A stretch of DNA of 64,000 nt from Anaerocolumna cellulosilytica (GTDB lineage Bacteria > Bacillota > Clostridia > Lachnospirales > Lachnospiraceae). This document shows, piece after piece, positions 1 to 64,000 of the stretch (its first letter is position 1; each line of letters opens with the position of its first letter). The position numbers and the translations under genes are program-made. The notes beneath the pieces are model-generated. The model saw only the letters and a program-made list of their open reading frames with translations. It did not search any database and was not told the DNA's origin. Where the stretch lies: positions 4,645,501 through 4,709,500 of the forward strand of contig NZ_AP023367.1 of the NCBI RefSeq assembly GCF_014218335.1. Direction: 5' to 3'.

Positions 1-832
<832 letters not shown>

Positions 833-944
833 TTAAAAGTATACCCAATTAAGCATAGGTTGTCAACACCTAAACGAAAAATTTGTCCTTATCATGAGTA
901 CAAGTTCAAAAATCATTCCGCCACAGGCGCACATTTGTATGCTA

Positions 945-1001
945 TATATAAAAATTGCCCAGAAAGCAAATATTTTACATAGTAATCTGCTTTTCCGGGC
1001 A
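945..1001 (-). terminator. Rho-independent terminator after the 1010-1540 gene
   Basis: Reading the minus strand just past the stop codon, TGCCCGGAAAAGCA pairs with TGCTTTCTGGGCA across a roughly 19-nt loop and is followed by TTTTTATAT. The imperfect stem plus U-tract is typical of an intrinsic terminator. Confidence 0.7.
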
Positions 1002-1009
1002 TTCCTTTT

Positions 1010-1540
1010 TTAGTACTGTGCCAGTTTTCTTGGATATTTCATCTTAATACAATTAAGCATTTTTTCATTTGGTTCAAATTTAATCCTTGTGGTCTTCTCA
1101 CCTTCTCTCCAGATAACAACATAAGGCTTGACCTCTTTATCACCGGAAGAAAAATCCTTATCCACACAATTGACATGTGTGTAACCATCTAATGCATGAG
1201 AACCTAAAGGAGCCATTACTTCAACCTGTTCAAAATCAATTTTTAAGGCTGTTTTTCTTTTTGCTTTTCCCATTATTTTATCAAAATCCAACTGACCATC
1301 GCAGAATACGTATTCGTATTCAATACTTAATCTAGGAAAGAAATAAATAATAGCTACAATAAGAATTGCTGAAATAAATAAAAGAATCTGATTCTGAAAG
1401 GTTAACAAAAAAGCCAGAACAGCTGCTACCACCAGTACCACACGCAACGCATACGTACCTAAGGTTTCCTTTCTTTTCACACCGGCTTCTGCATATAATT
1501 CATTCACTAACCTTACCTCCTGATATTGATATTTAGGCAT
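1010..1540 (-). CDS. Small membrane protein of unknown function (DUF6106-like)
   Basis: The product is a 176-residue protein with two adjacent hydrophobic segments at about residues 30-47 and 52-69, which should form a membrane hairpin. A soluble C-terminal domain of about 105 residues follows, beginning EYEYVFCDGQLDFDKIMGK. The soluble part looks PH-like in character (alternating strands, closing with KFEPNEKMLNCIK), but this is an impression only. It resembles the DUF6106 proteins common in Lachnospiraceae. No enzymatic motif is visible. It sits alone between guaB and groEL with its own terminator, so context says little about its job. The start codon is preceded by AGGAGGTAAGG-like sequence (plus strand cttacctcctga) that overlaps codons a little further downstream, so the precise start is moderately certain. 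Confidence 0.7.
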   Translation of the reverse strand: MPKYQYQEVRLVNELYAEAGVKRKETLGTYALRVVLVVAAVLAFLLTFQNQILLFISAILIVAIIYFFPRLSIEYEYVFCDGQLDFDKIMGKAKRKTALKIDFEQVEVMAPLGSHALDGYTHVNCVDKDFSSGDKEVKPYVVIWREGEKTTRIKFEPNEKMLNCIKMKYPRKLAQY

Positions 1541-1646
1541 ATTTTATTATTAATCAATACTCTACTGCTATTATACTAAATACTACACAAAAGATAAAGT
1601 CACAATGATAAATTTAATCTAATTTTTTTATAAAATGAGATTATAC

Positions 1647-1692
1647 TATAAAAGAAGCCCTTTGGCTTCTGTGAGATACCAAAGGGCTTCTT
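1647..1692 (-). terminator. Rho-independent terminator of groESL
   Basis: On the minus strand AAGAAGCCCTTTGG and CCAAAGGGCTTCTT form a perfect 14-bp stem with a 13-nt loop, followed by TTTTATAG. It lies about 60 bp past the groEL stop codon. Confidence 0.9.
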
Positions 1693-1752
1693 CTATTAAA
1701 TAGGGATATAACCCATGGGGATACTTCTTTTTCAGAATTATCTCCTGTTATA

Positions 1753-3390
<1,638 letters not shown>

Positions 3391-3415
3391 CTATTAATTT
3401 AATGATATATTGTTA

Positions 3416-3703
3416 TTAGTCTTCCACAATTGCTACAATATCGTTTTGCTTTACAACGATGAACTCTTCATCATCTAATTTTACTTCTGTTCCGGAATAC
3501 TTGGAGTAGATAACTTTATCTCCTGCTTTTACCTGCATGGTAACTTCTTTGCCGTCAACCACACCACCAGGTCCAACTGCTACAACCTCTGCCTGCTGAG
3601 GTTTTTCTTTTGCCTGGCCTGGTAATACAATACCAGATTTTGTTGTTTCTTCAGCCACCAGTTGCTTTAAAACTACTTTGTCTCCTAATGGTACTAACTT
3701 CAT
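3416..3703 (-). CDS. groES: Co-chaperonin GroES (Hsp10)
   Basis: This is the 10-kDa lid of the GroEL folding chamber. It is 95 residues long, the standard length. It begins MKLVPLGDKVVLKQL and contains the mobile GroEL-binding loop (EETTKSGIVLPGQAKEKPQ, about residues 18-36) and the VVAVGPGG strand-turn. The ATG is preceded by AGGAGG at the right distance. It is the first gene of the groES-groEL unit. The 5' leader carries a perfect CIRCE element, so HrcA repression is expected, and a second palindrome lies further upstream. Confidence 0.98.
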   Translation of the reverse strand: MKLVPLGDKVVLKQLVAEETTKSGIVLPGQAKEKPQQAEVVAVGPGGVVDGKEVTMQVKAGDKVIYSKYSGTEVKLDDEEFIVVKQNDIVAIVED

Positions 3704-3758
3704 ATCATTTCCTCCTTATAATTAAATAATTTGAGTTAAAGGCTTATGTTTTTGATTA

Positions 3759-3785
3759 TTAGCACTCGCTTCAATTGAGTGCTAA
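3759..3785 (-). promoter_or_regulatory. CIRCE operator (HrcA binding site) of groESL
   Basis: TTAGCACTC, nine bases, GAGTGCTAA: a perfect match to the CIRCE inverted repeat. It sits 55 bp upstream of the groES ATG and just downstream of a TATAAT box (3793-3798, minus strand), so it would lie at or after the transcription start, the standard CIRCE position. Confidence 0.97.
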
Positions 3786-3792
3786 CTGATAG

Positions 3793-3798
3793 ATTATA
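3793..3798 (-). promoter_or_regulatory. -10 box of the groESL promoter
   Basis: A perfect TATAAT on the minus strand 8 bp upstream of CIRCE. No good -35 is found at 17 bp; that position falls in the loop of the 3803-3833 palindrome. An alternative pairing is TTGCAT (3821-3826) with TAATAT (3798-3803), spacing 17. Confidence 0.55.
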
Positions 3799-3802
3799 TA
3801 TT

Positions 3803-3833
3803 AGTAAATTTGCATTTATTATGCAAATTTACT
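3803..3833. repeat. Perfect 13-bp palindrome in the groESL promoter
   Basis: AGTAAATTTGCAT, five bases (ttatt), ATGCAAATTTACT: both arms match perfectly. It covers the -35 region of the groESL promoter, immediately upstream of the -10 box. It is not followed by a U-tract on either strand, so it is more likely a protein-binding operator than a terminator. It is unrelated in sequence to CIRCE. Confidence 0.75.
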
Positions 3834-4025
3834 TCTCACTAAAAATCCAGAATTATAACGGCTATCTTAACTTTATCTCTTTTATACTCTCTTTATCTCT
3901 CTTTTTTAAACTTTTTTAAAATATTACCAATTACTCCATCAAACTATACGTAACATCCCCAATTCTATTAATTTTATACTATTGACAAAACATTTGTTTG
4001 GAAATAAATGAAAAATTTCTAACAG

Positions 4026-4054
4026 TTTACCACTGGCTGTCCCTATGCTATAAT
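4026..4054 (+). promoter_or_regulatory. Predicted promoter of the 4204-4923 gene
   Basis: TTTACC (4026-4031), 17-bp spacer, TATAAT (4049-4054), with a TG one base upstream of the -10 (extended -10). A second TTGACA is present at 3982-3987 but has only a poor -10 (TAAATG) at 17 bp. Confidence 0.55.
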
Positions 4055-4084
4055 ATAACTAGTATTATCCAACTGGTTATATTA
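4051..4084. repeat. Inverted repeat at the start site of the 4204-4923 gene
   Basis: TAATATAACTAG (4051-4062) and CTGGTTATATTA (4073-4084) are inverted copies matching at 11 of 12 positions with a 10-nt centre. The left arm overlaps the -10 box, the usual place for a repressor operator. The 120 bp between it and the gene holds nothing else recognisable. Confidence 0.5.
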
Positions 4085-4203
4085 TTACAAAAATTATATG
4101 ATACATGGAATTAATTCCCTATGTATTTATAATTACCCTTGTACTTAAGATATTAAAATATGACCTTACTTATAATAAATAGAAAATGAAAGCAGGGATA
4201 AAT

Positions 4204-4923
4204 TTGAAAGAAAAATTATACACTATACCCGTAAATGAAGCTTTTGCAGCTGATTGTGAATGCCCTATTTGTCTTATGAAGAAAACCCTTGAGGATAATG
4301 CAATTGAATTTACCATGGGGCCCAGCTATATGGAGGATGATGTACGGGCAGAAACAGATAAGATTGGTTTTTGTACACATCATGTGAAAAAACTCTATGA
4401 AAACCAAAACCGTCTTGGTCTGGCTTTAATGTTAAAAACTCATATGGATAAAACCATTGAGGATATTGAAAAACTAACAAAACAGGGGATAAAGATAGCT
4501 TCTCCCTCTCTATTTAGGAAGAAAACTGAAGATTCCTTGTTAAAATCATACATTGATTCTCTTAAAAACTCCTGTTATATCTGTAATAAAATTGAAAATA
4601 CCTTTAATCGATATATAGTCACTGTATTTTCACTTTATACAAGTGATAAGGATTTTGTAGATACATACAAAAATTCCAAAGGTTTTTGCACCACACATTA
4701 CGGTTTATTATATGAAGAAGCTCCTAAGTATCTTAAAGGTGATAAACTTGAAGAGTTCATTAATACCTTAAACCGTCTCTATCTTGCTAATATGAAAAGA
4801 GTTCGGGATGATTTGGATTGGTTTACTGATAAATTTGATTATCGTTACGTGAACGAACCCTGGAAGAATTCAAAAGACGCTCTTCCAAGATCCATGATTA
4901 AAGTCAATAGTATAATAGAATAG
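4204..4923 (+). CDS. Cysteine-rich protein of unknown function (DUF6062-like)
   Basis: The product is a soluble protein of about 239 residues with four cysteine/histidine clusters: CECPIC near the start, FCTHH, CYIC in the middle and FCTTHY. Their spacing makes two likely metal-binding or structural centres. It resembles the DUF6062 proteins of Lachnospiraceae. The start chosen is TTG at 4204, because AGGGA lies 5 bp before it and the protein then begins MKEKLYTIPVNEAF, as relatives do. The ATG six codons earlier (4186) has no ribosome binding site. It is one of the few plus-strand genes and stands alone with its own promoter and a candidate operator. Its function is unknown; a metal- or redox-linked role is a guess. 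Confidence 0.75.
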   Translation: MKEKLYTIPVNEAFAADCECPICLMKKTLEDNAIEFTMGPSYMEDDVRAETDKIGFCTHHVKKLYENQNRLGLALMLKTHMDKTIEDIEKLTKQGIKIASPSLFRKKTEDSLLKSYIDSLKNSCYICNKIENTFNRYIVTVFSLYTSDKDFVDTYKNSKGFCTTHYGLLYEEAPKYLKGDKLEEFINTLNRLYLANMKRVRDDLDWFTDKFDYRYVNEPWKNSKDALPRSMIKVNSIIE

Positions 4924-4963
4924 GGCCTTTTTTACTGATAGACAGCAAACGGTACTAGGATTC

Positions 4964-5046
4964 AAAAAAACTGCCTTACTTGCACTTACCGGATAGGTGT
5001 ATCCCTTTATATAGCACCTGTCCGGCTGTTAAGTGCAGCAGTGCAG
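4964..5046 (-). terminator. Terminator of the glnS-DUF2225 unit (large hairpin)
   Basis: CCGGATAGGTG (4989-4999) pairs with CACCTGTCCGG (5015-5025) with one G-U pair, and is extended after a 4-nt bulge by GCACTTA (4982-4988) with TAAGTGC (5030-5036). On the minus strand a run of seven T follows 11 nt later. It lies between convergent genes; the U-tract favours the minus direction. Confidence 0.65.
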
Positions 5047-5065
5047 TATTATATTCTGTCTGAGG

Positions 5066-5908
5066 TTAACCCTCTTTTAACATATCCTTTAATTCTCTTG
5101 CCTTAGACTTGATTCTTTCATTGGCATCTCTGGAAATTAATACCTTAGAAATCCACCTGCTGGCTTCTTCCGTTTTACCGGCTCTTCTGGCCAAATCTGC
5201 CACCAGATAAGTCATAGTATTTTCATCCATACCACACATCGGAAACATTTCTTTTGAAAAAGCATCCGTAAAACCTTCGTAAGCATTTAACAGAAATTCT
5301 GCTTCTTCTTTTTGTAACTGACTGATTTCATTCTTTTTTTCACCGGTAAGGTCTTCTGCTTTTAAAGCCTCTGCCTTTCCACGAATTAACCAGCCTGTTT
5401 TCAAACAGGTATATGCTCTTTCACTTATCTTGCTTTTCTTAACAATTGTATTTACCAATGCCAGCTTATGTCTTGTAATAGCAGTATCATATGAGTAGGT
5501 TTCCTCATCCACTGACATCCCTTTAAAAGAAGATGAAATCTGCTCTTTTATCAGTTTTGCCTGCAAGGATGTCATGTAGTTAAAAAAGCGGTTTAGAGCT
5601 GAATATCCACAATGTGGGCATACTACTGCATCATATTTTAGAGAATCCACATGCTGATATTTAGGTCTTAAATCTGTGTCCGCAGAGATTAATTTAACTT
5701 TACCGGTCTTAACGGTTTTTGATTTAAATTCTTTATCACAAACCGGACAGGTGTAGCCTTTATCAAACAATAAATCAGCTTCCACTATCTCAACCTTTTC
5801 TTCTCCCTGTCCATCTGATTTTTTGGTTTTCTCATCTGGGGCGTAAACATCCATATTAGACATTTTGCCCAGCCCAAATGCTTCCAATCCTGAAAATAAA
5901 TTTGCCAT
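5066..5908 (-). CDS. DUF2225 zinc-ribbon protein
   Basis: A 280-residue cytoplasmic protein of the DUF2225 family, whose biochemical role is not known. Two CxxC knuckles, CPVC (about residue 54) and CPHCGY (about residue 97), form a predicted zinc ribbon. The rest is helical and TPR-like, rich in ISERAYTCLKTGWLIRGK-type segments (DUF2225 proteins typically end in such repeats). It starts 13 bp downstream of the glnS stop, so the two are almost certainly co-transcribed, and the large hairpin at 4964-5046 ends the unit. There is an AGGAGGA sequence directly before the ATG. No truncation is evident. Confidence 0.85.
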   Translation of the reverse strand: MANLFSGLEAFGLGKMSNMDVYAPDEKTKKSDGQGEEKVEIVEADLLFDKGYTCPVCDKEFKSKTVKTGKVKLISADTDLRPKYQHVDSLKYDAVVCPHCGYSALNRFFNYMTSLQAKLIKEQISSSFKGMSVDEETYSYDTAITRHKLALVNTIVKKSKISERAYTCLKTGWLIRGKAEALKAEDLTGEKKNEISQLQKEEAEFLLNAYEGFTDAFSKEMFPMCGMDENTMTYLVADLARRAGKTEEASRWISKVLISRDANERIKSKARELKDMLKEG

Positions 5909-5921
5909 TCTTCTTCCTCCT

Positions 5922-7646
5922 CTAAACGGGCTTGTAAGAACTCTTTAGTGATACGATTCTATTAAATACTAAATGTTCCAAAGTTGAATCTTTGGAATCT
6001 ACGCAAAAGTATCCATGTCTTAAAAATTGATAACTGTCATAAGCTTTTGCCTCTTTAACACTTGGTTCAATATAACAGGTATCAAGTACCGTTATCGAAT
6101 TAGGATTCAAATTCAGACTTCCGTCTTCATTATAAACACCCTTTTCTTCATCTACTATATTTTCATACAGTCTTACCTCTGCAGTGACAGCAGTGGGAGC
6201 GGCTACCCAGTGTATAGTGCCTTTGACCTTTCTGCCGGTAAAGCCTGAGCCACTTCTGGTCTCCGGATCATAGGTACAATGGATTTCCGTTACTTTTCCG
6301 GATTCATCTGTAATATAGTCGGTGCAGGTTACAAAATAAGCATGCATTAGGCGCACTTCATTTCCGGGGAATAATCGGAAGTATTTTTTAGGAGGTTCTA
6401 TCATGAAGTCTTCCCTATCAATGTAAAGCTCTCTGGCAAAGGGAACTTCCCTTACACCCATTTCTTGATTCTCCTGATTATTGGGAACCTCCATATATTC
6501 AACGGTATCCTCCGGATAATTGGTTATTACTAACTTAATTGGGTCTAAAACAGCCATGACTCTTGGCCTCTTTAATTTTAAATCTTCCCGGATGCAGTAC
6601 TCCAACATGGAATATTCAACAGAACTTTGACTTTTGGAAACTCCGCAAAGCTCCATAAAAGTTTTTATGGATTCCGGTGTAAATCCTCTCCTGCGAAGGG
6701 CACTGATAGATACAAGCCTTGGATCATCCCAGCCATCTACAATTCCTTCCTCCACCAGTTTTTTAATATATCTTTTACCTGTGATAACATTGGTCAAATA
6801 AAGCTTTGCAAATTCTATCTGCTTCGGTGGATTCACATATTCTAATTCTCTTACTACCCAGTCGTATAAAGGTCTGTGGTCTTCAAATTCCAGGGTACAG
6901 ATAGAATGTGTAATACCTTCGATTGCGTCTTCAATGGGATGAGCAAAGTCATACATAGGATAAATACACCATTTATCCCCTGTATTATGATGTGTCATCC
7001 TGGCTATACGGTAAATAATAGGATCCCTCATATTGATATTAGGGGAGGACATATCTATCTTAGCTCTAAGTACCTTAGAGCCATCTGGAAAGTCACCGTT
7101 CTTCATTGCTTCAAACAATGCAAGATTTTCTTCTACCGATCTGTCACGATACGGACTATTTTTACCCGGCTCTGTTAACGTTCCACGGTACTCACGAATT
7201 TCTTCCGGTGTCAGGTCACAGACAAATGCCATACCCTTTTTAATCAGCTTTACAGCACCTTCATACATGTGCTCAAAATAATCCGAAGCAAAGAAAAGCC
7301 TGTCTTCAAAATCACCGCCGATCCATTTTACATCTGCTATAATGGATTCAACAAATTCAGTCTTTTCCTTTGTCGGATTGGTGTCATCAAATCTTAAGTT
7401 AAACTTACCTCCGTACTTCTTTGCCAAACCGTAGTTTAGTAAGATTGACTTTGCATGTCCTATATGGAGGTAGCCGTTGGGCTCCGGAGGGAAACGGGTC
7501 ATAATATTCGTACAGTGTCCCTCTTGTATATCTTTTTCTATGATTTGCTCTATAAAATTCTTAGACGTAGTTTCTTTGTCTAGTTGATTTTCAGTGTTTT
7601 TATTGATATCTGATCCATCCTCCATGCCAGTACCCTCACTCACCAT
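5922..7646 (-). CDS. glnS: Glutaminyl-tRNA synthetase
   Basis: A class I aminoacyl-tRNA synthetase that charges tRNA-Gln in the cytoplasm. It has the HIGH-type signature [15 protein letters not shown] at about residue 53 and the GlnRS-typical FDDTNP and GWDDPR motifs. An anticodon-binding beta-barrel C-terminal half begins at about residue 345. Its 574 residues fit the family. It carries a roughly 30-residue acidic N-terminal leader before the catalytic core. The KMSKS position reads [12 protein letters not shown] rather than the enterobacterial MSKRK, keeping lysines but not the serine. The ATG follows AAAGGAGG at 7 bp, so the N-terminal leader is real. Having GlnRS means the organism need not rely wholly on the Glu-tRNA-Gln amidotransferase route. 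Confidence 0.95.
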
Positions 7647-7843
7647 GGCAAATCCTCCTTTTTAAGCATTTTTTAATAAGGTATATAATACCACAATTAT
7701 TTTCAATAGTCAAAGCGGGTAATAATAATATTATCGACCTATATTTAAGTTTTCATAAAATAAATATTTAATTTTTTTATTTTCTAACGTTTAAGTATCA
7801 TCTCACCCATACAACTCCATTATGAAAATGAATATAGTTAACA

Positions 7844-7880
7844 ACGAAAAAACTGTCCAGAATTCACACCGGACAGTTTC
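7844..7880 (-). terminator. Terminator of the aminotransferase-hisC unit
   Basis: On the minus strand AAACTGTCC and GGACAGTTT form a 9-bp stem with a 12-nt loop, followed by a T-run, 10 bp past the hisC stop. Confidence 0.85.
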
Positions 7881-7888
7881 CTTTATTC

Positions 7889-8950
7889 TTAATTCTCTTT
7901 AACAAGGCGTTTTAGCACCTCTAAAAATTGATTCATCTCTTCATCCGTACCAACTGTGATTCTTAGATAATTATTAATCTTTGGCTTATTAAAGTACCTT
8001 ACAAATATATTCTCATTCCTTAAATCCTGATAAAGCTTTTCTGCCGGTATGGTATTATGAGAGGCAAATATAAAATTAGCCTTAGAGGCCGGAAAATGAA
8101 AGCCCAGTTCTTTTAATGCTGCCATAACTCGCTCTCTAGTTGAAATAATACGTTTAACACATTCCTGGTGATAGTTCTCATCCTTCACTGCCTCTACACC
8201 GTAATAAAGAGAGGTCAGGTTCATAGTATAAGAATTGTATGAATATTTGACATCATTCATAACCTTTATTAAAGAAGAATTACCAATTGCGTAGCCTATT
8301 CTCATCCCTGCCATGGAACGGGATTTGGAAAATGTCTGGACTATCAGTAGATTCTCAAAGTCCTTTGTTAAAGATATTGCACTTTCTCCTCCAAAATCAA
8401 CATAAGCTTCATCTACGATTACAACGGATTCCTGATTATGCTCAAGGATATCACGGATAAAGTGAAGATCTTCGCAAATGGAAGTAGGTGCATTGGGATT
8501 GGCCAATACAATACCTCCGTTTTCCCTGTAGTAGTCTTCCTTACAGATCCTAAAATGCTCATCCAGAGGTGGCTGCGTATAAGGAATATGGAACAGTTCT
8601 GCCCATACATCATAAAAAGAATACGTAATATCCGGAAATAGTATGGGTTTATCTGAATTAAAGAAGGACATAAAAGCCATTGCCAATACATCATCGGAAC
8701 CTACCCCTACAAACACCTGGTTCTCTTCTACTTTATAGTGCTCTGCCAGAGCCTTAATAAGAAGGGAAGAGGTCGGATCCGGATACAACTTTAGCTGTTC
8801 CGTATTAAGTTCTTCCACGGCTTTTTGTACTCCTGGTGCGGGAGGGTATGGGTTTTCATTGGTATTTAACTTAATCATACCGGGTACATTAGGCTGTTCT
8901 CCCGGAACATAAGGGGTAATTTTTCTATAATAAGTTTCCCATGGTTTCAT
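7889..8950 (-). CDS. hisC: Histidinol-phosphate aminotransferase
   Basis: A fold-type I PLP enzyme that transaminates imidazole-acetol phosphate to histidinol phosphate in histidine synthesis. The product has 353 residues, the usual HisC length. Landmarks include the N-terminal NENPYPP motif (substrate arm), VIVDEAYVDF with the cofactor-contacting aspartate and tyrosine, and the Schiff-base lysine in QTFSKSRSMAGMRIGYAIG. It lies 25 bp downstream of a second aminotransferase and shares its transcript. No other his genes are in view, so some broader aromatic or imidazole aminotransferase activity is possible. The C-terminal RITVGTDEEMNQFL is typical of HisC. Confidence 0.9.
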   Translation of the reverse strand: MKPWETYYRKITPYVPGEQPNVPGMIKLNTNENPYPPAPGVQKAVEELNTEQLKLYPDPTSSLLIKALAEHYKVEENQVFVGVGSDDVLAMAFMSFFNSDKPILFPDITYSFYDVWAELFHIPYTQPPLDEHFRICKEDYYRENGGIVLANPNAPTSICEDLHFIRDILEHNQESVVIVDEAYVDFGGESAISLTKDFENLLIVQTFSKSRSMAGMRIGYAIGNSSLIKVMNDVKYSYNSYTMNLTSLYYGVEAVKDENYHQECVKRIISTRERVMAALKELGFHFPASKANFIFASHNTIPAEKLYQDLRNENIFVRYFNKPKINNYLRITVGTDEEMNQFLEVLKRLVKEN

Positions 8951-8975
8951 CGTATACTCACTACTTTCTGTTAAG

Positions 8976-10166
8976 TTATTTTGCTAAATATTCTTTGGCA
9001 AGCTTTTGAAAGCCCAGTAATGCTCCTTCTACCGTCTTATGGTCTACACAATAAGCGATTCTGCAATATCCGGGACAGCCAAAGGAAGAACCGGGAACGA
9101 TGAGTATATTGTATTTTTTTGCAGCAGCACAGAAAGCTTTGTCGTCCGCTTCCAGAGTTTTAACAAACAAATAGAAGGCTCCCTCCGGTTTAACACAGTC
9201 ATATCCATATTCCTTTAAGCGGTTATAAAGTACTTCGCGGTTTCTGTTATACACAGTTATATCAACCTCTGAATCCAAACACTTTGCCACAACACGCTGG
9301 ATTAAGGACGGTGCATTAACAAACCCGAGAATACGGTTTGCTACATTAGCTGCAGCAATCATATCTTTCGCATCCGTTGCTTCATCAGGAATTACCAGAT
9401 ATCCGATACGCTCACCGGGCAGGGATAAGGATTTACTGTAAGAATATCCTACAATAGTGTTTCTGTAATATTTTGTAAGGTATGGGACATTCACACCATC
9501 ATATACCAGTTCTCTGTACGGTTCATCTGATATCAGATAGATAACCGTGTTAAATTCCTTCTGCTTCTTTTCCAGTATCTGAGCAAGTTCTCTAATAGTT
9601 TCCTCAGAATAAATCACTCCAGTGGGGTTATTGGGAGTATTTACGATTACCGCCTTTGTTTTGGCTGTTATTCTAGTTTCAAATTCTTCTAAGTTTGGTT
9701 GAAAGGTATCTGTATTTGGAGCAACTACTACTAGCTCTCCATCAAAATTATTAACATAATTTCTATATTCACCAAAGAATGGTGCAAAGGTAATAACTTC
9801 ATCACCTGCATTTAATAAAGTCTTTAGTATAACATTCAGACCGCCTGCCGCACCAACTGTCATTACTATATTTTCATGGGTAAAGCCTGTCCCAAATCTT
9901 TTATTAATTGATACAGCAATGGCATCCCTTACATCTTCATAACCGGAATTGCTCATGTAACCATGTACCAGAGACGCACTTTCTTCCGTTATGATACTGA
10001 CCACTGCCTCTTTTACTTCTGCCGGAGGTTCCACACTGGGATTTCCGAGACTGAAATCATACACATTCTCTGCTCCATGTATGGCTGCCAATCTTTTTCC
10101 TTCTTCAAACATAGCTCGAATTACAGAGCTGTTTTGTACCAGCGTAAGCATTTTATTTGATATCAT
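8976..10166 (-). CDS. Class I/II PLP-dependent aminotransferase
   Basis: A 396-residue fold-type I aminotransferase of the aspartate-aminotransferase superfamily, cytoplasmic. Visible signatures are YDFSLGNPSVEPP at the N-terminus, the VNTPNNPTGVIYS loop, the cofactor aspartate in LISDEPYRELVYD, and the PLP lysine in VGYSYSKSLSLPGERIGYLV. A C-terminal arginine for the substrate carboxylate lies in GYCRIAYCV. The substrate cannot be read from sequence; aspartate, aromatic amino acids or alanine are all possible. It precedes hisC with a 25-bp gap, suggesting coordinated amino acid metabolism. GAGG lies 7 bp before the ATG. Confidence 0.88.
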   Translation of the reverse strand: MISNKMLTLVQNSSVIRAMFEEGKRLAAIHGAENVYDFSLGNPSVEPPAEVKEAVVSIITEESASLVHGYMSNSGYEDVRDAIAVSINKRFGTGFTHENIVMTVGAAGGLNVILKTLLNAGDEVITFAPFFGEYRNYVNNFDGELVVVAPNTDTFQPNLEEFETRITAKTKAVIVNTPNNPTGVIYSEETIRELAQILEKKQKEFNTVIYLISDEPYRELVYDGVNVPYLTKYYRNTIVGYSYSKSLSLPGERIGYLVIPDEATDAKDMIAAANVANRILGFVNAPSLIQRVVAKCLDSEVDITVYNRNREVLYNRLKEYGYDCVKPEGAFYLFVKTLEADDKAFCAAAKKYNILIVPGSSFGCPGYCRIAYCVDHKTVEGALLGFQKLAKEYLAK

Positions 10167-10267
10167 AATCCATCCTCTTTTCCGTCTTATTTCGATTAGT
10201 ATAGCACATTACCTTGCTAAATTGCAATATAATGATTAGGATGTAAAAAACCCTTACTTAATCAGGA

Positions 10268-10390
10268 CCACCAGTGTGAACTGGTGGTTTGCTCTGTCCC
10301 TGTAAGGGACTAATACCGGCTTGGGCCTCAAAGGCCCTTCGAAAGTAAAGGCCCCAAACGCACCACTTTCACTAGCTAACCCTTACAAGG
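10268..10390. repeat. Hairpin-rich 3' tail of the IS200 element
   Basis: Four consecutive hairpins occupy the untranslated tail after tnpA: CCACCAGT/ACTGGTGG (10268-10287), GTCCCT/AGGGAC (10296-10310), GGGCCT/AGGCCC (10323-10337) and CCCTT/AAGGG (10380-10390). Only the outermost is needed as the transposition end. The rest would be strongly folded as RNA. Confidence 0.7.
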
Positions 10391-10396
10391 GCTTAA

Positions 10397-10867
10397 TTAT
10401 TTGCCTTTAATTACTGGCTCACCCGTAAACGGGTCGATATACTCTTTTAGTGTTAGTTGCTCTTCTGCTTGATCGTCCATGAGCTGATTTCGGATATATG
10501 CCTCTATTTTCTTTGCATTTTTTCCTACAGTGTCTACAAAATACCCTCTACACCAAAATTTTCGATTTCCATACTTATATTTTAAATTTGCATGTCTATC
10601 GAATATCATTAGCGAGCTTTTTCCCTTTAAGTATCCCATAAATTCTGACACACTAATGTTGGGGGGTATTCTCACCAGCATGTGTATATGATCTCGACAA
10701 CACTCTGCCTCGATTATTTCTACGCCTTTTCTTTTACATAGTGTACTCAAAATGTTTGCCACATCTGCTTTAATGTTTCCATAAATTATCTGCCTTCTAA
10801 ATTTGGGTGCAAACACAATATGATATTTGCATTCCCATGTTGTATGTGATAATCTGTTCTTATCCAT
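10397..10867 (-). CDS. tnpA: IS200/IS605 transposase TnpA (Y1 HUH family)
   Basis: A 156-residue single-tyrosine HUH transposase, which cuts and rejoins single-stranded DNA at the element's end hairpins. The HUH histidines are in CRDHIHMLVRIP (about residue 63), and the catalytic tyrosine is in NAKKIEAYIRNQ (about residue 125). The conserved start is MDKNRLSHTTWECKYHIVF. The ATG at 10867 is chosen because AGGAGG lies 7 bp before it; an upstream in-frame extension of 14 codons has no such site. The length is full for the family and no frameshift is seen, so the element may be active. Confidence 0.93.
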   Translation of the reverse strand: MDKNRLSHTTWECKYHIVFAPKFRRQIIYGNIKADVANILSTLCKRKGVEIIEAECCRDHIHMLVRIPPNISVSEFMGYLKGKSSLMIFDRHANLKYKYGNRKFWCRGYFVDTVGKNAKKIEAYIRNQLMDDQAEEQLTLKEYIDPFTGEPVIKGK

Positions 10868-10999
10868 ATGGATACCTCCTTTGTTATTTTGGTGCGGTTT
10901 GAGACCCACACTTATTATAACAGAGGAGTTTTCTTATGAAAACGCTAGAAGCGACTGGGATCCACCGGCCTAGCCGGTGGTTTTTTAAAGACAGCCCTA

Positions 11000-11047
11000 C
11001 AAAAAAACCACTGCAAAGAAGCCTTACTAGGGCTATTTTACAGTGGT
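11000..11047 (-). terminator. Terminator after the cytidylate-kinase-like gene
   Basis: On the minus strand ACCACTG and CAGTGGT enclose an inner AGCC/GGCT pairing, followed by TTTTTTT. It lies 41 bp past the stop codon and just outside the IS element. Confidence 0.85.
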
Positions 11048-11087
11048 ACCAAATCCTGATTGATTGAGACTGTCTTGATAAACGAAA

Positions 11088-11714
11088 TTACTTATCTTGA
11101 TAACGAATATTTAAGTAGTTTTTTACAATCTGGACACATTTATCAAAGCCTAATTGCTGGCTGTTAAAGCTTAAATCATAGTTTTGAGCATCTTCCCAAT
11201 GCCGACCGGTATAATATCTGTAGTATGCAGCACGCCGTTTATCAGTATCTTGTATCTTTTTCTCCAATTCTCTGGTTGGCATACTATACATTCCCTCCAG
11301 ACGTTTTACACAATCACTTAAAGACGCATGTACAAAAATCTTTACTACATTATCCATATCTTTTAGAATATAATCTGCACATCTTCCTACAATAATACAG
11401 GATTCCTGCTTGGCAATCTTTTTAATCACCTTGGCCTGATAATTAAATAAATTATCATTAGAAACAAAGTCCTCCCTGTCCGGGGGAATTAATTCACCCT
11501 TATATTCTTTTCTGGCAATTCTATATAAAAGACTTGTTTTAAGCTGTTCGTCGGCTTTTCCAAACAGTTCCTCATTAATACCGCTCTCATCGGAAGCAAG
11601 CCTTAAAAGCTCTCTATCGTAATAATGAATTCCCAGTTCTTCCGCAAGCATTTTCCCCATAGTGCGGCCACCGCTTCCATATCCTCTTGCAATGGTAATC
11701 ACATAATGCTCCAT
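11088..11714 (-). CDS. Cytidylate kinase-like protein
   Basis: A 208-residue P-loop protein of the cytidylate kinase-like family common in Clostridia. The N-terminus ITIARGYGSGGRTMGKMLAEELG contains a Walker A-like glycine-rich loop in the family's modified form (GYGSGGRTMG). IIVGRCADYILKD is the second conserved strand. These proteins are distinct from the housekeeping CMP kinase (Cmk) and their substrate is not established; nucleoside monophosphate phosphorylation is a family-level inference. It is a single-gene unit with GGAGG before the ATG and a terminator after. It is adjacent to the IS element, which has not damaged it. Confidence 0.82.
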   Translation of the reverse strand: MEHYVITIARGYGSGGRTMGKMLAEELGIHYYDRELLRLASDESGINEELFGKADEQLKTSLLYRIARKEYKGELIPPDREDFVSNDNLFNYQAKVIKKIAKQESCIIVGRCADYILKDMDNVVKIFVHASLSDCVKRLEGMYSMPTRELEKKIQDTDKRRAAYYRYYTGRHWEDAQNYDLSFNSQQLGFDKCVQIVKNYLNIRYQDK

Positions 11715-11894
11715 GATAAACCCTCCTTACTTATTCTAAATCAACGTTTTGCCATAACTATTTGAATATATTATAGCATAGTTTTCTCTCTATGACCGTT
11801 TATATTGTTTTATATCACACCCATAATCATACATTTCAGATACCCGCAACTTTGGGTTACAGACATACCGTGATTTGAAAACTTGTTTTTCAAA

Positions 11895-12605
11895 TTACTC
11901 ACCCAAATATGCTTTTTTTACGGAGTCATCATTTGATAGCTTATTCGCATCGCCTTCAAGAACTATTTTGCCAGTTTCCAGTACATAGGCACGGTTTGCT
12001 ATTGACAAAGCTTTTTTCGCATTCTGTTCAACTAATAGAACTGTGGTTCCACTTTCACTGATTTCTTTTATTATCTTAAAAATTTCAGATACAAATAGTG
12101 GTGACAGTCCCATAGATGGCTCATCCATTAAAATTATTCTAGGATGTGACATTAAGGCTCGTCCCATAGCTAACATCTGCTGCTCTCCACCGCTTAAGGT
12201 TCCGGCAATCTGATTTTTTCTTTCTTTTAATCTTGGAAAACGATTGTATACCGATTCTATGGTATCTTCAATTTCCTTCTTGTCTTTTCTGGTATATGCA
12301 CCCATTTTTAGATTCTCAAGTACCGTAAGCTCAGCAAAAATTCTACGCCCCTCCGGTACATGAGCCATTCCCATTCCAACTATTTTATGGGCAGGAATTT
12401 TGGTCAAATCCTGACCTTCAAAAATAACACTGCCGGACTTGGCATTTAATAATCCGGTAATGGTATGAAGGATTGTCGTTTTCCCTGCACCATTAGCACC
12501 GATTAAGGCTATAACTTCTCCTTCTTTAACTTCAAAGGAAATGCCTTTTATTGCCTGAATTATCCCATAGTATACTTCTAAATTCTCTATTTTTAACATT
12601 GCCAC
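11895..12605 (-). CDS. livF: Branched-chain amino acid ABC transporter, ATPase LivF
   Basis: The second ATP-binding subunit of a LIV-type importer, acting on the inner face of the membrane with LivG. It is 236 residues long. Walker A is GANGAGKTT, the signature is LSGGEQQMLAMGRAL and Walker B is RIILMDEPSMGLSP. The motif AHVPEGRRIFAELTVLENL is characteristic of LivF. The start is probably GTG at 12605, because AGGGTGAG lies 6 bp before it; the ATG two codons on is less well spaced. It is the last gene of livKHMGF. A small hairpin (ATTTGAAAA/TTTTCAAAT, 11872-11895) touches the stop codon but lacks a U-tract. Confidence 0.95.
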   Translation of the reverse strand: MAMLKIENLEVYYGIIQAIKGISFEVKEGEVIALIGANGAGKTTILHTITGLLNAKSGSVIFEGQDLTKIPAHKIVGMGMAHVPEGRRIFAELTVLENLKMGAYTRKDKKEIEDTIESVYNRFPRLKERKNQIAGTLSGGEQQMLAMGRALMSHPRIILMDEPSMGLSPLFVSEIFKIIKEISESGTTVLLVEQNAKKALSIANRAYVLETGKIVLEGDANKLSNDDSVKKAYLGE

Positions 12606-12633
12606 CGAAATCTCACCCTTTCTATGCCATTAT

Positions 12634-12653
12634 AATTGTTTTCAAAAACAATT
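12634..12653. repeat. Hairpin between livG and livF
   Basis: AATTGTTTT and AAAACAATT form a 9-bp AT-rich stem with a very short loop in the 83-bp gap between livG and livF. It could act as an RNA stability or processing structure. No U-tract follows on the minus strand. Confidence 0.4.
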
Positions 12654-12688
12654 GATTATAGCGGTAGATATTTTATCCGTTCACGGTT

Positions 12689-13447
12689 CTACTCACCCAA
12701 ATAGGCCGTAACTACTTCCGGATTATTGAGTACCTCCTCCGGAATACCTGCTGCTAATTTAGTACCAAAATTAAGTACCAGAATCTGTTCACAGATACCG
12801 GTTACTAATTTCATATCATGTTCAATTAGCAAGATAGTTATCTGGTAACGGTCTCTTACTAAACGAATGGTGTCCATTAGTTCAGCAGTTTCATTGGGAT
12901 TCATGCCTGCCGCAGGTTCATCTAACAGCAGCAGTTTTGGATTTGTAGCCAGACCTCTGGCAATTTCTAACTTTCTTTGTTTACCATAGGGCAGATTGCT
13001 TGCAAGGGTACCAGCTTCCTTTTCAAGTCCGAATACAGTTAATATCTCCATTGCTTTCTCATTCATTTCCTTTTCTACCTTAAAATAGGAAGGTAGGTGA
13101 AAAAAGCTGCTAATTAAAGTGTACTCCTTCTGGTTATGAAGTGCTGTTTTTACATTATCTAACACCGACATTTTTTTAAATAGACGAATGTTTTGGAAGG
13201 TTCTTGCAATTCCTGCTTTGCATATTTCAGAAGGTGCCTTCCCAACCATATCTACCCCATCTAATTTTATTGTACCGTCTGTTGGACGGTATACACCGGT
13301 CAGCAGATTAAATATCGTAGTTTTACCAGCACCATTTGGACCAATCAGACCATAAAGCTGTCCTTTTTCTATACTTAAATTCACATTATCTACTGCTCTA
13401 AGACCTCCAAAGGAGATTCCTAAATTCTTTACTTCCAATAAAGCCAT
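12689..13447 (-). CDS. livG: Branched-chain amino acid ABC transporter, ATPase LivG
   Basis: The first ATP-binding subunit of the LIV importer, 252 residues. Walker A is GPNGAGKTT, the signature region is LPYGKQRKLEIARGLA (the Q-K-R-variant typical of LivG), and Walker B is LLLLDEPAAGMNPNE. CKAGIARTFQNIRLFKKMSVLDNV is a LivG hallmark. AAGGAGGAGG lies directly upstream of the ATG. It follows livM by 22 bp in the operon. With LivF it should form the ATPase pair that drives the LivH-LivM channel. Confidence 0.96.
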   Translation of the reverse strand: MALLEVKNLGISFGGLRAVDNVNLSIEKGQLYGLIGPNGAGKTTIFNLLTGVYRPTDGTIKLDGVDMVGKAPSEICKAGIARTFQNIRLFKKMSVLDNVKTALHNQKEYTLISSFFHLPSYFKVEKEMNEKAMEILTVFGLEKEAGTLASNLPYGKQRKLEIARGLATNPKLLLLDEPAAGMNPNETAELMDTIRLVRDRYQITILLIEHDMKLVTGICEQILVLNFGTKLAAGIPEEVLNNPEVVTAYLGE

Positions 13448-13469
13448 TTTTTCCTCCTCCTTTACACCG

Positions 13470-14465
13470 TTATTTCACTCTGCTCTTTAAAACCGGAAGT
13501 TTAGGCAATTTGCCACTCTCCTCCAGCCTGCTGCGTAAACCAGAGGAATTAAACAGCATTAAGGCTATCAACACTACTGCATATAAAAGCATTCTAAAGT
13601 CATCGGCTGCTCGAAGCATCTCCGGCAATAAGGTAAGTATAATTGCTGCTATGACAGAGCCCCTGATACTTCCCATACCACCAAGTACAACAATTACCAA
13701 TATTTCTATAGATTTATTATAATCAAAATCCGCAGGCTTTAAAATACTTAAGTTATGTCCGTATAATACTCCTGCAACTCCGGCAAAAAAAGCAGCTATA
13801 ACAAATGCCATAATTTTATACCGGCTGACCTTGATACCAATAGATTCTGCTGCTATATAATTGTCACGAATAGAACTGATTGCTCTGCCGTGTCTTGAAT
13901 TTACAAGATTTGAAATAATTATGAGGGTTATAATCACAATACCATAAACCCAAGTATAATTAGTATAACGAGGTATTTTTGATAAACCCATAGCCCCCCC
14001 GGTAATACTTAAGGAGTTTACAATAGAACGGATAATCTCTCCAAATGCCAGTGTAACAATTGCAAGATAGTCACCCTTTAAGCGTAGTACGGGAACACCG
14101 ATTAATACGCCAAATATTGCAGCGACTACACCACCTATAAGCATTCCGAGAATAAATGCAACTGCACTCGGCATATTTGATTTAAGCGTGAAGATTGCAC
14201 CGGAATACGCACCTATTGCCATAAAGCCTGCATGTCCTAAGGATAATTCACCTAAGAAACCTGTGGTCAGGTTTAAGGATACTGCCAAAATAATATTAAT
14301 TCCGATTGGCACCAATAAGGATTTCATCTGACGGTTTAAAATGTTTTCATTTACTAAGAACGTAATAAGCAGATAAACTGCTATTATCGCCACTACTTTT
14401 ATTATATTGCCTTTGGTTACTATATTCTGAGTCGGATTTTTTACACTTGCTATATCTTTCTTCAT
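13470..14465 (-). CDS. livM: Branched-chain amino acid ABC transporter, permease LivM
   Basis: A 331-residue polytopic membrane protein with about eight to ten predicted transmembrane segments. It is one of two channel subunits of the LIV importer. The family motif NLTTGFLGELSLGHAGFMAIGAYSGA is clear near residue 65. The cytoplasmic coupling region contains SSIRDNYIAAESIGIKVSRYK, which contacts the ATPases. It begins 7 bp after livH ends and is translated with it. The C-terminal tail is short and basic (SRVK). Nothing unusual. Confidence 0.95.
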   Translation of the reverse strand: MKKDIASVKNPTQNIVTKGNIIKVVAIIAVYLLITFLVNENILNRQMKSLLVPIGINIILAVSLNLTTGFLGELSLGHAGFMAIGAYSGAIFTLKSNMPSAVAFILGMLIGGVVAAIFGVLIGVPVLRLKGDYLAIVTLAFGEIIRSIVNSLSITGGAMGLSKIPRYTNYTWVYGIVIITLIIISNLVNSRHGRAISSIRDNYIAAESIGIKVSRYKIMAFVIAAFFAGVAGVLYGHNLSILKPADFDYNKSIEILVIVVLGGMGSIRGSVIAAIILTLLPEMLRAADDFRMLLYAVVLIALMLFNSSGLRSRLEESGKLPKLPVLKSRVK

Positions 14466-14472
14466 ATTCCAC

Positions 14473-15351
14473 CTACACTTTCTCTACGCGGTTCTTACCT
14501 AATAAACCGGAAGGTTTAACTAATAATACCAGAACCAAAACACCAAATACAATGGCATCTGCGAGTTCAGTGGAAATATATGCTTTTGAGATACTCTCAA
14601 TAACCCCTAACAACATACCGCCTAGCATCGCACCGGGTACACTTCCGATTCCACCAAGTACCGCAGCAACAAAAGCTTTAATACCCGGCAGGGCTCCCAG
14701 TGTCGGCTTAATCGACTGAAACTGGCATACAAACATAATTCCTGCAACTGCTGCCAGAGCTGAACCAATGGCAAAGGTCATAGATATGGTTTTGTTAACA
14801 TTAATACCCATTAACTCTGCTGCTGCTTTATCTTCCGAAACAGCCCTCATAGCACTGCCGGCCTTGGTCTTGTTAATGAAAAAGGTCAGTGCAACCATGC
14901 AGATTAGGGTTACAGACAGGGTTACAAGGGTAATACCTGAAATGGTTATGCCTCCTATAGAAATAGCCGGAACTGTTATAATTGATTTAAAAGTAATGGG
15001 ATTTGCATTAAATATAAGCAGAGCAACACTTTGTAAGAAGAAGCTCATACCGATTGCTGTAATTAACACAGCCAGTGCTGGTGCTTTTCTAAGCGGTTTA
15101 TACGCAACCTTCTCAATTAAAACACCTAATACAGAACAAACAACAATTGTAAAAAATACTGCTGCAATCGCAGGCATCTTTAAACCATAAATAGCTACAT
15201 ATAGGGTATATGCCCCCACCATGATAATATCTCCATGAGCAAAATTTATCATTTTTGCAATACCATATACCATGGTATAGCCCAGCGCAATAAGTGCATA
15301 AATACTACCGGAACGTAAACCGTTAATTAATTGTTCGATTATGCTTGCCAT
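14473..15351 (-). CDS. livH: Branched-chain amino acid ABC transporter, permease LivH
   Basis: The partner permease of LivM, 292 residues, with about eight transmembrane helices. It starts MASIIEQLINGLRSGSIYALIALGYTMVYGIAKMINFAHGDIIMVGAYT, where GYTMVYG and NFAHGD are LivH signatures. The coupling loop MRAVSEDKAAAELMGINVNK is present. It is separated from livK by 261 bp holding two large inverted repeats. This suggests that livK mRNA is accumulated separately from the downstream genes, as is common for binding-protein genes. Confidence 0.95.
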   Translation of the reverse strand: MASIIEQLINGLRSGSIYALIALGYTMVYGIAKMINFAHGDIIMVGAYTLYVAIYGLKMPAIAAVFFTIVVCSVLGVLIEKVAYKPLRKAPALAVLITAIGMSFFLQSVALLIFNANPITFKSIITVPAISIGGITISGITLVTLSVTLICMVALTFFINKTKAGSAMRAVSEDKAAAELMGINVNKTISMTFAIGSALAAVAGIMFVCQFQSIKPTLGALPGIKAFVAAVLGGIGSVPGAMLGGMLLGVIESISKAYISTELADAIVFGVLVLVLLVKPSGLLGKNRVEKV

Positions 15352-15379
15352 ATTCCTTCACCTCTTTTTCCTCTGGATC

Positions 15380-15437
15380 CTAAGATTCTTCGTTATGCTC
15401 AGAACCTTCCTGCTCTGCGCAAAGCGAAGGATCTTAG
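15380..15437. repeat. Inverted repeat 1 in the livK-livH gap
   Basis: CTAAGATTCTTCG (15380-15392) and CGAAGGATCTTAG (15425-15437) are inverted copies matching at 12 of 13 positions, with a 32-nt loop rich in short complementary stretches. There is no U-tract on the minus strand side. Confidence 0.6.
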
Positions 15438-15451
15438 AACAGTAAATTACA

Positions 15452-15522
15452 AGAACAAAAGGAAGAATAGAACCATAATAACTTACGGATTGCATTTTGG
15501 TTCTGAATTCTCCTTTTGTTCT
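15452..15522. repeat. Inverted repeat 2 in the livK-livH gap
   Basis: AGAACAAAAGGA (15452-15463) pairs with TCCTTTTGTTCT (15511-15522). Inside it AGAACC (15469-15474) pairs with GGTTCT (15499-15504). The result is an 18-bp stem with one internal loop, directly behind livK on the minus strand. It is a candidate mRNA 3'-end stabiliser or partial terminator. Confidence 0.65.
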
Positions 15523-15612
15523 GTACATAATATCAGTATTGCCAAAATCTATTTGTAAATCTTCTGTATGGCACAAAATTTACAACATAAATTGGTTATG
15601 CTTATATTAATA

Positions 15613-16794
15613 TTAGTTTGTTTTTGCAATGTATTCGCCATTTTTGATTTCAACGAATTTTGCACCTTTATTTGGTTCACCATCTTCAGTAAAAGTTACA
15701 TCTCCTGTAAGTCCCTTTACTTCAATTTCAGTCATGGCCTTGATTAAATCTTCGCTTTTAGTGGAACCTGCCTTTTCAAGTGCTGCTTTAATTACATATA
15801 CCGTATCATAACCATCGGCAGCAAACTGATCAGGTGTTGCTTTATATTTTTCGTTGTAAGTAGTTACAAAGGATTGTACCGCAGGGTTTTCATCGGTTGC
15901 TAAGAATGGACTTAAGAATACTGCGCCCTCTAATGCAGCAGGGTCTACGATATTAGCAAGTACACCATCCCATCCGTCTGAGCCGATGAAAGGAAGAGTT
16001 ATCCCAAGCTCAGCAGCCTGAGTGGTAATGTATGCGGCGTCCTGATAATAAGCAGGTACGAAGATAATTTCTGCATCTGTGCCTTTGATAGTTGTAAGCT
16101 GTGTGGTAAAGTCAACAGCATTTGTAACAAAGGCCTCTTCTGCAACCACTTCTCCACCAAGTTCTTTCACTTTTGCAGTGAAAGCTTCTTTTACACCTGT
16201 ACTATATTCATCCGCATTATTATAAATAACAGCAATCTTTTTATATCCTAAAGTTTTAACAGCATATTCTGCCATTGTCTCACCCTGTAAGGGGTCTGTA
16301 AAACAAAGGCGGAATGCATTTGAATACTGCGTTAAATCTGCCGCTGAACCGGAAGGAGTTATCTGTAAGATACCATCTTCATTGGTTTTATCAGCAATTG
16401 CAAGACCTGCACCACTGGTAACAGTTCCAAGTAATGCCTGGATTCCGCTATCCATTAAACTGTTATAAGCTGACATAGCTACTTCACCGGAAGCTTCATC
16501 ATCCGCAAATTTTAATTCTAACTGGAGAGTCTCATCGCCAACCTTTACACCGCCAGCCTTATTAATCTCTTCAACCGCAATTTCAGCACCTTGTTTTACA
16601 GATATACCATAGGAAGCCGCTTCGCCTGTCAAAGGTCCAAGTCCTCCGATTAAGAATTTGCCGGAATCTGCACTTCCGTTCGTATTTCCCTCACCAGTAC
16701 TGCCGGAATTTTTAGTTCCGCAAGCAGTTAAGGCACCTACCGCCATAACACCAACAAGGCTTAAGCAAAATGCTTTTTTCATAAATTTTTTCAT
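15613..16794 (-). CDS. livK: Branched-chain amino acid ABC transporter, substrate-binding lipoprotein
   Basis: The extracytoplasmic receptor of the LIV system, 393 residues, of the Leu/Ile/Val-binding periplasmic-fold type I family. It has a signal peptide with lipobox ALTAC (cysteine about residue 25), followed by a Gly/Ser/Asn-rich linker, so it should be a membrane-anchored lipoprotein. The mature domain contains FLIGGLGPLTGEAASYGISVKQGAEIAVEEINKAGG, a classic LivK start. LGTVTSGAGLAIADK and IGSDGWDG follow. It is first in the operon, with a promoter at 16814-16842 and a very short leader. Peptide or other amino acid ligands cannot be excluded. Confidence 0.95.
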   Translation of the reverse strand: MKKFMKKAFCLSLVGVMAVGALTACGTKNSGSTGEGNTNGSADSGKFLIGGLGPLTGEAASYGISVKQGAEIAVEEINKAGGVKVGDETLQLELKFADDEASGEVAMSAYNSLMDSGIQALLGTVTSGAGLAIADKTNEDGILQITPSGSAADLTQYSNAFRLCFTDPLQGETMAEYAVKTLGYKKIAVIYNNADEYSTGVKEAFTAKVKELGGEVVAEEAFVTNAVDFTTQLTTIKGTDAEIIFVPAYYQDAAYITTQAAELGITLPFIGSDGWDGVLANIVDPAALEGAVFLSPFLATDENPAVQSFVTTYNEKYKATPDQFAADGYDTVYVIKAALEKAGSTKSEDLIKAMTEIEVKGLTGDVTFTEDGEPNKGAKFVEIKNGEYIAKTN

Positions 16795-16813
16795 AAAGTT
16801 TCCTCCCTTTCAT

Positions 16814-16842
16814 ATTATCAGAGAATAGACAGATTTGTTCAA
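16814..16842 (-). promoter_or_regulatory. Predicted livKHMGF promoter
   Basis: Minus strand TTGAAC (16837-16842), 17-bp spacer, GATAAT (16814-16819). The implied transcript leader is only about 15 nt before the livK ATG but still includes GGGAGGAAA. Confidence 0.5.
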
Positions 16843-16921
16843 CACTTTGCACTTATCTCCTGTTAATGTGCTAAAGTATGAAGATAAAAAATAATATCCT
16901 TTCTCTAAAAAATCGATATAA

Positions 16922-16960
16922 CAAAAGAAAGACGTTCAAAAAACTCTTTCATTGAACGCC
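16922..16960 (-). terminator. Terminator after the zinc-ribbon gene
   Basis: Minus strand GGCGTTCAA and TTGAACGTC form a stem of about 8 bp with a 12-nt loop, then TTTCTTTT. It separates the zinc-ribbon gene from the liv promoter. Confidence 0.7.
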
Positions 16961-17031
16961 TTTGTTCTGCATATATATTACTATTGTGAAACCTTTTTGT
17001 CAACTCTAAATTAGGAGTAAATCTTTGGAGA

Positions 17032-17256
17032 TTAGTCTCTTACAATCAATTCACCACCGCATTTGTCACAAAAATCCAGACCAGCCAAAGTGATCCCTCC
17101 ACAGTCGGGACAAATCATCTTTTCCGGCAATATCTCAACCTCTACAATCTCATATTCCTCATCAGTACCCAATGGCTTTCGTATATCCTCTTTCTTCTCC
17201 AAAGGCGGGATTCGTTCTGGTTTTTTGGAATGGATTAACTTTTTAAAAATTGACAT
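17032..17256 (-). CDS. Small zinc-ribbon protein
   Basis: A 74-residue protein whose C-terminal third carries CPDCGG and CDKCGG, 14 residues apart, a typical four-cysteine zinc ribbon. The N-terminal half is basic then acidic (MSIFKKLIHSKKPERIPP, then EEYEIVEVEILPE) with no transmembrane segment. It is translated from a good site (AAAGGAG 8 bp before the ATG) and has its own terminator, so it is a genuine small gene rather than an accident. The role is unknown; nucleic acid or protein binding is only suggested by the fold. Confidence 0.75.
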   Translation of the reverse strand: MSIFKKLIHSKKPERIPPLEKKEDIRKPLGTDEEYEIVEVEILPEKMICPDCGGITLAGLDFCDKCGGELIVRD

Positions 17257-17428
17257 GGACTAACTCCTTTCCTTTTTATTCACAAATAAAATTAGGCAAT
17301 TCAAAACTCCTGTTTTATAATACGGAAATAGAAGAAATCACCAAAATAAAGGCCACATGCACCCCATTGAAACCTGTTTTTGGTATTTTTAACCGTTTCA
17401 GGCAAAATAAGAATTTTGTAATTGACTA

Positions 17429-18106
17429 CTAAATAATATCATCCTCTGCTCTATATTTATTCATGAGCTTTTTAAAAATCTCACCATTGGTTGGAGGCGT
17501 ATAGGTTATGGCATTCGCACCTGCTTTAATGGTTTCTAAAATGCTCTCCTCCGTAGGTCCTCCGGTAGCTATAATCGGTACCTTTGGAAATTCTCTTCTA
17601 ATTTCTGTAACGATTTTTGCTGTATTGCCTGCTCCCGATACATTTAAAATATCTGCACCCGCTTCCAGCCTCATTTTAATATCTGTTTTCTCTGATACTA
17701 CTGTGATAACGATTGGTATGTCAATTTTTTGTTTCAAATATTCAATCGTCTCATTGGGTGTTGGTGCATTAAGTACGATACCGACTGCTCCTTGAAATTC
17801 GGCATCTTCTGCTAAATTAAGTACCCTGGCTCCTGTGGTAGTCCCTCCGCCTACACCGCAAAAAACCGGTACATCTGAACAATTAATAATTGCGTGGGTT
17901 ATGATGGGCTGAGGAGTAAATGGATATACTGCTATTACTGCATTGGCATTACAATTACGTATAATTGCTACATCTGTTGTAAATACTAAGGATTTTATTA
18001 ATTTTCCAAATATACGGATACCGCTTGCCTGTTCAATTACCTGAGGAACACGTACCATGTGCTTTCTTAAATTACCATCGATTTCCGGTAAGTGCTTTTC
18101 TTCCAT
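17429..18106 (-). CDS. TIM-barrel protein of unknown function
   Basis: A 225-residue soluble protein with a (beta/alpha)8-barrel pattern. Repeated short strands end in small-residue loops: VPVFCGVGGGTTTG, GAVGIVLNAP, IPIVITVVSEKTD, AGADILNVSGAG, VPIIATGGPTEESILETIKAGA, NAITYTPPT. The IIATGGPT loop near the C-terminus looks like a standard phosphate-binding motif of FMN/sugar-phosphate barrels. Clostridial relatives are often labelled simply 'hydrolase', without evidence I can see. The start is the ATG at 18106, with GGGAGGAA 6 bp ahead; the upstream in-frame ATG would place the ribosome site inside the coding region. Monocistronic. Confidence 0.7.
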   Translation of the reverse strand: MEEKHLPEIDGNLRKHMVRVPQVIEQASGIRIFGKLIKSLVFTTDVAIIRNCNANAVIAVYPFTPQPIITHAIINCSDVPVFCGVGGGTTTGARVLNLAEDAEFQGAVGIVLNAPTPNETIEYLKQKIDIPIVITVVSEKTDIKMRLEAGADILNVSGAGNTAKIVTEIRREFPKVPIIATGGPTEESILETIKAGANAITYTPPTNGEIFKKLMNKYRAEDDII

Positions 18107-18261
18107 CTTAGTTCCTCCCATGGAATATATAATGTACTTTTACAATAGCCCCTAGACAAAGCATCCTTTTAAGCTTATTGTACTCATACAGTATATCCAA
18201 AAACTTATGGCAAAACAAGCAAAATAAATGGAACTAATTATTAATTATTAGTAAATTCCAC

Positions 18262-18312
18262 TAAAGAACCCACCCTTTTAAAGACTTCTGTCCCAAGGGT
18301 GGGCTTCTTTAT
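18262..18312 (-). terminator. Terminator of the ClpX-like gene
   Basis: Minus strand AGAAGCCCACCCTT and AAGGGTGGGTTCT pair over 12-13 bp, followed by TTTAG. It is 42 bp past the stop codon. Confidence 0.8.
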
Positions 18313-18353
18313 TATAAATCCATACTATGTGTTTTTCCTTAATAAAAATCTCA

Positions 18354-19823
18354 CTAAACCTCTTGCTGTTCTAACATAGGAATTGTCTGAGTGGCAGTTC
18401 CTCTCATCTCAATCACAGGAACTCCTTTCTTTTCGATATATTCTCTAGTTATAGTTACCTTGCCAATATTCTCATCTTTTGGTATCTCGTACATAATATC
18501 TAACATAAATTCTTCAATGATAGCTCGCAACGCTCTTGCACCGGTTTTCTTTTCCAATGCTTTTTCTGCAATTGCTTCTAAGGCACCGTCATCAAATTCT
18601 AATAGTACCTCATCTAACAGGAGCAGCTTTTTATATTGCTTTAAGATAGCATTTTTAGGTTCTTTTAGAACCTTAACTAACATCTCCTTCGTTAAACCTT
18701 CCAAGGTGAAGATAATAGGTAATCTTCCGATAAATTCTGGAATCATACCAAATTCTCTTAAATCCTCTACTGCCACTTTTTGCAGTAAATTTGGATCATT
18801 GTCATACTTATCCTTTAAGTCGGCACTAAAACCGATGGAAGATTGTTTATTCAATCTGGTCTTAATAATCTGATCCAGGTCAGGGAATGCACCACCGCAA
18901 ATAAACAGGATATTTTTTGTGTTTATGGTAGTCATAGGAACCATTGCATTTTTACTCGATGCTCCTACTGGCACTTCTATTTCACTGCCTTCTAACAGTT
19001 TTAACATACCCTGCTGAACGGATTCTCCGCTTACATCACGATTATTGGTATTTTTCTTCTTAGCAATCTTATCGATTTCATCAATAAAAATAATACCACG
19101 TTCAGCCTTCTCTACATCATTATCAGCCGCAGCTAATAACTTTGATACAACACTTTCAACATCATCGCCGATATAACCGGCTTCTGTTAAGGAGGTAGCA
19201 TCCGTAATTGCCAATGGAACATTTAATAACCTTGCCAGTGTTTTTACTAAAAAGGTCTTACCGCTTCCTGTTGGCCCTATCATTAACATGTTGGATTTTT
19301 CTATTTCAATATCATCCATTGTATTAGTTGCAACACGCTTATAATGGTTATATACTCCTACCGATATTACTTTTTTAGCATACTCCTGACCTACTACAAA
19401 ATCGTCTAACTGTCCTTTTATAATATGTGGGGAAGGAATATTTTTTATATCTAATACTTTATCTTCTTTTTCCTTATTCTCTTCTGTCTTCTTCTTTTTT
19501 AATTTCTGACTTTTGGGGATATCTTTTTGAAGATTGCTTAAATTCATGAAATTTGGCGGCAATCCCATCATGTCCATATAAGGGCTTCCATTATTTATGG
19601 TATCAAAAGTCTTTTGCATGCAATCAGAACAGATGCAGATATTATTAGGTATTCGAATCATCTTTCCAACTTTGCTTTCAGGCCTTCTGCAGATATAGCA
19701 TACAGACTCATAGTCTTCTTTATCTTTTACATCATTCGTTTTCTTATCTGAAGTTTTATTCTCTAAGGCAGCCTCTTTATTGTCTATTTCTATTTCATGA
19801 GTATCGTCTAATTCATTGCTCAT
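18354..19823 (-). CDS. ClpX-type AAA+ unfoldase (long paralogue)
   Basis: An ATP-dependent unfoldase of the ClpX family, 489 residues against about 420 for ordinary ClpX. An acidic N-terminal extension of about 40 residues precedes the zinc-binding domain (CYICRRPESKVGK ... CICSDCMQ). A charged lysine/glutamate linker at about 110-125 precedes the AAA+ core. Walker A is GPTGSGKTFLVK, the pore loop is GYIGDD and Walker B is IIFIDEIDKIAKK. An IGF tripeptide in NKQSSIGFSADL matches the ClpP-docking loop, so it should pair with ClpP. No clpP or tig lies beside it, unlike the usual clpX locus, so this may be a second ClpX. Its own promoter has a consensus -10. Confidence 0.88.
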   Translation of the reverse strand: MSNELDDTHEIEIDNKEAALENKTSDKKTNDVKDKEDYESVCYICRRPESKVGKMIRIPNNICICSDCMQKTFDTINNGSPYMDMMGLPPNFMNLSNLQKDIPKSQKLKKKKTEENKEKEDKVLDIKNIPSPHIIKGQLDDFVVGQEYAKKVISVGVYNHYKRVATNTMDDIEIEKSNMLMIGPTGSGKTFLVKTLARLLNVPLAITDATSLTEAGYIGDDVESVVSKLLAAADNDVEKAERGIIFIDEIDKIAKKKNTNNRDVSGESVQQGMLKLLEGSEIEVPVGASSKNAMVPMTTINTKNILFICGGAFPDLDQIIKTRLNKQSSIGFSADLKDKYDNDPNLLQKVAVEDLREFGMIPEFIGRLPIIFTLEGLTKEMLVKVLKEPKNAILKQYKKLLLLDEVLLEFDDGALEAIAEKALEKKTGARALRAIIEEFMLDIMYEIPKDENIGKVTITREYIEKKGVPVIEMRGTATQTIPMLEQQEV

Positions 19824-20155
19824 AGTTTTTCTCTCCTTTATCCTGTCACAGGACAGTTTACAGTAAATTACGACTTCTTTCGATTGAGATTTAGGTAGAT
19901 ATCATTATAACGTACCCAATCACTGTATACAATAGTATAATATTTAAATTTTTATAAATAAATCATTTAAATATACTTTATAAATAGATGCTTGGGATAT
20001 TATTTTACCTTATGTTATATTATATTTTATATTATATGGTTTTGTAAAGCAGAAGTGAGGGATGTAATATTTAGTCGAACAAGGACTGGATTCTGACCCC
20101 CTCTCCTTGGTGAATCCATACACTAAGGAATAACTTCCTAATTATATATAAAACC
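19824..20155. other. Intergenic region between the ClpX-like gene and htrA
   Basis: Holds the ClpX-like promoter (19904-19932). A short palindrome, TCCTGTcACAGGA (19841-19853), sits between that promoter and the ribosome binding site and could be an operator or leader hairpin. The AT-rich 19930-20045 stretch shows nothing else recognisable. Confidence 0.5.
19904..19932 (-). promoter_or_regulatory. Predicted promoter of the ClpX-like gene
   Basis: Minus strand TTGTAT (19927-19932), 17-bp spacer, TATAAT (19904-19909). The predicted leader is about 75 nt. Confidence 0.65.
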
Positions 20156-20184
20156 AGAGCTGGCTTTTGGTAAAAGCCAGCTCT
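20150..20184 (-). terminator. Terminator of the htrA gene
   Basis: AGAGCTGGCTTTT and AAAAGCCAGCTCT form a perfect 13-bp stem with a 3-nt loop. On the minus strand GGTTTTATAT follows. Confidence 0.88.
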
Positions 20185-20194
20185 GTTAGAAATT

Positions 20195-21865
20195 TTAATT
20201 CGTCCTTATAGTTTCAGGATAACCACTTAAGGTTACCTTTATTTGCTTTTCTTCAAATTTTCCGTTTATACTTCTCATCACAGTTACAGTAATCTCGGTT
20301 CCAATCCGATAGGATGTTACTTTTTCCTGCAATTGAGTGGTAGCAGTAATTTCTGTGTCATTTACTTTGGTAATAATATCACCTGCTAATATACCTGCCT
20401 TGGCTGCGCTTCCACCTTCTGCCGTTTCTTTAACATAAACACCAATGGGCCAATTGTACATTTCAGCAACTTCTTCAGTAACATCACGAATATATACCCC
20501 CAGATAGCCTTTTTCGTTATCAGCAAGTATTTCTCGGTTCTTTAGCTCTTCTATAATAGGAATGGCTCTGGATATAGGAATAGCAAATCCCATACCTTCC
20601 ACCTCACTGGAAGCATATTTAACTGTATTAATACCTATAACCTCACCTTTTAAGTTCAGTAAAGCACCACCGCTATTACCAGGATTAATCGCTGCGTCAG
20701 TCTGAAGCAATACCATGGTTTTGTCATCTAATTTTACTTCACGGTCTTTTGCGCTGATATAACCCACGGTGGTGGATTGCCCATACCCTAACGCATTACC
20801 AATGGCAATCGCCATTTCACCAACTTTAATATTCTCAGAGTCTCCCAATTTTGCAATTTGTATGGATTTTTGTGTGTCCGCATCAATATCTGCAAGTTTA
20901 ATTGATATTACTGCTAAATCTGCGGTAGCATCTGTCCCTTTAATAATTGCTTCTGCATCATTTCCGTCAGCGAATTTTACAGTGATTGGATCTGCTCCCT
21001 CTACCACATGGTTGTTCGTGGCAATCAATAACTCTGTATCGTTCTTACCGACAATAATGCCGGAACCACCTCCCTGAGCCTCTTGATCTGACTGCTGACC
21101 AAACCAGTCATAGTAGGATTGAGTATAAGTAGTGGTTATTGTAACAATAGACGGCATTGTTTCCTGAATCACATTTGTTACATCTGTCTTGGGTTCAATT
21201 ATATTCTGTGAAACAGTTGTTGCAGATAATCTCTTATCCTGATCCTTAGGAGGTGTAAACCCCCATACATTTCCGGCAGACCCTCCTATATTAATGTTAA
21301 TCGGAGCTGCATTGGGATTTAACTTATAATAGATATCATTAAAACCGATAAAAACCCCACCGGCAATCAATCCAAATACAACAGCTCCAAAAACTAACTT
21401 TACTGCTTTCCCTGCCAGTCCTTTCTTCTTTGCCTTTACCTGTATCTTATCTGTTTCATTTGACATATTAAAAATATGGCCTTCAATTTTGGATGAATTA
21501 ATAGTCGCTTCCTGTCTTGCACTTTGTTGCCCGGTACCCTCTTGTTGTATATCATTATCATCCTCTTGTTTCATATCATCTTCATGTCCGTTGGTAGAAG
21601 CAACAATTTGTTCAGCCCAAAAACTGTAAGCAGGTGTGGTTTCACCAATTTTATCAAAGGGATTCGTATACTTTCTATTATCTGTATCTTGCTTGTACGT
21701 ATCCATAGAATCTATATCTTTCTTGTGTGCATCTTTATTGTCTCTATCTTTTTTATCAGTGTCTGCTCCTGTAACCTCCTCACCTGACTGAGAACTGCCA
21801 AATTTATCTGTATTTATATTTGTTTCAGAATTTTCCTGTTCTTTTTTAAAAAAATCATCTGACAT
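20195..21865 (-). CDS. HtrA/DegP-type membrane serine protease
   Basis: A trypsin-like protease of the HtrA family that degrades misfolded proteins at the outer face of the membrane. The 556-residue product has a long hydrophilic N-terminal cytoplasmic region of about 150 residues, rich in Asp and Lys. One transmembrane helix follows (about 155-177), then the protease domain and one PDZ domain near the C-terminus (GYLGVYIRDV ... AGILAGDIITKVN). The catalytic triad is visible: His in ATNNHVVEGA, Asp in ADLAVISI and Ser in NPGNSGGALL. The start is ATG 21865, with GGAG 7 bp upstream; a TTG two codons earlier is less likely. It is monocistronic with an extended -10 promoter. Confidence 0.93.
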   Translation of the reverse strand: MSDDFFKKEQENSETNINTDKFGSSQSGEEVTGADTDKKDRDNKDAHKKDIDSMDTYKQDTDNRKYTNPFDKIGETTPAYSFWAEQIVASTNGHEDDMKQEDDNDIQQEGTGQQSARQEATINSSKIEGHIFNMSNETDKIQVKAKKKGLAGKAVKLVFGAVVFGLIAGGVFIGFNDIYYKLNPNAAPININIGGSAGNVWGFTPPKDQDKRLSATTVSQNIIEPKTDVTNVIQETMPSIVTITTTYTQSYYDWFGQQSDQEAQGGGSGIIVGKNDTELLIATNNHVVEGADPITVKFADGNDAEAIIKGTDATADLAVISIKLADIDADTQKSIQIAKLGDSENIKVGEMAIAIGNALGYGQSTTVGYISAKDREVKLDDKTMVLLQTDAAINPGNSGGALLNLKGEVIGINTVKYASSEVEGMGFAIPISRAIPIIEELKNREILADNEKGYLGVYIRDVTEEVAEMYNWPIGVYVKETAEGGSAAKAGILAGDIITKVNDTEITATTQLQEKVTSYRIGTEITVTVMRSINGKFEEKQIKVTLSGYPETIRTN

Positions 21866-22007
21866 AACCAATCTCCTTTCTATCCGTTACCTATTAAACA
21901 ATTACGGGGGGAATCCTTCTTCTTTATTCCAAGCAAGAGTTTCGCAATTAACTATGTTACCCAATCCTATCATCTTAATAGGAATTAAGGTATTTCTTCC
22001 TTATTAT

Positions 22008-22016
22008 ATTATAACA
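22008..22016 (-). promoter_or_regulatory. Extended -10 promoter of htrA
   Basis: Minus strand TGTTATAAT, an extended -10 with a perfect TATAAT hexamer. The -35 is weak, as is usual for this class. Confidence 0.5.
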
Positions 22017-22261
22017 CAATGTTACCTTTTGGTTTATGGTAATATTGTATCAACAGTTTGTGTTGAGTTTGTGAATTAATTCTAAAATTTTTTTAAATCA
22101 CCTTTTACATTAATACTTAACGGATATAATGATTTTCTTTTCTGATTCGTTGATTGTTTTAGCTCAAAACTAGTAAATCATCCTTAATTCAAAAGGTAAA
22201 GATGTATTAACACTAGGACAAATTCTTAAGAAGAGTCAATAAAATATTAAGAATTTACGTA

Positions 22262-22290
22262 TTGTGGAAAGTGTTTGAATCATGTATTAT
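22262..22290 (+). promoter_or_regulatory. Predicted promoter of the sugar-transferase/LCP unit
   Basis: TTGTGG (22262-22267), 17-bp spacer, TATTAT (22285-22290). Confidence 0.45.
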
Positions 22291-22399
22291 AGTAATGACG
22301 TTTTAAGCCTATACTTAATACATACAATAGATGGCTGTAATTTTGTCAGCTAAGCGATAGTACTATTTGAAAAATGCCTTGTTGGCTATGGTGATGACT

Positions 22400-23818
22400 A
22401 TGATAAGAGATAATCAAAAAATATTAAATCGGATACATGTAATTGTTGATGGTATCCTTTTAGCACTTTCCTATGTTTTTTCCTATTATTTAAGATTTTA
22501 CAGCCCCCTGCGGTACTTTCTGCTGTTTGATGAAAAAGCACGATTTTACCCACTAGTAAAGTATTCAGAAATTTTAATATTTTTAATTCCCGGTTATTTA
22601 ATTATATACTATGCTTGTAATTTGTATACTTCTAAGAGGATACAAAGCCTTCGGGTGGGCTTATGGAACATTATTAAAGCCAACTTTTTTGGAACATTTT
22701 ATTTTACCTTTATTCTGTATGTTACGAACGAGACCCATATTTCCCGTTTTCTGATTTTCGTATTCTTTATAACAAATATTGTTTTTGACACTATATTTCG
22801 TGCTCTCTTATCTTATTCCTTAAGAGCGGCCAGGAAAAAAGGATATAATTTAAAACACATTGTTCTCGTAGGTTACAGTCCGGCTGCTGAAGCTTATATT
22901 GACAGGATTTTAGTAAATCCCCAATGGGGCTACTATATCCACGGTATATTAGATGATACTATGGAACAGGGTACTCAATATAAAAATATAAAGGTGATTG
23001 GAACCATTGATACCTTACTTGAAATACTCCCTCAAAACCGTCTAGACGAAATAGCAATTACATTAAGTATTGATGAATACTCAAAATTAGGACAGATTGT
23101 TGGATTATGTGAAAAATCCGGGGTACATACCAAATTCATTCCTGATTATCAAAACTTTTTCCCGACAGTGCCTTATACAGAAGACTTAGACGGACTCCCT
23201 GTTATTAATATTCGTAACGTTCCTTTAAGTAATACCTTTAACCGGGTTGTAAAACGTATTGTTGATATTTTTGGTTTTTTTGCTTCATTATTGGTGTTTG
23301 GAATACCAATGATAGTGGTGGCGATTATTATTAAATGTACTTCTCCCGGCCCGATTATTTTTACACAAGTCAGAATCGGAAGGCATAATAAAGAATTTAA
23401 GATGTATAAGTTTCGCTCCATGGAAGTTCAGTCTGAATTAAAGGAAAAGAAAGCATGGACAACCTTTAATGACCCCAGGGTAACCAAAATTGGAAAATTC
23501 ATTCGCAAAACCAGTATTGACGAGCTCCCTCAACTTTTCAATGTATTAAAAGGTGAAATGAGCATGGTAGGACCAAGACCGGAACGGCCTTTCTTTGTTG
23601 AAAAATTTAAAGAAGAGATTCCTCGTTATATGATTAAACATCAGGTTCAGCCAGGTCTTACCGGTTGGGCACAAATTAATGGTTTTCGCGGTGATACGTC
23701 CATCCGTAAACGTATTGAATGCGATTTGTATTATATAGAAAACTGGACTCTTGGTCTGGATTTCAAAATCTTATTCTTAACTATATTTAAAGGTTTTATT
23801 AATAAAAATGCTTACTAA
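22400..23818 (+). CDS. Polyprenyl-phosphate sugar-1-phosphate transferase (WbaP/CpsE type)
   Basis: An initiating glycosyltransferase that moves a sugar-1-phosphate onto undecaprenyl phosphate in the membrane, starting exopolysaccharide or wall glycopolymer repeat units. Four N-terminal transmembrane helices (about residues 10-130) are followed by a CoA-binding-like domain (HIVLVGYSPAAEAYIDRI). One further helix (about 265-290) leads into the catalytic domain. Catalytic motifs are KFRSM, DELPQLFNVLKGEMSMVGPRPERP, and PGLTGWAQINGFRGDT. About 472 residues is normal for the family. ATG 22400 (MIRDNQKILNR) is taken as the start because relatives begin there; in-frame upstream codons from 22367 lack a better ribosome site. 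It is followed by an LCP gene. Confidence 0.9.
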   Translation: MIRDNQKILNRIHVIVDGILLALSYVFSYYLRFYSPLRYFLLFDEKARFYPLVKYSEILIFLIPGYLIIYYACNLYTSKRIQSLRVGLWNIIKANFFGTFYFTFILYVTNETHISRFLIFVFFITNIVFDTIFRALLSYSLRAARKKGYNLKHIVLVGYSPAAEAYIDRILVNPQWGYYIHGILDDTMEQGTQYKNIKVIGTIDTLLEILPQNRLDEIAITLSIDEYSKLGQIVGLCEKSGVHTKFIPDYQNFFPTVPYTEDLDGLPVINIRNVPLSNTFNRVVKRIVDIFGFFASLLVFGIPMIVVAIIIKCTSPGPIIFTQVRIGRHNKEFKMYKFRSMEVQSELKEKKAWTTFNDPRVTKIGKFIRKTSIDELPQLFNVLKGEMSMVGPRPERPFFVEKFKEEIPRYMIKHQVQPGLTGWAQINGFRGDTSIRKRIECDLYYIENWTLGLDFKILFLTIFKGFINKNAY

Positions 23819-23893
23819 TTTTTGCCTCACAATGTAGTGTGGGGCAAATCTATTTTAAAATTTATTACACTTTTATAGAAAGGCTGGTTGCAT

Positions 23894-24919
23894 ATGTCCC
23901 AAAAAAGAAAGAAAAAAAGATTAAAAACGAAGGTATTATTATTTATAGACTTATTACTGCTTTGTATTGTAATAGGCATTGGTTATTTTGTATATATTAC
24001 AAATAAAGCGCAGGTTGATAAATCCGGAGATGATTCCATTGTCACAAACAATCCGGATAACAGCGATTTAGAAGGCTACCGTAACATTGCCATATTTGGA
24101 GTGGACTCCAGGCAAAATGCATTAGAGAAATCTACCCATACAGACACCATAATTATTGCTAGCATTAACCGAAAAACAAAGGATGTAAAGTTAGCTTCCA
24201 TATTCCGTGATACCTATGTAGATATACCTGATTATGGTTTTGACAAGATTAATGCAGCTTACTTTAAAGGCGGTTATCCATTGGCTTTAAATACTATCAA
24301 TACAAACTTTGACTTAGATGTTAAGGAATTTGTTACTGTTAATTTTAATGCACTCTGTAATGTCATAGATTTACTAGGCGGTATTACACTGGATATCACC
24401 GATGCTGAGTTAAAATACGTCAATGGTTATACCAAGGAACTAAACCAGATTAATGGTACTGATGTAGGAAAACTTAAGTCCGCCGGAACTCAAGTGGTAA
24501 ATGGTACACATGCTACCGCTTATGCTCGAATCCGTTATACAAAAGGCGGGGATTTTAAACGTGCCGAACGTCAGAGAATTGTCGTTGAAAAAATTCTTGA
24601 GAAAGCAAAATCCGCTGACATTAAAACAATTAACGCTATAATAGATGAAATATTTCCTCAGATTTATACCAACTTAGATTCTTTGAAAATGCTTGACCTT
24701 GCAAAGGATATTTTATCCTATGACATTGTAGACCAAATTGGATTTCCGTTCGAAAATAGGGCAGATTATTATAAGAAAATATCTTACGTATTTCCCCTTG
24801 ACTTATCTGCCAATGTTACAGAACTACACAACTGGTTATTTGATACTACCGATTATACTCCAACCGACAAAGTAAGAGAAATCAGCGATAAAATAAAAGC
24901 TATAACAGATGGTTTCTAA
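23894..24919 (+). CDS. LytR-CpsA-Psr (LCP) family glycopolymer ligase
   Basis: LCP proteins attach teichoic acids, capsules or other lipid-linked polymers to peptidoglycan outside the membrane. The product has about 341 residues: a basic N-terminal cytoplasmic tail, one transmembrane helix (about 13-37), then an extracellular LCP domain. Conserved features are NIAIFGVDSR, THTDTIIIASINRKTKDVKLASIFRDTYVDIP (with the pyrophosphate-binding arginine) and ATAYARIRYTKGGDFKRAERQR. ATG 23894 is preferred over the TTG two codons upstream. It lies 75 bp after the initiating sugar transferase, and a CDP-glycerol cluster is convergent to it. This supports a shared role in wall glycopolymer assembly. Confidence 0.92.
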   Translation: MSQKRKKKRLKTKVLLFIDLLLLCIVIGIGYFVYITNKAQVDKSGDDSIVTNNPDNSDLEGYRNIAIFGVDSRQNALEKSTHTDTIIIASINRKTKDVKLASIFRDTYVDIPDYGFDKINAAYFKGGYPLALNTINTNFDLDVKEFVTVNFNALCNVIDLLGGITLDITDAELKYVNGYTKELNQINGTDVGKLKSAGTQVVNGTHATAYARIRYTKGGDFKRAERQRIVVEKILEKAKSADIKTINAIIDEIFPQIYTNLDSLKMLDLAKDILSYDIVDQIGFPFENRADYYKKISYVFPLDLSANVTELHNWLFDTTDYTPTDKVREISDKIKAITDGF

Positions 24920-24956
24920 GAGGTTGTCTTTAAAAGGCCTCACAGACACATAACAC

Positions 24957-25016
24957 AAAAGATGAGTTTTGAAAGCAACAGGCCTTAACAGCCACACTTT
25001 CAAAGCTCATCTTTTT
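24957..25016. terminator. Bidirectional terminator between LCP and CDP-glycerol genes
   Basis: AAAAGATGAG pairs with CTCATCTTTT, extended by TGAAAG/CTTTCA, with a large loop. T-rich flanks lie on both strands between two convergent genes. Confidence 0.8.
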
Positions 25017-25090
25017 ACTATAAACCCCTCTTTTCCAATGTATTACCCTTGCAAAATTTATATTACCTTCACATTATAAATTCTTCCTGA

Positions 25091-26302
25091 CTACTTACTA
25101 TCTTCAGCCAAAATCCTATATATACGCTCAGCCACTTTTTTTGAAGCATTTCCTTTTTCATAAATCTTAAGCTGCTGTAAAAACATCTCTACTTGTTTTA
25201 GATACTCTTTCTCCTGGAAGGTATTGATCTGCCACAGTAACTCTTCCTGCGAAGCAGCTTTACTATAAGGCAACTCTTTATAATTGAAATAAAAGCCCCT
25301 CTCCTTCTCATAAATTGCCTGATCCAAAGCATATAAAAATACTGGCTTATGCATAAAAGAGAATTCGAACATAACATTGGAATAGTCAGTAATTAAAACA
25401 TCTGCTGCGGCCATTAATTCATATAAATCCCTGTAATGAGACGCATTAATAACCTTATTACTATACGTAATATATTTACTTTGCTCTGCTACTAGGGGAT
25501 GAAGCCGTACTGCTGCTACCCAATTACCGCCAAAGGTCTCCTTTAAGGTGTCCAGTAGTTTGGTATAATTCAGTTCGTAACTGCCAATATTCTGGTCACC
25601 TTCCCGGTAGGTAGGTGCATATATAACAATTCGCTCTTCTGGTTTTATTCCTAAACTCTGCCTTACCTTTTGAAGAACTGTTTCTTTCACGTTTAGTAAA
25701 ATATCATTTCTAGGGCTGCCGCATTCTAAAATTTCACCACCATACCAAAAACTTTTTTTATACATATGGGTACAAAAATTGCTATTTGATACATATAAAT
25801 CTGTCATAGCTGAGTCTCTTTTTGCGTTGGCAACATACTTAACTCCGAGCTTTTCTTCATAATCTTTCTCAATTTTTTTAAGAGCAATTCCCCCATGCCA
25901 GGTTTGAATATAAAACTGTCCTTTTCGCTTTCTGATATAGCTTTCCTTTCGGTTATTGTCCACCCACACTCTGGCTGTGGCAAGGGCAAGTATAGCTGCT
26001 GGAGTGTTTGTTTTAAATACTTTTATTCCTTGGGGAGCACACGCCTGTGACGGATGATTCGTTATAAAAATAATCTCATAAGGCAGCTTTTTATCATTTA
26101 TTTCCTTTTGATGTCTATTAAGCTCTTCCGCCACATACTTAGCATTATCACCAAAGCCCCACACATTGCATAATACAATACGCCTTTTCCTTATGGGAAG
26201 TAAATGAAAAAGACGGAATAAAAATATAATAATCAGATATCTCCCATGCTTTAATAAGGAAAGTAGATTAGCCGGTAAGAAACGTTTTATTTTATTTCTC
26301 AT
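25091..26302 (-). CDS. CDP-glycerol glycerophosphotransferase family protein
   Basis: A TagB/TagF-type enzyme that transfers glycerol phosphate (or a related polyol phosphate) from CDP-glycerol to a growing wall polymer at the inner membrane face. It is 403 residues long. Motifs are FYIQTWHGGIALKKIEKD, VIYAPTYREGDQNIGSY, AVRLHPLVAEQ and ADVLITDYSNVMFEFSFMHKPVFLY, including the His and Asp residues expected of the catalytic centre. A hydrophobic amphipathic N-terminus (residues 1-40) should bind the membrane. It is last in a four-gene set with a glycosyltransferase, a second CDP-glycerol enzyme and tagD, 22 bp behind its neighbour. Whether it is primase or polymerase cannot be said. Confidence 0.9.
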   Translation of the reverse strand: MRNKIKRFLPANLLSLLKHGRYLIIIFLFRLFHLLPIRKRRIVLCNVWGFGDNAKYVAEELNRHQKEINDKKLPYEIIFITNHPSQACAPQGIKVFKTNTPAAILALATARVWVDNNRKESYIRKRKGQFYIQTWHGGIALKKIEKDYEEKLGVKYVANAKRDSAMTDLYVSNSNFCTHMYKKSFWYGGEILECGSPRNDILLNVKETVLQKVRQSLGIKPEERIVIYAPTYREGDQNIGSYELNYTKLLDTLKETFGGNWVAAVRLHPLVAEQSKYITYSNKVINASHYRDLYELMAAADVLITDYSNVMFEFSFMHKPVFLYALDQAIYEKERGFYFNYKELPYSKAASQEELLWQINTFQEKEYLKQVEMFLQQLKIYEKGNASKKVAERIYRILAEDSK

Positions 26303-26324
26303 AAGAATCCTTTCCTTCTCTTAA

Positions 26325-27503
26325 CTATAAAATCCCTTTCAATATATCAGAAAATTGCTTAGCCGTCTTTTCCCAGCTTAAGGTTTCAAGATAACAATAA
26401 GAGGTTTCATGCATCTTCTTAAGTACCTCCGGATGTAATATAGCATCTTTTAGTTTCTTATATAAATCCATAGGGTCCAAAGAAGTTAAAAGAGCGCTGT
26501 TTTCAGGGAAAAAATATGAAAACGTACCATCTTCAAATTCTATTAACGGCAAGCCTGTGGCAAGCATTTCATATGGAATTAAGGAAACATTGCTCATAGA
26601 AGCAACCATCCCGAAATCCGCCTTTTTATATAAAGCCAAAAGTTTTCCTTTAGTCAGCATACCCAGGTTCTCACCAGCTTCCGTATGAAAGCTTTTATCT
26701 TCACCAAAATATTTTACAGATAAAGTTATACCATCCTTTAAAAATTCATCCTTGACCCGTTTAAGCATGTATTGAGTTATACTTGGCAGCCTTTTGCCAT
26801 AGTATTTTAAATATACCGCCAGTACGATTTCTTTTTTCTTCGGATATTCCTGATAGTTTCTGGCAGACAAAGGATATTCTTTTCTCTCATAAGGAAACTC
26901 AACGCAATCCAAGGGAGATACTATATTGCAATTTTTCTCAACCATTTCTTTATTCCAGGAACCAAGACTCACCATATGAAGCCCCTGTTCATACGTTTTT
27001 TGAGCTAGCAAAAACAGTTCTCCAAAAGGATAAAAATAGGGTTCATAATCCTGAAGAAAATACATCTTATACCCTTTCATTCCCTTTGCAAAAGCCACTG
27101 TATCCCAGGAACTTGCTATTACAACATCCGATTTTAGCTTATCCAAATATTTATTGGTATACATCTCACCCTGATAATTACTTAAATTACATCTTGCACA
27201 TTCCTCCATATCAGATTTTGTCTGGTATTTATAAACTACATAACCCACCTGATAACCTAACTTTGATAATTCTGTACCAAGCCTTAAAATAGAGGTTTGT
27301 CCGCCGCTATGCTTAGCCATGCGTTCGATAACGAAGGTTATCTTTTCTATTTTTTCAGGTTTTTTATTTATTACAACTGTTGTATTATAATTCTCTAAAC
27401 GGTAATTCACCATTTTTTTTTCAACAGTTGACTGTATATTATGGTATATTCCCTTACCTTTAATCTTTAGGATACTCTTCCACTTATTTATCATGCCAGA
27501 CAT
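26325..27503 (-). CDS. GT-B fold glycosyltransferase
   Basis: A 392-residue cytoplasmic glycosyltransferase of GT4/WsaF-like character. The N-terminal domain has AKHSGGQTSILRLGTELSKLG (acceptor-side glycine motif). The C-terminal nucleotide-sugar domain has FGMVASMSNVSLIPYEMLATGLPLIEFEDG, equivalent to the conserved E-x7-E region (here SNVSLIPYE). The sequence MYFLQDYEPYFYPFG recalls rhamnosyltransferase-like WsaF enzymes, but the donor sugar is not determinable. It lies between two CDP-glycerol enzymes, so it probably decorates or primes the same polymer. No transmembrane segments are seen. Confidence 0.85.
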   Translation of the reverse strand: MSGMINKWKSILKIKGKGIYHNIQSTVEKKMVNYRLENYNTTVVINKKPEKIEKITFVIERMAKHSGGQTSILRLGTELSKLGYQVGYVVYKYQTKSDMEECARCNLSNYQGEMYTNKYLDKLKSDVVIASSWDTVAFAKGMKGYKMYFLQDYEPYFYPFGELFLLAQKTYEQGLHMVSLGSWNKEMVEKNCNIVSPLDCVEFPYERKEYPLSARNYQEYPKKKEIVLAVYLKYYGKRLPSITQYMLKRVKDEFLKDGITLSVKYFGEDKSFHTEAGENLGMLTKGKLLALYKKADFGMVASMSNVSLIPYEMLATGLPLIEFEDGTFSYFFPENSALLTSLDPMDLYKKLKDAILHPEVLKKMHETSYCYLETLSWEKTAKQFSDILKGIL

Positions 27504-27552
27504 TCTCCTTTTCCACCTTATGTTTAGTTCATATAGCAGGATGACTGCATTC

Positions 27553-28764
27553 TTATATGTTCTGTATTAACTCAACCACTGCTTCTGAGGCTTTTCCATT
27601 GTCAGCGTGGTTATATTTCGTATAAAAGGCTTCACATTTTTCTCTATAAGTATCCTTCTTATACTCAAGGATGGAATCAATTAATTCTTCCGTAGTACGT
27701 ACCACTGGTCCGGGGGCTTCCTCTAAGAAGTCAAAATAAAAGCCTCTTAAATTGTCTTTGTAATTCTCCAAATCGTAAGTAAAAAACAACATTGGCCTTC
27801 TTAATAAGGAATAATCAAACATGACAGAGGAATAATCCGTAATCAGCATATCTGCTGCCAAATACAGCATGGCAATATCCTCACACATATTAAATTCGTA
27901 CACAAACCCCTTATATGGTGACCAATCCAAATTTTCTTTCACCAGATAATGATACTTCACTATGCATACGTACTCTTCTCCCAGCTTCTCCATCAGTTTA
28001 TCAAAATCCATGGCATTACTAAATTTATAGGATCCTTTTTCATAATATTCGTTATCCCGCCAAGTAGGTGCATAAAGAAGAATTTTCTTATCTTCCGGAA
28101 GACCAAATTTTTGTTTTATGTCACTAATATACGCTTCATTGTTTCCATAAAACAGGATATCATTACGAGGATATCCTATCTCCAATACCTTTTTATCGAA
28201 GGCAAAAGCCCTTTTAAATATTTCTGTAGAATAGTTGTTTTGAGAAATCAGATAATCCCAAGTTCTAGTATTATCATAGAAATTCTTCTTGTAGCGTTCT
28301 ATGTTCGTATCACCCGCCATATTTACCGAATCCATGTCTAGTGCAAGTTTTTTTAAAGGTGTACCATGCCAGGTTTGAATGTAATGTACCCCTTCGCGCT
28401 TTATAATATACTTTGGCATTCGGGAATCACTTACCCATATTCCTGCTATGCCCATAAGAAAGAAATACTTAACCCTTGTTCTCCTTAACTTCTTGGCGCT
28501 TCCAGGAATTGGTGTGTTTATGTTGTCTAAGATTATATAACATCTATATTTTTTATCCAAACCTGTTCTGACCATTTCTTCATATACTGCCTTGGGGTTT
28601 CCGGTGTAGTTCCGCCCCATATTACTTTCAAATACTATTATCTTTTTATTAACAGGTAAAATTTTAATCTCTATTCTGTATAAAAGAATAATAATTTTTT
28701 TCATTTTTTTCTTAACTTTTTTAATCGCTTTTTTCAGCTTATGTTTTATACTTGGGATATCCAT
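27553..28764 (-). CDS. CDP-glycerol glycerophosphotransferase family protein (second copy)
   Basis: The second TagB/TagF-type transferase of the cluster, also 403 residues but clearly diverged from the 25.1-kb copy. It begins with a very basic stretch (KHKLKKAIKKVKKKMKK) before a hydrophobic segment, suited to membrane association. Motifs are HYIQTWHGTPLKKLALDMD, YPRNDILF, LLYAPTWRDNEYYEKGSY, VKYHYLVKE and ADMLITDYSSVMFDYSLLRRPMLFFTYD. Two such enzymes with one cytidylyltransferase suggest a primase/polymerase pair for a poly(glycerol phosphate)-containing polymer. It follows tagD by 29 bp. Confidence 0.9.
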   Translation of the reverse strand: MDIPSIKHKLKKAIKKVKKKMKKIIILLYRIEIKILPVNKKIIVFESNMGRNYTGNPKAVYEEMVRTGLDKKYRCYIILDNINTPIPGSAKKLRRTRVKYFFLMGIAGIWVSDSRMPKYIIKREGVHYIQTWHGTPLKKLALDMDSVNMAGDTNIERYKKNFYDNTRTWDYLISQNNYSTEIFKRAFAFDKKVLEIGYPRNDILFYGNNEAYISDIKQKFGLPEDKKILLYAPTWRDNEYYEKGSYKFSNAMDFDKLMEKLGEEYVCIVKYHYLVKENLDWSPYKGFVYEFNMCEDIAMLYLAADMLITDYSSVMFDYSLLRRPMLFFTYDLENYKDNLRGFYFDFLEEAPGPVVRTTEELIDSILEYKKDTYREKCEAFYTKYNHADNGKASEAVVELIQNI

Positions 28765-28793
28765 TCATTTGCTCCATTATGAATTTTTAAATA

Positions 28794-29192
28794 CTATTTT
28801 TTATTTCCTAAATTCAAATCATCCTTAATCTTTGTTGTTGATATCCCTTCTGTCCTCGGCAAATATACAACCTCACAATACTCTTTTAAGAAGTCAAACT
28901 GACCTTTCCAGTCATCTCCCATTACGAATATATCTACTTGGTTGTCAACCACATCCTTAATCTTTTGCTCCCATGTATATTCAGGTATTACCTCATCAAC
29001 ATATTTAATCGCCTCTAAGATAATCTTTCTGTCTTCATAGGAATGATATGCCGTCTTATGTTTTATAGTATTAAATTCATCAGAGGATAATACCACGATT
29101 AAATAGTCTCCCAATTCTCTTGCTCTTCTTAACAAATTAACATGTCCCACATGAATCAAATCATAGGTTCCGTATGTTATTACTTTTTTCAT
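28794..29192 (-). CDS. tagD: Glycerol-3-phosphate cytidylyltransferase
   Basis: Makes CDP-glycerol from CTP and sn-glycerol-3-phosphate, the donor for the neighbouring transferases. The 132-residue length matches TagD. The nucleotide-binding HxGH motif is in YGTYDLIHVGHVNLL (residues 6-20), and RTEGISTTKIK near the C-terminus is the second signature. It is the first gene of the cluster. The ATG follows AAAGGTGAT at about 8 bp. A 16-codon open frame with a strong ribosome site lies just upstream in the leader. The high match to TagD gives good confidence; ribitol-phosphate specificity is unlikely at this length. Confidence 0.95.
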   Translation of the reverse strand: MKKVITYGTYDLIHVGHVNLLRRARELGDYLIVVLSSDEFNTIKHKTAYHSYEDRKIILEAIKYVDEVIPEYTWEQKIKDVVDNQVDIFVMGDDWKGQFDFLKEYCEVVYLPRTEGISTTKIKDDLNLGNKK

Positions 29193-29225
29193 TTCGTCAT
29201 ATCACCTTTCTCTTGGGTTATTTTA

Positions 29226-29276
29226 TTAAAAATTTATCGTAAAACAGAGGACACAAACTGCGAATTTACACAGCAT
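29226..29276 (-). CDS. Possible 16-residue leader peptide upstream of tagD
   Basis: The minus strand reads TTAGGAGGATACA then ATG: a textbook ribosome site 5 bp from a start codon. The frame encodes MLCKFAVCVLCFTINF and stops at tandem TAA codons, 33 bp before tagD. It is hydrophobic with three cysteines. It could be a small membrane peptide, a translational leader controlling tagD, or chance. No terminator or attenuator hairpin is evident right after it. Confidence 0.3.
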   Translation of the reverse strand: MLCKFAVCVLCFTINF

Positions 29277-29384
29277 TGTATCCTCCTAACTATCCTAACC
29301 AAATATCTTTGTTTCATACAGCTCCCACCGCATGCCATAGACAGGGTGTAAATTATGCTTAATTATTCATATTAACTCTCATCT

Positions 29385-29400
29385 GTGTGCTTAAGCACAC
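29385..29400. repeat. Perfect 16-bp palindrome upstream of tagD
   Basis: GTGTGCTTAAGCACAC is fully self-complementary. It lies about 190 bp before tagD and 110 bp after the HPr gene, in non-coding DNA, and could be a repressor operator. Confidence 0.45.
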
Positions 29401-29510
29401 GTACAAATCTTGGTGTTGAAAAAAGTATCTTATTTTTTCTACCCAATTCCAACCATACATAAAGCTTGACTGCGGTACTCTTAATTGCTGTCAGTAGTTG
29501 TATGATACAG

Positions 29511-29798
29511 TTACCTGCCTGTTTCATCCGGCAGTTCTTCACCAAGGCCACTTTCTATGGCTTTCACAAGAGTTGTAAGTGCCTCTTCTTCATCTTCACC
29601 TTCGCATATCAGTTCTATTTCATCACCTGATTTGATACATGCTCCAAGCACACCTAGAACACTTTTCGCATTGGCTGTTGCTTCTTTGAACCTAATGCTA
29701 ATCTTTGAATGGAATTCAATAGCCGTTTTACACAATACTCCCGCCGGACGCAAATGCAGACCAGTAGGATTCTTGACCACAACCTTACTACTTACCAT
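29511..29798 (-). CDS. HPr-family phosphocarrier protein
   Basis: A 95-residue HPr-like protein. HPr carries phosphate from Enzyme I to sugar-specific EII proteins and, in Bacillota, controls catabolite repression when phosphorylated on a serine. The catalytic histidine is in VKNPTGLHLRPAG (His about residue 15), and the regulatory serine site is in NAKSVLGVLGACIKSGDEI (Ser about 46). Both activities are therefore possible in principle. The acidic C-terminal tail (GEELPDETGR) is a few residues longer than in typical HPr. No PTS genes lie nearby. AGGAGGT precedes the ATG. Being alone, it could be the main HPr or an accessory (Crh-like) copy; the histidine argues against Crh. Confidence 0.9.
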   Translation of the reverse strand: MVSSKVVVKNPTGLHLRPAGVLCKTAIEFHSKISIRFKEATANAKSVLGVLGACIKSGDEIELICEGEDEEEALTTLVKAIESGLGEELPDETGR

Positions 29799-29941
29799 AT
29801 TGCTACCTCCTATAAACCGCCTTTGGTTATTTTTATGTATTCCCCCTGCAAGGTTATGAAACTCTTACCCCACCTTCGTCATAGCTTTCCTAATCACATT
29901 ACATGTCTAATCTTCTTACAGATGCAAGGCATTGCTATACG

Positions 29942-31174
29942 CTATCCACTGGAATTTTCCAGTGTTACACTTATACTCGGATTGGATAGATAAATCTCCT
30001 CAGGAGGACTAAACTGGATTTGAAAAATCTTGGTTCCTGCCTTGGTATCTGCAAAATCTATGTAGGGATGCAGGCTGTATTTGCTCAATGCTGCCAATGC
30101 TTCTGCTTCCCCGTATACCACTACATCAACAAATTCCTCCACATTTAATGTAGCATTTAAATCTTCCGGCAAATTCCTCAGCTCTATCTCATTTGATTTA
30201 TAACTAATATCTTTCGTATCTAGCTTTTCTATATTTATGTTTATTACAGCACTTTGATTCTCATCTATTAAAATGACATCGTTTTTAATGAAATCTGTAA
30301 TATTAACCTCTTCTTCAATATCAGTCCTTTTATAGTCAATATTATATTCACCACTGATATATTTAACCTTATCAAGTTCCTCCGGCTGTCCGGCAATGAC
30401 CACTTTCTTTGGTTCATATTTAAAATCACTATATTTATAACCATTGTAAGGGGTTCCCTTTAAATTAATGATGAGAGGTACTGTTTTGGTCTGAAGCATA
30501 TTAACAGAAACCATAACACTTTCGTAATTTAAAGTCAAATTGCTGGAGTCCATTAAGGATCCATTTTTATCATAAACCTTAGGTATTGCCTCTTCTTCGT
30601 AGGATTCCCTTTTGTTAGAGACATTTACCTCTACTACAACCTCTTTTATTTTGTTGACAACAGATTCTGCACCGGACACTTGTATTATATTAGGACTAGA
30701 AGTTTTGTCTTTTGCATAATATCCTTCCGTAACAGTTCCTTTTGTCACCACATCTATCCGAAATTGCTCTGTCTTTAAATTCTCAAGACTAACTTTCATG
30801 GTTAACGTATTCTGCTTTATCTCAACAGCCTCACCATATTTTGGTATGGTTACTACTATGGGAACCGCATTGACAATTGACAGCTCAGATAAATCAGCAA
30901 TTGCTTGAAAATCAGAAGGTCTTAAAGATTCAATAATAGACCTCTTCGCTTTTACAGTCACATCTACCGTATCCCCTGAGATAACATCATAAACTTTATC
31001 TTTCTGGCCAAGGACATTTTCATTAATCTTGGTTACCTGAATATCATTCCATTCACCAGTTACAACCGGATCCTCCACATTCAAAATTACAATCCAGAGT
31101 AATATTGCCATAAACAGGGATAGAATTTTAAGTCCTAAGTTTTTTGTCAACTTTTCCTTCATTCTTATACCCAT
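29942..31174 (-). CDS. cdaR: CdaA regulatory protein CdaR (YbbR-domain)
   Basis: An extracytoplasmic membrane-anchored protein that modulates the diadenylate cyclase CdaA. It is 410 residues long: a single transmembrane helix near the N-terminus (LGLKILSLFMAILLWIVILN, about residues 12-31), then repeated YbbR domains of about 80 residues each outside the cell. The repeats show as recurring segments such as EQFRIDVVTKGTVTEGYYAKD, TVPLIINLKGTPYNGYKY and NEIELRNLPEDLNATL. It follows cdaA after a 204-bp gap that shows no hairpin with a U-tract. The pair cdaA-cdaR is conserved across Bacillota; glmM, often third, is absent here. Confidence 0.92.
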   Translation of the reverse strand: MGIRMKEKLTKNLGLKILSLFMAILLWIVILNVEDPVVTGEWNDIQVTKINENVLGQKDKVYDVISGDTVDVTVKAKRSIIESLRPSDFQAIADLSELSIVNAVPIVVTIPKYGEAVEIKQNTLTMKVSLENLKTEQFRIDVVTKGTVTEGYYAKDKTSSPNIIQVSGAESVVNKIKEVVVEVNVSNKRESYEEEAIPKVYDKNGSLMDSSNLTLNYESVMVSVNMLQTKTVPLIINLKGTPYNGYKYSDFKYEPKKVVIAGQPEELDKVKYISGEYNIDYKRTDIEEEVNITDFIKNDVILIDENQSAVININIEKLDTKDISYKSNEIELRNLPEDLNATLNVEEFVDVVVYGEAEALAALSKYSLHPYIDFADTKAGTKIFQIQFSPPEEIYLSNPSISVTLENSSG

Positions 31175-31378
31175 TGCATATCACATGCAAAGTTGTGATA
31201 TTGCCACAATATAATCATGCGAAATAAATTCCGCTGGCTGAAAGAAGAGAAGTGGCATCCTTTCTTATACTTATTTTCTTTCAACCTTTCATTTGCCGCC
31301 AAAATGGCATTAATTATTCTATGGTGAACTCTAGTCTTTCAATAATTATATTCTTAAATGCTAGAAGTTCGTTTGAAA

Positions 31379-32260
31379 TTAAGATTTTTTCGTAATCTTA
31401 GTTCTACCTTTCCACAGCTTTACCTTCTTATTATTTCCTTCAACCGGCTTATTCTGTATAGCAATGAGTTTATTTCGAAGATAATCTCCATCAACATTCC
31501 TAATTAAGGTTCCGCCGATGGCTATAGATACTTTACCGGTTTCCTCTGATACAATAACAGTCAGACAATCGCTAGCTTCGCTTACACCTATGCCGGCACG
31601 ATGTCTGGTTCCCAAATCCTTACTTACATGCAGATTATCCGTAAGAGGCAGATAACAGGTTGCTGCCGCAAGCCGGTTATTCCTAATAATAACTGCCCCA
31701 TCATGTAAAGGCGTATTGTGTTCAAATATATTAATTAATAACTGACTGCTTACCAGGGAATCAATTGCTATTCCTGTTTTTTCGAATTCATTAAGAGGTA
31801 TTTCCTTTTCTATCACGATTAATGCGCCAGTTTTTGTTTTCGCTAAATCAAAGGTAGCTTTTACAATACCTGCAACTGTCTGGTCTGAAAATCTTTCATT
31901 TTTATCCTTTGATTCATTTAGGTTAAACAAAGGCATTACTAAATTATTCTGACCTAACTGCTCCAGAGCTTTTCTAAACTCAGGCTGGAACACAATAATA
32001 ACAGCGGTAATTCCTACATTAATGCTCTTAAAAAATATCCATAAAATAACATTCAGGTTTAATATAGAGGCAATTAACCATAAAATTAACAGTACAATAA
32101 GCCCCTTTACCAGCATCCAAGCCCTTGTCTGCTTCACCCAAACAATGACATGGTATATAGCAAAGGCTATCATTAATATTTCAATGATATCCGTCACCTG
32201 AATCCTGGGAAAGGAGAGCCAAGCTACGTAATTTTCAAAAAAATTAATTATCGTCTCCAT
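31379..32260 (-). CDS. cdaA: Diadenylate cyclase CdaA
   Basis: Synthesises cyclic di-AMP from two ATP, a second messenger for potassium and wall homeostasis. It is 293 residues long with three N-terminal transmembrane helices (between about residues 10 and 100). The cytoplasmic DAC (DisA_N) domain follows. The catalytic motifs are both present: DGA in NTPLHDGAVII and RHR in LGTRHRAGIGVSEASDCLTVIVSEETG. The C-terminal tail is basic (KKVKLWKGRTKITKKS). It lies directly upstream of cdaR and after two unknown membrane-protein genes. Confidence 0.96.
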   Translation of the reverse strand: METIINFFENYVAWLSFPRIQVTDIIEILMIAFAIYHVIVWVKQTRAWMLVKGLIVLLILWLIASILNLNVILWIFFKSINVGITAVIIVFQPEFRKALEQLGQNNLVMPLFNLNESKDKNERFSDQTVAGIVKATFDLAKTKTGALIVIEKEIPLNEFEKTGIAIDSLVSSQLLINIFEHNTPLHDGAVIIRNNRLAAATCYLPLTDNLHVSKDLGTRHRAGIGVSEASDCLTVIVSEETGKVSIAIGGTLIRNVDGDYLRNKLIAIQNKPVEGNNKKVKLWKGRTKITKKS

Positions 32261-32307
32261 AAAACACCTGCCTACCTAGTATTATTACACGTTAGCTCAC
32301 ATTGTAT

Positions 32308-32329
32308 GTCCATCTGTTTGCAGATGAGA
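32308..32329. repeat. Hairpin between the membrane-protein gene and cdaA
   Basis: CATCTG and CAGATG with a TTTG loop, extendable by GTC/GAC across a bulge, in the 115-bp gap upstream of cdaA. There is no U-tract on the minus strand, so it is not a clear terminator. Confidence 0.4.
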
Positions 32330-32375
32330 CACTGTCTTAAATCTGCGTGTGAAATTGTTTTTACTTTACAAATTG

Positions 32376-33425
32376 TTATTTCACACTGCTGCCCTTACTA
32401 TTAGTATCTGCCTCATCGTAACCTTCATATTCATCATCATAATCATCTTCTTCATCTTCCAGCATTTCTTTGTTAATACGACCGCTAAGCCCTGCATTTC
32501 TTTGGGTATTAAACCTTTTAACATTAATCTGAGGTGCAGTTACATTTATTTTTGGAACAGCTTTCACATAATAATAATAATCTTCATCTTCAAACTGAAC
32601 ATGTTCTACTCCCGTATAGTCTAAGGCCAGACGAAAAAACTGAATAATTATTGCAAAAATTCCGGATACTAATGTTCCCAGTATCATGGCACCTATCTGA
32701 TTGGATACATCTAATCTCAAATCACTGATAAGAAAACCGATAATACAGGTCAAACTTCCTGCTGCCACTGCACCTTCTCTCGCATAGTCAAATTTCATGC
32801 GTCTGACTATAAAAGTTACAATAGTAACCAGCGAGAAAATTATGATAGTCATATAAAGCTGCTGGCTTTTGAACAAACTGTCTATAACATACGTATATAA
32901 CTGTAGTGTATCCTCTAAACTGACAGTTACCTGCATAGCTGTTGCTTCCTTTAACACTTCAAACAGGTAATAAACAACAACGCCGCAACCAATCGGTATA
33001 ACTGACAAAGGTGTAGCAAATAGCCCAAGCAAAATGGGTATAACGTATGGTATCTTTAAGAAAAAAAGTATGGGTACAGCTAATACAGCATATCCAAGAT
33101 TAGGGGTAAACCGAAGGAACAGACAATACATAATTGCAAATAAAATAACAATAATTGCTGCCAGTATTATGGAAATTGAATAGATATGTCCTACGGAAAA
33201 TAAACCTGCTAACAATACCAGAATAGAAGATGGTGTAAATGCACTTAACAGAGATATTGCAAGAACCACCGGTAATTGTTTCAGCCTGCTGTCATAACCA
33301 AGAGCAGAATTAATTGTCTGAAATACAATCAAGGCTATTACAAATTTAACAATTGGATTAATATATAGCTCATATTTTTGATAAAGACTTCGCAGCCTTG
33401 ATCTGAGCACTAAAAGTGTCATCAT
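32376..33425 (-). CDS. Polytopic membrane protein of unknown function
   Basis: A 349-residue protein with about eight to nine hydrophobic segments between residues 25 and 275, including FVIALIVFQTI, LAGLFSVGHIYSISIILAAIIVILF, and TIIIFSLVTIVTFIV. A hydrophilic C-terminal tail of about 70 residues ends in an acidic run (EDEEDDYDDEYEGYDEAD). I do not recognise the family; no transporter or enzyme signature is visible. It overlaps by one base with the upstream 139-residue membrane-protein gene (stop and start codons share a base), so the two are translationally coupled. It precedes cdaA-cdaR. A link to wall or c-di-AMP physiology is only a neighbourhood inference. Confidence 0.75.
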   Translation of the reverse strand: MMTLLVLRSRLRSLYQKYELYINPIVKFVIALIVFQTINSALGYDSRLKQLPVVLAISLLSAFTPSSILVLLAGLFSVGHIYSISIILAAIIVILFAIMYCLFLRFTPNLGYAVLAVPILFFLKIPYVIPILLGLFATPLSVIPIGCGVVVYYLFEVLKEATAMQVTVSLEDTLQLYTYVIDSLFKSQQLYMTIIIFSLVTIVTFIVRRMKFDYAREGAVAAGSLTCIIGFLISDLRLDVSNQIGAMILGTLVSGIFAIIIQFFRLALDYTGVEHVQFEDEDYYYYVKAVPKINVTAPQINVKRFNTQRNAGLSGRINKEMLEDEEDDYDDEYEGYDEADTNSKGSSVK

Positions 33426-33844
33426 TATTTGTTTCCTCCCAAATAATCATCCGTAATATCTTCCCGATAAATATTACTTAGTCTCTTTAGTGATTTGTAA
33501 TATTTCGATAGATACTTCCTGGAGTTATTATACTTTAATGAATATCCTATTATAGCGCCTGTTATATATATAGCCATGATTATAATGTAAAAACCTAATA
33601 TATATTGCCCAAGCCTTACAAAGTTAAACGTTACAACTTTGCTTATAATATACTCAGCATGATACAGACCAATCATCAGCAGGATTAGTGCATAACCAAA
33701 CGTAACACTAATGACGGTTTTAAGAACCTGCAATCTGACATAGTCAGTTTTGAAGTACTTAGCCATCTTAATGTCCTCTTTGCCTTCTTTTTGCTCATAC
33801 AAGGCAAGTTTGGTCATGAGCCTAATCTTTCTGTCATTTAACAT
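33425..33844 (-). CDS. Small two-helix membrane protein of unknown function
   Basis: A 139-residue protein with two clear hydrophobic segments (about residues 48-66 and 78-103). Both flanks are basic and hydrophilic, so both ends are likely in the cytoplasm. The tail contains NNSRKYLSKYYKSLKRLSNIYRED. The start is well supported by GGAGGT 7 bp ahead. Its last base pair overlaps the start of the 349-residue membrane protein, so the two probably form a complex or at least one translation unit. No family was recognised. Confidence 0.7.
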   Translation of the reverse strand: MLNDRKIRLMTKLALYEQKEGKEDIKMAKYFKTDYVRLQVLKTVISVTFGYALILLMIGLYHAEYIISKVVTFNFVRLGQYILGFYIIIMAIYITGAIIGYSLKYNNSRKYLSKYYKSLKRLSNIYREDITDDYLGGNK

Positions 33845-34040
33845 TTTCGTACCTCCGCTTACTATCTCGTACTATTTGTATTTTTCACAGTATTATCATA
33901 CATTATAACATATTGTCTAATTATTTTCGAGCCTTATTTTTTAAGAATGAGTATTTTTTTTCTTAAGTTGTGCTTAATAGTTTGTACAAATCTACCATTT
34001 GCAACCTATAAACGCATTATTTGTTATGTTAATGTAGCCC

Positions 34041-34095
34041 AAAAAAATAAAACCTGCCAGAGACGACATATATTCCGTCCGTCTTTCCTGGCAGG
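34041..34095 (-). terminator. Terminator of the chemoreceptor gene
   Basis: Minus strand CCTGCCAG and CTGGCAGG form a stem with an inner AGACG/CGTCT pairing, followed by TTTTATTTTTTT, 20 bp past the stop. Confidence 0.9.
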
Positions 34096-34114
34096 CTCCT
34101 ACATTATATAACTT

Positions 34115-36241
34115 CTATATCACAAATCTTTGTACCTCCTGCACCAGTTGCTCTGAATTCTGGTTCAACTTACCGGCAGATTGATTTAGTGACTCTACTG
34201 ATTGCAACTGACTTTCAGATATTTGAGTGACATTACTGCTTGCAGCAGCAATTTCCTCTAGCACTGCTGAAATGTTTTCTATGGCACCCAGAGTACTGTT
34301 TCTTGCTTCCTCTACATTATCTACATTTTCAATAATACTATTTAAGTGTAGCATTAGGTTATCCACACTATTATTTATGCCCTGATAGGATTCGGTTGTA
34401 TTCCTGACGGCATTCTCCTGAAGTTCCAATACATTTTCAACACTTTTGGCTGAAATTACAAGTTCCTTTGTATTGTCCTGAATCGATTCTATGATATCTT
34501 TTATATCATTTACCGATTGCCCCGTTTGTTCAGCCAGTTTTCTTATTTCATCTGCCACAACTGCAAAACCTCTTCCTAGCTCCCCAGCTCTTGCTGCTTC
34601 AATGGATGCATTTAATGACAGTAGATTTGTCTGGCTTGAGATATCATTAATAACCTTGATAATTGATTCAATTGAGATTGATTTCCTGTTTAGTTCTTCA
34701 ATTCCCCTTACGATACCTGTTGTAATCATACTCGTTGACTTGGTCTGCTGATTCAGTTCCCCGGTTACAATTGTTCCTTCCTGAATCTGCCTCTTCGTAC
34801 CTTCTGCTATTCTTCCTATTTCATCCGTATTTACGCCTGTCTGTACTATTTTATTAGAAAGTCTGTCCATTTGTTTCAGACATTCCTCCGCACCCTCTGC
34901 TTGTTGCGTGATACCTTTTTCAATATCATTCATTGCAGTTGATATGCTTTGGGTTGTCTTTAAAAAATTGCCTGAAGTTTTTGTAACATCCGTAGCGGCC
35001 TCTGATACATCTTTGCTCATTTCTTTTACTTGACCAATTAATGCTTTCATATTCGAAAATGTATGATTGATTTCATCTGTCAGAATTTTAAATTCATCCC
35101 TTCGTTTGGTACTAAAATCCACTGTCAAATCTCCGCTTGCTGCCATTTTTAATTTCTCTATAATGTTCTTAATTGTCTTATCTATTCCCATTGATATAAA
35201 TAATCCCGTGAAAACGGCAAGAACACAGGCTATAATTACAATTATTACAGTAAGATACTTAATCCCATCTGCCTGACTCATTATGGTACCTTTGGGTATT
35301 AATCCACATACTATACTCCCTGTTTCACCAAGTTTTGAATAGATAAATAAGTTATCTTTTCCATCAATACTTACATAATACGCTCCACTTGTATCAAGCG
35401 ATGTAACCGCCTCTTTATAAAAGGCTTTATCAGCGAACACTGTATCTGAATTATTATCTTGATTTCCTGAAATGATTTCTTTTCCATCTCCTGTAATCAG
35501 TCCTATCGTACCTGTTCTATCAAATTCCATACTTTTTAGTATATCCCGAACGGTATTCATATCCATATCTATTACAATTAAAGCATCCGTTCCCCCAAGC
35601 TTTCTAATAAACCTTAACGAATAGCTATCAGGGCCTACTTCCAATTTTTCATCCAGGTACGCATTGCTCCCAATCCAATAAGAAGTCTTTGAATCAAATA
35701 GCTCCTTACCCAATTCTGTTTCCAAAAAGCCGGCATAGATATTATCCTTCTGTTTTTTTAACGTTGTCACTGATTTTACTTTATCAGAAATAATTATAAT
35801 ATTGGAGATAAAATCATCTGCGGAAACCTTTGTTGAGGCAGAATTATTCAGATTCCTATGATAACTATTACTTTCCAGCGTGTCATTTCCCCTAAACCCG
35901 AAAAAATATTCATTTATCTCATTATCATTAATATACTGGTTCGATAATGTCTTAATGGAATTTGCACCAAACGCTAAATACTGAGTCGCCATATTTATAG
36001 CCTGTCCGGCAGCTTGCTCATAGCTGCTGCGTATCCCCTGAGCCGCTTTGTTAAAAGATGCGGTACCGAGAAGAATGATAAAGAGAACCGGCACTAAAAA
36101 GGCCAATATCAGTTTTACCCGAATGGAAGCAAAATGTATTATAGCTGCACTTTCTTTCTTCGTACTATTAACTCCACTGTTCTGGAATAGGCCTTTCTTC
36201 TCTTTCCCCTTAACCTGATACCTTGCTCCCAATTTCTTCAT
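34115..36241 (-). CDS. Methyl-accepting chemotaxis protein
   Basis: A transmembrane chemoreceptor of 708 residues. The layout is a cytoplasmic N-terminal tail of about 40 residues and TM1 (about 43-63). An extracellular sensor region of about 260 residues follows, probably a double Cache domain ([27 protein letters not shown]). Then come TM2 (about 325-350), a HAMP linker and the coiled-coil signalling domain. The invariant hairpin tip is [20 protein letters not shown], and [15 protein letters not shown] follows. No CheW-binding variants stand out. It is a single-gene unit beside the sulfatase locus but with no shared promoter motif. Its ligand is unknown; a link to saccharides is speculation. 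Confidence 0.95.
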
Positions 36242-36333
36242 ATCATATTTCTCCTTTGTAAGATAAAGATATTAAGATATAATAGTTGTCTTCCCCTATA
36301 GAATTCTAGAATCGATACGTTATGTATTAATAT

Positions 36334-37119
36334 TTATTGCAGGTATTTCCATATGTTGTAAAGATTAATGCCAATCAAAAAAATCATCATATAAACACAC
36401 AATTTATCAATCAATTTATCATTTATTTTTTTATTCAAATTCCTTCCACATACACCACCGGCTATGCCCGCCGCTATCATCAGAACCAGTAAAACAAGCG
36501 GAAAGTTGGGTATATTTCCTGATAATACTGTACTTATTAAACTTGTAATCTGAGAAAACAATATAATATACAAAGAATTTTCAGCTGCCACCTTTGTAGA
36601 CATAGAAAAGAAATAGTATAAAACTACCAGATTAACGGGCCCTCCTCCAATTCCCAGAAATGATGACAACATACCTAGTATACTGCCTAATAGTAAGCAC
36701 ATGATTGGGCTCGTCATTTGATATGTATTGATTCTTGCTTTATGCAAAGAATAAACTAAAGTTCCTATTGTAATAATAAACAAGCATACAGCCTGTATTG
36801 CTCCTATCATGTTTTTATCGGTGCATATGGATACCAAGCTTTCAAATAGCTCTTTACCTGCTATACCACCAAAAGCTGCTCCGATAGCTAACGGTGTTCC
36901 TGTCTTTACATTAATATCCGATACACCTTCCAGCCTTGATCGTATAAACGTATAGCCCGCCATAGAAAGTACGGTACAACCAGATAAAAAACTTATTGTT
37001 GTAACACTTATTACGCCAAAAGCATCCAGCACCGGCTTAATTATAATTCCTCCTCCAATTCCGCAAATAGCTCCAAGAACGGAAGCAATAAAGCATATCA
37101 GGAAAAATATAAGATACAT
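36334..37119 (-). CDS. TauE/SafE-family sulfite/organosulfonate exporter
   Basis: A 261-residue integral membrane protein with about eight helices. The family's glycine-rich repeats are both present: GAICGIGGGIIIKPVLDAFG near the N-terminus and SFLGIGGGPVNLVVLYYFFSM in the second half. TauE/SafE proteins export sulfite, sulfoacetate or related anions, and a few act in sulfate or thiosulfate traffic. ATG 37119 is chosen because AGAGGAG lies 8 bp ahead; longer frames would overlap the maturase. It is the last gene behind sulfatase 1 and the maturase, 20 bp after the latter. That strongly suggests it removes the inorganic sulfur anion released by the sulfatases. Confidence 0.88.
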   Translation of the reverse strand: MYLIFFLICFIASVLGAICGIGGGIIIKPVLDAFGVISVTTISFLSGCTVLSMAGYTFIRSRLEGVSDINVKTGTPLAIGAAFGGIAGKELFESLVSICTDKNMIGAIQAVCLFIITIGTLVYSLHKARINTYQMTSPIMCLLLGSILGMLSSFLGIGGGPVNLVVLYYFFSMSTKVAAENSLYIILFSQITSLISTVLSGNIPNFPLVLLVLMIAAGIAGGVCGRNLNKKINDKLIDKLCVYMMIFLIGINLYNIWKYLQ

Positions 37120-37139
37120 ATACTTTTCTCCTCTGTGTA

Positions 37140-38249
37140 TTAGTTTTTTTGTATATTCATTGCGATTTCCATCATTTTCGGAAGACATGCATCAAAAAAC
37201 ATCTGATATGACTTACAAAAATATTGTTGATATGGTTCTTCCGTCTGGCGGTTTCTTTTACAGCCACTCCGGCATACGAAATAATACTTACACACCTTAC
37301 ACTTCACATGGTGAGTATAGGATTGTTCTATAAATCCCATCTTTTTTCTTGCCTCATCAATCTCCACTGCACTATTTTCACGGAAATTACCAAGACAATA
37401 TTGTTCCAACACGTAAAAATCACATGGATAAACAGAGCCATCCGCCTCAACCACGTACTGTTTCCCACAGGTTCCCCGCATATCGCAGGACTCCGGATGT
37501 GAACCAAGCAAAATAGCAATATAGTTCTCAAACTGGCGAATATAGGGCTGTTCCCCGTTCAACAAATCCTTATACCATAGATTGAAAAGTTTAATTAAAA
37601 ATTCACCATACAGCTCCGGCGTAAGAGAATATTCCAATTTCCCGGGTTCTTCTCCTATAGGATCAAGACATGCAATAAACTGAAGGAATTTTAATTTGTG
37701 TCTTTTATAGAACTCATAGTTATGTTCAAGAGACAGGGCCGATTTTCCATTTACAACAGATAAAATATTAAATTGAACACCATGTTTTTTAAACAGCTTA
37801 ATTGATTCCATAACCTTGTAAAAACTTCCTTCTCCTTTAGTGTTTACCCTGTAGAGATTATGAACCTTTTGGATACCATCCAAGGACAAGCCTACCAGAA
37901 AATGATTCTGTACAAAGAATTCAGCCCAACTTTTATCACAGTTATAACCATTTGTCTGAATAGAATTGTAGATTTTTACATGATTTACATTATATTTATC
38001 CTGTAATTCAATTGATTTTTTATAAAATTCAAGACCAATTAGAGTAGGTTCTCCTCCCTGATATGCAATGGAACATTCCCCTTGTGCAAAGGCAAGTACA
38101 TTTTTTATCACATATTCCAACGTATCTTCCGTCATGAATCCAAAAGAAGGATTTAACCGTTTCGACATGGTATCATAATAAAAACAGTATTTACATCGTA
38201 AGTTACAATTGCCTGAAGACGGCTTGATTAATACACTCATTGGCGGCAT
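37140..38249 (-). CDS. Anaerobic sulfatase maturase (radical SAM, anSME)
   Basis: Oxidises the active-site cysteine of sulfatases to C-alpha-formylglycine without oxygen. It is 369 residues long. The radical-SAM cluster motif is CNLRCKYCFYYD near residue 14 (CxxxCxxC), and the SAM-binding glycine motif follows in SIAYQGGEPTLIG. The C-terminal half is a SPASM domain with auxiliary cluster cysteines in DMRGTCGKQYVVEADGSVYPCDFY and CKVCKYYFVCRSGCKRNRQ. GAGGG lies 6 bp before the ATG. It follows sulfatase 1 by 25 bp. It is the only maturase in view and all five sulfatases carry cysteine in the modifiable position, as this enzyme class prefers or accepts. Confidence 0.95.
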   Translation of the reverse strand: MPPMSVLIKPSSGNCNLRCKYCFYYDTMSKRLNPSFGFMTEDTLEYVIKNVLAFAQGECSIAYQGGEPTLIGLEFYKKSIELQDKYNVNHVKIYNSIQTNGYNCDKSWAEFFVQNHFLVGLSLDGIQKVHNLYRVNTKGEGSFYKVMESIKLFKKHGVQFNILSVVNGKSALSLEHNYEFYKRHKLKFLQFIACLDPIGEEPGKLEYSLTPELYGEFLIKLFNLWYKDLLNGEQPYIRQFENYIAILLGSHPESCDMRGTCGKQYVVEADGSVYPCDFYVLEQYCLGNFRENSAVEIDEARKKMGFIEQSYTHHVKCKVCKYYFVCRSGCKRNRQTEEPYQQYFCKSYQMFFDACLPKMMEIAMNIQKN

Positions 38250-38274
38250 CTTTTACCCTCTTTTCCTAAAGAAT

Positions 38275-39753
38275 CTATCTATTTATCTTCCCCTTTTTGA
38301 AATTGGCAATAATCTTAAGTTCTCCTCTTGCACTTGGGGGATTCTCTGTCCAACGTTCTTTTTCTTTCCAACCGGTGACTTTCTCGTAATACTGAAACCA
38401 TTTTAAGTTACGTGCCCGTCTATATTGCTCAGTCTCAATTTCTTCAGGTTTTCCATATAAACCCGCAATGTTTACAAACCATTCCCTCAGCTTTGGAAAT
38501 TTTTCTATTATATTAACTGTTTCCTCAGGATCGTTCTTTAAATCAAACAATAAATCAAATCTCTCATACCCATGATAGGATATAAACTTACATTCCCTAT
38601 ACCGGAGCATAATACCATAATGAATTTTCTCCTTATAGCTATCTGTAAATTGGCTGATTACGACCCTCTCATAATCCTCTGCTCCCTCTTGAGTCAATAG
38701 TTGTTTTAAGCTTTTACCATCTGCTTCTTCACAAAAGGCAGTTTCAGCTAAATCACATAACGTTGGAGCAAGATCTAAAATACTAACCGGCGATATAATT
38801 TTCTTTCCGGCTCTTATATCCGTACCCTCAAAAATCATGGGTATTCTCACGGATTTTTCAAAAAATGTCTGTTTCCCAAATATCCGTCTTTCACCAGCTT
38901 GATCTCCATGATCGGATAGATACCCAAAGACATGTCCATTTTTCTTCTTTCTGGCATAGGATAAAAATGCATCTCTGACTTGTCCTATCTGACTGTCCAT
39001 TTTCTCTACCATTCCACAATATGCAGCATAAACACCTCTTACCGTATTTTCAGTCACTTCATGATTGCAGTGGTTTTTCAGAAGTTCAAAACCCTCCATG
39101 TAATCCGGAATGTTGTTAAAAAACTTTGGTATACTTACCCTGTCTGAATATTTCAAATAAAGCTCTTCTGGGGCAACATAAGGAAAATGAGGGCCATATG
39201 TGCCAACTATAATAAACTGGGGCTTTTCATGCTCTTGGTCTAAATATGCAAGGGCTGTCTGCACAATCTGTTCATCGTAATGTAGTACCGGAGATTCTCC
39301 GGCACCGACAACATCTGTACACCAAGGCTCCCCAAAAGTTTTTGCAAAGTCACCTCTCTCCTTTTTGAGCTGTTCGACCGGTCTATTCCATCCTGTAGGT
39401 GTCATATCCGCAGCCAATCTTTTTGTAAACCCATGACGCTGGTCGGTACCTACAAAATGCATCCGGCCAATCAAAACCGTTTCATAACCGGCTGCCGCCA
39501 AGGCATGAGTAAAGCAAGGTATCTGACTGCTTAGCGTATCATTATTGGTAAAAACCCCCGTTTTCCCAGGTATAAGCCCTGACATCATTGACATTCTTGC
39601 CGGAACACAAAGGGGACAGGATGTATATGCAGCCTCAAAAGATGTTCCTTCATCTCTTAAACGCATTAAATTGGGGGTATCCACCCTCTCACTCCCCCAC
39701 TCAGAAAACAGAGGGCTGTGCTGATCACTCATAAAAATTAATATGTCTTTCAT
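38275..39753 (-). CDS. Sulfatase 1 (cysteine type, cytoplasmic)
   Basis: A family S1 (type I, formylglycine) sulfatase of 492 residues. The modification motif is CVPAR (Cys about residue 49) in SCPLCVPARMSMMSG. Metal-binding DQH lies near the N-terminus (IFMSDQH), and YLSDHGDQAGERR holds the second metal-site aspartate and histidine. The start is ATG 39753 with GGAGG 5 bp ahead; the frame also opens at an upstream TTG inside that ribosome site. There is no signal peptide, so it acts in the cytoplasm. It leads the unit sulfatase 1-maturase-TauE/SafE and has regulatory motif A upstream. It is closest in overall style to sulfatase 5 (shared TSCPLC.PARMSM.SG and YGPHFPYVAPEELY-like segments). Confidence 0.93.
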   Translation of the reverse strand: MKDILIFMSDQHSPLFSEWGSERVDTPNLMRLRDEGTSFEAAYTSCPLCVPARMSMMSGLIPGKTGVFTNNDTLSSQIPCFTHALAAAGYETVLIGRMHFVGTDQRHGFTKRLAADMTPTGWNRPVEQLKKERGDFAKTFGEPWCTDVVGAGESPVLHYDEQIVQTALAYLDQEHEKPQFIIVGTYGPHFPYVAPEELYLKYSDRVSIPKFFNNIPDYMEGFELLKNHCNHEVTENTVRGVYAAYCGMVEKMDSQIGQVRDAFLSYARKKKNGHVFGYLSDHGDQAGERRIFGKQTFFEKSVRIPMIFEGTDIRAGKKIISPVSILDLAPTLCDLAETAFCEEADGKSLKQLLTQEGAEDYERVVISQFTDSYKEKIHYGIMLRYRECKFISYHGYERFDLLFDLKNDPEETVNIIEKFPKLREWFVNIAGLYGKPEEIETEQYRRARNLKWFQYYEKVTGWKEKERWTENPPSARGELKIIANFKKGKINR

Positions 39754-39811
39754 CTTTGCCTCCAAATTAAACTGCTTTAAAACAGACCGTGCGTTTCAAA
39801 TAATTTTATAT

Positions 39812-39872
39812 CAGACCATTTACTATAATTATAAATTAGGATTTCCATTGTTGCTTTCAATTTAATGGTCTG
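39812..39872. repeat. Inverted repeat spanning promoter A
   Basis: CAGACCATT (39812-39820) and AATGGTCTG (39864-39872) are perfect inverted copies placed on either side of the -10 box of the sulfatase 1 promoter. A further AACAGACC lies at 39781-39788. This is compatible with a second regulator. Confidence 0.45.
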
Positions 39873-39890
39873 TTGTATCATATTTCCGAC
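39828..39890 (-). promoter_or_regulatory. Activator-type promoter A (sulfatase 1 unit)
   Basis: The plus-strand motif TATCATATTTCCGAC (39876-39890) lies exactly 42 bp from a perfect minus-strand TATAAT (39828-39833). No -35 is recognisable. The motif centre would be at about -62, a class I AraC-activator position. The same module occurs at promoters B and C. Confidence 0.8.
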
Positions 39891-39961
39891 CTCTTTTAAA
39901 GTTTGCATAAATTAAGTCTTGTAACTTTAAGATACTTTGTGTTCCAAAAAAGACGAAATTG

Positions 39962-40018
39962 CAAAAAAATAGGAACTTAAAGAACAAAGTTAAAAGCCCT
40001 CTGTTTTTTAAGTTCCTA
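39962..40018 (-). terminator. Terminator after sulfatase 2
   Basis: Minus strand arms TAGGAACTTAAAAAACA and TGTTCTTTAAGTTCCTA match at 16 of 17 positions, followed by TTTTTTT. It closes the long ABC transporter-sulfatase 3-sulfatase 2 unit. Confidence 0.9.
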
Positions 40019-40111
40019 AATTATAATGACCTGTCAGATTATTTCCTAAAGGTATATTTTTTCAGGTTGAAACCAAATTCATATATTTGCTTTCCTCTAT
40101 CACTTCCTATC

Positions 40112-41620
40112 TCATATCTCGGGGTGTCTCTTCTCCAATTCTTCTGCCGCCCAGCTTCTTCCGGTTTCATTGAGACGCTTAATGTACTCTGGTAAATGCC
40201 CTTTGCAGTGAAAGGGTCCACCCTCTGCAAGTACCGTCCACAGCGGGTCAGTCTGACACCGATGCACCATCTTTTTCATATTTTCCGTATACCATTTGTC
40301 CAATAAATAAGTACCCTTATGGCATAACTCCGGTTTTTCTTTCGCAAGATCATGTAACTCGTACGGATCCTCTGTGATGTTAAACAGCATCTCTTCCGGA
40401 TGTAAATGATACCCGTCATGATAATTTCTGATATACATCCAATCCTCAAATCTCACAGATCTCTGGCAAACATGAGCACACTGGCTAACTACAAGATACT
40501 CTCTTCCACCGTCCTTACCTTCCTTAAGCGTCTCTGCATAACTGATACCATCATATTTCGGTTCTTCAAAAATTCCGACTATCTTTTCTGATATATTATG
40601 TGCCGGAAGTGGTCCTAGCAATTCCTTTAAGGTAGGAAGTAAATCCAGATTATAGTGCAAACCGTTTGATACCGCATTCTTTGCCGCACCCGGCCACTTA
40701 ATAATCATTGGGATATGAGTGGTGGAATAATCCGCTGAGCCATGCTCATCATATTCTCCAAGCTCGCCTAGGCTTTCACCATGGTCAGCTGTTACAATAA
40801 TAGCCGTTTCTTCATAGATACCTTCTGCCTTCAACCATTCAAGAATTTTGCCAATATGTTTATCCATATACCAGATACCCGTATCATAATCATCCATGTT
40901 TTTCTTATAGTCTTTCATCGTTCGGATTTGTCCAAGCTGTCTGGGAAATCTAGGGGTTACTGCATCATCATACATGGACAGTTCCCTTGCACTGTGAGGA
41001 CCCACTTCCTTTTCCCTATGCTCGTTCAATATATCTTCATTCATCCATTTTTCCTGAGGAAGCGGCATGTCTTCAAAGGGATTGCCTTCTTCTAGAGGCG
41101 TGCGGTACGGTGTATGAGGATCCCAATAATGGACATGCATAAACCAGTCCTCTTTGTTTTTATTGCACGCAAGCCAGTCCAGGGCAAATGGTGTGACCTC
41201 ATCTGCAGTTTCCAATCCTCTTTTTCCAACATTATAACATTCGTTAAAACCTGCGTTGAACCACCATGCTCCATGACGCTCCGGAAAAGAACTAACGGAT
41301 ACAGTATGCATTCCGTAACGCTTTAATACAGCCGGAAGATTATCTCTTGAGTTTCCATCCATCATAATGCGTCCAGTACCATCAAGCCTCATGTCTGCGG
41401 CAGTTCCTCCATGTCCGACTACTCCGGTATGTATTCCGAACTTCCCGGTCACCAAGGCTGCCCGCGAAGGCAGGCAAGGAGCATCTGAGCAGTAATAATC
41501 ATTATAACGCACCCCATCCTGCGCAATGGAATCAATAAAGGGAGAAGTAGGCCTCGGATAACCATAGCAGCCCAAATGATCCGGTCTTAAAGTATCACAA
41601 TCAATCAATAGAATTTTCAA
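40112..41620 (-). CDS. Sulfatase 2 (cysteine type, cytoplasmic)
   Basis: A family S1 sulfatase of 502 residues. The formylglycine motif is CLPSR at about residue 49 (DAPCLPSRAALVTGKFG). Metal ligands appear in LLIDCDTLRPDHLGCYG and IIVTADHGESLGELGEYDEHGSADYS. There is no signal peptide. HYWDPHTPYRTP is a substrate-pocket stretch of the family. It is the last gene of the unit starting with the ABC ATPase, 45 bp behind sulfatase 3, and is followed after about 90 bp by a strong terminator. Its N-terminal architecture (DTLRPDHLGCYG) differs from sulfatases 1 and 5, so a different sulfate position or sugar is likely. Confidence 0.92.
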   Translation of the reverse strand: MKILLIDCDTLRPDHLGCYGYPRPTSPFIDSIAQDGVRYNDYYCSDAPCLPSRAALVTGKFGIHTGVVGHGGTAADMRLDGTGRIMMDGNSRDNLPAVLKRYGMHTVSVSSFPERHGAWWFNAGFNECYNVGKRGLETADEVTPFALDWLACNKNKEDWFMHVHYWDPHTPYRTPLEEGNPFEDMPLPQEKWMNEDILNEHREKEVGPHSARELSMYDDAVTPRFPRQLGQIRTMKDYKKNMDDYDTGIWYMDKHIGKILEWLKAEGIYEETAIIVTADHGESLGELGEYDEHGSADYSTTHIPMIIKWPGAAKNAVSNGLHYNLDLLPTLKELLGPLPAHNISEKIVGIFEEPKYDGISYAETLKEGKDGGREYLVVSQCAHVCQRSVRFEDWMYIRNYHDGYHLHPEEMLFNITEDPYELHDLAKEKPELCHKGTYLLDKWYTENMKKMVHRCQTDPLWTVLAEGGPFHCKGHLPEYIKRLNETGRSWAAEELEKRHPEI

Positions 41621-41665
41621 AATTTACTCTCCTCGCTTTATAGGTTTATATTTGGTACTACTATG

Positions 41666-43165
41666 TTAAGGCTGCAACAACCCAAATCTCTTATAGACGG
41701 CACTAGGAGCCTCGTTATCCTTCAAAAGTAAGGTCAGCGCTTTCGTCATACGTCTCTCAATCTCAGGCAACTCAACGGGATTCTCTTGTTTAGAATCCAT
41801 CTCTAAATCAAACAGTAAATCCTTATCTATTTTATCCGCTCCTCGGGGTGTTACAGGTATACGTAAAACTTTACAGCCTTTGGTAAAAGTAAAACCTTCT
41901 GTTAGTTCAGCTCCCTGCATTTCTGTTACAGAAAAAGGCATGGTCATGTGTGTAGGCATTAGGGTGTACTCGTCCACTTTTGTATCTGGAGTACGCACCG
42001 CCCTCATATATACATACCGGCCGTCCGTAATATTAATTGGTCCGCCATGTATTCCAAACATACCAAATTCACGAACTTCTTCGTCTGCTTCTACTGCATA
42101 TTTAAGAGATTTCCCCAGCATATCCTTAGGAATAGGAATCTGAAAAAAGTCAAGTAGGGTTGGCGCAATATCAATGGTCTGCACCAATGCCTTCCTGTGC
42201 ACACCAGAAACTCTGCTGCGGGGATCCCATAGGAAGAATGGAGTATGGGCAATTTCATTGTATTCCGGCATGGTACTTTTCCCCCACCAGTTATGCTCAG
42301 CAAGACTGAAACCATGATCTGTATTTACGATTAGCATCGTATCTTTCCACATATTGTACTTGTCCATAATATACAGTACTCTTCCAAGGCTTTTATCACA
42401 AAACTCTACCAGAGAATAATACTTCTTACGCATATTCTCAATGGTTTTAGCATCCTCTGTTACTTGTGCATATGGCGGCCAATCCTTCTCAAATGTATTG
42501 TCAGGATCAAACCAATGGCTCAGGTAATTATCCGGAGAATCAAAAGGTTCATGCGGGTCAAAGGTTTCAATCTGGACAAACCAATTGTCGTAAGACACAT
42601 TACGAGTAATGAAATCGATACCGTTATCAAACGTATGGGACTGAGGATAGTTTTCTTCTCCCCTATGTAGCATTCGGTTGTCCATGTTCTGCCAACCACC
42701 TTTTTTTCTCATGGTCTTTAGTGGTTCTGACTGTACATGATGATTTAACAATTGCGGGGAATATTCCGTTGGTCTCTCAGCACAATTGCCAACCCAGGTA
42801 TCCGTTTCCTGCCCACGAAAGCATTCCCAGGTGGAATAACGATTATGATAGGTCGCACCACCATCCTGTAAATAATGATAATGATCCGTTGTAAGATGTG
42901 TATGAATTCCCGCCTTTTTTAATATCTCCGGCATAGAATCATCAAACGGTTCTATCGGACCCCAGCTGCGGTGTAAAAAATTAGGGCGACCTGTGTGTAA
43001 CTCACGCCTTGCCGGCATACATGGCAGACTGCAGACATAACTATTATCAAAGGTAACCGTATGCTTTGCCAGGCGTTCAAAATTCGGCATGCGAATTGCT
43101 GTCTCACCATAACAGGATAGAATATCCCGGCGAAGAGAATCGTACATAATCATAATAGCTCGCAT
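41666..43165 (-). CDS. Sulfatase 3 (cysteine type, cytoplasmic)
   Basis: A family S1 sulfatase of 499 residues. The formylglycine site is CMPAR at about residue 49 (CSLPCMPARRELHTGRPNFLHRSWG). The metal ligands are in IMYDSLRRDILSCYG and IVNTDHGFSLAEHNWWGK. It lacks a signal peptide. The motif FVQIETFDPHEPFDSP matches the DPH-type region of sulfatase 2, suggesting that the two derive from one branch. It is 90 bp behind the second sugar permease gene in the same unit, tying desulfation directly to the transporter. Confidence 0.92.
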   Translation of the reverse strand: MRAIMIMYDSLRRDILSCYGETAIRMPNFERLAKHTVTFDNSYVCSLPCMPARRELHTGRPNFLHRSWGPIEPFDDSMPEILKKAGIHTHLTTDHYHYLQDGGATYHNRYSTWECFRGQETDTWVGNCAERPTEYSPQLLNHHVQSEPLKTMRKKGGWQNMDNRMLHRGEENYPQSHTFDNGIDFITRNVSYDNWFVQIETFDPHEPFDSPDNYLSHWFDPDNTFEKDWPPYAQVTEDAKTIENMRKKYYSLVEFCDKSLGRVLYIMDKYNMWKDTMLIVNTDHGFSLAEHNWWGKSTMPEYNEIAHTPFFLWDPRSRVSGVHRKALVQTIDIAPTLLDFFQIPIPKDMLGKSLKYAVEADEEVREFGMFGIHGGPINITDGRYVYMRAVRTPDTKVDEYTLMPTHMTMPFSVTEMQGAELTEGFTFTKGCKVLRIPVTPRGADKIDKDLLFDLEMDSKQENPVELPEIERRMTKALTLLLKDNEAPSAVYKRFGLLQP

Positions 43166-43255
43166 TTTTAGACTCCTTTTCTATATTACAAGTTAATAAG
43201 TATTTGTTATCTAAAGGGGATGCTGTAAATTATCTTATTTACAGCATCCGATTAT

Positions 43256-44290
43256 TTATGTAATTTGGAGATGTCTTTCCCGTCTGGTTTCCTGGGCTAG
43301 TTTAATCCGCACTTTCTTTTTCTTAAGATATTCCATTTTACTGGAATTCGTGCGGTAAATCATGAAGATTAAAAACAAGGAATAGATAATAATGTTTTGA
43401 GTACTTCCTCCCAATGCCAGTTTGGAAAGCCCTAAAGTCAACAATTTTACACTTACTGCACCTCCAAGAACACCGATTACTGGGTTTCTGACAAAGGATC
43501 CAAGCCAGATACCCAAGAACATCGGGAACATATTACTGAATACACTGCCATTGCTGCTCATACCCAAACCTGGTGTTAATGTTCCTTTATAAGCGGTATC
43601 AAAAACGCCCGCACAGGCAACCAGCGCACCTGCAAGTACATAACATAAAATACAGTTTTTAAAAATATTAATACCTGAATCCGCTGCCAATTTCTGACTT
43701 CCCTGAATCGCTCGGCGGCTGTAACCAAAGGTACTGTGCTGGAACAAAAAGGTCATGACGAGAATAAGCAGGATTGCTACTAATAATATAAACGTTAGGT
43801 TAGATAAAATCTCAACATTTTTTTTCCCATACAGCATAAGTCCCTGCTGGTTATAAGCACCAAAAGAAAAACATTCAAAAATCAGTGTCATACCAATGCC
43901 AAGTACCATTGGAAGAATACGCATATTGACAAATAAAACTCCCACTAAAAGTCCGCATAATGCTCCGATTACTATACTTAATACAAGAATACCTATGCCT
44001 CCCAAATTAAACTGCAGGGCAATATTTCCTCCAAAGATACATCCCATAAACATCTGTGCACCAGCGGAGAGATCCATACGCCCCAAAAGTAAATTACAAT
44101 TAAGAGCCATGGCAAAGCAATAGCAGGTAATGACTGTACGGAAAAGCACTCGCAAATCGGCCTTAGAACTGATTACTCCCTTACCAGTTACCAATCTGTC
44201 AATGATTTCAAATATTATATACACAGCAACCGGCAATATGATTAATTTCAGCACACTTTGTAATTTATAACTAACTGTTTTATGATTCAT
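43256..44290 (-). CDS. Sugar ABC transporter permease (second, CUT2/RbsC type)
   Basis: A 344-residue membrane protein with about nine hydrophobic segments, of the ribose/galactoside permease group. The region LLGRMDLSAGAQMFMGCIFGGNIALQF corresponds to the family's NLS(V)G motif. The C-terminal tail is very basic (KKKKVRIKLAQETRRERHLQ). It lies 42 bp after the binding-protein gene. Together with the 45.7-kb permease it would make a heterodimeric channel, whereas many CUT2 systems use one permease gene. The two permeases are not close copies of each other. Confidence 0.88.
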   Translation of the reverse strand: MNHKTVSYKLQSVLKLIILPVAVYIIFEIIDRLVTGKGVISSKADLRVLFRTVITCYCFAMALNCNLLLGRMDLSAGAQMFMGCIFGGNIALQFNLGGIGILVLSIVIGALCGLLVGVLFVNMRILPMVLGIGMTLIFECFSFGAYNQQGLMLYGKKNVEILSNLTFILLVAILLILVMTFLFQHSTFGYSRRAIQGSQKLAADSGINIFKNCILCYVLAGALVACAGVFDTAYKGTLTPGLGMSSNGSVFSNMFPMFLGIWLGSFVRNPVIGVLGGAVSVKLLTLGLSKLALGGSTQNIIIYSLFLIFMIYRTNSSKMEYLKKKKVRIKLAQETRRERHLQIT

Positions 44291-44332
44291 GAATGTTTCC
44301 TTCCTTCAAATAATAACAAAAATATGGCTTGT

Positions 44333-45652
44333 TTATTCAAGACGGGATTTTGCTTCATCATAGCTAACATTGTCATAGACCGATTGGATTGCCTCATAAG
44401 TCAAGTCTGGTTGATAGATACCAAGCGCCTGGTCAATTACATTATAATCCACAATCCACTTATTACCTCCTGCCACATCCCAATTAGACAATGTATTCAT
44501 CTGCTCCGGATTCTCAATTGCCCACATTTTAAACAGTAATTCTGACGGTTCACCACTTGACTGCACATTCAAATTGCTATAACCAGTTAATGCATTATAT
44601 ACCTTTACAAACGCCATGCTACTTACAAGACTGGTTGATTTTACCGATGCCATATTAACCGAAGTATTACCAAAAGAATCTTTTGTATTAAATGCATTCA
44701 AAAGCGAATTTGAAATGGACGCTACCGAAGCTACTTTAATATCTTTTTTAAATGCCTTCTCTACTTCATCAACAACAACCGCTGTTTCAGTAAAGGATTG
44801 TCCGGACTGAATAAATACGCCGTAATTTCCTGTTTGCAGAGCCGTACTGACACCAGCCAGCCAACCTTCGTTTTGTGATGAAACACCCGGATAAATATAA
44901 ATCTTTATATTTTTATCATTTGCAACCTCAATTGGTGCGGATACAACTGCAAGATTTTTAATTGTGTCTTCATAAGTCAGACCATACTTCTCCTGAAGTG
45001 CTGATAAAACGGCTTCCGTACACTCTGAATGCTGTGTGTTCCCTTTATATGCTAGGGAAGAAGTAATTAGGAAACCTTCACTTCCGTCATCGGAAGCATT
45101 ATTTGTCAGCCATTGCTTAAACAAGCTTCCAACATATGGCTGGTCAGCGGCGAAGGAACCTGAAAAGTTCTCATAGCCTCCTGTAAAAGCCTCTTCTACT
45201 ATTGCTGAACGCTGGTTATTTATTACATAAGCCATGCCATATTCCTGGCATACCTGAACCATTTGATTGGCATCTTCTGAACGGTAGCTGATAATCGCAT
45301 CGGCACCCAGATCAGCACAATTCTCAATAAAGCTTAATTCATCATCCGTATCTTTTACTTGTTCGGAAAATATAAATTCTACATTATATTTTTTTGCTAG
45401 ATAGTTTTCATAATAATCACGACGAATTACTACCTCATCAATGGCTTGAGGTTCACAGACACCGATTTTAAAAGTCTTAAAATCCTGGGGCGTCTTTTGT
45501 TGTTTATCAGTTCCGCTTGTCTGTTCTGTTTCTGTCGTTTCTTTACCTGTTTCCACCGCTGTATTATTATCACCGGTATTTCTTTTGCCGCAGGCAACCA
45601 AACTAAAGCCCATAGCTGCTATTAAAGCCAATGCCAAAATTCTTTTTTTCAT
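44333..45652 (-). CDS. Sugar ABC transporter substrate-binding lipoprotein
   Basis: The receptor component of the CUT2-like transporter, 439 residues, longer than RbsB-type proteins (about 300). The signal peptide ends with lipobox SLVAC (Cys about residue 21), followed by a Thr/Glu-rich linker of about 35 residues. The mature domain has FKIGVCEPQAIDEVVIRRDYYENYLAKKYNVEF and ADLGADAIISYRSEDANQM, typical of periplasmic-binding family 4. The ligand is probably a sulfated mono- or oligosaccharide judging by its neighbours; the sequence itself does not show it. It stands between the two permease genes. Confidence 0.88.
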   Translation of the reverse strand: MKKRILALALIAAMGFSLVACGKRNTGDNNTAVETGKETTETEQTSGTDKQQKTPQDFKTFKIGVCEPQAIDEVVIRRDYYENYLAKKYNVEFIFSEQVKDTDDELSFIENCADLGADAIISYRSEDANQMVQVCQEYGMAYVINNQRSAIVEEAFTGGYENFSGSFAADQPYVGSLFKQWLTNNASDDGSEGFLITSSLAYKGNTQHSECTEAVLSALQEKYGLTYEDTIKNLAVVSAPIEVANDKNIKIYIYPGVSSQNEGWLAGVSTALQTGNYGVFIQSGQSFTETAVVVDEVEKAFKKDIKVASVASISNSLLNAFNTKDSFGNTSVNMASVKSTSLVSSMAFVKVYNALTGYSNLNVQSSGEPSELLFKMWAIENPEQMNTLSNWDVAGGNKWIVDYNVIDQALGIYQPDLTYEAIQSVYDNVSYDEAKSRLE

Positions 45653-45712
45653 ACTTTTCTCCCTTTCTTTTATATAAAATTTTATTGCTACCTTATAAAA
45701 AAATCTCTTGTC

Positions 45713-46726
45713 CTACACCTGCTGTCTTGTCGGCAAGGTCTGGGGGCGTTCACTATTCATATATACAAGCAGCAGGAATACTGCTCCTCGTACTCCCTGG
45801 ATTACCGTAGGTGAAATACCGACCATCAATAATCCCTTATTCAGAGCGGAAACTGTCAAGGCTCCGAGAAGTCCTGCATAGGAGTTGGATTTTGCTCCGC
45901 CAAAAATAGACATTCCTCCCAATACAGTGGCAAGCATAACATCCATTCCCATTCCGTTTCCAACCTCGGTACTAACCGAACCTGTACGTATTATAGTAAA
46001 TACCGCCGCCAGTCCAACTCCGATACCAGCCATAAAGAAACTGATATACTTTGCCTTATTGGCATTCATCCCAGTCTGATTCGCACAGATTTCATTGCCG
46101 CCGATGAAGCGTAGTTCCCGTCCGGCTGATGTTAAATGGAATACAATAAAACACAATATAAAATATATTATAAATGCAGCATACCGGAAGCCAGCATTCT
46201 CCATTATTTTACACATTGCATAATCAACTTTCAAAGTCTCCGGTCCTAAAATATTGCTTACAATTGCACTGTACAACTGTATCATAACTATAGCCACTGT
46301 AATAGATTTTACTCCGAATATAACACTCATTGTACAATTAAACAGCATGAGCAGTATACCGGAAATAATTGCCGAAACGACCATTAGATTCGCATTTCCC
46401 GTCAAATTATATACTAACGCTCCAATGGTTGCGGACAGGGCCATGGTATTTCCTACAGAAATATCTAGATTTCCCGTTGTATATATAAATGAAACTGCCG
46501 TAGCCATGGTACCGATAATAATGGCCTGGTTAAATATACCTACGAATATATTTTTTCCAAAGAAATCTCCTCCTGTTGCAGCTCCAAAAACTGAAATAAT
46601 CAGAAGAAGAACTACAATCGGAAATGTAAAGGAAAAAGAAGGGTTATTTTTAACAATACTGACACGATCCGTCAGGCTAAGACGGGGCGCGCCTTTCATA
46701 ATTTCAGTATCTGACATATTACTCAC
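45713..46726 (-). CDS. Sugar ABC transporter permease (first, CUT2/RbsC type)
   Basis: A 337-residue polytopic permease with about nine membrane segments. The conserved TTGNLDISVGNTMALSATIGALVYNLTG segment is the family's N-L-D-I-S-V-G motif. MGMDVMLATVLGGMSIFGGAKSNSYAGLLGALTV near the C-terminus is the ATPase-coupling region of RbsC/XylH. It begins 5 bp after the ATPase gene stop, so the two are translationally close. Likely substrate: a sulfated saccharide, by context. Confidence 0.92.
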   Translation of the reverse strand: MSNMSDTEIMKGAPRLSLTDRVSIVKNNPSFSFTFPIVVLLLIISVFGAATGGDFFGKNIFVGIFNQAIIIGTMATAVSFIYTTGNLDISVGNTMALSATIGALVYNLTGNANLMVVSAIISGILLMLFNCTMSVIFGVKSITVAIVMIQLYSAIVSNILGPETLKVDYAMCKIMENAGFRYAAFIIYFILCFIVFHLTSAGRELRFIGGNEICANQTGMNANKAKYISFFMAGIGVGLAAVFTIIRTGSVSTEVGNGMGMDVMLATVLGGMSIFGGAKSNSYAGLLGALTVSALNKGLLMVGISPTVIQGVRGAVFLLLVYMNSERPQTLPTRQQV

Positions 46727-46731
46727 CTTTC

Positions 46732-48240
46732 TTAAATCATACTTTCAATCAGTTGATGTTCGTTGTAGGATTCCTTGCGATAAAATTCCCCGTTTAACGT
46801 TCCGTCTTTTAAAATAAGTATACGGTCAGCCATACCAATAAGCTCGGGCATTTCTTCACTAATCATTACGATTGATTTACCCTTTTTTTTCATTTCATAT
46901 ATTAGTCGATACATAGACGCTTTTACACCAATATCCACCCCACGGGTCGGACAATCCAGAATCAATATATCCGCATCGTCTGCAATCCATTTACCAAATA
47001 CTACTTTTTGCTTATTTCCTCCTGACATTGCCTTTACCGGCTGGAGTATATTTACACATTTAATGGCTAGGGCATCCACTTGAAGCATCGCATATTCTTT
47101 TTCTTTTTTACTTGACATAATAGAACCAAACAAGCGGTTTTTCTTATAGCCGGTACTTTGTATATTGGCACCGATGGACGCGTTCAGTTCCAAAGACTCT
47201 GTATCACGATTCTTGGAGACATACCCCATTCCGTTTTTAAAAGCAATCTGAGGACTTTTTACAACCACATCGGACTGTGTAATTACAACTTTACCGTCCA
47301 CCACTTCCTCCAAACCATAAAGTGCACGTCCAAGTTCATGCATACCGCAGTCAGAAAGTCCACCGATTCCCAATATCTCACCTTTATGTAATTCCAGGTC
47401 AAAGCACAGCAGGTCTTTCATTGTAGTAATGCAATCTGCCTTAAGAACAACCTCTTCACCAAATCCATCCGTATCAACACGGTAATAATTTCCTTTAATC
47501 TCACGACCTACCATTTTATGCTTAATATCATTTTCTTCATAGTCGGCTTTCTCTATGTTATCAATGATAACACCGTCCCTTAGAATGGTAAGTGTGTCGC
47601 AATGTTCTATCAATTCGTCCAAATCATGGCTGATAAAGACAACTGCTTTATTTTCCGCTGCGGCTTTATGCATCAGTGTATATAGAAGATTCCTTCCTTT
47701 TTGCGACAGAGCGGTTGTCGTTTCATCTACCACAAAAAGGTCCGGATTATTATACATGGTTCGTGCAATCTCAATGAGTTTGCGTTCCTGCATGTCATAT
47801 AAGTGGGTAGGATATGCAGGATTAATATGGGATGCACCAATCTTATCCAACGCTTTCTTTGCTTCTGCATTCATCTTTGACCGACTTATAAACATACCTC
47901 TCTTAAATGGCTGATAATTACCAAGAAAAATATTTTCCGCAACTGTGACATTGTCAATTGTGCCGGCTTCCTGCACAATCATCCCAATTCCGTTACTAAC
48001 AGCTTCCAAAGCATTTTCTGGCTTCCAAGGCTTTCCTTTGTAATACATTTCACCGCTGGTCGCTGGCTGTATTCCTGCAATAATGGAAGAAACTGTAGAT
48101 TTACCCGACCCGTTTTCACCAATGAGTCCCCTAATTTCTCCGCGCTTTATGGTGATATCCACAGATTTAAGAGCTACCGTCACTCCAAAATTTTTACACA
48201 TGTCTTTTACTTCAAACAGAACCTCACCTTTTGCTGACAT
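46732..48240 (-). CDS. Sugar ABC transporter ATPase, tandem (RbsA/MglA type)
   Basis: A double-domain ATPase of 502 residues. The first nucleotide-binding domain has Walker A GENGSGKST and Walker B DLFVVDETTTALS. Its signature loop is reduced to YDMQERKLIEIART. The second domain has the usual degenerate P-loop of this family (GIGGLSDCGMHELGRALYG) but a full signature (MSGGNKQKVVFGKW) and Walker B ILILDCPTRGVDIG. The start is ATG 48240 with AAGGGAG ahead; an in-frame upstream extension begins inside the leader. It is the first gene of the unit ATPase-permease-binding protein-permease-sulfatase 3-sulfatase 2 and has promoter module B. Confidence 0.93.
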   Translation of the reverse strand: MSAKGEVLFEVKDMCKNFGVTVALKSVDITIKRGEIRGLIGENGSGKSTVSSIIAGIQPATSGEMYYKGKPWKPENALEAVSNGIGMIVQEAGTIDNVTVAENIFLGNYQPFKRGMFISRSKMNAEAKKALDKIGASHINPAYPTHLYDMQERKLIEIARTMYNNPDLFVVDETTTALSQKGRNLLYTLMHKAAAENKAVVFISHDLDELIEHCDTLTILRDGVIIDNIEKADYEENDIKHKMVGREIKGNYYRVDTDGFGEEVVLKADCITTMKDLLCFDLELHKGEILGIGGLSDCGMHELGRALYGLEEVVDGKVVITQSDVVVKSPQIAFKNGMGYVSKNRDTESLELNASIGANIQSTGYKKNRLFGSIMSSKKEKEYAMLQVDALAIKCVNILQPVKAMSGGNKQKVVFGKWIADDADILILDCPTRGVDIGVKASMYRLIYEMKKKGKSIVMISEEMPELIGMADRILILKDGTLNGEFYRKESYNEHQLIESMI

Positions 48241-48308
48241 GTTGTTTTCTCCCTTCTTCAGATTGAACTTCAAACGATAAGTAAATCAAACTGAATCGTC
48301 ATACATGA

Positions 48309-48371
48309 ATTATAAAAAAATTTTCAGTTCTTCACTATAAAATTCAAGATGTCAGCTATCATATTTCCGAC
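48309..48371 (-). promoter_or_regulatory. Activator-type promoter B (ABC transporter-sulfatase unit)
   Basis: The plus-strand motif TATCATATTTCCGAC (48357-48371) lies exactly 42 bp from a perfect minus-strand TATAAT (48309-48314), again without a good -35. The 15-bp motif is identical to that at promoter A. The predicted leader is about 60 nt before the ATPase ATG. Confidence 0.8.
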
Positions 48372-48461
48372 TATCTGTTTTCCCATATTCGAAACCTTAT
48401 CAAAAAAATTAATATATTATCGATTTTTAGACCTTTTACTATCCAATGATTATACAACATT

Positions 48462-50078
48462 CTATTTTTGCTGAAGATCTGAACAATACCGAATAATTTC
48501 AAACATTGACATTTTTTTGTCTCGTATCAGAGCCTGTATCTCCTCCACCCGATTGGGAGGACATATCTTTTTTACCCTGTTCCATGTCATTTCATAATTG
48601 AAACGGTCATCATAGGTAAATGGCACTATATCGCAGGTAGACTGGTACCAATCCAGCATTTTCAAACGCATTTCCGATACTATGCCTTGATATGACCCGT
48701 TCTCTGCAAGATTATGTGTCTCACCCGTATCACTCTGCATATCAAACAACTGATCCGGTTCATATAACCGACGTATATATTTATACTCCTTTGTACGAAG
48801 CATCGTTGCCTTTGTATGAGCCCTATCGTCCTCTTCTGCCTTTATACGAGGCCAGTATAAATTACGGGGATTGACTCCTTCTTCTCCGTCAACATGACTT
48901 TCATCACAATGTATCTCACCTGCAAGGCGTCCTCCCTCGCAACAGGCATATTCACGAACAGGCAGGCTGCGGTCTGCTATATTACTTCTCAGGCTGATTC
49001 CAAAATGCGTATGGTTAGGTTTTATTCCTGCAAAATCAGTCGCTGTCCCATAGAAATCTACAAGTTCAACAATACTATCGCTTATTCCCGGATCAATCTC
49101 ATACCCTTTTGGAGGCTTAATTAAAAACGGAACTCGTACAAGATTATCATAAAAAGTATTTTGATTTTTTTCAGTAAGGCCAAACTGCCCCTGATAATCA
49201 CCATGATCACTGAAAAAGAAAATAGCACAGTCATCATAGATACCTGCTGCTTTCAGTCCATCGCATAACCTTCGGAACATATCATCCACCTTCAGGCACA
49301 TTCCTAAATAGCAAGCACGTAATTCATCCCAGTCTTCTTCCGTAAATCCTTCCATTCCTTGATTTTCCCTGATTTTCGTTTCAATTACAGGTTCAAAGGA
49401 ACCCGGACAGCGTTCTTTAATTCTCTTAGAAAGTTTTGTTCTGTCAATCGCAGAAAAATAAGGCTCCTCCACTCCATACTCCGGATGTGGGTTTACCAGG
49501 CCTAAAAACAGACAGAGAGGCCTTTCGTCAATCGGATTATGTGCGCGGTGAATTGCCGCATCCACGATTTCATCATCACTGCTGTAACGTATCCCATTCT
49601 CATCTGTTTTAAGACATCCCTGATAATGAGAGTAGTAATATTTACCGCCCGGCTCACCACGCATTCCCGGATTCACAGGACCAGGCGGCGGCATAACATC
49701 TCCTCCGTAGAAGATTTCATTAGCATGTGCTTCAAAAACTCCTTCCTCCTGTCCCGGAAGAAAATCATTTCTAGCGTTCATCCATACATAATATCCATCT
49801 TCTTTTAATTCTTTTAATATACTGCTTTCGTGGGTATGGAGCATATGATTCATGGTACGATGACCGTGTACATGCGGATACAAGCCTGTCAAAAAACTGC
49901 ATCTGCTGGGGACACACACAGGATTCTGGCAGAATGCATTCCGGTAAGAAACTGCCTCATTTGCGGTAAATTCATCTAAAAATGGTGTTTGGGCTGCTGG
50001 ATTCTCTCCCATATGTGCCAATGCAGCATTCTGCATTTGATCTGGATTAAAGATAATAATATGTGGTCGTTTATTCAT
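48462..50078 (-). CDS. Sulfatase 4 (cysteine type, cytoplasmic)
   Basis: A family S1 sulfatase of 538 residues, the longest of the five. The formylglycine site is CVPSR at about residue 55 (NPVCVPSRCSFLTGLYPHVHGHR). Metal ligands are in IIIFNPDQMQNAAL and IFFFSDHGDYQGQFGLTEKNQNTF. There is no signal peptide. Overall it resembles the arylsulfatase/choline-sulfatase-like branch with NPDQMR-type starts, different from sulfatases 1-3 and 5. ATG 50078 (MNKRPH) is chosen on homology; the ATG four codons upstream abuts the AAAGGA sequence. It is last in the unit sulfatase 5-GH3-sulfatase 4. Confidence 0.9.
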   Translation of the reverse strand: MNKRPHIIIFNPDQMQNAALAHMGENPAAQTPFLDEFTANEAVSYRNAFCQNPVCVPSRCSFLTGLYPHVHGHRTMNHMLHTHESSILKELKEDGYYVWMNARNDFLPGQEEGVFEAHANEIFYGGDVMPPPGPVNPGMRGEPGGKYYYSHYQGCLKTDENGIRYSSDDEIVDAAIHRAHNPIDERPLCLFLGLVNPHPEYGVEEPYFSAIDRTKLSKRIKERCPGSFEPVIETKIRENQGMEGFTEEDWDELRACYLGMCLKVDDMFRRLCDGLKAAGIYDDCAIFFFSDHGDYQGQFGLTEKNQNTFYDNLVRVPFLIKPPKGYEIDPGISDSIVELVDFYGTATDFAGIKPNHTHFGISLRSNIADRSLPVREYACCEGGRLAGEIHCDESHVDGEEGVNPRNLYWPRIKAEEDDRAHTKATMLRTKEYKYIRRLYEPDQLFDMQSDTGETHNLAENGSYQGIVSEMRLKMLDWYQSTCDIVPFTYDDRFNYEMTWNRVKKICPPNRVEEIQALIRDKKMSMFEIIRYCSDLQQK

Positions 50079-50160
50079 CGTTACGCACATTCCTTTCTTT
50101 TACTGTTCTGTTCTTTTTGTCCTTTTCTTCCACTTTTTCCACTATATAGCAATAATTATT

Positions 50161-52221
50161 CTATTCTAAAATAAACTTTCCCGATATTAAATTATCTGAA
50201 CTATTACCTACATATATTTCATACTCCATATGTTCAATTTCCATTTGGTTTTTCCTCTCATTATACCAACCAAGTTCTGATACCTGACAAGATATTTCAA
50301 CCGTCTTATTCTCTCCGGCCGCTAAATCGACTCTTTTAAACCCTCTCAATATCTTCACCGGCCTATCGACTGCTGAATTCTGAAATCCAACATACATCTG
50401 GATGACTTCTGCGCCATGCCGTTTTCCGGTATTTGCAACATTGCATTGCATTGTAATATTTCTGAAATCACTTTTAATTTGAAGGTTATCTATTTTAAAG
50501 GTTGTATAAGATAGTCCGAATCCAAACGGATATCTTGGTTTAATTCCTTCCTTCTCTAATTTGGTATAACCATGATAGTAATCATAATGCTGATACTCCG
50601 TATCCCAATTTACTTGAGGCAAATCCGATTCTTTGATTGGAACAACATAGGGCAGCTTTCCACTCGGATTAATATCACCAAAAATGATTTCACCAATTGC
50701 CGTTCCTCCCTCCATTCCCGGATAATAAGCCATTATAATTGCACCAACATAGTCTTTCCATTCTTCCACCATAATCATATTGCCGCCAATCATTACAGCA
50801 GCTGAATTTCTATTCAGAGGCCCAACTTCCTGCAATAACCGTATTTCTTCTTTATGCAAACCCAGGCTTGCCACCCGGTCTCCGCCTACTGCACCCGTAT
50901 ACAGATCATTCTGGTCTTCTGCAACATATTCACCTTCATCGTTGTAATCATACCCCACAACAAAAACTACTGCATCCGCACTTTTTGCCAATTCTTTGCA
51001 ACGATTTAAATCCATTCCTCCATAATAAATAACTTCTGTTTCAGGAGCCGCATTTATCAATCCTTGCATTGGAGTTACTATATATTGAGGATATACTTCA
51101 CTTGAACCACGATCTCCGATTACTTCCTTTATGCCTAATTTTCCAAGTACAAGCAGCTTTTTTATAACATTTCTGTCAAAGGGCAATGTTTCGTCTTCAT
51201 TTTTTAATAAGGTGATACCCTCTCTAGCAGCCTGCAAGGCTAATTGAATATGCTCAGGGCAGCCAATCACACCGGCGCTTACTTTGCTGCTGCATTCATC
51301 AAAAGCAAGCAGTGTCCGGATAATACGAAGGGCAGCTTCATTTATTTTATCCTCCGTGACTTTTTCATCTTTTACTGCATTCACCAGCTTATCTCCATAG
51401 TATGTTGTGCAGCACATTTCCATATCCTGGCCACCATTGGCAGCTTCGACCGTATCCCGAACACCCCATACAAAATCACTCATTACGAAACCGTCAAAAC
51501 CCCACTCTTTCTTCAAAACCTGATTTAATAAATAATCATGATGTCCGCAGTAGGTTCCCTTGTATAAATTATAGGAACTCATAATACTAGCAGCACCCTC
51601 ATCAATGCATTTTTTAAAATGCGGAAGAAAAACCTCCCTTTCTGTTCTTTTATTGCAATCAATATTTACTTTAAAACGTGAGTTTTCCATTTGGTTAAAA
51701 GCAAAATGTTTAACACAGGCGATAACGCCTTCTTTTTGTACACCCCTTACCAAAGCAGAGCCCATTTCTCCAATATGAAATGATTCTTCCCCATACGTTT
51801 CCTGGCTTCTACCCCATCCCGGATTATAAGGTACATTAATGCATATGCCTGCAAATAAATTTCCTTTATAAGCCAAAACTTCTTTTCCTATTGCATGCCC
51901 TATTTTTTCTTCCAAATCTGTATCAAAAGCAGCGCCGCGCAGCATAGAAACGGGGAAACAGGTACTTTTTCCCGTTCCGCAGACAACTCCTCTTGGCCCG
52001 TCACAAAATAACATAGGCGGTACATGATAGTCTGGTAATCCGCCTGCAGGATAAGGAATATAGTTATAGTGCTGATCCGTTTTTTTTCGGATGGCTTCTC
52101 TTACTTCCTTAAAATCTATTTTGCCGCTCATCAGCGAAATCTTATCTTCCAATGTTAAGGAATTTACGATACGCTGTGCCTTCTCCGTATAAGTTAACCT
52201 TTTACTTTTATTGCACTCCAT
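50161..52221 (-). CDS. GH3 glycoside hydrolase (beta-glucosidase/xylosidase type)
   Basis: A retaining exo-beta-glycosidase of family GH3, 686 residues. The (beta/alpha)8 domain comes first (CDGPRGVV, GWGRSQETYGEE, CVKHFAFNQMENSRF). The nucleophile aspartate is in GFVMSDFVWGVRDTVEAANGG. The alpha/beta sandwich follows (GDRGSSEVYPQYIVTP, VVFVVGYDYNDEGEY), then a C-terminal fibronectin III-like domain (VANTGKRHGAEVIQMYVG). There is no signal peptide, so it acts on imported saccharides. It lies between two sulfatase genes with gaps of 23 and 82 bp, implying hydrolysis of the desulfated (or partly sulfated) sugar. The exact sugar is unknown. Confidence 0.93.
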   Translation of the reverse strand: MECNKSKRLTYTEKAQRIVNSLTLEDKISLMSGKIDFKEVREAIRKKTDQHYNYIPYPAGGLPDYHVPPMLFCDGPRGVVCGTGKSTCFPVSMLRGAAFDTDLEEKIGHAIGKEVLAYKGNLFAGICINVPYNPGWGRSQETYGEESFHIGEMGSALVRGVQKEGVIACVKHFAFNQMENSRFKVNIDCNKRTEREVFLPHFKKCIDEGAASIMSSYNLYKGTYCGHHDYLLNQVLKKEWGFDGFVMSDFVWGVRDTVEAANGGQDMEMCCTTYYGDKLVNAVKDEKVTEDKINEAALRIIRTLLAFDECSSKVSAGVIGCPEHIQLALQAAREGITLLKNEDETLPFDRNVIKKLLVLGKLGIKEVIGDRGSSEVYPQYIVTPMQGLINAAPETEVIYYGGMDLNRCKELAKSADAVVFVVGYDYNDEGEYVAEDQNDLYTGAVGGDRVASLGLHKEEIRLLQEVGPLNRNSAAVMIGGNMIMVEEWKDYVGAIIMAYYPGMEGGTAIGEIIFGDINPSGKLPYVVPIKESDLPQVNWDTEYQHYDYYHGYTKLEKEGIKPRYPFGFGLSYTTFKIDNLQIKSDFRNITMQCNVANTGKRHGAEVIQMYVGFQNSAVDRPVKILRGFKRVDLAAGENKTVEISCQVSELGWYNERKNQMEIEHMEYEIYVGNSSDNLISGKFILE

Positions 52222-52244
52222 TAATATCCTCCTCTATGAAAACT

Positions 52245-53744
52245 TCACTCGGCTAGTATATTTTTTATTCTTCTTTTTATATGCTCAGGCAGTTCTATGC
52301 TGGACTTGTAATATTTTTCTGGCTCTTTTAGAGCATCCGGTGTGGTTATCCACCGCTCACTTTGGTCAAGCTGTGTATGCTTTATCCACCTAGCCTGAAT
52401 CTGTAGATGCTTCTCCCTGATAACATACCTGTTTATGATTTCTTTTGTATCCCAGTTTTTATTTGCAATCTCTTTCATCTCTTTGGCTATTACAGGCTGT
52501 TTATCAATTAGATTCTCTAATTCATTCCGATCTTTTTCAAGGTCAAAAAGCAGGTCTGAATCCTCGTACCCAGCATACGTAATATATTTCCACTTACCCT
52601 TTCTAACCATTCTTCCCGGCACTCTTCGCTGGTTAGCAGACCCCTCCAAAATCTCGCTAAGGACATACCTCTCTTCTTCTGTACCACCTTTAAGCTGTGG
52701 AGTCAGACTTTTTCCATCTTGTTCAGGAAGCTGTTCCCCACCTGCCAGTTCACATAGAGTTGGTCCCACATCCATGATGCTGCAAGGGTTTTTAATCTTC
52801 CCGCCTGCCATAATACCGCTGCCCTGAAATACCATAGGGATATGGGCTGACATTTCAAAAAAAGTCTTTTTACCATAGAGTCCCCTTTCCCCAACCTGAT
52901 CTCCATGATCTGAAAGATAAAGGAATACACCTTCCTTCCTGCTGCGCTTTAAATACTCATTCCATGCATCGTATACAAACCCTATATTCCTGTCCATGAA
53001 CTCTATCATTCCCCAATAAGCAGCCCTTGCTCTTATAACCGTTTCCTCTGATATATCTCTTAATTTCTCTTCCAGAATGGGATGTTCGTGATTACAGCCT
53101 TTGCTTAAAGTCTGAGGATATATTACTTTATTCAGGTAATATTCATATAGCTCAACCGGAGCTACATAGGGAAAATGAGGTGCGTAGGTACCAATGACTA
53201 TGCACTGTGGCTTTTCGTGATCTTTTCCGAGATATTCCAAGGCTGTCTGTATTACATGTCTGTCATATTCCAATGTAGGTGAATTTCCACCTCCAATAAT
53301 GTCTAAGCACCCTACTTCTGTCAAAGTAAGCCCAAAGTGCTTCATTTCCCTGAACGCTCTCCGCTCTCCGGTATAAATTGGAGTGATATCGCCAAAAATT
53401 CTTTTCGTAAACCCATGCCGCTGATCTGGTCCTTCAAAATGCATCCTTCCGCACAAGACCGTTTCATAACCTTCTGCCCCCAAAGCATGGAGAAAGGTAG
53501 CCTGATCTGAGGAAATAGAACCTGCATTGTCAAGAACACCCGTTTTAGTAGGCAGCTGGCCTGACAGCATAGACATCCTTGCAGGAATACACAACGGACA
53601 GGACGTATACACCTCTTCAAAAACAGTGCCCTGTGCCGCTATCCTGTCCAGATTTGGTGTACGTATTATGTTGTCTCCAGCATATCCTGTACAGAGGCCT
53701 GCATGCTGGTCACTTAAAAATATAAGTATATCCTTTTGATTCAT
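52245..53744 (-). CDS. Sulfatase 5 (cysteine type, cytoplasmic)
   Basis: A family S1 sulfatase of 499 residues. The formylglycine site is CIPAR at about residue 52 (TSCPLCIPARMSMLSGQLPTKTG). Metal ligands are in ILIFLSDQHAGLCTGYAG and FLYLSDHGDQVGERGLYGKK. It shares long stretches with sulfatase 1 (e.g. IGTYAPHFPYVAP, HGFTKR), so the two look like paralogues with related substrates. ATG 53744 follows AAGGAG at 7 bp; a longer frame starts inside the leader. There is no signal peptide. It is the first gene of its unit and carries promoter module C. Confidence 0.93.
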   Translation of the reverse strand: MNQKDILIFLSDQHAGLCTGYAGDNIIRTPNLDRIAAQGTVFEEVYTSCPLCIPARMSMLSGQLPTKTGVLDNAGSISSDQATFLHALGAEGYETVLCGRMHFEGPDQRHGFTKRIFGDITPIYTGERRAFREMKHFGLTLTEVGCLDIIGGGNSPTLEYDRHVIQTALEYLGKDHEKPQCIVIGTYAPHFPYVAPVELYEYYLNKVIYPQTLSKGCNHEHPILEEKLRDISEETVIRARAAYWGMIEFMDRNIGFVYDAWNEYLKRSRKEGVFLYLSDHGDQVGERGLYGKKTFFEMSAHIPMVFQGSGIMAGGKIKNPCSIMDVGPTLCELAGGEQLPEQDGKSLTPQLKGGTEEERYVLSEILEGSANQRRVPGRMVRKGKWKYITYAGYEDSDLLFDLEKDRNELENLIDKQPVIAKEMKEIANKNWDTKEIINRYVIREKHLQIQARWIKHTQLDQSERWITTPDALKEPEKYYKSSIELPEHIKRRIKNILAE

Positions 53745-53864
53745 TGTATTGCTCCTTTTCTCCAAAGCCTCTCTTTTGATAAATGTATTTTTCCTATTAA
53801 TGAATGCACTGCTGCATTTGCGTTTTTACGCCTGTAAAGCTAATTGCATATGTATTTAATCCTA

Positions 53865-53927
53865 ATTATATAAATATAAATCCAGTATAACTGTAATAAT
53901 TCCGTACTGATTTATCGTATTTCCGAC
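53865..53927 (-). promoter_or_regulatory. Activator-type promoter C (sulfatase 5-GH3-sulfatase 4 unit)
   Basis: The plus-strand motif TATCGTATTTCCGAC (53913-53927) lies exactly 42 bp from a perfect minus-strand TATAAT (53865-53870). A second TTCCG at 53900-53904 is 21 bp (two helical turns) from the TTCCG of the main motif (53921-53925). This is what a direct-repeat AraC site would show. Confidence 0.8.
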
Positions 53928-54006
53928 CTGCCCTCACCGTATAAAACTGTTAATACAACTTTATTTATTGATGTTTAATAATAATGAACAGAATCTATAT
54001 AAACAT

Positions 54007-54036
54007 AAAAACAGACAACATTTCTGCTGTCTGTTT
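54007..54036 (-). terminator. Terminator of the two-component system
   Basis: Minus strand AAACAGACA and TGTCTGTTT form a 9-bp stem with a 10-nt loop followed by TTTA. It lies 10 bp past the response regulator stop. Confidence 0.85.
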
Positions 54037-54045
54037 GTTACTATA

Positions 54046-55638
54046 TTAATTTACTTTTTCAAACGTCTCAAAACGTTCCTCCTGGGGTGTTCTACCCATC
54101 ACTTTTTTATATGTAAAAGAAAAGTGGCTGAAATTGCAATAACCCATTTTAGCAGCAATATAACTGACAGGTAACCCAGTCGTACGTAGGAATCCCCGGG
54201 CAGCACGCATTTTCTGTTCTGTGATATATTCTTTTATATTCATACCTGTTTCTTTCTTAAAAATCCGTGATAGATAATCCGGATTTAAGTGTATATGTGC
54301 TGCCAGTTCATCCCGCCTGATGTCATCCTCAAGATTCTGGTCGATATACTCTATCACCCGCCGTACCAATGCCTTGGGGTCCTCTTGGTTATCATTAACA
54401 TGGAAATGTTTTGTAACATAACTAATAAGCATTTTCATCTGTGGAGCAGAATTCATACCATTTTTGTATAACTTAAGTCCTTCTGTCGTGCCAAACATAT
54501 CATTTAACATACGTTGATTTCCATCCATTGAATTATATAACATCTGCATAAAATCCTGATAAAAATACCGTAAGGTAATCCGATTAATCGTACCATTCTC
54601 ACACATCTCATCCAAAAGCCCCAGCGCCTGCTGCTCCACTGTATTTGCAAAGCCTTCCTTCATAAGTTCGTGCCAGTGTTTTATTTGCGGAATTCGAAAC
54701 ATGTGATTACTTTTTTGCTCAATGCTTCCCATAGGAAATACACCGCCTTTTAAAAGCACATTATTATCTCTGTGTGCTATCAGACCGGGCCAGATTTCCA
54801 AGGAGTTTTCCAAAGGAAAGGGCCCATTAAAATAACAAGCAATGCTGCATCTAAAGTACTGTTCGCAAACGCTATTCAGATACTGGAGCTGTCTTATAAG
54901 ACTTTCTCTTACGATTTCTTCCTTGTCACGTCCCTGTAGTAACATTGCAAAGGTGTTTTCTTCTATAAAAGCCAATCCCGTAAGCTGGTTATTCGGAGCA
55001 AAAATCTCGCTCACTATATTTTCCAACGATATTTCCAGCAGTGTGTTTTCCCATTTTTCCGAAAGAGTGCTCCATTTCACAATATGAATCAGCACTAAGT
55101 ATCCAGGTTCGCTAAGACACGGCAAAACCTCCAGTTCAGCCAATGTAAGCATGTCCTTTTTATTACCTGAGCTGCTCAACCAATTACGGATAGCATTGCC
55201 CGCTATGGATTTCTCCTGCTGCCTGAAAACTTTACCTTTATTGTACAGTTTATCCTTATAGACTTTTACATGTATTACCTTAACTGCCTTTTGTATCGTC
55301 TGAAAAATTTCCTCATAGGACGCCGGCTGTAAAATATAATCAAATGCACCCAATTTCACGGCTTCCTGTGCATATTCAAATTCAGCATGACTGGTAAGAA
55401 AAATACAATAGTTAGAAAAACCTTTCTTGTTCATCCATTCATAAAGCTGCAAACCACTCTCTACTGGCATCTCAATGTCACAAAGAATAATGTCTATCAT
55501 TTCGTTCATTAAAATATTCTTTGCTTCAAGAGCATTTAATGCCGTATATACTTTTTCTATCCCCAATTCAACCCAATGGATTCCTTTCAACAATCCCTCA
55601 ACAACAGAAACCTGGTCATCTACAATCAGTATTTTCAT
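54046..55638 (-). CDS. Response regulator with AraC-type DNA-binding domain (YesN type)
   Basis: A 530-residue two-component response regulator. The receiver domain (residues 1-120) has KILIVDDQVSVVEG, IILCDIEMPVESG (phospho-acceptor Asp about residue 54) and FLTSHAEFEYAQEAVKLGAFDYILQPA. A long middle region of about 270 residues follows. The C-terminal AraC/XylS domain has two helix-turn-helices (IRRDELAAHIHLNPDYLSRIFKKETG and VSYIAAKMGYCNFSHFSFTYKKVMGRTP). The start is ATG 55638 with AAGGAGAGG ahead. It is encoded 73 bp behind its histidine kinase. It lies directly upstream of the sulfatase 5 unit and is the best candidate to bind the three activator motifs. Confidence 0.93.
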   Translation of the reverse strand: MKILIVDDQVSVVEGLLKGIHWVELGIEKVYTALNALEAKNILMNEMIDIILCDIEMPVESGLQLYEWMNKKGFSNYCIFLTSHAEFEYAQEAVKLGAFDYILQPASYEEIFQTIQKAVKVIHVKVYKDKLYNKGKVFRQQEKSIAGNAIRNWLSSSGNKKDMLTLAELEVLPCLSEPGYLVLIHIVKWSTLSEKWENTLLEISLENIVSEIFAPNNQLTGLAFIEENTFAMLLQGRDKEEIVRESLIRQLQYLNSVCEQYFRCSIACYFNGPFPLENSLEIWPGLIAHRDNNVLLKGGVFPMGSIEQKSNHMFRIPQIKHWHELMKEGFANTVEQQALGLLDEMCENGTINRITLRYFYQDFMQMLYNSMDGNQRMLNDMFGTTEGLKLYKNGMNSAPQMKMLISYVTKHFHVNDNQEDPKALVRRVIEYIDQNLEDDIRRDELAAHIHLNPDYLSRIFKKETGMNIKEYITEQKMRAARGFLRTTGLPVSYIAAKMGYCNFSHFSFTYKKVMGRTPQEERFETFEKVN

Positions 55639-55711
55639 CTTTACCTCTCCTTCCGCTGCCACGGCAGCACAATAACCACTGAAAGAAACCATGCATCACA
55701 TACTGCCTTTT

Positions 55712-57421
55712 TTATACTTCTTCCTCCTTCATTAAAAACATAATTTCAATCTGTGCTCCGTTATTATTTGAAAATGTAATAGCAAAATCTTCTCCATACA
55801 GTACCTTAAATCGATTTACTGCATTCCATAATCCCACGCAAGAACCATTCTTTTCGACCTCCCTCCCATTATTTAGCAAGTCCAACACCCCTGCAGAAAA
55901 ACCCGGACCATTATCCCTTACTATGATATCCGCCAACCTTTGACCGTCAATTTCATAACTTTTTGCAATAATCTGCACGATAAGTGACCCATCCTGTGCC
56001 ATCGCATGCTTTATACAATTTTCCACCAAGGTCAATATGCTGACCGGAGGTACTTTAAGCATCAATACTTTGGTATCCACGGAAAGTTTACACTCTGGTG
56101 TTCCTCTTCTAGTTGCAACCTGCAGTGAAATATAGTTTTCACACATTTGCAGTTCTTTTTCCAGGGTAATCACCTCCGTATTTATATCAAATATATATCT
56201 TAAATGGGGCGAAAGGCATAGAACGGTCTTTTGAATCTCTTCCGTCTTACCTGCCTGAGCCAAGCCAAATATACTTTTCAGACAGTTCAAGAAAAAATGT
56301 GGGCGGATTTGCATACGCAGTGCATCCATCTGCGCTTTTTTAGCCAATAGCTGCTGCTCATAGCTTTTTATTCGTAAAGAGGTAATCTCCTTCATCATAT
56401 TATTGAAGGCATTATCAACCTGTGCAAATTCAGTTCCTTTATGCTTAGTAGGTCTTGCCTCCAAATCCCCGGTTTGGATTCTCTGCATCGCAATCACCAG
56501 ATTATCCATAGGAACAAATAATTCATATTTTAAATAAAGAACAACGGATATTAACGAAAACACCGCTACACCCAGATAAATAAATGGACTGTAATAAAGA
56601 ATTCTTATGCTCTCCTCATTTTTTTCAAAAGAGAGTGCCAGTCCCACCTTAAAACCGGCTAATTGCTTTTGCACAACAATATAATCCCGCTTTACTCCCG
56701 TAAAATAAAATTCATCCTTGTCATAATCTAACGTAATACCGCTTTCTAAAATCCATCTCTCATTTGCGAGAAAATCTCCTCTTCTAAAAAAGAAAACCTC
56801 TCCTTCAATTCCGTATATAAGCCTTGCATTTCTAACAGCCTGTGTTAAATCAATCAGGCATACTGCATATGCTCCTTTTCTTTCTACAACTCGAGTTAAT
56901 AACCAACGCTCCGAACAATGAAACAAAAACCATCCTATTGGTTTATCCTCTTCTGAACTAAGCTTTTCCCTTAGTAAAAATTCTATTTCCTGCTTTATTT
57001 TTCCATATGCAACTACTTGGTTATACTTCGTAAGGTAAATATCCTTTTTAGTATCATATAGAACTACCCCTGTTAAGTCCTTATTTGTTTGAAACATTTC
57101 AACAGTATCACTAAAAATAATCTGACCGGCCTTCTCTGCATCAATCGTATCATCCGCACTATAAAATACTTTAAAATTTTTATCATCCCATATCAGTTTG
57201 GTCAAATACTGTTCAGCAACTTCAATTTCTGTTCGCAATGTATTATAGTAGACTTGTAAACTATTCCTGTTTGCCTGTGTTATCTGGTCTTGAATCTGCT
57301 TCATTGCTTCCTTGATTATCCCTGCAAAAACAATTGATACAGGAATTAAAACACACAAAATTGCTATTATTATCCGATGCTTTAACCGCAGCTTTTGCTT
57401 TAACATTTTTCGTATTTTCAT
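55712..57421 (-). CDS. Sensor histidine kinase (YesM/LytS-like)
   Basis: A membrane sensor kinase of 569 residues that should phosphorylate the adjacent YesN-type regulator. TM1 is at about residues 15-35. An extracellular sensor region of about 240 residues follows, then TM2 (about 278-298), a HAMP domain (VPMDNLVIAMQRIQTGDLEARP) and the His_kinase domain. The phospho-acceptor histidine is in MQIRPHFFLNCLKSIFGLAQAG. ATP-binding motifs are LVENCIKHAM and IIVRDNGPGFSAGV. It is transcribed from its own good promoter, unlike the targets. The signal is probably an extracellular saccharide, by analogy with YesM systems beside sugar transporters. Confidence 0.93.
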   Translation of the reverse strand: MKIRKMLKQKLRLKHRIIIAILCVLIPVSIVFAGIIKEAMKQIQDQITQANRNSLQVYYNTLRTEIEVAEQYLTKLIWDDKNFKVFYSADDTIDAEKAGQIIFSDTVEMFQTNKDLTGVVLYDTKKDIYLTKYNQVVAYGKIKQEIEFLLREKLSSEEDKPIGWFLFHCSERWLLTRVVERKGAYAVCLIDLTQAVRNARLIYGIEGEVFFFRRGDFLANERWILESGITLDYDKDEFYFTGVKRDYIVVQKQLAGFKVGLALSFEKNEESIRILYYSPFIYLGVAVFSLISVVLYLKYELFVPMDNLVIAMQRIQTGDLEARPTKHKGTEFAQVDNAFNNMMKEITSLRIKSYEQQLLAKKAQMDALRMQIRPHFFLNCLKSIFGLAQAGKTEEIQKTVLCLSPHLRYIFDINTEVITLEKELQMCENYISLQVATRRGTPECKLSVDTKVLMLKVPPVSILTLVENCIKHAMAQDGSLIVQIIAKSYEIDGQRLADIIVRDNGPGFSAGVLDLLNNGREVEKNGSCVGLWNAVNRFKVLYGEDFAITFSNNNGAQIEIMFLMKEEEV

Positions 57422-57463
57422 CTAGTACCATCCTGTATGAGATTTTTTGTTTACCTACTACAA

Positions 57464-57492
57464 AGATTAAATGAATGTATTTGTTATGTCAA
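57464..57492 (-). promoter_or_regulatory. Predicted promoter of the two-component system
   Basis: Minus strand TTGACA (57487-57492), 17-bp spacer, TAATCT (57464-57469). The consensus -35 contrasts with the -35-less activator promoters A-C, consistent with a constitutively made sensor pair. Confidence 0.65.
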
Positions 57493-57637
57493 CAGTTTGA
57501 ACATCGATAAATGTTGTAATTTGTGGAAAATGTCATATTTTTGATATTTTTAGTCGTTTTTTGCATAACATTTTACCAAGGCTGCTGCAATCAAAACTGT
57601 AATGCAACTTAAAATATTATAAATTTATTTTTATATT

Positions 57638-57672
57638 ATAAAAGGCTTGAATCACCTAGTGACCAAGCCTAA
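57638..57672 (-). terminator. Terminator after the esterase gene
   Basis: Minus strand AGGCTTG and CAAGCCT enclose a small inner stem (GGTCAC/GGTGAT region, partly paired) and are followed by TTTTATAAT. It ends the pgmB-GH3-esterase unit. Confidence 0.7.
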
Positions 57673-57709
57673 GATTTAATTTTCATCTGCTGTGTTTGTA
57701 GATGTGTTG

Positions 57710-58981
57710 TTACAACTTACCACGGTTTGATAATGCCAGCCACTCAAATAGAGATACACTTTCTCCTTTCTTATACACAGGCGTATTATTATAATCGAGA
57801 ATGCATTCATTGTTTAATGCCGGTATCCAACTAAAATGCCCATTATACTCATATGGCGTTCTATCCTGATTAACATACCGTCCCGTACCATCAGTTACTG
57901 AAGGAAAGCAGGAAAAATGTACATCAGCCGCGCCGGCACTCAGTAATCTGCCATAGGTGGCTTTGGTATGCTTATTTACATCAATGACAGGATCATTGGC
58001 TGCATGAGTAAACCATATGGGTATTTTCTTAATTCTTTCAATGTCGTTGTCAGTTATAAATTCATCAGCTAATGCCTCACAGATTGGAAAGGCTGCCGCA
58101 AACATCTGCGGATAGGCAATGATCATTTTCATGGTCATAAAACCTCCATTCGAACAACCTCCTATATATACTCTTTCTTCATCAATGTCATCATGGGCTG
58201 CTATATATTCATCAATCAATTTCTTCAAGCTATCCAAATACATTGTACTGCCATCTGTATTGTATCTGCCTGTACCATCGTCCATCCACATAGTAGGGGC
58301 CTGGGGAACCAAAACATGGCAGCCGCTGAATATATACTGAATCTTATCTGAAATAAGATTTACAACTTTATTACCGCTGACGGCTATTGCCGGGTCGGTA
58401 CCGCCTTCCCCAGCTCCATGCAGCCAAATTAATAAAGGGTTCTTTGCTTTATTATTTTTTGGCTGGTAACATGCATAGTTCAAATGTATTCCCTGATAAG
58501 TTGATTCACCTGTAATAAATTCATCTGCCAGTATTGTTTTATTCCAATTTGATTCTGTAAATACCATATTTTCTATCTTACATTTACCTATGTTCATGGG
58601 TTTAATTTGGGTAATCGTATAATCACAACTTACCATTACATTAAATTTACCATCATATGTAATAGCAGATCCTAAGGATATTCGGGGATCTACCTCCATT
58701 TCAAGTGTAATACAGGTACCACCCTGGCTGGCTTTCCCTTCTTTGTCAGAAGTATATGCTCCGCAGACCTTTCTTTCCCCTACGGAAGGATAAACTTCAT
58801 CAGAACCCCATGATTTGCTTATCTTTATTATCTCACCGCTTTTTTTATCCTTCCTTTCTACATATACCTGAAATGTTTCTTCATTCACATCACATTCCCA
58901 TAATGGCTGCCCCACTTCTACTATTATTTTTGAAACAAATGGGCCTAAATCATAAACCTCAGTTATTGTACTGTATTTCAT
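57710..58981 (-). CDS. Alpha/beta-hydrolase esterase (PHB depolymerase-like) with N-terminal domain
   Basis: A 423-residue cytoplasmic hydrolase. The N-terminal ~160 residues are rich in beta-strands with no recognised motif, perhaps an immunoglobulin-like or accessory domain. The catalytic domain follows, with LLIWLHGAGEGGTDP (oxyanion region) and the nucleophile elbow GGCSNGGFMT (Ser about residue 280). A later aspartate is in WFTHAANDPVID, and a histidine lies near YNGHFSWIPA. This resembles feruloyl/acetyl esterases and predicted peptidase-type esterases found with sugar utilisation genes. No signal peptide. The start is ATG 58981 with GGAGGGTGAGGGG ahead. It probably removes acyl groups from imported saccharides, which is inference. 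Confidence 0.82.
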   Translation of the reverse strand: MKYSTITEVYDLGPFVSKIIVEVGQPLWECDVNEETFQVYVERKDKKSGEIIKISKSWGSDEVYPSVGERKVCGAYTSDKEGKASQGGTCITLEMEVDPRISLGSAITYDGKFNVMVSCDYTITQIKPMNIGKCKIENMVFTESNWNKTILADEFITGESTYQGIHLNYACYQPKNNKAKNPLLIWLHGAGEGGTDPAIAVSGNKVVNLISDKIQYIFSGCHVLVPQAPTMWMDDGTGRYNTDGSTMYLDSLKKLIDEYIAAHDDIDEERVYIGGCSNGGFMTMKMIIAYPQMFAAAFPICEALADEFITDNDIERIKKIPIWFTHAANDPVIDVNKHTKATYGRLLSAGAADVHFSCFPSVTDGTGRYVNQDRTPYEYNGHFSWIPALNNECILDYNNTPVYKKGESVSLFEWLALSNRGKL

Positions 58982-59067
58982 CCCCTCACCCTCCAAGCAT
59001 TATATACTTTACGAATTAAGAACTTTTATATGTATATCTTTTATACACATATCTAATATATGTACAA

Positions 59068-60786
59068 CTATAATCTGGTATCCCATCTTCCGACAAACGG
59101 ATCAATAGGGCTGGTTCCTTTAAATTCAGAACGTCCTAATAACTTATCTATGACTGCACGAAGGGTACTTGGTTTTAATTTATATGTATTTATAAAGGTT
59201 CGAATCCTTGGTACATCTAATAAATGATATGGATTTGCAAAGGAGATAAATATTGTAGGAATTGCAGCCTGAAAATTCGGACAATTTGCTCCCATGGGTT
59301 GTGCCCATTCAATTCGTACGGTGGTCTGATTGCTCTTTGTTATCAGGTTAGATACATAAACAAGTAAATCGTATTTGCTCACCATATCCTTGTGAGATAC
59401 GGAAAATCCCTCCTGAAGACTAGCCGGCGGCTGATAGATACTTACCTCAAAGCCCTCCCCTTCAAAAGCTTCCCTAATCTTATCAATATCCTCATTACCT
59501 CCGCCCATATAAGCATTCTCGCCAGTAAACATTGGATATAGAAGCATCCTCCTATATTTATTAACATCCAGAGGAATAATATCCTGCAAATTCTTTATTA
59601 AAGTTGCAGAAGAGTCTGCAACCTGAACGTCAATCTCTCTATGCTCTTTACAGCCAATGATCTTCTTTGCTTCTTCCACATTTGGAATCAGTGTTCCGTT
59701 TTCTTTTTTTTCTGGCAGTTTAAGAGCCGCCTTTGTAGCAAGAATTCTCATAACTGCTTCGTTAAGCCTCTCAGGTGTGATCATTCCATTCTTAACACCC
59801 TCTGTCATGAACTGATAGTCTTCCTCCAGATTTTTAGCAAATAAGAACATATCACATCCGGCTGCAATGGTATAGGGAACCGCTTTATCACGAGACATTG
59901 GAATACACATACCTGCCATGGTTGTGGCATCTGTGATGATTAAACCGTTAAAACCTAATTTTTCTCTTAGTAATCCGTTCAGTAATTCCGGTGCCAGTGT
60001 TGCGGGCATAATACTCTCATCTTTAATACCTGGTACCAGCTTTCTAGAATATGCCGGCTGCATAATATGCCCTACCATAACAGTAAGTGCACCTGCATCA
60101 ATGCATGCCTTATATGCTGTTCCAAAAGACTCGTCCCACTCTTCGCAGGAAAGCGAATTGATACTGGTTACCAAATGCTGATCTCTTTCATCAACACCAT
60201 CCCCAGGAAAATGTTTGATGGAAACTGCCATTCCCTGCTCTTGGACAGCCTTCGTATACGCAACTCCACAGTCACGAACTAGCTTCGGGTCAGAGCCATA
60301 AAGTCTAGTAGCCATAATTGGGTTCCTAAAATTATAATCTATATCAATCACCGGAGCGAATGCATAGTTTGCACCAACAGCAAGCCCTTCTCTTGCACAG
60401 ACATAACCTTGTTTGCCGGCAAATTCAGGATTACCAGTTGCCCCAATCTGCATATTAGGTCCAACATTTGTACCCTCTGCAATCATTCCATCACCCCCGG
60501 CTTCGAAATTAGCAGAGATAAGCATGGGTACTTGGGATTCCTTTTGTAAATAAGTAACTGCCTTGCAGCATTCTTCTAATGTCATCTGACGTCCCATAAT
60601 GCCACCGATTTTATATTTATGTACCAGCTCTTGTAAATATTCCTCGTTGCTGCTGTACATGATAAGATGAAACAACTGACCGATTTTTTCCTCAACTGTC
60701 ATAGTTTCTAGGGTTCTTTTCACCCACTCCACCTGCTTATCCTTCAAATTAAACGGATTCTTTTTCAATACATCATACTGAATCAT
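59068..60786 (-). CDS. GH3 glycoside hydrolase, NagZ-like
   Basis: A 572-residue GH3 enzyme of the NagZ/beta-N-acetylglucosaminidase branch. The motif SIKHFPGDGVDERDQHLVTS carries the Asp-x-His pair (here DQH) that serves as general acid/base in NagZ-type enzymes. The nucleophile aspartate is in NGLIITDATTMAGM. A second alpha/beta domain follows, and no fibronectin-like domain is present, unlike the 50.2-kb GH3. No signal peptide is seen, so the substrate is intracellular. Its first four bases overlap the end of pgmB (ATGA junction), so the two are translationally coupled. N-acetylhexosaminide or glucoside specificity is undetermined. Confidence 0.88.
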   Translation of the reverse strand: MIQYDVLKKNPFNLKDKQVEWVKRTLETMTVEEKIGQLFHLIMYSSNEEYLQELVHKYKIGGIMGRQMTLEECCKAVTYLQKESQVPMLISANFEAGGDGMIAEGTNVGPNMQIGATGNPEFAGKQGYVCAREGLAVGANYAFAPVIDIDYNFRNPIMATRLYGSDPKLVRDCGVAYTKAVQEQGMAVSIKHFPGDGVDERDQHLVTSINSLSCEEWDESFGTAYKACIDAGALTVMVGHIMQPAYSRKLVPGIKDESIMPATLAPELLNGLLREKLGFNGLIITDATTMAGMCIPMSRDKAVPYTIAAGCDMFLFAKNLEEDYQFMTEGVKNGMITPERLNEAVMRILATKAALKLPEKKENGTLIPNVEEAKKIIGCKEHREIDVQVADSSATLIKNLQDIIPLDVNKYRRMLLYPMFTGENAYMGGGNEDIDKIREAFEGEGFEVSIYQPPASLQEGFSVSHKDMVSKYDLLVYVSNLITKSNQTTVRIEWAQPMGANCPNFQAAIPTIFISFANPYHLLDVPRIRTFINTYKLKPSTLRAVIDKLLGRSEFKGTSPIDPFVGRWDTRL

Positions 60787-61469
60787 TTCCTTACCTCCTG
60801 CAATCTTTTACATATTTCTTCTATTGTTATATTATTTAATCCCGGTAATAATAAATCTGCCTGTGGTAAATTTTCACTACTCCCAATACCTACCGCAAAC
60901 ATCCCTGCATTATGGGCGGCTTCAATTCCGGCTGCAGCATCTTCAAACACAATACAGTTGTCATAAGGCACCTTTAATGACTTGGCTCCCATTATAAATA
61001 CTTCCGGGTCCGGCTTTGCTTTTGATACTGCATTGCCATCTATAATTTCATCAAATAATTCTTTTATCCCCAGCCTGTCTAATATTAATACTGCGTTTCT
61101 ACTGGCAGAACCTAAGGCTATCTTATACCCTTTTGCCCTTGCCTCTGTTAAAAACTTTCTCACTCCAGGAAGCACTTCCTCTTCCGTTAGCTGCTTTATG
61201 TATGTAAGATATAAAGCATTCTTTTTCTCGCAATTTTTTTCTTTTTCTTCTTCCGACAGGCTTAAATTACCGATTTCAAGAATAATTTCTAGAGAGCGCT
61301 TCCGGCTGACCCCTTTTAATCTCTCATTATTGCCTGTGGTAAAAGGAATCCCCATGTCATCAGCCAACTTTTTCCACGCAAGGTAATGATATTTTGCTGT
61401 ATCAACAATTACTCCATCCAAGTCAAACAATAATCCTTTGATTTCCTTCTTCTTCACTATTTCCTGCAT
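60783..61469 (-). CDS. pgmB: Beta-phosphoglucomutase family HAD protein
   Basis: A 228-residue haloacid-dehalogenase-fold enzyme. Beta-phosphoglucomutase converts beta-glucose-1-phosphate to glucose-6-phosphate. The catalytic aspartates are in GLLFDLDGVIVDTAKYHYLAWKKLA (nucleophile and acid/base Asp). The cap-domain motif is NERLKGVSRKRSLEIIL. The phosphate-binding stretch is ALGSASRNA and the metal site is CIVFEDAAAGIEAAH. VDTAKYHYLAW and GVSR are close to characterised beta-PGMs, so the call is better than 'generic HAD'. It leads the pgmB-GH3-esterase unit, with a promoter at 61498-61526. Confidence 0.9.
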   Translation of the reverse strand: MQEIVKKKEIKGLLFDLDGVIVDTAKYHYLAWKKLADDMGIPFTTGNNERLKGVSRKRSLEIILEIGNLSLSEEEKEKNCEKKNALYLTYIKQLTEEEVLPGVRKFLTEARAKGYKIALGSASRNAVLILDRLGIKELFDEIIDGNAVSKAKPDPEVFIMGAKSLKVPYDNCIVFEDAAAGIEAAHNAGMFAVGIGSSENLPQADLLLPGLNNITIEEICKRLQEVRK

Positions 61470-61497
61470 ACTTTACCTCCAGCACGTTATTCTATAC

Positions 61498-61526
61498 CTA
61501 ATACATTAAAATAATTTACAGTTCAA
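61498..61526 (-). promoter_or_regulatory. Predicted promoter of the pgmB-GH3-esterase unit
   Basis: Minus strand TTGAAC (61521-61526), 17-bp spacer, TATTAG (61498-61503). No copy of the sulfatase-unit motif is near it. Confidence 0.5.
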
Positions 61527-61627
61527 AACAAGGTCATAAGCTAGGTATTTTACTGCATTTTTTTATTATTTTACCTCTGTAAATAATAGTACTCACTTTT
61601 CAATATATTAATTTTTTACAGTTGCAT

Positions 61628-61656
61628 TTGAGTAATATGAAATATCTTGGTATAAT
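61628..61656 (+). promoter_or_regulatory. Predicted promoter of the AraC-GH39 gene
   Basis: TTGAGT (61628-61633), 17-bp spacer ending in TGG, TATAAT (61651-61656): a good -35 with an extended -10. Confidence 0.65.
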
Positions 61657-61698
61657 AATTACTGTAGAGATACACTCATATAACTTGGAGGATAAGAC

Positions 61699-64000
61699 AT
61701 GACAGAGAAAATTAAAGATACGCACGAAACCATTGAATACAACAAAAACCTTCCCATAAAGCTTTTTTGTCAGCGAATTGGATTTGTGGAAAAGCATTGG
61801 CATAGAAGTATCGAATTACTTCTGGTTCTTTCAGGTACTCTATCCGTACAGGTGGAAAGCCAGACATATATACTTCACGAAGATGATATACTACTTATAA
61901 ATTCCAACCAGGTTCACGACACCAGCAGTGAAGACTGCGTACTGGTTCTTCTGCAAATGAGTCTGCCCAGATTCCATATTGATTGGCTTAATCTCGAAAC
62001 CTTGCATTTTGACTGCAATTCAGCAGTTCAGAAGAATAATAAAGCCTTTGACCAGCTTCGTGAGACCATAGCCAGGTTAATCCAGTTGACTTCCAGTTCC
62101 CCCCACACACAGTTCCTCAGGCTTTCCTATGCTTATCATATCTTATATTTGTTGCTACTTCATTTTGTGAGCCATAATCCTGGAAAAGTACGCCCTCTCA
62201 AACATATGGAACGCTTAAAGAGAGTTATCCGGTATATAGAAGAAAACTACCAAAGAGATATCTCATTAACAGAAATTGCAGAAATGGAAGCCTTGACTCC
62301 TCCCTATTTATCCTCCTTCTTTGAAAAGAACATGGAAATATCCCTTACAAGCTATATTGCTAACATCCGTTTAAACCATTCATTTACCTATCTAATGGAT
62401 ACGGATATGTCTATAGAAGAAATAGCCGAAGCTTGTGGTTTCCCAAATCAGCGTTCTTACGCCGTCCTCTTTAAAAAGCATTACGGTATGCTTCCAAGTC
62501 ATTACCGAAAAGCAAACCAAATCTCTGAAAAGGGGATTCGTTCTCTTCCTATGAATACCTCAACCAAATATCTAAACCTTGAAAAATATGATTTTTATGA
62601 AAAGCTTTCTTCTTACTTTCATAACTCGGGAACAGTACAGGCTGCTGCTCCTATTATAGCTGTCACCTACTCTATCGAAACAAAAAAAACAGAAAACACT
62701 AAAAGGCTTATGAAAAAGAATTTTTTAAATTTTTGTTCTGTTGGAAGAGCAAAAGAAATTCTCTTGGGAAACATTCAGAAAATGTTGATTACGCAGCAGG
62801 AAGAAATTGGTTTTAAATTTATTAAGTTCCACGATATCTTTAGTGATGAACTTATGGTTTACAAAGAAGACACACTGGGATGTCCTCATTACAATTTCAC
62901 AATGCTTGATGAGGTATTTGATTTTATATTGAGTATTCATCTAATGCCATTAGTACAACTGTCCTTTATGCCAAAGGCATTGGCTAAAGACCCTGCTTTA
63001 ACTATATTCTCCCTTCCCTTTTGTGTCAGTGAACCAAAAGATGAAAAAAAATGGTCCGATTTGATTACCGCCTTTGTGAATCATTTATTAGAGCGTTATG
63101 GGTATAATGAAGTATCCCAATGGATATTTACCTTCTGGAATGAAACGATGACAGGGCATCCTTTTGATTTTAAAGAAGTGGATACTTTCCTCCGTTTATA
63201 CAAAATCACTTTCGAAAGTGTAAAAACCTGCAATCCTAATCTCCTATTTGCTTCTACATCCTATTTAAGCAATACATTTCCCTCAGCAAAGTATGACTAT
63301 TATTTAGATTTTGCTGCTGTAAATAACTGTAGACCTGATGTATACCTGTTTCATTTTTATCCGATTTCTCCCCAGTCTCCAAAGATTAAATCTGATAAAA
63401 GTACTGAAACCTTTTCTATACCCTTAAATGGTATCGTTTCAAAGGATCCGGACATCTTCCGCTCCTATTTAAAAATGCTGAATGAGCATTTACCCGACAG
63501 AAATGCTCTTCCTCTTTATATCACAGAATGGAATTTAAGCTCCTCACACAGGGAATGGTTGAATGATACCTGTTACGCGGCCGCTTATATAATTCGAAAT
63601 ATTTGCAGAAATCATGAATTGGCTGATAGTTTTTGTCATTGGGCTTTAACGGATTGGATTGAGGAACTGGATTTTCCCAATGAATTATTCCATGGAGGAG
63701 TTGGACATTTTACGAAAAACGGAATAAAGAAACCGGTCTACTACGCGTATCAGTTTTTATCAGAATTAGGGGATGAATTTCTATCAGAGGGTGAAGGTTA
63801 CTTTGTAACTAAAAGTAGAAAAGACTATAGAATTATTTTATATAACTATTTTGATGTTTCTGATTCCTACCAGGAGGGTATTAATTTTAATATAGGCTTC
63901 ACAAACCGTTATGAGGTTTTTCCTGACACTGCCGCTAAAGAATTTCATCTGAAATTAATGGATATGGAGCAGGGGGATTATCTGGTAACCGAAAAGATTG
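61699..64000 (+). CDS. AraC-family regulator fused to a GH39 domain (cut by window edge)
   Basis: The open frame runs 767 codons to the edge without a stop. Residues 1-140 are an AraC-type cupin sensor domain (KHWHRSIELLLVLSGTLSV). Residues about 170-280 are an AraC DNA-binding domain with two helix-turn-helices (ISLTEIAEMEALTPPYLSSFFEKNM and MSIEEIAEACGFPNQRSYAVLFKKHYG). From about residue 300 a GH39 (beta-xylosidase-type) domain follows. It includes IGFKFIKFHDIFSDEL, the acid/base region WIFTFWNE and the nucleophile region LPLYITEWNLSS, so both catalytic glutamates are kept. GGAGG lies 7 bp before the ATG. It is divergent from pgmB and probably controls saccharide genes nearby, in response to a bound or cleaved saccharide. 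Confidence 0.9.
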   Translation, partial: MTEKIKDTHETIEYNKNLPIKLFCQRIGFVEKHWHRSIELLLVLSGTLSVQVESQTYILHEDDILLINSNQVHDTSSEDCVLVLLQMSLPRFHIDWLNLETLHFDCNSAVQKNNKAFDQLRETIARLIQLTSSSPHTQFLRLSYAYHILYLLLLHFVSHNPGKVRPLKHMERLKRVIRYIEENYQRDISLTEIAEMEALTPPYLSSFFEKNMEISLTSYIANIRLNHSFTYLMDTDMSIEEIAEACGFPNQRSYAVLFKKHYGMLPSHYRKANQISEKGIRSLPMNTSTKYLNLEKYDFYEKLSSYFHNSGTVQAAAPIIAVTYSIETKKTENTKRLMKKNFLNFCSVGRAKEILLGNIQKMLITQQEEIGFKFIKFHDIFSDELMVYKEDTLGCPHYNFTMLDEVFDFILSIHLMPLVQLSFMPKALAKDPALTIFSLPFCVSEPKDEKKWSDLITAFVNHLLERYGYNEVSQWIFTFWNETMTGHPFDFKEVDTFLRLYKITFESVKTCNPNLLFASTSYLSNTFPSAKYDYYLDFAAVNNCRPDVYLFHFYPISPQSPKIKSDKSTETFSIPLNGIVSKDPDIFRSYLKMLNEHLPDRNALPLYITEWNLSSSHREWLNDTCYAAAYIIRNICRNHELADSFCHWALTDWIEELDFPNELFHGGVGHFTKNGIKKPVYYAYQFLSELGDEFLSEGEGYFVTKSRKDYRIILYNYFDVSDSYQEGINFNIGFTNRYEVFPDTAAKEFHLKLMDMEQGDYLVTEKI

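Follow-up and report, generated by a model that had tools for sequence, protein, structure and literature searches.

We found that a module, GTCGGAAATAYGATA-N42-TATAAT, occurs in three minus-strand copies in the Anaerocolumna cellulosilytica genome (5,430,627 bp), one heading each unit of a sulfatase/ABC-transporter/GH3 locus. The three modules are very probably operators of the kinase/YesN system encoded next to them, with YesN predicted to act as a class II AraC-type activator. In the mechanism that we propose, a sugar signal would cause the kinase to activate the YesN-type response regulator, which would bind, probably as two subunits arranged head-to-tail, to a pair of direct half-sites spaced by 21 bp (two DNA turns), namely the strong distal half-site GTCGGAAATAYGATA and a weak proximal half-site reaching the -35 position. 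YesN would then recruit RNA polymerase to these promoters, in which the -10 is perfect and a -35 is missing, such that the sulfatases, the maturase, the sugar importer and the GH3 enzyme would be switched on together. YesN binding, its dependence on phosphorylation, activation and a sulfated saccharide as inducer are steps that we infer from the DNA sequence.

Gene content of the sulfatase locus

The analysed stretch of 64,000 nucleotides, hereafter the window, carries the locus at ~36-57 kb, where all genes are on the minus strand in the order kinase/YesN, unit C, unit B and unit A.

36334-39765, minus strand: unit A, with sulfatase 1 (38275-39765), an anaerobic sulfatase maturase (37140-38249) and a TauE-type exporter (36334-37188)
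40112-48273, minus strand: unit B, with an ABC ATPase (46732), a permease (45713), a lipoprotein (44333), a permease (43256), sulfatase 3 (41666) and sulfatase 2 (40112)
48462-53765, minus strand: unit C, with sulfatase 5 (52245), GH3 (50161) and sulfatase 4 (48462)
54009-54036, minus strand: terminator-like hairpin between yesN and unit C, from a hairpin scan
54046-55638, minus strand: YesN-type response regulator, the proposed binder, with a receiver and an AraC-type HTH
55712-57421, minus strand: sensor histidine kinase, the proposed partner (PF06580 72.8 bits, cut-off 25.2; HAMP)
61699-63999, running off the end of the window: second AraC-type gene of the window (HTH_18 at G000:C1:4707775-4708011)

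Pfam was run on 38 proteins of the window, and AraC-type domains were sought genome-wide. The maturase scored above its NCBIfam cut-off (451.7 vs 441 bits) and the CxP[AS]R motif was present in all five sulfatases. None of the five has a signal peptide by eye and the 439-aa protein of unit B has a lipoprotein-like N-terminus, likewise by eye, which together suggest that the locus imports a sulfated saccharide that would be desulfated in the cytoplasm. This lipoprotein-like protein (44333-45652) is encoded between the two permeases, the usual position of a substrate-binding protein, and is a probable binding protein; searches of Pfam and NCBIfam up to E 0.001 gave no match for it. The hairpin scan returned 23 terminator-like hairpins, compared with a mean of 13.2 in shuffles.

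A shared module at three promoters

The elements of the three modules, given as distal half-site, proximal half-site and -10 hexamer, were as follows.

39876-39890, minus strand: site A distal half-site, GTCGGAAATATGATA, before sulfatase 1 - maturase - TauE
39855-39869, minus strand: site A proximal half-site, ACCATTAAATTGAAA, weak, 21 bp from the distal one
39828-39833, minus strand: site A -10 hexamer, TATAAT
48357-48371, minus strand: site B distal half-site, GTCGGAAATATGATA, before the ABC transporter - sulfatase unit
48336-48350, minus strand: site B proximal half-site, ATCTTGAATTTTATA, kept in Anaerocolumna sp. AGMB13025
48309-48314, minus strand: site B -10 hexamer, TATAAT
53913-53927, minus strand: site C distal half-site, GTCGGAAATACGATA, before sulfatase 5 - GH3 - sulfatase 4
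53892-53906, minus strand: site C proximal half-site, TACGGAATTATTACA, kept in Anaerocolumna sp. AGMB13025
53865-53870, minus strand: site C -10 hexamer, TATAAT

The original prediction placed the motif at 39876-39890, 48357-48371 and 53913-53927, all of which hold, as do the minus-strand TATAAT hexamers starting at 39828, 48309 and 53865 and the gap of exactly 42 bp between motif and TATAAT (3/3). It had also described the promoters as lacking a recognisable -35, in agreement with the hexamers that we read by eye at 17-bp spacing in A, B and C (AAGCAA, TAGTGA and CAGTTA). All three promoters therefore have a perfect -10, with the -35 weak or missing. Within module B there is one weak candidate for an alternative promoter, ATGATA-17-TATAGT, matching consensus at 9/12 positions; the consensus promoter scan itself performed near chance, with 81 found against a mean of 62 in shuffles.

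The motif had been presented as a lone element, and we found it to be instead one half of a 21-bp direct repeat. When each promoter was compared with its own distal half-site at 51 offsets (9 to 59) and the scores were summed over five promoters, which comprise A, B, C and two orthologous promoters of a relative and of which three are independent, offset 21 was best both with 9-mers (25, next 20) and with 15-mers (44, next 33). The earlier description of the second halves in A and B as weak is accurate letter by letter, but does not extend to the summed comparison, in which offset 21 led all 51. Columns invariant in five of five promoters include a C in the second half-site. The proximal half-site occupies offsets 21-35 and the -35 position offsets 34-39, given a 17-bp spacer and assuming that TATAAT is the true -10. 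With TATAAT as -12 to -7, the half-sites would lie at about -69 to -55 and -48 to -34, such that the second half-site is predicted to meet the -35 position, where there is no recognisable hexamer. With its site upstream of the -10 and extending to the -35 position, where no -35 is present, each promoter has the layout expected under activator dependence.

Confinement of the module to the locus

We assessed how often the motif arises elsewhere. In the window, seven matches were found with up to three mismatches (the three exact ones and four others, each with three mismatches), compared with 3.9 expected in all by shuffling. The genome scan that had been proposed as a check recovered the exact 15-mer only three times, all at the sulfatase locus. 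Allowing up to two mismatches gave 32 places in the genome (3 exact, 2 with one mismatch and 27 with two) and the reversed control pattern gave 53, so near-matches are not enriched. Among the 30 of 32 near-matches that were read in context, TATAAT at +42 occurred only in the three modules, and 23, none of them belonging to the three, were inside open frames of at least 150 codons. The pattern core-N48-TATAAT with up to one mismatch was found at 14 places including the three, as against 14 for the reversed control; one further mismatch-free place, at 3130160, is inside an open frame, and 4 of the other 11 places are outside open frames of 150 codons. Without mismatch, the proximal half-site pattern returned site C alone in this genome and a further site, D (see below), alone in the relative, while with two mismatches it returned 15 and 16 places, respectively, versus 5 and 13 for the control. 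Confinement to the locus applies to strong sites, since four-mismatch sites such as D would escape the genome-wide search.

For a null test, the three intergenic regions were resampled at first order (n = 150). A 15-mer common to the regions with at most one mismatch appeared in 0/150, and the real regions have one; an exact common 9-mer appeared in 1/150, and in 0/150 at equal distance to TATAAT, and the real regions have both. The genome count and this test together rule out a chance origin of the module.

Searches in wider sets of genomes were also made. A genus-wide module search (15 genomes, two mismatches) gave 28 places, five of them known, against 19 for the reversed control, and showed no further module. 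A draw of 397 genomes from the family, which did not include the relative described below, contained the module in this genome only. A scan of a contig collection with gaps of 40-44, from which the window's own record may be absent, returned eight stretches, comprising C and B of Anaerocolumna sp. AGMB13025 and six others. Two of these six have a gap of 42, and the surrounding 5-8 kb had no match to proteins of the locus, with one Paenibacillus exception, where there are distant kinase- and YesN-like genes and the motif is inside the kinase-like stretch with a gap of 44. We took the six as chance.

Conservation in a second Anaerocolumna genome

Only one other genome with the locus was found, Anaerocolumna sp. 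AGMB13025 (NZ_CP121445.1; G010), such that conservation refers to two genomes. The whole locus is kept there, with proteins 72-94% identical, and modules B and C are kept with the exact 42-bp spacing. The distal half-site of module B has one mismatch; in module C the distal half is identical and the proximal half nearly so, and the flanks have drifted. Module A was not found in this relative, the best match having seven mismatches. In its place (L065:8400-8640), the gap holds an array of ~70-bp tandem repeats, and every repeat contains an ATTGAAAAAA/TTTTTTCAAT inverted repeat.

A scoring matrix built from the five sites revealed a degenerate site D in the relative, before sulfatase 4, with the structure GTCTCATTTACGATA-N6-ACCGGAATTACGACA-N21-TAAAAT. 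Its score was 23.7, compared with a maximum of 15.5 in six resampled 64-kb sequences, and both its half-sites are at the same positions as in the other modules; each matches the half-site at 11/15 positions, and the proximal one has the GGAA core. The best other real places scored 17.7 (window 33316, plus strand), 16.1 (L069:14130) and 15.9 (L077:14362); all are inside genes and were taken as background. The prediction that the module is repeated at all three promoters is thus correct for this genome but does not carry over to the relative, where site A is not kept and D is present. The absence of A and the presence of D there mean that individual units gain or lose sites and that the frame itself persists.

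The adjacent regulator and kinase

The open frame of yesN runs to 55692, and the start at 55638 was chosen by eye. Its product has a receiver (PF00072, 72.2 bits, cut-off 30.2) and a C-terminal AraC-type double HTH (PF12833, 69.8 bits, cut-off 33.6; PF00165, 45.8 bits, cut-off 26.6), and its matches among PDB sequences include the AraC DNA-binding domain 2k9s, MarA 1bl0 and a 'response regulator yesN' chain, 3lsg. The acidic pair and the phosphoacceptor Asp of the receiver are present by eye. Most response regulators have a conserved switch Lys in the receiver (LKP), and YesN reads LQP, with Gln at this position, as do 8 of 12 aligned homologues including this one (from L064, L067 and L069-L073). 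The Gln would make canonical phosphorylation less certain and leaves the domain assignment unaffected.

YesN is 86.5% identical in the relative, with 97% identity in the HTH region and 85% in the rest of the protein, and the kinase is 72% identical, with 62% in the sensor region and 80% in the HAMP and kinase part. The pair adjoins the locus in both genomes, with yesN immediately preceding module C each time. A different promoter-like sequence, TTGACA-17-TAATCT (within 57422-57709), belongs to the kinase/yesN operon. An element, ATCANAAATATGACA, lies 53 bp before the -35 of this operon (~57531-57545), matches the half-site at 11/15 positions by eye and is conserved in the relative; autoregulation of the operon through this element is possible.

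Sister yesN loci

Among sister yesN promoters, some have similar geometry with other letters and many have none. At G008_33 and G009_34, from other Anaerocolumna, GTCA-type direct repeats are 21 bp apart and end 22 bp before TATAAT, and G008_36, G010_34 and G009_37 have a conserved bipartite block at the matching place with no visible repeat. GTC repeats were seen by eye at G005_36, where the automatic test preferred another place. Two regions downstream of yesN-like genes, L133 (G008) and L134 (G006), have similar promoters with direct repeats 21 bp apart, which in L134 read TCTTAATTTAGTACA / TCGTAATCCGGTATA, and both have TAAAAT 35 bp after the start of the second repeat.

We scored half-site similarity at 21 offsets in 26 regions downstream of yesN genes, of which 5 without a -10 candidate were left out and 21 counted. 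Offset 21 had the highest mean (6.76, next 6.24), a narrow lead; it ranked first in 5/21 and 15th or worse in another 5/21, including the close sisters G009_37, G008_36 and G010_34. Two pairs of regions are near-copies, so not all are independent. Six of the 26 regions had been viewed before the test was designed. Repeating the test on the other 20 regions, fetched without a prior look (15 with a candidate) again placed offset 21 first (7.00 vs 6.67), unbeaten in 4/15. The support for offset 21 from sister loci is suggestive, not strong, and the weaker outcome on the unviewed regions makes a YesN operator and a fixed frame both slightly less likely.

A fixed frame, in which a pair of half-sites is spaced by 21 bp and ends 20-22 bp short of the -10, can be seen at the present locus and at G008_33/G009_34, appears as a bipartite block in G008_36/G010_34/G009_37 and is similar in the distant L133/L134. 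We tentatively consider, as a possibility that is itself rather doubtful, that a YesN sub-clade with Gln at the switch Lys position could combine this frame with letters private to each system, insulated codes and non-canonical switching of the receiver. If true, each sugar locus would have its own insulated operator code.

Alternative explanations

The operator could belong to another AraC-type regulator, with YesN controlling something else, which we regard as unlikely. The gene from 61699 onward, whose product combines an AraC-type HTH with an extended C-terminal part (at least about 450 aa), is in the same window, where the genome-wide HTH_18 search found AraC-type domains in this gene and yesN only. 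With 74 HTH_18 domains above the Pfam cut-off in the genome, binding by a different family member is conceivable, and YesN is the predicted binder. In the relative, the protein from 61699 onward has matches of 74% and 43% over nearly the whole length, but the 74% orthologue is 1.5 Mb from the sulfatase locus, whereas kinase/YesN stays at the locus and yesN directly precedes module C in both genomes, which favors YesN as binder. Same-geometry promoters directly downstream of some other yesN genes point the same way. In the 60 kb around the relative's locus (L064-L066), the 61699 orthologue, the esterase and the HAD gene were without a match at E 1e-10 or better, and GH3b had only a 24% match, to the other GH3. 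It seems quite improbable that YesN, or a different protein, uses the sites for repression or as part of a loop instead of for class II activation. AraC-type family regulators can work in more than one mode, and the switch residue of the YesN receiver is unusual, but the placement of the sites, on the upstream side of the -10 and reaching to the position of a -35 that is itself missing, is the one expected of activator-dependent promoters. In 3/5 published AraC-type two-component systems, tandem repeats located upstream of mapped starts were likewise taken to mark activators (PMC8579813).

The identical motif and spacing might also be a relic of promoter duplication without regulatory meaning, and in favor of this the genes behind A and C are paralogous (window sulfatase 1 and the relative's sulfatase 5, 45% identity; window sulfatase 5 and the relative's sulfatase 1, 47%). 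However, the three promoters are 25-43% identical across flanks, spacer and downstream sequence while the 15-mer, with one C/T change, and the -10 are kept, and this low flank identity rules out recent duplication. Unit B, moreover, starts with an ABC ATPase and not a sulfatase, and at site C the second species has kept mainly the half-sites and the -10, which leaves a relic very improbable. Action of the element in RNA, as a leader or attenuator and not as an operator, is hardly conceivable given that the motif is upstream of the -10 in all copies and that no Rfam family reached its gathering score in 34000-64000; the analysis turned up nothing in its favor. Catabolite repression was rejected as well: the cre consensus, WTGNAANCGNWNNCW, had 0 matches in the window versus 1.0 expected, a count that covers the consensus only, as degenerate cre would escape it. 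On sequence grounds, the best-supported reading is the one put forward at the outset, a single-activator regulon with the adjacent YesN as predicted binder, which is favored by confinement to the locus, conservation of B and C, linkage to kinase/YesN and 97% identity in the HTH.

Relation to known systems

In the E. coli araBAD promoter, the half-sites for AraC are at about -69 and -48. These positions match those predicted here, and the two systems share a conserved distal half-site and a variable proximal one at the -35; E. coli AraC differs in being a one-component arabinose sensor, compared with a two-component regulator here, and in the sequence that it binds. In the available portion of one araBAD study, I1 is strongly conserved and I2 is more variable and adjacent to the -35 (PMC2893085).

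Closer in kind are the operators of Caldicellulosiruptor bescii, where, according to the accessible text, sugar ABC transporter genes have a kinase and an AraC-type response regulator encoded next to them (PMC8579813). Tandem repeats upstream of start-associated promoter elements were found for 3/5 of these systems, which were read as activators (PMC8579813), and the parts available describe two sites of tandem-repeat structure for BxgRS and a site search with two units of 21- or 32-bp periodicity, worded as 'inverted repeats' where tandem was seemingly meant (PMC8579813). The likeness lies in a kinase and regulator beside a sugar ABC transporter and in tandem repeats upstream of the promoter, whereas letters, genus and substrates are different, and the available text names no sulfatases (PMC8579813). 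XydS/R of Clostridium cellulolyticum also has an AraC-type response regulator, XydR; on its own, the effector domain of XydR binds upstream of the operons that it targets, and autoregulation of the XydS/R operon was not seen according to the available text (PMC3572039); in that portion its targets are xylan-related and no half-site consensus is defined (PMC3572039). The pneumococcal YesNM and TCS07 systems share the YesN-type naming and the carbohydrate link, the accessible part of the source connecting them with carbohydrate or host-glycan use and proposing motifs by comparison, but the sequence is different and that part reports no clear repeat for YesN (PMC11034029). As far as the available parts of these sources go, binding sites of YesN-type regulators are poorly defined (PMC3572039, PMC11034029).

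Our literature search gave no report of these sites, their letters or their link to a sulfatase locus among the matches listed, and a search for Anaerocolumna with sulfatase found no paper. The architecture is already known, and the finding is ordinary in kind; the letters and the link to the sulfatase locus are new as far as the search shows. The sites provide a precise and testable candidate operator for a two-component system expected to govern the use of sulfated sugars by a member of Anaerocolumna (Lachnospiraceae), and they could help to find its inducer.
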